Positions 1 to 19,804 of a DNA stretch of 19,804 nucleotides are shown one piece after another. Source of the DNA: Verrucomicrobiota bacterium (lineage in GTDB: Bacteria > Verrucomicrobiota > Verrucomicrobiia > Verrucomicrobiales > DEV007); assembly GCA_020629815.1 (NCBI GenBank), contig JAHDCN010000007.1, positions 1 to 19,804 on the forward strand, given 5' to 3'. The translations under genes were made by a program, and so were the position numbers. Each line of letters starts with the position of its first letter. The stretch's first letter is position 1. A model generated the notes under the pieces. The model did not search any database. It was not told where the DNA came from and saw nothing but the letters and a program-made list of their open reading frames with translations.

Positions 1-544
1 GGTGATGACAAACCGGATGCCATTTGGCGGTGGGTTTGTGATTCCACGGTGCGGGCTCCAATGGCGGACCAGCAAATCAGATCACCGATATACTGCGGAG
101 TAATCGGATCGAGAAATTCTGTGGCAGTCGGCATACCCAGATCAACGACTTGACCGAGTAGTTTGCGAGCCAGACGGAGGCCTTCAGCAAGGTTGGCTGT
201 GCCATCGAGATCGGGATCCATGATGAGGCCTTTCCAGCCTACATTGGTGCGCGGTTTCTCAAAATACACACGCATGACGATTTCGATTTTATCCGAAACT
301 TCTTTGCGCAACTCATTGAGCTTAGCCGCGTAATCCAGTCCCTCAGCGGGATTGTGAATCGAGCAAGGTCCGACGATCACCAGAAATCGATCGGAGTTTC
401 CATGCAGGATATCTTCGATCCGCTGCCTGGATTCCAGAACAGTTTTCTCCTGCTCTTCCGTCCGTGGCATTTCGTGGGCCAACAGCGCGGGTGCAGGCAG
501 AGGCACATTGTAAATCACGTTTCGATCCGTTACCTGAGTACTCA
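1..544 (-). CDS. 3-deoxy-7-phosphoheptulonate (DAHP) synthase, class I, 3' part cut off by window edge
   Basis: The enzyme condenses phosphoenolpyruvate and erythrose 4-phosphate to DAHP, the first step of the shikimate pathway, in the cytoplasm. Translating the minus strand from the ATG at 544-542 gives 181 open codons to the edge. They carry class I (AroF/G/H-type) hallmarks: VGPCSIHNPAEGLDYA (PEP-binding GPCSIH), RVYFEKPRTNVGWKGLI, MDPDLDGT, and GMPTATEFLDPITPQYIGDL. About half of the usual 350 residues are present, so the protein is partial, not broken. No Shine-Dalgarno is seen before the start, which lies 58 bp downstream of the moeA stop on the same strand; the two may be co-transcribed. 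The feedback-inhibition subtype (Phe, Tyr or Trp) cannot be told, so no symbol is given. Confidence 0.93.
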
Positions 545-555
545 TTTTTTTGGAA

Positions 556-577
556 TTCAATGCTTCGGGGCATTGAA
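556..577. other. Small hairpin between moeA and the DAHP synthase gene
   Basis: TTCAATGC (556-563) and GCATTGAA (570-577) form an 8-bp perfect stem with a 6-nt loop. On the minus strand it follows moeA and ends 11 bases before the DAHP synthase ATG. The bases after it on that strand are A-rich, not T-rich, so it is not a standard terminator. It may be a processing or attenuation structure, or chance. Confidence 0.4.
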
Positions 578-602
578 GCAGGCTGTCAAGGCGGTGAGAA
601 GA

Positions 603-1787
603 TCAAATGCGAAACACTTGTACCGCTTCTCCCGGTGCAATTTCCTGTTCCGGCTCGAGGCGAACCAGGCAATTTGCCTTGCTCAAGCCGAAAATGGCAT
701 GGCTCTGCTGTGTGCCTGAGAGTTCCACCCGGCCGGATTCGTCCAACTGTCCACGCAAGTAATGGGGGCGGTCGCCACGATTGTTCATAATCTCCCCGGC
801 GACTGCATTTCGGGGAGAAAGGATCTCTGATTCCAGTAGGCCCTGCCGTTTTCGAATCGCCGGTAGAACAAACAGCTGAAAGGTGACAAAGGCGGACACC
901 GGATTGCCGGGGAGGCCAAAGATCGAGCAGCCGTCCGGGTGCTGACCAAACAGGAAAGGTTTGCCCGGTTTCACCTTTACCCGCCAGAAATTGGTTTCCA
1001 CGCCGAGGTCCTCCAGCACTTGCTTCACGTAGTCGCGCTCGCCTACCGATACCCCGCCGGCTACCACAACGATGTCGCCGGTTTCAATTGCTTCGGAAAG
1101 AACTGCCGTCAGCTCGCCGACATCATCCATGGCGTGAATCGCAGAGCCCACTGCACCTGCGTTTTCCACGGCAGCGCGCAACATCGGGCCATTGCTATTG
1201 TAAAGTTCCCCGGCAATCAGCGGATAGCCCGGTTCGACGAGCTCGTCGCCGGTGGTGACGATATTCACCATCGGCTTGCAGTGCACTGGAAGTTCCGGAA
1301 AACCCTGGGAAGCCAGCAGACCCATTTTCACCGGCGATATCCATTCGCCTTTCTCAAGCAGTCGCTGACCGGTGCAGACATCACCGCCCCGGCGCCGGAT
1401 ATTCTCTCCCTTTTCCACACCTTCTGTGATTCGAATGGTGTCGCCGTCGCGCTCGACGTCCTCTTGCATGATCACTGCGTCGGCACCCATCGGGATCGAT
1501 GCCCCGGTGAAAATCCGAATCGCCTGGCCGTCTTCGAGTTCCAGCTGTCGATCGACTCCGGCCGGCTGTTCTTCGGTGGCAACCTGCAGCGACATCCCGG
1601 TTTGGCATTCCTCCGCCTTCACCGCATACCCATCCATACTTGAGTTGTCGAACCCGGGCGAATCCACCAGTCCGGCAAGGTCCTGACCCAGAACATGTTC
1701 GGCACCCAGAAACAGAGGAACCCAGATTACCGGGCCCGGTTCTATTGCGTTCAGGATTCGGCTGCGGGCCTCGGTTTCTTCGATCAT
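603..1787 (-). CDS. moeA: Molybdopterin molybdenumtransferase MoeA
   Basis: MoeA inserts molybdate into adenylylated molybdopterin, the last step of molybdenum cofactor synthesis. The 394-residue product matches the family's usual length of about 400. Visible hallmarks are FDNSSMDGYAV near residue 46, the beta-roll region with FTGASIPMGADAVIMQED, the MoCF-type core ITGDELVEPG-like segment (VTTGDELVEPGYPL), NSNGPMLRAAVENAG, VAGGVSVGERDYVKQVL, and the terminal GLPGNPVSAFVTFQLFVLPA. The ATG at 1787-1785 starts the conserved N-terminus (MIEETEARSRILNAI). The upstream DNA holds a copy of the AACCCTGTTG repeat ending 14 bp before the start. No other molybdenum cofactor gene is visible, so this is a stand-alone moeA. 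Confidence 0.96.
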   Translation of the reverse strand: MIEETEARSRILNAIEPGPVIWVPLFLGAEHVLGQDLAGLVDSPGFDNSSMDGYAVKAEECQTGMSLQVATEEQPAGVDRQLELEDGQAIRIFTGASIPMGADAVIMQEDVERDGDTIRITEGVEKGENIRRRGGDVCTGQRLLEKGEWISPVKMGLLASQGFPELPVHCKPMVNIVTTGDELVEPGYPLIAGELYNSNGPMLRAAVENAGAVGSAIHAMDDVGELTAVLSEAIETGDIVVVAGGVSVGERDYVKQVLEDLGVETNFWRVKVKPGKPFLFGQHPDGCSIFGLPGNPVSAFVTFQLFVLPAIRKRQGLLESEILSPRNAVAGEIMNNRGDRPHYLRGQLDESGRVELSGTQQSHAIFGLSKANCLVRLEPEQEIAPGEAVQVFRI

Positions 1788-1801
1788 TTTTGCTCGGACT
1801 T

Positions 1802-1860
1802 AACCCTGTTGCCTTGCGGACTCAACAGGGTTAGGTCGATGACCTAACAGGGTTGGGTCA
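1802..1860. repeat. AACCCTGTTG repeat element, copy 1
   Basis: AACCCTGTTG (1802-1811) is inverted against CAACAGGGTT (1823-1832). AGGTC and GACCT then flank a 3-nt centre (1833-1845), and another AACAGGGTT follows at 1846-1854. Read on the minus strand this is two tandem units of core AACCCTGTT plus one inverted unit, just upstream of the moeA ATG. Related copies lie at 2352-2388 and 18235-18310. Confidence 0.75.
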
Positions 1861-1905
1861 GGGCGTTCAAGTAATTTTGCGAAAGGAAGCGGTAGCGCTT
1901 TGCCG

Positions 1906-2274
1906 TCAGTTCTGCTTGATCAAGATATCGGACTCCTCCTGCCCGAAGCCAACCAGCTCGACTTCCTTGTTTTCGTTCAGGTCCTCCTCCATCGGGGCAA
2001 ACCGTTCGGCGCGAAAGCCGAGTTCCTGTTTCACTGTGGAATGAGGATCATCCGGATTGTGGAGTTCCTCCAGCAGCACCATGATATCGGGATCAGCTGA
2101 GGTGATATGCAGATTGGCATCGTCATCGACCGCGAAGTTCGGATTCGACCGTCCCATGCGCATCGCACGAATGGTGTAGACGCCATCTTTTCGCGGCAGG
2201 GATTTGAACAGGTCAAAAACCCAGGGCTCAAACTTGTCGTCGATACAAACTACGCGCTGACCATTCTGAAACAT
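1906..2274 (-). CDS. Conserved-looking small protein of unknown function, 122 aa
   Basis: I do not recognise a named function. The N-terminus (MFQNGQRVVCIDDKFEPWV, then LPRKDGVYTIR) looks like a small SH3-like beta-barrel of the kind found in short phage and bacterial hypothetical proteins that begin with 'VVCID'. The C-terminal half is acidic (MEEDLNENKEVELVGFGQEESDI). An in-frame GTG at 2292 would add six residues, but I chose the ATG at 2274-2272 because AGGG sits 7 bases before it, one of the few Shine-Dalgarno-like sequences in the window. No signal peptide or membrane segment is seen, so it is probably cytoplasmic. It lies between two copies of the intergenic repeat, in the same direction as moeA. 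Confidence 0.7.
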   Translation of the reverse strand: MFQNGQRVVCIDDKFEPWVFDLFKSLPRKDGVYTIRAMRMGRSNPNFAVDDDANLHITSADPDIMVLLEELHNPDDPHSTVKQELGFRAERFAPMEEDLNENKEVELVGFGQEESDILIKQN

Positions 2275-2351
2275 GATTTTCCCTGATAGCACTTAGTTTT
2301 GTAAACTGCCAATGGATTTATAGAGATCATTTGGCCGCAAATGCTTGAGCA

Positions 2352-2388
2352 AACCCTGTTGAGTCAAGGAGCATACAGGGTTAGGTCA
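2352..2388. repeat. AACCCTGTTG repeat element, copy 2
   Basis: AACCCTGT (2352-2359) and ACAGGGTT (2375-2382) form an 8-bp inverted pair with a 15-nt loop, followed by AGGTCA. AACCCTGTTGAGTC at the left is the same unit as in copy 1. The element ends five bases before the ATG at 2393, so its AGGGTTAGG tract sits where a ribosome binding site would be. Confidence 0.7.
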
Positions 2389-2392
2389 GCGC

Positions 2393-4351
2393 ATGAGACG
2401 GCTTCTTTTGGTTTCTTGTCTGTTTATTGCATGTGGCTTCACCTCGCTGGCTGCACAAGAGAGAAAGACGCAGCCTGAAATCTTCGCCCACTACATGCCG
2501 TGGTATGGCTCGAAAGAAATCTCCGGTGCCTGGGGATGGCATTGGACGATGGACCACTTCGATCCGGATACGGTCCAGTGGCATGGGAAAAGAGAAGCAG
2601 CTTCTCATGATTATCCCCTCATTGGGCTCTACGATTCAGGCGATCGGGATGCGCTCGAGTGTCATGCCTTGTTGATGAAATTTTCCGGGATCGACGGCGT
2701 GATTCTAGACTGGTATGGAAAGCGAGATTTTTACGACTACGCGACTGTTCATCGCAATTCGGAAAAGCTGATTCCGTTTCTGAAAAAGGCCGGTCTGAAG
2801 TTTGCCGTCTGTTACGAAGATCAGTCAGTTGGGCACATGATCAAAGGCAAGGCGATTGCTGAATCCGAAGGGGTAGGGGAAGGGAAAAAAACGATCGCCT
2901 GGCTGAGAGAAAACTGGTTTGCTGATGAGTCCTATCTTCAGGTAAAAGGGAAACCGGTGATGCTGGTTTTTGGGCCTCAGCATTATTCGCGTGAGCAGTG
3001 GTCAGAGGTAACCAAAGAATCAGACGCTGCGGTGTATGCCCTGCCGGCTCATGCGGAAAAGAACGCAAACGATGCATCGTTTTTCTGGCCTCCCGTGAGG
3101 GGAGGGGAGTGGATTCACCAACCGCAGTGGCAGAAGGAGCTGCAAGAGTTTTATGAATCCGGAGCTGAGAATCGAATCGGCGTTGCGTTCCCGGGTTTTC
3201 ATGACATCTACGAAAAGGCAGGTCTACACGACAGCTATGGCCGTATCCATGCCCGTGACGGAGCGACCTTTGCCGAGACCTTATCGATGGCGTTGAAAAG
3301 CCCGGCAGAGTTTTGCCAGATCGCGACCTGGAATGATTTTGGTGAAGGCACCGTCATCGAGCCGACTACGCAGAATGGCTATCGCTATGTCGAGGAATTG
3401 CAGCGCCAAAGTGGAACGAAATGGAGCAGCTCAGATTTGCGACTGCCGGTCCGACTGTATCAGTTGCGCAAACAACTCAGTGGCAGCGATGCTGCTCTCG
3501 ATGAAGCTGCCAGTGCTCTGTTCGCCGGGGATACGGCAACTGCGGAACAGAAACTGAACCAGCTTCAGGAACAGCAAAAGCAGCAACCACTTTCGAAAGG
3601 TTCGAAGTATCGATTAGTGACGGATATTCTCTATCGGGAGGAAAACGGAATCGATCGCTATGCCCGTGATCGCTGTCGGCTGGATTTGTATTATCCTTCC
3701 GGACCGAAACCCTACTCAACTGTGATTTGGTTTCATGGTGGCGGAATTGAGAAGGGGAACAAAGAAATCCCGATGCCATTGCGCGAAAAAGGCGTTGCCG
3801 TGGTGGCTGCGAACTACCGCCTGTCGCCATTTGTCAAAGAACCGACCTACATCGAAGACGCTGCAGCCGCTGTGGCCTGGGTAGTGAAAAATATTCACCG
3901 CTACGGAGCCGGAAAGCCGGAGCGGGTATTTGTCAGTGGCCATAGCGCTGGCGGTTATCTGGCGAGCATGGTCGGCCTGGATAAACAATACCTTCAGGCT
4001 TTCGATGTCGATGCCGACAGTCTGGCCGGATTGATTCCATTTAGCGGCCACACCATCACCCATTTTACTGTGAGAAAGGAGCGGGGAATTCCCAAAGAGC
4101 GCGCCATCGTTGATGAATTGGCGCCGTTGTTTCACGTCCGCAAAGAGGCACCTCCGATGTTGCTCATCACCGGGGATAAGGAAAAGGAACTAATGGGCCG
4201 CTACGACGAGAATGCTTACTTTTATCGCATGATGAAAGTCGCCGGTCATCCGAAGACAGAGCTGATCGAACTCGAAGGCTTTGACCACGGAGGCATGCCC
4301 GAGCCGGCATTTCCACTGCTGTTGGATTTTGTGAAGGAGATGGTGAAATAG
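2393..4351 (+). CDS. Secreted two-domain protein: GH99/GH71-like glycoside hydrolase fused to an alpha/beta-hydrolase esterase
   Basis: A probable exported polysaccharide- or glycan-degrading enzyme of 652 aa. Residues 1-21 form a signal peptide (MRRLLLVSCLFIACGFTSLAA). Residues about 25-350 resemble the GH99/GH71-like fold: PEIFAHYMPWYG, GIDGVILDWYGKRDFYDY, WNDFGEGTVIEPT. A Gln-rich linker (EQKLNQLQEQQKQQ) leads to a carboxylesterase/lipase-type domain from about 405, with the oxyanion motif HGGG (H448), the nucleophile elbow GHSAGG (S518), D595 and H632 as a likely catalytic triad. The pairing suggests that one polypeptide both de-esterifies and cleaves a decorated glycan; substrate unknown. 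The start is the ATG five bases after repeat copy 2. The next gene begins 14 bp downstream, so the two may be co-transcribed. The esterase call is firmer than the GH99 call. Confidence 0.85.
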   Translation: MRRLLLVSCLFIACGFTSLAAQERKTQPEIFAHYMPWYGSKEISGAWGWHWTMDHFDPDTVQWHGKREAASHDYPLIGLYDSGDRDALECHALLMKFSGIDGVILDWYGKRDFYDYATVHRNSEKLIPFLKKAGLKFAVCYEDQSVGHMIKGKAIAESEGVGEGKKTIAWLRENWFADESYLQVKGKPVMLVFGPQHYSREQWSEVTKESDAAVYALPAHAEKNANDASFFWPPVRGGEWIHQPQWQKELQEFYESGAENRIGVAFPGFHDIYEKAGLHDSYGRIHARDGATFAETLSMALKSPAEFCQIATWNDFGEGTVIEPTTQNGYRYVEELQRQSGTKWSSSDLRLPVRLYQLRKQLSGSDAALDEAASALFAGDTATAEQKLNQLQEQQKQQPLSKGSKYRLVTDILYREENGIDRYARDRCRLDLYYPSGPKPYSTVIWFHGGGIEKGNKEIPMPLREKGVAVVAANYRLSPFVKEPTYIEDAAAAVAWVVKNIHRYGAGKPERVFVSGHSAGGYLASMVGLDKQYLQAFDVDADSLAGLIPFSGHTITHFTVRKERGIPKERAIVDELAPLFHVRKEAPPMLLITGDKEKELMGRYDENAYFYRMMKVAGHPKTELIELEGFDHGGMPEPAFPLLLDFVKEMVK

Positions 4352-4365
4352 TCTCTGCGCCGACA

Positions 4366-4944
4366 ATGAGACCAGATTTAAACAGCCAAATTACAGCCGA
4401 AGAGTTCAGAGACTTCTATTGGCTAAAAGAAGAGCTGGTAGAATTTTGTAAGGCGGAAGGATTAGATCGACGCGGTGGAAAAATTGAACTCGCAGACAGG
4501 ATTGCTCATTTTCTCGAGACCGGAGGTAAAGTGAATAGCAGAACGCCAGCGAAACCAAAGTCAGACTTCGATTGGGGGAATGCGGAGCTGACCCCTAAGA
4601 CTGTAATCACCGACAATTATCGAAACACTGAAAACGTTCGAGCCTTTTTCAAAACGACGGTTGGATCAAAATTCAGATTTACGGTGAAGTTCATGAATTG
4701 GATGAAGGAAAATGTGGGCGCAACTCTGGAAGAAGCGGCCGTAGCCTGGGAGCACATCCAGCAGCAAAAGAAGACAGAGCCTCAAGGCAAAATCGCGCCG
4801 CAATTTGAGTTCAACCAATATCTTCGAGATTTTGCTCACGACAATCCGGGAGCATCAAGAGAGCTTGTTATCGAATGTTGGAAAAAGAAACGAGCAGCCA
4901 GAGGTGGGAACGTTTACGAGCGATCAGATCTTAAACTGACTTGA
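4366..4944 (+). CDS. SAP domain protein of the DUF6434 type
   Basis: The 192-residue protein has an N-terminal SAP-like helical motif, a putative nucleic-acid-binding module (about 10-52, FYWLKEELVEFCKAEGL with GGKIELADRI and FLETG), then the DUF6434-type region (about 65-125, with RAFFKTTVGSKFRFTVKFMNWMKEN). A similar helical stretch follows (FNQYLRDFAHDNPGASRELVIECWKK). The biochemical role of this family is not known to me. No signal peptide or membrane segment is seen; it is probably cytoplasmic. The ATG at 4366 is 14 bp after the esterase stop, and no Shine-Dalgarno is evident. It is the last intact gene before the tRNA scar and the integrated element. Confidence 0.8.
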   Translation: MRPDLNSQITAEEFRDFYWLKEELVEFCKAEGLDRRGGKIELADRIAHFLETGGKVNSRTPAKPKSDFDWGNAELTPKTVITDNYRNTENVRAFFKTTVGSKFRFTVKFMNWMKENVGATLEEAAVAWEHIQQQKKTEPQGKIAPQFEFNQYLRDFAHDNPGASRELVIECWKKKRAARGGNVYERSDLKLT

Positions 4945-4983
4945 GCGAAATAGTGATAGAAGGCGTGCATGGATCACTACATC

Positions 4984-5011
4984 AAAAAACCCCGCCTCTT
5001 TCGAGACGGGG
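4984..5011 (-). terminator. Rho-independent terminator of the truncated tRNA
   Basis: Read on the minus strand, a stem of CCCCGTCTC-type sequence with a 4-nt GAAA loop (4990-5011, one mismatch) is followed by six T residues (the A run at 4984-4989). It lies 8 bp beyond the CCA end of the tRNA fragment, the normal position for a tRNA terminator. It could also stop rightward transcripts from the SAP-DUF6434 gene less efficiently. Confidence 0.8.
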
Positions 5012-5018
5012 TCTAAAT

Positions 5019-5068
5019 TGGTTGCGGGAGCCGGATTTGAACCAGCGACCTTCAGGTTATGAGCCTGA
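5019..5068 (-). pseudogene. 3' half of tRNA-fMet(CAU): attachment-site scar of an integrated element
   Basis: The minus strand encodes positions 27-76 of a tRNA: a 5-bp anticodon stem with loop CTCATAA (anticodon CAT at 5061-5059), variable loop AGGTC, T arm GCTGG-TTCAAAT-CCGGC, acceptor strand TCCCGCA and ACCA. A72 with the TTCAAAT T-loop and AAGGTCG resembles initiator tRNA. The anticodon stem has only two of the three G-C pairs typical of initiators, so an elongator is not fully excluded. Upstream on the minus strand (beyond 5068) there is no D arm or 5' acceptor strand; the sequence becomes AT-rich. The fragment cannot be a working tRNA. With an integrase gene immediately beyond it, this is the classic displaced 3' end left by integration into a tRNA gene. 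Left of it is host DNA; right of it should be the element. Confidence 0.88.
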
Positions 5069-5129
5069 AAATACATATTATTTTAACTGGATTTAAGATT
5101 TGTCGTGCATTGAATCGTGCAATAGATTC

Positions 5130-5157
5130 TTGCGGTGCGGCAGACTTTGTTTATAGT
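5130..5157 (+). promoter_or_regulatory. Candidate promoter of the integrase gene
   Basis: TTGCGG (5130-5135) and TATAGT (5152-5157) are separated by 16 bp. The expected transcription start falls at about the ATG at 5164, suggesting a leaderless or near-leaderless message. This supports 5164 as the start codon rather than 5059. It is a consensus match by eye only. Confidence 0.45.
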
Positions 5158-5163
5158 TTCAGA

Positions 5164-6441
5164 ATGGCGGCAGCTAGAAAGCGGACTCGAACGACCAAAA
5201 ATAATGCGAGAGGCTTAGAAGCAGGAGAGTTTCACCTGACTCTGAGGCTGATTGAAGAACGTAAAGGCGAACGGCGATGGAAGACCTGGATGGTTCAAGG
5301 ATGGAAAGAAAACGGGAAGTGGAAGCGAAAAAAATTCAAAAAGAAATCAGATGCTGAGGCTTTTCGTTCAAGATTGCAATCGGAACTGATCAAAGATCAG
5401 AACGCCACCCACCGAGTATCGACCCGCTTGACTGACGACCAAATTGACGCGGCCGAGGCTGCCGTAAAAAGATTGGGGGAGCGATACACTCTGACCGATG
5501 CAGTCGATTTTTTCTTACAGCATTTTTGCGAGCCCGAGTTCAAAATATCAGTCAACCATGCCAAGAAAAAATTCTTAGTAGGAAAGGAACGTGAAGGAGT
5601 AAGAGATAGGTCACTCATCCAGCTTCAGTCCACGATCTCAAGATTCGAGTCATTTGTTGAGGACTCAGAGATTCATTTGATCACCGCAATGGATGTTGAA
5701 AAATTTCTCCGTTCTCTCCGCGCGCGAAACGGCGTTGATAAGGCTAGTCGAAAAACCTGGAACAACTATCGCGCTGATCTTTCTAGTTTTTTTAACTGGT
5801 GTGCGGATAGCCAGAGAAGGTGGATAGCAAACAATCCTGCGGCGCAAGTGGTGAAATTCAAAAAGATTGATCGCGACCTGCCTGAAATTCTTTCTCCCAA
5901 GGACGCCTTGCAGCTTATGGAATATGTCAGTAATGAGTTCGATGGGAAAATGATTCGCTATTTTGCGCTCGCGCTTTTTGCCGGAATTCGCACAGGCCCC
6001 GCAGGTGAGTTACACAAATTGGCTACCCATCCCGAACTGGAGAAGCTCATTGATTTGAAGAGAGGAATTATTCATATCACACCGGAGATCAGCAAAACCT
6101 CCCAGAAGCGGCAAATAGTCATTCGCCCGAATCTTCAATCTTGGCTTACGTCTTCTCCTGATGATATCCTTCCAACGAATCATGACCGTATGGTCAAGGT
6201 CATTCGAAGAGAAAAGGGGCTGGGACACGATGTTTTGAGGCATTCGTTTTTCTCTTACCACGTCGGTGCTTTTCGCTCCGTTGGTGATGCTGCAATCGAG
6301 GGCGGAAATACGGAATCTGTGGTCAAAAAACATTACTTGAATTTATCAACTCGAACAGAGGCCGAACAATTCTGGAATATAGGAGCACCTGAATTTGTTC
6401 GTACCGAAAAAAGGAACTCAAGACTTGAAGTTGTAGTATGA
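5164..6441 (+). CDS. Tyrosine recombinase (phage-type integrase)
   Basis: Site-specific recombinase expected to insert and excise the element at the adjacent tRNA gene. The 425-residue form has a basic N-terminus (MAAARKRTRTTKNN), a core-binding region (about residues 125-235, with the HLITAMDVEKFLRSLRAR helix) and a catalytic domain. Catalytic positions visible: box I Arg R276 in AGIRTGP, Lys in the SKTSQKRQIVI beta-hairpin, box II Arg R359 in HDVLRHSFFSYHV, and nucleophile Tyr Y391 in KKHYLNL. The usual box II His is Asp (D356), and the GH pair before the Tyr is GN; I recall both variants in an integrase subfamily of PVC bacteria, so the protein need not be inactive. The frame is open back to an ATG at 5059, but that ATG is the complement of the tRNA anticodon, so I start at 5164. 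It overlaps the next gene by 4 bp. Confidence 0.9.
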   Translation: MAAARKRTRTTKNNARGLEAGEFHLTLRLIEERKGERRWKTWMVQGWKENGKWKRKKFKKKSDAEAFRSRLQSELIKDQNATHRVSTRLTDDQIDAAEAAVKRLGERYTLTDAVDFFLQHFCEPEFKISVNHAKKKFLVGKEREGVRDRSLIQLQSTISRFESFVEDSEIHLITAMDVEKFLRSLRARNGVDKASRKTWNNYRADLSSFFNWCADSQRRWIANNPAAQVVKFKKIDRDLPEILSPKDALQLMEYVSNEFDGKMIRYFALALFAGIRTGPAGELHKLATHPELEKLIDLKRGIIHITPEISKTSQKRQIVIRPNLQSWLTSSPDDILPTNHDRMVKVIRREKGLGHDVLRHSFFSYHVGAFRSVGDAAIEGGNTESVVKKHYLNLSTRTEAEQFWNIGAPEFVRTEKRNSRLEVVV

Positions 6442-7478
6442 GCAACGAGGCCGAAAGCGAAGAGGCTGATGCTGTTTTTCTTTTAAGAATTAACCTGCAC
6501 GATCTGGGAGAAAGGATTGGGAAATGGACAGTTAAATGGCTTGCTCGGAAGCCGGGGCTCCGGGGCGAAAAACTACGCGAGTGGCTACAAAATGTTCAGA
6601 TAGGAGATCAGCTTTCTCCCAACGATTTGAGTAAGCCTGAAATTCGTATTCCAGGCAGGCTACAAAATGTTCGTTTTCGTTTACCTGGAGATGGCAAAAT
6701 CAAAATCAGAGAATCAAAATCCAGCGACGAAGTTTTGGATCGGCTGCAAGATGCACTTGGGAATATTGCTTTCGAAGATAACGATCAGGAGTTTATCATT
6801 GCAGATTTGGTTGATGATTTGGTTACCGAATTGTTTGTAAGGGCAGCCCATGGAAATCTATTGGCTCAATCCCTGATGTTGCGAGTTGCGGAAAAGACAT
6901 CGGACTCCTTTGTCAGTCTTGCGAATGCGGGCGCACCTCAGATAAAGTATGAAGTTCGGAAGAAGCTGCATATTCCTGGTATCGTTTCCGTCAATCCAGA
7001 AGTTACAAATCTGATGCATGATTTGTGTAACACGCTGGAGCAAGGGGAGGATTACGGCCTCAACTTACGAGGTCGAGCTAAGTGCAAAAGAGGAAGTAAA
7101 AGCAAATTTTTCACTCCTAAGCATCGCCTTTGCGACATGCTCTGGAGGCATGTCGAACCTCTTAGAAAATCAGCTAAAAGGGAGCAAAAATATGGACGCT
7201 GGGAGACTTACAAAGACCAGCTACCATCCCTGACCCGCAGGATTTGCGACCTGCCTGAGCTGACAGGAGATTCGGTCCCTGAATGGCTCGAAGTTTTCTT
7301 ATTGATTATCGAAGAGACGACGAATGAAAACACTCTAGGTCACCCAGCCTTTGTGGAGGGATCTGATTTTTTTGAGCTGGTGCAGCCTGACGGACGCGGC
7401 GAATTCCCACTGAGAAAGCGACTGACAGAAGCACTGCGAGATCGAGTTGCACAGGTCAGTAAATCACCGCCAGATTAG
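6438..7478 (+). CDS. Protein of unknown function, 346 aa, translationally coupled to the integrase
   Basis: I do not recognise the family. The start ATG overlaps the integrase stop (ATGA, 6438-6441), so the two are translated together. The N-terminus is acidic (residues 1-13), and the middle contains KWLARKPGLRGEKLREWLQ and a helix-rich segment with an acidic FIIADLVDDLVTELFVRAA stretch. A Lys/Arg-rich patch (about 212-225, RGRAKCKRGSKSKFF) could bind nucleic acid. No signal peptide, transmembrane segment or catalytic motif is evident. Position in the integration module suggests an accessory factor or a cargo protein; that is context only. The stop is followed two bases later by a 28-bp palindrome. 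Confidence 0.75.
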   Translation: MSNEAESEEADAVFLLRINLHDLGERIGKWTVKWLARKPGLRGEKLREWLQNVQIGDQLSPNDLSKPEIRIPGRLQNVRFRLPGDGKIKIRESKSSDEVLDRLQDALGNIAFEDNDQEFIIADLVDDLVTELFVRAAHGNLLAQSLMLRVAEKTSDSFVSLANAGAPQIKYEVRKKLHIPGIVSVNPEVTNLMHDLCNTLEQGEDYGLNLRGRAKCKRGSKSKFFTPKHRLCDMLWRHVEPLRKSAKREQKYGRWETYKDQLPSLTRRICDLPELTGDSVPEWLEVFLLIIEETTNENTLGHPAFVEGSDFFELVQPDGRGEFPLRKRLTEALRDRVAQVSKSPPD

Positions 7479-7480
7479 CA

Positions 7481-7508
7481 CCCTCTATCTGGCGCGCCAG
7501 ATAGAGGG
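7481..7508. repeat. 28-bp perfect palindrome between the unknown gene and the excisionase-like gene
   Basis: CCCTCTATCTGGCG (7481-7494) is followed immediately by its exact reverse complement (7495-7508), with no loop. CGCCAGAT also occurs just upstream (7468-7475) in the same orientation as the right arm. There is no T run on either side, and the absence of a spacer argues against a typical terminator. It lies 57 bp before the preferred start of the HTH protein, so it could be that protein's operator, a recombination directionality site or a replication signal. Confidence 0.85.
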
Positions 7509-7565
7509 CAATTGGCTGGGAGATTAGGTAGAGACAAATCGATTTTTCTGGCAACTTTTACAGGC

Positions 7566-7799
7566 ATGGACACGCAAACCATGCCAAACGAATTGCGGGA
7601 GGATGCCCTCGTGGGTGAGTCTGAGTGCAGAAGAATTATTTTTCCCGAAGAGAGTTCGCGTCCTTCGAGACGTACGTTTCTGGAGTGGAAATCCAGAGGA
7701 CTGATCCCATACCGCAAGATCGGCCGGTTGGTCTACTACGATCCAGCTGAGGTAAGGAGAGCGATTGATAGGCAGTTCAAGATTGAACCGCGCGCCTAG
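7566..7799 (+). CDS. Small helix-turn-helix protein, excisionase/MerR-like
   Basis: A 77-residue protein ending in a winged-helix module of the HTH_17/excisionase type: PSRRTFLEWKSRGLIPYRKIGRLVYYDPAEVRRAID, in which GLIPYRKIGR-LVYYD is the family signature. Such proteins bind DNA and help excision or regulate the element. The frame opens earlier at a TTG (7512) directly beside the palindrome. I prefer the ATG at 7566, though ATG 7581 is equally possible; the start is uncertain. The primase gene follows 18 bp later on the same strand, so both are probably in one operon. Confidence 0.72.
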   Translation: MDTQTMPNELREDALVGESECRRIIFPEESSRPSRRTFLEWKSRGLIPYRKIGRLVYYDPAEVRRAIDRQFKIEPRA

Positions 7800-7817
7800 T
7801 TTGTAAGGGAGCAGGCT

Positions 7818-8840
7818 ATGGATCTTATCTCACGCGCTCGTCTCTATTTGGAGAAGTTAGATAAAGCTGTCTCAGGGAGTGGCGGTCACGACGCAACGTT
7901 CAGGGCGGCTTGTGTATTGGTTTCTGGCTTCGCTCTGGATCGAGAGTCTGCACTTTCTCTGTTGCGGGAGTGGAACCTCTCACATTGCGAGCCAGCGTGG
8001 TCTGAAAGCGAACTTGCTCATAAGATTGATTCAGCCATAGCTTCACAGTCGCAAAAATCAGACGGCTATCTTGTCAGTGATACCAAAGGCTATAGGCCTC
8101 TCTGCTCATATGCCGCTTCCTCTGCAATGCAAGACATTCAGCCAGCATGGCCGAATCCCGATCATGAGGAAATTCTTTCTCTCCTAAACACCAGATACCA
8201 CTCTCTTCAGGAACTGGAAAATTATTCGCCCCTTTCTCCGAGGAAACTCACTAATTCCTACTCGATTGTTGAACGATTGTTTGCTTCTGAGAAGGAACGA
8301 GATCCGTGGCTCTGTGTGGCAAGAGATATATGGAACCCAACGACTCGCCGCCTTTCTGACCTCCGTAATGACGTGGCTCGGGCTCGGTTTATTGTTCCGA
8401 ACCGGATGACCGGGCCTGTTGGCGAAACGAAGCATGGTAAACCTTCGGTCAGAAGTCTAAAGAACACCGGGCGACGTCGCTTTTTAGTTGTGGAATGCGA
8501 CTTTACCCCTGAGAAGAACGGGCCTCTTTTCGATTGGTTGAATCTCCATTCATCGAGCGTTTCCGATTTGTGCGCCACTGTCCTTATCGCGCTGGCCGAG
8601 TATGCGCCAATGGTCATGGCAGTCCATTCGGGCGGAAAAAGTTTGCATGGCTGGTTCTCGGTCCTCGACCGCGACGAGTCTGATCTCCGAAAATTTATGC
8701 GCTTCGCCTGCATGATCGGCGCTGACAAAGCTACTCTCGTGCCCTGCCAAATGGTCAGGTTGCCTTGGGGTATTCGCGACAATGGAAATAGGCAAAGCGT
8801 TCACTACTTCGACGATGACTCAACCCTGCTCAGAGATTGA
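7818..8840 (+). CDS. Archaeo-eukaryotic-type primase (AEP) of a mobile element
   Basis: Probable DNA primase for element replication, 340 aa. Residues about 8-75 form a helical module common in element primases (GSGGHDATFRAACVLVSGF with REWNLSHCEPAWSESELAHKI). The catalytic-looking part follows: motif I as VVECDF (E226, D228, in place of DxD), motif II as SGGKSLHGWF (S275, H277), and motif III-like RLPWGIRDNGNRQSVHYFD. SGG-K-S-LH with RLP-x-G-x-R-x-NG-x-x-Q is a pattern I associate with AEP primases of phages and integrative elements. GGAG lies about 8 bases before the ATG (the string ends aagggagcaggct). The helicase-like gene starts 26 bp downstream. Polymerase activity is inferred, not shown. 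Confidence 0.75.
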   Translation: MDLISRARLYLEKLDKAVSGSGGHDATFRAACVLVSGFALDRESALSLLREWNLSHCEPAWSESELAHKIDSAIASQSQKSDGYLVSDTKGYRPLCSYAASSAMQDIQPAWPNPDHEEILSLLNTRYHSLQELENYSPLSPRKLTNSYSIVERLFASEKERDPWLCVARDIWNPTTRRLSDLRNDVARARFIVPNRMTGPVGETKHGKPSVRSLKNTGRRRFLVVECDFTPEKNGPLFDWLNLHSSSVSDLCATVLIALAEYAPMVMAVHSGGKSLHGWFSVLDRDESDLRKFMRFACMIGADKATLVPCQMVRLPWGIRDNGNRQSVHYFDDDSTLLRD

Positions 8841-8866
8841 CCTATTCCAATTATATCTAATGAATT

Positions 8867-10492
8867 ATGAAAAAAAAAGAAAACAAAGAAAAGTCAAAAA
8901 CAAGCAGTCCTATTTCAAAGGATTGGAAGGATTTACCTGATAAAGAAAGCGGTAAATCGAAGAGGAACAAAGAGCTTTCTAAACCAACAAAGCCTGAGCT
9001 CGCCATCGGGAAGGTGGTATCTTTGATGGCTGAAGTATGTGGTCGTTTTTTGAGAGCATCTGATTTGTATTTGAAACGAGATTCACTTGTCACTGTAGAT
9101 CCAAAGACCGCAGAGATTCGTTCGATGGACGCTGTTCGTTTTGTTTCCTGGGTGGAAAAGTATGTGGATTTCGGTCGTTACGTGAAAAGTAAGGAAGGAA
9201 AGCAGTTTTTCGCTGCGAATTCTATTTCAGTTGAATTGGCTGGCAAACTGTTGTCATCAGATCAGTTTCGGGAACAGGTCCGAGTTTTGAATTCATGCCA
9301 TGATGTTGTCTTGCCAGCATGGGCCAATGAGGCGCAAACCAAAGTCCGGCTGTTGCCGCCTGGCTACGATGACGAAACGGGAGTTTTCACTGCTCCAATG
9401 TTTGAATATGACACAAACCTTGACCCGAACGCTGCCTTTCACTACCTCTGTGAAATCTATCGCGAATTCCCTTTTGCGGAAGGGAGAAATCTTCGAGACT
9501 GCCGCTCATTCTCTGTTCACTTGGCGGCCCACTTCGCTGCATACTGCCGCCTTATGCTTTTGGATAATCCCCGGTTGGCATTTGTCTATCTCGCGAATCA
9601 GCAAGGGGGAGGAAAAAGTCTACTGGGAAAAATGGCCTTGGCACCTGTGTTTGGTAGTCCGGCAACTTCCAGTCTTTCGAAACGTGAGGAGGAAGTTGAG
9701 AAATCCATTCGAGCCTTACTGAAGAGTGGGGAGCCGTTTGCCTTTTTTGATAACTATAAGGGGTTTCTGGGATCAGCAGAACTGGAGGGGCTGCTTACCT
9801 CTAAAGACCGAATTTCCCGTGTCCTGGGAACCCCTGAAAATTCCCGAGATAGGAATAACCTGATCGTCGTCGTTACTGGTAACGGTGTTACACTTTCCCC
9901 GGATATGAAACGCCGTAGTTTGATTTGCGATCTGTTTTGTGCGGAAAATGCCGTTGAGAGAAAGATTGAGAATCCAATCGAGGATTCCTGGCCCACTCGA
10001 CCGGAGATCCGCGCCCAGTTTCTGGCGGTTCTCTGGTCTCTGCTGAACGAATGGCAGGAGGCGGGTGCACCGAGGGCAAAGGAAAAATTGATCCCTTCCT
10101 TTGAGCATTTCTCAGGGATAATCGGTGGCATTATCGAGGGTGCTCGCTTTGCCTCCCCACTTACCACTCCAGCTACCCAGGTGGATGAAGTCACGGCGGC
10201 ATGGGAATTGCTGTTTCAGAAACTCGCGGAGCCATTTCCTCTAGGCGAGCATCAACTCACCGTTGACGAAGTAATCGAGAAAGCCAATGAGATCGGTGTT
10301 CTGGAAATTCTTACTGGAGGGGCAAAGGATGAACGGAAAAGTATCGGCCTGCGAATCAAGAGGTGGAAGGGAAGGGTCTTTCGAGATGCTCTGGGGCGAA
10401 AAGTCACTTTCAGTAAAAGACGGCATAACATTGGAGTCAGATACACACTGACAATCGAAGGAGCCGAACCCGCTCAGGCGAAAGCGGCGTAG
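8867..10492 (+). CDS. P-loop ATPase, primase-associated replicative helicase-like protein
   Basis: A 541-residue ATPase expected to unwind DNA together with the preceding primase. The first 45 residues are a lysine-rich, low-complexity tail starting MKKKENKEKSKTSS. The core has Walker A NQQGGGKSLL (K250, S251), Walker B GEPFAFFDNYKG (D295, N296), and a sensor-1-like VVVTGNGVTLSPDMKRRSL with following arginines as possible arginine fingers. The C-terminus (about 440-540) looks like a winged-helix DNA-binding module. Separate primase and helicase genes replace the fused primase-helicase of many phages. The gene stops at TAG (10490-10492), and the same frame then stays open for 95 more codons. 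Confidence 0.82.
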   Translation: MKKKENKEKSKTSSPISKDWKDLPDKESGKSKRNKELSKPTKPELAIGKVVSLMAEVCGRFLRASDLYLKRDSLVTVDPKTAEIRSMDAVRFVSWVEKYVDFGRYVKSKEGKQFFAANSISVELAGKLLSSDQFREQVRVLNSCHDVVLPAWANEAQTKVRLLPPGYDDETGVFTAPMFEYDTNLDPNAAFHYLCEIYREFPFAEGRNLRDCRSFSVHLAAHFAAYCRLMLLDNPRLAFVYLANQQGGGKSLLGKMALAPVFGSPATSSLSKREEEVEKSIRALLKSGEPFAFFDNYKGFLGSAELEGLLTSKDRISRVLGTPENSRDRNNLIVVVTGNGVTLSPDMKRRSLICDLFCAENAVERKIENPIEDSWPTRPEIRAQFLAVLWSLLNEWQEAGAPRAKEKLIPSFEHFSGIIGGIIEGARFASPLTTPATQVDEVTAAWELLFQKLAEPFPLGEHQLTVDEVIEKANEIGVLEILTGGAKDERKSIGLRIKRWKGRVFRDALGRKVTFSKRRHNIGVRYTLTIEGAEPAQAKAA

Positions 10493-10780
10493 ACCTCTCG
10501 GCGGCTCTCCTGCCTTACTCAATGCGATTCCAGCTTTCCAACTTCGCATTTATTCACCTCCACCCAGATCAACATTCCAAACGATTTAGAAGGCTTCCGT
10601 AAAAAGTTTTTACGCGAGCGGTTCCCTGGTCCGGCAACTGATTTACACGGTGTCGCGACATCCCATCAAACGACACGTCAGGTCGTCGAAACTGTCGCAT
10701 CCTTTGACCTATTGACGGATAGTGCACTTTGCGACAACAAAAGGAATCTCTTTAGCTCTTTCTACCCTTCAATCAGGTGA
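10493..10780 (+). other. 95-codon open extension in frame with the helicase after its TAG stop
   Basis: After TAG 10490-10492 the same frame runs 95 codons to TGA (10778-10780). No ATG, GTG or TTG occurs in its first half, so it is not an ordinary separate gene. The translated segment includes PNDLEGFRKKFLRERFPG and HQTTRQVVETVASFDLL, which looks protein-like by eye. A stop-free run this long has roughly a 1% chance at random with equal base use. It could be a C-terminal part lost to a nonsense mutation, readthrough, or chance. Confidence 0.35.
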
Positions 10781-10836
10781 GTGCCCTTTTTCTGGCACCG
10801 AGCGGGGCTGATTATTTCAAAAATCTTCCCTCGAAT

Positions 10837-10863
10837 CTGCCCCTTTGCCATAAAGGGGGGCAG
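10837..10863. terminator. GC-rich hairpin downstream of the helicase operon, possible terminator
   Basis: CTGCCCCTTT (10837-10846) pairs with AAAGGGGGGCAG (10852-10863), leaving one bulged G and a 5-nt loop. It is the strongest simple hairpin after the rightward replication genes. The bases after it (gaagccttctattttc) are T-rich only after a gap, so termination is possible but not canonical. Confidence 0.35.
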
Positions 10864-11304
10864 GAAGCCTTCTATTTTCAATCCGCTCATCCGGGTAGGT
10901 CGCCCCCTTGCGGAAAAAGCGAGAGATCTCAATTTATTTTTCTGCCGCTGCCGCTCTAATTCTTGCCCTTTGCCTCGTACAATCCCCAGATAACGGCAAA
11001 TACCAGAGGCAACGATCTAGCGAAATCGAATTACATACCGACAGCCAACTCAACACTTTACACATACTCTACACGTCTGCAGGTCGCATAAACACTGGGT
11101 AGGTGCAGTATTGTAGAGTATTATTTAGAATATTGGTTAGCAGGAGAAAAGGATTTGAGAGAAGGAATAGACGATAGAGCTGTTGGAGATTCCTGAGTAA
11201 CTCGACACCTTTACACCGATTGAGGTCTCGCGCGAGGATCGCATGTGCAAGCTTTACACGAAGTTTTAACGAAACATTTCACTAGCGTGACAGACGTCTT
11301 TTTT

Positions 11305-11865
11305 CTACTCCTTCAGTCTCAATAGTTGGGATTCTAGCTGCTTTCGTGATCTATAGAGTAGCGATTCGACCGATTTGGTGCCCGTTCTCAATACCTGAGC
11401 AATCTCACGATGTGACATACCCTCATAGTAAAATAACAAAGTCGCAGTCCGCATTTTTGGTGGTAGTTCTTGAATCGCAACCGAGATTTCTTCGGCTCGC
11501 TCTATCTGCGACAGTTGAGCATCGGGAACGTTTGTAACCGTTTCCGTAATCGCTTCAGAATTTAATTCCGGATGTCGCTTTTTCCAACGTATCTGATTAC
11601 GCAGGAGATTGTTCGCGATTGCAAACATCCAGGTAGAAAACTTCTTTTTTGGGCGAAATTTCTTTCGGTGACGGTAAATGCGGACAAACACCTGCTGTGC
11701 GAGATCTTCGGCGTCTTCGCGACTGCCCAGAGACCGATAAAAGAAGGCGATCAGGGGAGATCGCCAGCGGTTCATCAGCTCATTGAGCGCCAGATCATCA
11801 CCCTGCGCCAAGCGAACCATACAAGCCGAATCTGCTGCGGCTTGGTTGTCCAAATCTTCTGGCAT
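11305..11865 (-). CDS. ECF RNA polymerase sigma factor, CnrH-like by context
   Basis: A 186-residue sigma-70 family regulator that should direct RNA polymerase to metal-stress promoters. Region 2 is visible at about 28-97 (WRSPLIAFFYRSLGSREDAEDLAQQVFVRIYR and FSTWMFAIANNLLRNQIR). Region 4 spans about 128-182 (ELPPKMRTATLLFYYEGMSHREIAQVLRTGTKSVESLLYRSRKQL). There is no region 3, as expected for ECF factors. It is the last gene of a leftward trio, starting 4 bp after the sensor stop, so it is translated with it. The order anti-sigma, sensor, sigma is that of cnrYXH of Cupriavidus metallidurans. Target promoters are unknown; a shared motif before the oxidase and MauE genes is a candidate. Confidence 0.92.
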   Translation of the reverse strand: MPEDLDNQAAADSACMVRLAQGDDLALNELMNRWRSPLIAFFYRSLGSREDAEDLAQQVFVRIYRHRKKFRPKKKFSTWMFAIANNLLRNQIRWKKRHPELNSEAITETVTNVPDAQLSQIERAEEISVAIQELPPKMRTATLLFYYEGMSHREIAQVLRTGTKSVESLLYRSRKQLESQLLRLKE

Positions 11866-11869
11866 AGAG

Positions 11870-12370
11870 TTACTCAGCCGTACTTTGCGCCCGTTCGGAA
11901 AATTGCCCGTCGAGCGTGATGTGTGGTGTTCGCCCCTGTAGGATCAACCGCTCGCTGACAATCCTACGGTAGCGCTCCCCCTGCTCGGGTGACATCAGTC
12001 GGCTCATGTCAAAAATATGCTCCAATGTTGCCTCCCGACATTCGCGATGCAGTGCTTCGTTTTCCGCAATTGCCTTACGGAGTTCCTCATCCAAAGCACC
12101 TTTTGCTTCGATTTGCGCCTGCAGCTTTTCCTGTGAAGAAATCAGGCGATGACACATGCCCTGACACTTTCCGTCAAATTCCAGATGCAGTCGGCGAACC
12201 TGAGCAAACGCCTCGTCACTCAGTTGAAATTCGTGCCGCAACCAATGTAAGACGGGTTGTTTGGATTGAGCGACCTGGCGAGTCTGTTGGGTAACCAGTC
12301 GATATACCACGGCATAGCCAGTCCAACCAATCAGCGATAGCAATAGAAGAAAACAAATCAGTTTTTTCAT
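11870..12370 (-). CDS. Membrane-anchored periplasmic metal sensor, CnrX-like
   Basis: A 166-residue protein with one N-terminal membrane segment (about 4-24) and a helical periplasmic domain. In CnrX the sensing ligands are H42, H46, E63, H119 and M123. Here the same pattern is visible: HWLRH gives H42 and H46, E64 follows 18 residues later, and HIFDM gives H118 and M122. This agreement in spacing is strong support for the family. Three cysteines are extra: C69 and C73 in CQGMC, and C111. They could bind copper(I) or form disulfides and may shift metal preference; that is inference. The ATG at 12370 overlaps the stop of the preceding gene by one base (TGATG); an upstream TTG codon is ignored. 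It is expected to hold the anti-sigma factor until metal binds. Confidence 0.85.
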   Translation of the reverse strand: MKKLICFLLLLSLIGWTGYAVVYRLVTQQTRQVAQSKQPVLHWLRHEFQLSDEAFAQVRRLHLEFDGKCQGMCHRLISSQEKLQAQIEAKGALDEELRKAIAENEALHRECREATLEHIFDMSRLMSPEQGERYRRIVSERLILQGRTPHITLDGQFSERAQSTAE

Positions 12371-12687
12371 CAATGATGGGAATGAAGGTTACCTGATTGC
12401 GCAGAAGCCATCGCCCCGGGATCAATCGAAAATGCGTATTGAGCGGTCAATGCATTCCAGTGACGATCATTGGTTCGACTGCCTTGCCACGCAGCGACAG
12501 TGAGAATGGCGGCCATGGCGACAGCGGCTGTCGCAGCCCAAAGCAGCGGACGTTGGAAAAAGTGATCCACTGGTGAAGTTGATGATTCGAGCCGACTCCA
12601 GACAGCGCGACGGAAATCTGCGTCCGCATGATCTGGCTCGGCTGGAACTTGCCATTTCTCCAAGGTATCTTTCAAAGGGTCATTCAT
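12370..12687 (-). CDS. Single-pass membrane anti-sigma factor, CnrY-like by position
   Basis: The start chosen is the ATG at 12687-12685 (MNDPLKDTLEKW), giving 105 residues. An earlier in-frame ATG would add 28 unlikely residues derived from the repeat region. The layout is a short cytoplasmic N-terminus (about 1-48) that could wrap the sigma factor, one transmembrane segment (about 49-68, LLWAATAAVAMAAILTVAAW), and a periplasmic tail ending in HSHH, which may contact metal or the sensor. CnrY-type anti-sigmas diverge in sequence, so the call rests mainly on size, topology and gene order. It is coupled to the sensor gene by a one-base overlap. No zinc-type HxxxCxxC anti-sigma motif is seen. 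Confidence 0.7.
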   Translation of the reverse strand: MNDPLKDTLEKWQVPAEPDHADADFRRAVWSRLESSTSPVDHFFQRPLLWAATAAVAMAAILTVAAWQGSRTNDRHWNALTAQYAFSIDPGAMASAQSGNLHSHH

Positions 12688-12693
12688 GTTTTT

Positions 12694-12775
12694 TGTTGGA
12701 AATCGATCATTATTGGTAATCTCGCCAATCGTCCGCGGATGCGTAAGGATACACATCCCTACCTTTTGCAATCGA
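12694..12775. repeat. 82-bp direct repeat, copy A
   Basis: This runs from TGTTGGAAATCGATC to TTGCAATCGA and aligns without length change with 12832-12913. Both contain CCAATCGT, GCGGATGCGTAAGG and TACACATCC. The copy ends seven bases before the CnrY-like ATG on the minus strand, so it forms that gene's upstream region. Confidence 0.85.
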
Positions 12776-12787
12776 GCGTGAGGGTAG

Positions 12788-12809
12788 GGACGTGTGTCCC
12801 CACACGTCC
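12788..12809. other. Strong hairpin between the two 82-bp repeats
   Basis: GGACGTGTG (12788-12796) and CACACGTCC (12801-12809) form a 9-bp perfect stem with a TCCC loop. There is no T tract on either strand. The type of sequence (GGACGTGTGTCC...) resembles dispersed palindromic elements seen in many genomes. Confidence 0.6.
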
Positions 12810-12831
12810 GCAGAGCCTATCCGCCGGTTTC

Positions 12832-12913
12832 TGTTGGAGATCGATCATCGCTGAAATCCTGCCAATCGTCTGCGGATGCGTAAGGGTACACATCCGCAGA
12901 CTTTTGTAATCGA
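12832..12913. repeat. 82-bp direct repeat, copy B
   Basis: Second copy of the unit at 12694-12775. Here GTCTGCGGATG (12868-12878) and CATCCGCAGAC (12891-12901) make an 11-bp perfect stem with a 12-nt loop; in copy A this pairing is degraded. It abuts the stop of the TRASH-like gene and may aid 3' end formation there, though no T run follows. Confidence 0.85.
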
Positions 12914-13186
12914 TTACTTCTTCTTGTTCAATTTCGCCAAATAAGTCGACGGATTTTTGTTAAACTTCTTCAAGCAAGGCTTGCAGCACAGCTTCACTTC
13001 CTGGCCTTTGTAGACAAAGCGGTATGTCTTTCCCATCGATCCCAACTTGTTGTCGGTGACGATACACGTTTTCAGCGTGTATTTCTTCGGCGGCGCTTCT
13101 TTGGCATTCACCAGCAGCGTGGCTCCGAGCGCGACAGCGCATGCAGCAAGTAGGGTTTTCAGGGTATTTCTTCGGTTGTTTTTCAT
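12914..13186 (-). CDS. Exported TRASH/YHS-like metal-binding protein, 90 aa
   Basis: A small protein with an N-terminal export signal (about 1-28, LKTLLAACAVALGATLLVNA). The mature part is TRASH-like: a first cysteine in TCIVTD (C41), then YKGQEVKLCCKPCLKKFNKNP (C67, C68, C71) and YLAKL. TRASH and YHS domains bind heavy metals through such cysteines, so it is a likely periplasmic copper or heavy-metal binder, though a role as metallochaperone or buffer is inferred. I chose the ATG at 13186-13184; the longer frame from 13243 overlaps the oxidase gene and lacks a credible signal. It follows the oxidase stop by 40 bp, so they are probably co-transcribed. Confidence 0.8.
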   Translation of the reverse strand: MKNNRRNTLKTLLAACAVALGATLLVNAKEAPPKKYTLKTCIVTDNKLGSMGKTYRFVYKGQEVKLCCKPCLKKFNKNPSTYLAKLNKKK

Positions 13187-13226
13187 GGTGTTGTTTTTTC
13201 TATTTTTGGTTGTGTTGGTTTGGTTG

Positions 13227-15314
13227 TTAGAAGCGAAAGGCAACGCCTCCGCCCCATCCGTGATCAGAGTGAAATCCCCCGATCAACGAAAATTGTTTCG
13301 ACAGCAAAAACTCGGCACCGGCTGCCCATTCCCACTCGGTGTTGGTGTCGTATTCGATATCGCCGTAGAGTGAAATTCGGTCGGTCAACGGGACCTCACG
13401 TTCCAAGCCAAAGCGAAAATCGCCCTCGCTATCCACTTGCGCCGAGCTACGCACCAGCAGAGGCAGGCGATAGGTGAATCCGGCAAAAGCGCGATCCTCG
13501 GCCGCATGATCGTTAGTAAATCGATAGCCCAGCTGAGTCGACCAATCGGGATTGAAGTAGTGACTCCAAAACAGATCCATCTCGTATTCGTCGTGCTCGT
13601 GAAAGCCGTAGTCCCAGGCGAACACGAAGTCTTCACGGCCCTTCATCCACATTGCCCGACCCATGGTCATGTGGTTCTGGATCGAGCCATTGAGAAAGAA
13701 AAACGAAGGATTGATCAGCTTCGGATCGAGATTCGGCACGTGATCTCCTCCCTGCTCGGCGTAGCTGATCACCCGCGCCATACCGGCATCCATGTGATAC
13801 AGCAGGTGACAGTGAAAGAACCAGTCCTGCTCCTCATTGGCGAGAAACTCAATGGTGCGCGTCGCCATCGGTGGCACATCGACGGTGTGCTTAAGCGGTG
13901 CAAAATCGCCCTGGCCGTTCAGCAATCGAAAAAAGTGCCCGTGCAAGTGCAGCGGGTGATGCATCATCGTGTCATTGACCAATTCCATCTGCAGCACCTC
14001 GCCACGGCGCACGCGGATCGTCGAGTCCTCCGCCAGAGTCTTGCCATTGAATGACCAAAGATAACGTTGCATGTCTCCCGTGAGTCGCAGCTCAATCTTT
14101 CTGCGCGGATACTTTGCAGGGATCGCAGTCGACTCCCTGGCTCGCAGCTTGTGATATGGCGGTAACGGACGGGCATTGGACTCTGCCATTCCTTCATTTT
14201 CACCACTAGTCTCCCCATGATTCATAGGCATGCTTTGTTCCATGGACATGTCTTCTTCCATCGCATGATTCGACAGCGGATCATTCAGGGCTGCCATCAT
14301 CATCTCATCCATCGAGTAGATATTCGGGCGTGGCAGATTTCCAGCGCGGTGCTTGCGCCCTTTTCCGACGAAAACCGAAGCCGACCCCGAGTTGTCCTGA
14401 GCCGTAGCGCGAATCTCCCACGAACCACGGCGCGGCACGGTGAACAGCACATCATAGGTCTCGGCCATACCGATCAGCAAGCGGTCTACCATCACCGGCT
14501 CCACGTCTGGGCCGTCGGCGGCGATCACTGTCAGAGGGCCTTCCGCCGAGTGCAGATAAAAATAACTCGAAGCCCCCGCGTTGATTACCCGGAAACGAAT
14601 GCGTTCACCGGGCTTGGCATCGATCTCGGAGCTGGATTTTCCATTGATCCAAAAAGCATCGTAGTAGACATCCGACACATCCATCGGTGGCATTTTCTGC
14701 CAGGCATTGCCCACGTAGTCTTTCAGTGACCCTGCCTTTATCGCTCCCAACACCGAAGGCTTATTGCCTTTTTGAAACGCATACCATTCGCTGCCCCGCA
14801 TCAGGGTGCGCATCACTTCTTTCGGTCGCTCGTTGGTCCAATCAGAGAGTTGCAACACGATATCCCGATCCACCGCGACCGAGGGACCTTCCCGTGGCTC
14901 GACCACAATCGAACCGTAGACCCCACGCTGCTCCTGCAATCCGGTGTGCGAATGATACCAATAGGTGCCCGCGTGAGTCAGAGGGAATCGGAACGTGCGG
15001 CTCTGTCCGGCAAGAATCGGCGGAGTCGTCAGGTAGGGGACGCCATCCTCCGAATTCGGCAGTAGCAGACCGTGCCAGTGAATGGACGTTTCTTCCTTCG
15101 GCAGATGATTGTGAACGTGAATCACCGCCTCATCGCCGACGCGAAAGCGAAGCACAGGGCCGGGAATGCCACCGTTCAGAGTGAGTGCCTTAACCTTTTT
15201 TCCAGCCGGGGCGATCTTCTCTTCAGCAACATCCAGCCGATATTCGACCGTATTTGAGGCGAGCACGAGCGGGCCCGAGAAAAGCAGGCAAAAGGTTAGG
15301 AATAGGTGTCTCAT
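13227..15314 (-). CDS. CopA-type multicopper oxidase fused to a C-terminal putative outer-membrane beta-barrel
   Basis: The 695-residue protein starts with a signal peptide (MRHLFLTFCLLFSGPLVLAS). Residues about 21-515 are a multicopper oxidase with all four copper-ligand motifs: HWHG (H79, H81), HSH (H121, H123), HPLHLHGH, and HCHLLYHMDAGM. A Met-rich stretch in the middle (MDEMMMAALNDP, MEEDMSMEQSMPMNH) is typical of CopA copper-resistance oxidases. Residues about 522-695 are different: alternating strands rich in aromatic residues (FVFAWDYGFHEHDEYEMDL, WSTQLGYRFTND, ISLYGDIEYDTNT, EWEWAAGAEFLL) and a final Phe (GGGVAFRF), the signature of outer-membrane barrels and reminiscent of CopB. It would tether the oxidase to the inner face of the outer membrane. 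I start at the ATG 15314 because the frame extension to 15362 runs through the promoter-like block. Confidence 0.88.
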   Translation of the reverse strand: MRHLFLTFCLLFSGPLVLASNTVEYRLDVAEEKIAPAGKKVKALTLNGGIPGPVLRFRVGDEAVIHVHNHLPKEETSIHWHGLLLPNSEDGVPYLTTPPILAGQSRTFRFPLTHAGTYWYHSHTGLQEQRGVYGSIVVEPREGPSVAVDRDIVLQLSDWTNERPKEVMRTLMRGSEWYAFQKGNKPSVLGAIKAGSLKDYVGNAWQKMPPMDVSDVYYDAFWINGKSSSEIDAKPGERIRFRVINAGASSYFYLHSAEGPLTVIAADGPDVEPVMVDRLLIGMAETYDVLFTVPRRGSWEIRATAQDNSGSASVFVGKGRKHRAGNLPRPNIYSMDEMMMAALNDPLSNHAMEEDMSMEQSMPMNHGETSGENEGMAESNARPLPPYHKLRARESTAIPAKYPRRKIELRLTGDMQRYLWSFNGKTLAEDSTIRVRRGEVLQMELVNDTMMHHPLHLHGHFFRLLNGQGDFAPLKHTVDVPPMATRTIEFLANEEQDWFFHCHLLYHMDAGMARVISYAEQGGDHVPNLDPKLINPSFFFLNGSIQNHMTMGRAMWMKGREDFVFAWDYGFHEHDEYEMDLFWSHYFNPDWSTQLGYRFTNDHAAEDRAFAGFTYRLPLLVRSSAQVDSEGDFRFGLEREVPLTDRISLYGDIEYDTNTEWEWAAGAEFLLSKQFSLIGGFHSDHGWGGGVAFRF

Positions 15315-15330
15315 TATCAAGTGTTCAATG

Positions 15331-15362
15331 GGTATTACCCCGATTGCAGCGTAACCCCTCAA
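15331..15362 (-). promoter_or_regulatory. Candidate ECF-type promoter of the oxidase-barrel gene
   Basis: On the minus strand, TTGAGGGGTTACG (15362-15350) is followed after 7 bp by CGGGGTA. The MauE gene has the same two blocks with the same 7-bp spacer (TTGAGGGATTTCG, then CGGTGTA, within 15919-15950). The second block ends about 21 bp before the oxidase ATG. Assignment to the sigma factor at 11305 is an inference. Confidence 0.5.
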
Positions 15363-15378
15363 TTTTTTATCAGAAATT

Positions 15379-15858
15379 TCAGGAGGCGGAAAAAAGCATC
15401 AGTCCGGCCATCAGAACCATCCCCATATCTTCGATCAGAGCGACACTCGACAGTGGAACTTTCAGAGCCGTACCGAGACACGCGCAATTGACGTCCAGAC
15501 CTTTCATCAACGCGAAAATGACACCAACGGCTCCAAACCCAAACAGTGCGATGGTTGCCAGATAGACAAACGGAGGATTCCAGCACGCAAGAAAAGCCAG
15601 TCCAAGCGCCAATTCCAGAAACGGGTATATGAATCCGTAGAGGCGGACACGCCCTGCGAGCATATCGTATTTGGCAAACCCACGAGCGAATCCACTCAGG
15701 TCAAATAGCTTAAACATTGCAAAGACGATCAGAAAGAATCCCATCCAGTCATGCATCCAGCTCATGCTTTCCCACGATGTGAGACCATCGAATTGTTTCG
15801 CGGTCGCAGCAATGGCTGTCAGCAGGGTGACGATGATCACAGGCAAATACTTTTTCAT
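15379..15858 (-). CDS. MauE/DoxX-type membrane protein with a CxC motif
   Basis: A 159-residue inner-membrane protein with about four to five hydrophobic segments (about 4-20, 38-56, 72-92, 98-118, 137-157). LDVNCACLGTALKVPLSSVALIED carries C125 and C127, the redox- or metal-binding cysteine pair typical of MauE/DoxX-like proteins. MauE-type proteins support disulfide or thiol redox in the envelope; a metal-transfer role is possible here given the neighbours. I chose the ATG at 15858 (MKKYLPVIIVTLL); the frame open to 15912 would add residues from the promoter-like region. The oxidase ATG lies 64 bp downstream on the same strand, so both probably belong to one metal regulon. Exact family assignment is moderate. 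Confidence 0.7.
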   Translation of the reverse strand: MKKYLPVIIVTLLTAIAATAKQFDGLTSWESMSWMHDWMGFFLIVFAMFKLFDLSGFARGFAKYDMLAGRVRLYGFIYPFLELALGLAFLACWNPPFVYLATIALFGFGAVGVIFALMKGLDVNCACLGTALKVPLSSVALIEDMGMVLMAGLMLFSAS

Positions 15859-15918
15859 TAGTTCACGCGAGATTGATAGTGATTGAATGTAGGTGAAAAA
15901 AAAGTCAGTCATTCATGC

Positions 15919-15950
15919 GGGGATACACCGCAGAATTCGAAATCCCTCAA
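15919..15950 (-). promoter_or_regulatory. Candidate ECF-type promoter of the MauE-like gene
   Basis: The minus strand has TTGAGGGATTTCG (15950-15938), 7 bp, then CGGTGTA. It agrees with the oxidase block at 11 of 13 positions in the first part and 6 of 7 in the second. It sits in the 105-bp gap between the TauE-like stop and the MauE-like ATG. Confidence 0.5.
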
Positions 15951-15963
15951 AAATATTTTTTCA

Positions 15964-16755
15964 CTATCCCTGGGAAAACACCATCAACACCGCCATCGCC
16001 CATGCGCTAACGGCAAAGCCCCGGTTTACTTTCTGGTCAGGAAGCCTTCTCACCAAAAGCGTACCCAACCCAACGCCCAAACAACTGCCTGCCAAAAACC
16101 ACCAACCTTTTTCCGATGCGATTCCCCCGGCGCTCGCGAAATGAAAAGTCGAACCCGAGATCGCCACAGCAGCTATGATCCAAAGAGAGTTCGCGACAGA
16201 TGCTCTTGCGGAAAGGCCAGCTACAAAAACAAGGGCGGGGACGATCAGAAACCCGCCACCGACTCCGAAAACACCAGATAGGATGCCAACTACGGCTCCT
16301 GCCATCAGCAAAACCATCGAGCATCGGCAACTCCATTTTATTTTCGTCGAAGACGAATCGGGACGACAAACTGTTGCTGGAAGCAAGTTCGCAGAAACTT
16401 TTCTTCGCCACATCCGAATTCCGACGATCACCATCAGCACGGCAAAGCATAGAATGATCAATTGCTCCGGAAGTTGCTTTCGCAGGATCACACCCACCGG
16501 TGCCGTGACCATTCCGGTTACGCCCAAAGTCAGGATAACAGGCAGGCTGACGTTCTTCTGCGGCAAAGCAAGAATACCACCCAGTAAGGCGGCGGCTCCG
16601 ACTGCGATTAGTGAAACACTTGCGGCATCCCCAATGCTAAAGCCAAGTCCATAGATCAGCAGAGGCACGGCGAGTATCGCCCCTCCGCCTCCCGTCAGGC
16701 CGAGTGCTATCCCGACGATGGCACCCAGACCGATAGCCAGCCATTCCACCGTCAT
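15964..16755 (-). CDS. TauE/SafE family sulfite/sulfur anion exporter
   Basis: A 263-residue polytopic inner-membrane protein. The N-terminal half begins MTVEWLAIGLGAIVGIALGLTGGGGAILAVPLLIYGLG, and the second half repeats the pattern (AGAVVGILSGVFGVGGGFLIVPALVF); the paired GLTGGGG/GVFGVGGGF motifs and about eight hydrophobic segments are the TauE/SafE hallmark. Such proteins export sulfite or related organosulfur anions. The ATG overlaps the stop of the upstream CstB-like gene by one base (TAATG), so the two are co-translated; the exporter would remove sulfite made by the persulfide dioxygenase. Substrate is inferred from that pairing. Confidence 0.9.
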   Translation of the reverse strand: MTVEWLAIGLGAIVGIALGLTGGGGAILAVPLLIYGLGFSIGDAASVSLIAVGAAALLGGILALPQKNVSLPVILTLGVTGMVTAPVGVILRKQLPEQLIILCFAVLMVIVGIRMWRRKVSANLLPATVCRPDSSSTKIKWSCRCSMVLLMAGAVVGILSGVFGVGGGFLIVPALVFVAGLSARASVANSLWIIAAVAISGSTFHFASAGGIASEKGWWFLAGSCLGVGLGTLLVRRLPDQKVNRGFAVSAWAMAVLMVFSQG

Positions 16756-18206
16756 TAAACAGAGGCATTTGCGTTTTTCCCGGCGTGATAATCTGCAAAT
16801 GCTCCATCCGCATAGGTCACACGAAATCCTTTCCGTTCAAGATACGGAACTGCCAAGGATGCACGCAATCCACTACCACAATGAACCGCCAAATGTTTCG
16901 CTTCAATATCACCGAGTTGGCGTTTCACCTGCGTATGCCCAATACGAATCGCTCCCTCGACGTGACTCGTATTGAACTCAGCCGCGCTTCGCACATCCAG
17001 CACTTGCGTATGAGGAAAACTTTGTAATTCATCGTGCAAATCCTGGGTCGTGATAGTCGGTGTTGATATAAACATTTCCCGAAACTCACGATCCGATTCC
17101 CAATCTTCTAATAAAGTATAGTAGTGAACTTTGTCATAACCGATCCGAATCAATTGGCGGGTCAGCTCAAATCGGTCTTCGGCATCCTCCACCATGAGAA
17201 CGATGGGCTGATCCGGCTCCAGGTAAGAGCCTGCTACCACGCTGAAATTTGCTCCGGATGGAGCGAACAGAGAACCAGGCAAGTGAGCATCCATGAACTG
17301 ACGCCGGTTCGAGCGCGAGTTGTCGAGAACGACCATGTTTGGATTCTGTTCCAATTCCTTCAGCAACTTCTTGGGTGAAATTTTCTCAGGCTCCGGCAAT
17401 TTTGCCAACACGGGCGCACCGAGTTTGTTCCATTGCTTCATTCGTGCGAAATAGGGTGGAGGTTCGGGCTGCCCATCGAGAATGCCAGCGACGAAGGCGT
17501 CTTCTCCTTCGCGAGTCGCGGTGACAATCGGGCGGTTGAACCGCTTTTCGTAACCGACTGTCGAGCTTGGAATCGCCCCGAGATCCTTGCCACACGCGCT
17601 GCCCGCACCATGACCGGGGAGAATCTGAACAAAATCGGGCAAAGCCTGAAACTTCTCCAGCGAACGAAACAACTGGCGTGCCGAAGGCTCACGAGCGCCT
17701 TTTTGCCCCGCAGCCGATTCCAGCAAATCCGGGCGTCCCACATCGCCGACAAAAATGAAATCGCCAGAGATCAGAGCCATCGGTTCATTCGCTCCGCCGC
17801 CGGTGTCCTCGATCAGAAAACTCAAGTGCTCCGGCGTATGGCCGGGGGTATGCAACGCTGTGATTTTGATTTTCCCCACTCCGAACGAATCTCCGTCGTG
17901 AAGAAATTTCACCTGATTGGGATAGTCGGAAGCCCATTCGTATTTCCAATCCTTCGTTCCTTCATCAGAAAGAAAAACCTTCCCCTCGGGGTTCCCGGCA
18001 AGAAACTCGAGTGAGCCACTTAGGAAGTCAGCGTGGATATGCGTTTCGGCCATCCCCGTAATTTGGAAACCATGTTTTTCCGCCAAACGGAGATATTGAT
18101 CGATATCCCGCTCGGGTTCGATCACCACTGCTTCACCCGTTCGCTGACAGGCGATCAAGTAGGCATATTGAGCAAGGTTTTCATCGTTGATTTGTTTGAG
18201 AAACAT
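16755..18206 (-). CDS. CstB-like persulfide dioxygenase with pseudo-rhodanese and rhodanese domains
   Basis: The 483-residue enzyme should oxidise low-molecular-weight persulfides to sulfite and thiosulfate in the cytoplasm. Residues 1-240 are a metallo-beta-lactamase-fold persulfide dioxygenase: THIHADFLSG (H56, H58, D60), HTPGHTPEH (H119, H123), SGDFIFVGDVGRPDL (D149, D155), and LPGHGAGSACG. A first rhodanese-like domain (about 270-370) lacks a catalytic cysteine (IVLMVEDAEDRFELT), so it is a pseudo-rhodanese. A second (about 385-475) has it: AVHCGSGLRAS, C443. This three-part order matches S. aureus CstB. The ATG at 18206 is preceded by a tandem-repeat region. It is co-translated with the TauE-like exporter and lies downstream of a rhodanese gene and a divergent ArsR gene. 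Confidence 0.9.
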   Translation of the reverse strand: MFLKQINDENLAQYAYLIACQRTGEAVVIEPERDIDQYLRLAEKHGFQITGMAETHIHADFLSGSLEFLAGNPEGKVFLSDEGTKDWKYEWASDYPNQVKFLHDGDSFGVGKIKITALHTPGHTPEHLSFLIEDTGGGANEPMALISGDFIFVGDVGRPDLLESAAGQKGAREPSARQLFRSLEKFQALPDFVQILPGHGAGSACGKDLGAIPSSTVGYEKRFNRPIVTATREGEDAFVAGILDGQPEPPPYFARMKQWNKLGAPVLAKLPEPEKISPKKLLKELEQNPNMVVLDNSRSNRRQFMDAHLPGSLFAPSGANFSVVAGSYLEPDQPIVLMVEDAEDRFELTRQLIRIGYDKVHYYTLLEDWESDREFREMFISTPTITTQDLHDELQSFPHTQVLDVRSAAEFNTSHVEGAIRIGHTQVKRQLGDIEAKHLAVHCGSGLRASLAVPYLERKGFRVTYADGAFADYHAGKNANASV

Positions 18207-18234
18207 AACGGTAGATGGTTTGAAAATGTTGACT

Positions 18235-18310
18235 TAATAGGGTTAACCCAACGAGTTGATAGGGTTGGTTCGTGAGTCAATAGGGGTGGTTCGTAGACCA
18301 TACCCTGTTG
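18235..18310. repeat. AACCCTGTTG repeat element, copy 3, in tandem form
   Basis: Three tandem units, TAATAGGGTT (18235-18244), TGATAGGGTT (18257-18266) and CAATAGGGGT (18278-18287), are spaced 22 and 21 bp apart. Two are followed by GGTTCGT. An inverted ACCCTGTTG (18302-18310) closes the element. It fills the gap between the rhodanese stop and the CstB-like start. It is not a CRISPR: the spacers are about 11 bp and themselves repeated. Confidence 0.75.
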
Positions 18311-18317
18311 CTTCGTC

Positions 18318-18830
18318 TTAAGCAGAGCGTTGGTTCCAGGGCATTTTTGCGATTAACATTCCCATGGCACAGGAGTCGGTGATTCCGGCAAACATCAGAC
18401 CTGCGCCGACAAAGGCGGAGAGGCCAAATCCTGCGGGATGAGCGAAGAAACCGATGAGCACACCGATGACGATCAAGGCACCGGCAGCGATGCGAACCTG
18501 ACGTTCGAGCGACATGACTTTTTTGCCGCGATTCATTTCCAAACCCTCGGTTTCACAGGCAGTGATGCCTCCTTCGACGAGGTGCAGGTTTTCGATTCCC
18601 CCTTTTTCCAGATCACGAATCGCTTGAGTAGCGCGGTTTCCGCTACGGCACAGCACGTAGACCGGGCCTGTCTCGCTGAGTTGACGAATCGCACTGTGAT
18701 CGAGCCGATCCAGCGGGTGCAGTTGGGATCCGGGAATGTGCATTTCGCCATATTCGGCTGGTGTCCGGACATCGATCAGTAATCCGTTTTCGAGGGCTGA
18801 CTTCAGATTGTTCGCTTGAATGGTGTTCAT
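18318..18830 (-). CDS. YgaP-like membrane-anchored rhodanese (sulfurtransferase)
   Basis: A 170-residue protein with an N-terminal rhodanese domain (about 1-100) and a two-helix membrane tail. The rhodanese shows LLIDVRTPAEYGEMHIPGS and the active-site loop VLCRSGNRA with catalytic C61. The C-terminus carries the DUF2892-type region with hydrophobic segments (about 111-130 and 133-150) and the conserved ending GITDSCAMGMLIAKMPWN. This is the YgaP architecture: sulfane sulfur transfer at the inner membrane. It is the first gene of the leftward sulfur block and faces the ArsR gene across 79 bp, which contains two operator-like palindromes. It is therefore probably derepressed together with the CstB-like and TauE-like genes. 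Confidence 0.9.
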   Translation of the reverse strand: MNTIQANNLKSALENGLLIDVRTPAEYGEMHIPGSQLHPLDRLDHSAIRQLSETGPVYVLCRSGNRATQAIRDLEKGGIENLHLVEGGITACETEGLEMNRGKKVMSLERQVRIAAGALIVIGVLIGFFAHPAGFGLSAFVGAGLMFAGITDSCAMGMLIAKMPWNQRSA

Positions 18831-18843
18831 TGTATTCTTATAT

Positions 18844-18855
18844 AACTAAATGGTT
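18844..18855. promoter_or_regulatory. ArsR operator-like palindrome, left
   Basis: AACTAAATGGTT is an imperfect 12-bp palindrome, matching the right site AACTGAATAGTT at 10 of 12 positions. On the minus strand it lies immediately upstream of TATAAG (18842-18837), a likely -10 of the YgaP-like gene. Confidence 0.6.
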
Positions 18856-18870
18856 GTTTAGCGAAATTAT

Positions 18871-18898
18871 TTGCATTTCGCTCATTGTCAACTATAAA
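18871..18898 (+). promoter_or_regulatory. Candidate promoter of the arsR-type gene
   Basis: TTGCAT (18871-18876) and TATAAA (18893-18898) have a 16-bp spacer. Transcription would begin a few bases before the ATG at 18910, so the message is nearly leaderless, and the right operator covers the start point, consistent with autorepression. Confidence 0.5.
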
Positions 18899-18909
18899 AC
18901 TGAATAGTT
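18898..18909. promoter_or_regulatory. ArsR operator-like palindrome, right
   Basis: AACTGAATAGTT lies directly against the ArsR ATG (18910) and overlaps the end of its -10 element. With the left site it gives a consensus AACTRAATRGTT, in a mirrored arrangement typical of a repressor controlling two divergent promoters. Confidence 0.6.
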
Positions 18910-19245
18910 ATGAAGGAAAAAAACCAGCTTGATCGGGACGCTCTCGAATTGGTCGCTGCAATGTTCAAGATTTTCTCCGACGCATCGCGTCTGGAGATTT
19001 TGCAGGCCTTGAAAGATGGGCCGAGCAACGTCAGTGAATTAGTTGATCAACTGGGAATGACACAAGCCAATGTCTCCAAACATCTTCGCATCATGTATGA
19101 GGCGAAAATCGTGTCACGAAAGAAAGAAGGCACTGCAGTCTTTTACGCAATCTCTGATGATTTTGTTTTTCCGCTTTGCGAAATGGTCTGTCAAAAGCTC
19201 AACGATGATCACCAGAGTCAGGCTGAGTTGGAGTTTGCGATTTGA
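18910..19245 (+). CDS. ArsR/SmtB-family repressor, likely persulfide- or metal-responsive
   Basis: A 111-residue winged-helix regulator. The fold signature is visible: FSDASRLEILQALKDGPSNVSELVDQLGMTQANVSKHLRIMYEAKIVSRKKEGTAVFYAISD, with the recognition helix around TQANVSKHLR (51-60). The ELCVC-type metal site of ArsR/SmtB is absent. Two cysteines only, C90 and C94 (CEMVC), lie in the last helix; BigR/SqrR use a cysteine pair to sense persulfide, though at other positions (C41 and C107). Given its divergent rhodanese, CstB-like and TauE-like genes, a sulfur-sensing role through C90-C94 is the best guess, but metal binding by the same pair is possible. No Shine-Dalgarno is seen. Confidence 0.88.
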   Translation: MKEKNQLDRDALELVAAMFKIFSDASRLEILQALKDGPSNVSELVDQLGMTQANVSKHLRIMYEAKIVSRKKEGTAVFYAISDDFVFPLCEMVCQKLNDDHQSQAELEFAI

Positions 19246-19303
19246 GCAGAACGGATCCCAAGAGCATTGCCTGGAATTTTCACCTCTCGTGAATCCGTTC
19301 TGC
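19246..19303. repeat. 11-bp inverted repeat downstream of arsR
   Basis: GCAGAACGGAT (19246-19256) and ATCCGTTCTGC (19293-19303) are exact inverses with a 36-bp loop. It sits between the convergent ArsR and His-rich genes and could slow both transcripts, but there is no T run. The left arm begins right after the ArsR stop. Confidence 0.55.
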
Positions 19304-19343
19304 GTATTACCATGGTTTCAGGCGAAGTGATTTTCGAACTGCC

Positions 19344-19804
19344 TCAATGCTCGTGATCGCAGATACAGGCATACTCGAGGTAGTCGCAGGTTGGGCAGTC
19401 AGTGAAATTCATCGTAAACTTAATAGTGGTGGGCTTACTGTCGGCACTGCTGCGGTGCTGAAGGACTAGCGGGAAATCATCTCCTTCGGGAAAGGCAATG
19501 TCAGAAACGAGCTTATCGCCATCTGCCGTGAAACTCATCTTCGTTGGTGAAGTTCGGTCTCCAGCCATGATGGAAGCGGTCTGCCCGGTCAGCTTTCCCG
19601 GCTTCAAGTCTTCGGTGAGCGGGATGATCTGAACCTTGCGATCTTTGGTGACCAGAAATTCCATGTGCGGTTCGACCTCAGTCAAAACACGGCCGCCATT
19701 TGGCCCGGGGTCTTTCACGTGTTTCACTTCCTCACCATGGTCATGGCCTTCGTGGTCGTGATCGTCGTGGTCGTGGCCTTCATGTTCTTCGTGATCATGG
19801 CCAG
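19344..19804 (-). CDS. His-rich metal-binding-type protein, start beyond the right edge
   Basis: The minus-strand frame stays open to the window edge; the GTG at 19727 is internal, since upstream codons encode a His/Asp-rich stretch of GHDH and HDH repeats (about 19735-19803). The visible part continues with VKDPGPNGGRVLTEVEPHMEFLV, a beta-rich middle, and a Cys/His tail (FTDCPTCDYLEYACICDHEH). NGGR followed by EPHxEF is a pattern I have seen in periplasmic proteins near heavy-metal efflux genes in PVC bacteria. The His-rich segment suggests copper, zinc or nickel binding. It may precede an RND efflux system off the right side. The N-terminus, including any signal peptide, is missing from the window. 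Confidence 0.75.
   Translation of the reverse strand, partial: GHDHEEHEGHDHDDHDHEGHDHGEEVKHVKDPGPNGGRVLTEVEPHMEFLVTKDRKVQIIPLTEDLKPGKLTGQTASIMAGDRTSPTKMSFTADGDKLVSDIAFPEGDDFPLVLQHRSSADSKPTTIKFTMNFTDCPTCDYLEYACICDHEH

Follow-up and report, generated by a model that had tools for sequence, protein, structure and literature searches.

The window analysed here, a contig stretch of 19,804 nucleotides, contains a minus-strand frame in which a multicopper oxidase of the CopA/PcoA type continues into a C-terminal tail, and thus poses the question of what this tail is and what the joined protein would do. The initial annotation had proposed an outer-membrane-type β-barrel serving the oxidase as anchor or pore. 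The results presented below identify the protein almost certainly as a PcoA-PcoB (CopA-CopB) fusion. That such a fusion acts, as a whole, as an outer-membrane copper detoxification protein is probable, and the arguments for and against an efflux mechanism are evenly poised.

Architecture of the fused gene

The frame comprises 695 codons and a stop, extending on the minus strand from an ATG at 15314 to a stop at 13227 with 0 internal stops. The gene and its parts are as follows:

13227..15314, minus strand: fused CopA/PcoA-PcoB gene, 695 aa, single open frame
15258..15314, minus strand: probable N-terminal signal, residues 1-19, without twin-arginine motif, assigned from the sequence and its hydrophobic core (cleavage site estimated by eye)
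13761..15230, minus strand: multicopper oxidase part, residues 29-518
14175..14279, minus strand: low-confidence insert, residues 346-380, within a Met/His-rich stretch
13707..13760, minus strand: short linker of ~18 residues (519-536) joining oxidase and barrel, placed by alignment and model
13230..13706, minus strand: PcoB/CopB-like 12-strand barrel, residues 537-695, with terminal Phe

Three cupredoxin domains were detected in residues 29-518, all above the Pfam cut-offs (Cu-oxidase_3, PF07732, 8e-44; Cu-oxidase, PF00394, 2e-18; Cu-oxidase_2, PF07731, 1e-32). The full set of copper ligands is present as well, with the twelve positions that we take, as known for the family, to be the ligands (H79, H81, H121, H123, H453, H456, H458, H501, C502, H503, H507 and M512) being invariant across 26 fused proteins (alignment A1). 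The oxidase is complete in this respect, as first described. By far the best NCBIfam model for this part is copper_res_A (TIGR01480) with 410 bits, below the curated cut-off of 478.95 bits, so that the window oxidase is called a divergent relative of the CopA/PcoA subfamily. The insert at residues 346-380 exhibits pLDDT values below 50 in the AlphaFold model and is probably disordered; the surrounding 59 residues include 13 Met/His.

The C-terminal barrel

Phe, Tyr and Trp account for 20% of residues 537-695, compared with 8.6% of residues 21-520. The full-length AlphaFold model (pLDDT 82.1, pTM 0.82) shows the tail as 12 β-strands. A Foldseek search with this model listed multicopper oxidases alone among the best 50 of 1415 matches and hence gave no information on the tail, for which reason the tail was folded alone. 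Residues 525-695, modelled with 19 relatives, again yielded 12 strands (pLDDT 91.1, pTM 0.80). These models agree with the original description of an aromatic, strand-rich tail ending in Phe, and with the proposal that it is an outer-membrane-type β-barrel attached to a CopA-type oxidase. A soluble sandwich or a disordered tail is ruled out by both models.

When the tail model was compared with the PDB, the first-ranked structure was PcoB (7pge; E 4.7e-6, TM 0.70/0.61, 16% identity), followed by porins with E-values of 1.6e-4 and weaker. The models and the Foldseek result together describe a 12-strand barrel with the PcoB fold, and the strand count and the PcoB match suggest that this barrel is closed. 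When 20 tails were aligned as a profile with four stand-alone PcoB sequences, all of them PF05275 proteins, hhalign gave 95.4% with an E-value, valid for a single pair, of 1.7e-8. The profile search against CopB that had been suggested at the outset, run with hhalign, supports this assignment and, run with Pfam, fell just short of the threshold: PF05275 (CopB) scored 26.4 bits with the tail alone and 22.7 bits with the whole protein, the gathering cut-off being 27 bits. At E-values up to 1 this family matched 4 of the 20 tails, and at the same level it also matched in 4 of 14 control genomes, including those of the Gram-positives Bacillus subtilis and Corynebacterium glutamicum (above the cut-off in 1), so that a PF05275 match alone proves little. 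With PF05275 under its cut-off, the kinship of the tail with PcoB is drawn from hhalign and Foldseek.

The link was weaker in other sequence searches. A profile of seven PcoB sequences matched 3 of 71 fused proteins, all Akkermansia-like frames (E 5e-7 to 1e-5), and one unfused oxidase (L049, E 8e-4); it did not match the window protein. A phmmer search of the PDB with the tail returned 0 matches and no PcoB, and a PDB search with the profile of 20 tails returned three matches with E-values of at least 0.19, a designed barrel being the first and PcoB not among them. The tail is a divergent PcoB/CopB, a protein ordinarily encoded by the next gene. The chain accordingly unites the usual CopA-CopB pair, both parts in that order in one uninterrupted frame, rather than an oxidase and an unrelated anchor.

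Unfused relatives and occurrence of the fusion

A PcoB frame lies directly 3' of the oxidase gene in 10 of 11 unfused loci that are uncut inside the gene (L039, L041, L044, L045, L049, L050, L051, L082, L083 and L084), although 4 of these frames were part of the search profile and match by construction. The eleventh locus (L053), with a more distant oxidase, has no PcoB within 334 bases after its frame. The oxidase and PcoB frames, with starts as set by the ORF finder, overlap by 4 to 11 bases in the four unfused loci listed in detail, and pcoB is annotated beside pcoA on three plasmids. Fusion of genes that adjoin in this manner would need little.

The number of genomes with the same fusion, a count called for by the initial annotation, was obtained from two collections that may share species. 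One scan of genome contigs found the fused architecture in 44 of 53 loci. Not counted as fused were L030, which is cut by a contig end inside the tail, L050, in which the oxidase frame is broken, and L039, L041, L044, L045, L049, L051 and L053. In the phylum sample, 27 of 288 genomes carry the fused arrangement, the window's own included, 25 of them intact and two with an in-frame stop; this count was made by hand and leaves aside an isolated match of 43 residues in G259. Among the 29 loci L056-L084, those not counted as fused were L068, L080, L082, L083 and L084. The first two are fused-type genes that an in-frame stop interrupts, in L068 within the tail and in L080 close to the junction; they may be split genes or pseudogenes.

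Altogether, 69 further intact fused frames were collected, of which 67 are distinct sequences and 62 are distinct over the last 150 residues. The C-terminal residue is Phe in 23 and Tyr in 46, with no exception. Named carriers belong to Verrucomicrobiota and Bacteroidota and include one deltaproteobacterial MAG, and the nearest named relative of the window protein (L001) is 64% identical, which suggests that the window itself is of verrucomicrobial origin. Isolates and a complete plasmid (L018) are represented, and a Spirosoma plasmid (L086) carries a long frame whose match extends to query residue 667. Of the 3987 plasmid records that gave matches, 28 cover 80% or more of the query in one place. 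In Hymenobacter psychrophilus (L019), two fused oxidase-barrel genes that differ from each other lie in tandem, at 5830-8217 and 8462-11179.

A tree of the oxidase part was calculated with FastTree from 55 sequences (43 fused and 12 unfused), which were left from 83 after removal of those at least 93% alike; L030, L050, L053, L068 and L080 were omitted, and the root was placed by choice on E. coli PcoA. All 43 fused sequences form one clade (support 0.987, branch 0.90) in this tree, which is drawn from a sampling seeded by the window protein, and so favouring its relatives, and is without the Legionella fusions discussed below. Two fused proteins from small genomes of the window's order, putative Akkermansia (L067 and L069), fall among the Bacteroidota forms, a position that suggests transfer.

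Export signal

Barrel proteins are exported unfolded, and the fused protein could therefore not easily use the Tat pathway. PcoA itself is described as having a Tat signal and probably crossing the membrane folded (review, PMC7558416). The twin-arginine motif RRx[FLIMV] is absent from the window protein and was found in 3 of 71 fused oxidases compared with 8 of 12 unfused ones, by a crude regular expression applied to the 75 residues preceding the oxidase part; the frames searched mostly run from stop to stop with unsettled starts, and one of the 12 unfused loci (L045) is without upstream sequence owing to a contig end. Of the three fused matches, that in L060 alone precedes the hydrophobic core, that in L019b being ahead of the likely start and that in L061 coming after this core. 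A further count, likewise crude, of RR near the core gave 3 of 71 fused and 6 of 12 unfused proteins, with L063 having RR before the core. The rarity of the Tat motif among the fused forms points to a change of export signal that is possibly new.

Genomic context

Downstream of the fused gene, on the same strand, lie the following genes:

12914..13243, minus strand: small exported YHS/TRASH-like protein, encoded directly after the fused gene (PF04945 match with E 1.5e-4, under the cut-off); the listed start overlaps the fused gene and a later start is likely
11870..12373, minus strand: heavy-metal sensor-like protein, Metal_resist (PF13801 above cut-off), further downstream
11305..11865, minus strand: sigma-70 family factor, ECF-like, a probable regulator (PF04542 and PF08281 above cut-off, Sigma70_ECF just below)

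Two small genes separate the fused gene from the sensor and the sigma factor. The same Metal_resist and sigma factor pair follows the fused gene in L001, where the Metal_resist match is below cut-off, and, as annotated, stands beside pcoAB on a Sphingobium plasmid. Contig bases 19000-26930 (L085), which extend beyond the window end and contain one stretch that reads N, lie upstream of the fused gene and encode, on its strand, an RND pump together with a CusB-like adaptor and an efflux protein of the outer membrane. These neighbours fit a role in heavy-metal stress.

Several other genes of the window were recorded. Beside the copper gene, the minus strand at 15379-19245 encodes a membrane protein of the MauE type and a permease of the TauE type, together with a metallo-beta-lactamase/rhodanese protein and a rhodanese that has a YgaP-like membrane segment, perhaps a persulfide-handling set. 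An ArsR-type regulator at 18910-19245 on the plus strand faces away. The plus strand at 5059-10492 holds a phage-type integrase (PF02899 above cut-off) followed by four frames that have no Pfam match at E 0.001, the last of which looks by eye like an ATPase; this region is a probable integrated element, and a tRNA search of the window found none. A single plus-strand frame at 2393-4351 combines GH99/WbsX-like matches in its N-terminal half with an esterase (BD-FAE) in its C-terminal part.

Proposed function and alternative explanations

The likeliest function, as judged from sequence, would be oxidation of Cu(I) in the periplasm, at the opening of a copper channel in the outer membrane. The chain would be exported by Sec; its terminal Phe suggests that the Bam machinery would then insert the C-terminal barrel into the outer membrane. 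According to PMC9210255, the PcoB structure has 12 strands in its barrel and both termini in the periplasm, and the protein conducts copper in vitro. Because both PcoB termini face the periplasm, the oxidase would lie at the periplasmic face of the barrel to which it is joined. Cu(I) may be gathered by the Met/His-rich loop, and the oxidase, to judge by its family, would convert this Cu(I) to Cu(II); the Cu(II), being made at the barrel mouth, might then exit through the barrel. The direction of this last step is disputed for PcoB itself, which the structural report argues to import copper rather than to mediate efflux (PMC9210255), whereas the work on the Caulobacter proteins speaks of efflux (PMC12509749). 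The sequence does not decide between the two. In Caulobacter, the disordered N-terminal region of PcoB is reported to stabilize PcoA and may dock it (PMC12509749), and in the fused protein the covalent linker may stand in for this contact.

A more comprehensive reading can be offered only tentatively. A single old fusion would have combined one-step Cu(I) oxidation at the periplasmic barrel mouth with direct exit of Cu(II), a switch from Tat to Sec export and replacement of the PcoB docking tail by the linker, after which the fused form would have spread among Bacteroidota, Verrucomicrobiota and others. Such a switch would mean that the four coppers must be taken up in the periplasm.

Three other explanations were weighed against copper oxidation at a conducting barrel. 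The one that survives best, unlikely as it appears, is that the barrel is an anchor only, which keeps the oxidase at the outer membrane without conducting anything. The barrel part, with 159 residues, is smaller than the solved PcoB chain with 198, and that structure is described as partly obstructed towards the periplasm; yet PcoB is the best structural match of the tail, and copper flux through it in vitro is reported despite the obstruction (PMC9210255). A quite improbable alternative is that the fusion oxidizes another metal at the outer membrane, for example Fe(II), by analogy to PcoAB, which has been proposed, without experiment, as a porin-oxidase system in iron oxidizers (PMC5566968); the heavy-metal sensing and efflux genes nearby and the best score of the oxidase with a copper-resistance model argue against it. 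That two adjacent genes only appear joined, through an assembly error or a frameshift, as might be suspected from the fragmented assembly (599 contigs) and from the adjoining genes of the unfused relatives, is refuted by the conserved architecture, as seen in the 69 further fused frames from sources including isolates and a complete plasmid, besides the Spirosoma plasmid, and in the one well-supported clade, and can be dismissed with near certainty. Copper oxidation at the mouth of a PcoB-like barrel thus remains the preferred interpretation.

Relation to described systems

The statement in the initial annotation that no example had been described does not hold, as two cases are in print. Fused PcoA-PcoB proteins of five Legionella species are mentioned in one sentence of a survey of gammaproteobacteria (Hernandez-Montes et al. 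2012, PMC3548706); by that description they unite the same two partners in one chain as the window protein, a likeness of described architecture that does not imply common origin. The Bizionia argentinensis multicopper oxidase G2EDV6 (2024, PMC11213822) is reported to have its oxidase domains at residues 200-610 and, like the window protein, to continue from a PcoA-like oxidase into a porin-like C-terminal part (611-809) of some PcoB similarity. The remark on this tail is a single sentence that does not take up other species. A search of the open-licence literature, outside which most subscription papers lie, found no study devoted to the PcoA-PcoB fusion. The CopA discussed in PMC11082258 is a P-type ATPase and is irrelevant here. 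This kind of fusion is therefore already mentioned in print and little studied; its breadth over several phyla, its single clade and the change of export signal are possibly new.

The separate PcoA and PcoB (CopA and CopB) share the oxidase family and the 12-strand barrel fold with the fusion, but are encoded by two genes, the unfused oxidases mostly having the twin-arginine motif, and PcoB has an N-terminal region of its own. The fused porin-cytochrome Cyc2 is likewise described as a single chain in which a redox domain precedes a predicted outer-membrane barrel (PMC5566968), with a cytochrome where the fusion has an oxidase; the resemblance noted here is one of architecture.

How PcoA and PcoB cooperate, and in which direction PcoB moves copper, are disputed questions. 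The natural fusion fixes the ratio of the two partners at one to one, their distance and, if the barrel is built like PcoB, the periplasmic side of the oxidase, and a single purified protein could therefore serve to test the PcoA-PcoB question. With its many sequences, the fused family also lends itself to a co-evolution test of the PcoA-PcoB contact, and it may represent an example from nature of an enzyme that has changed its export route.
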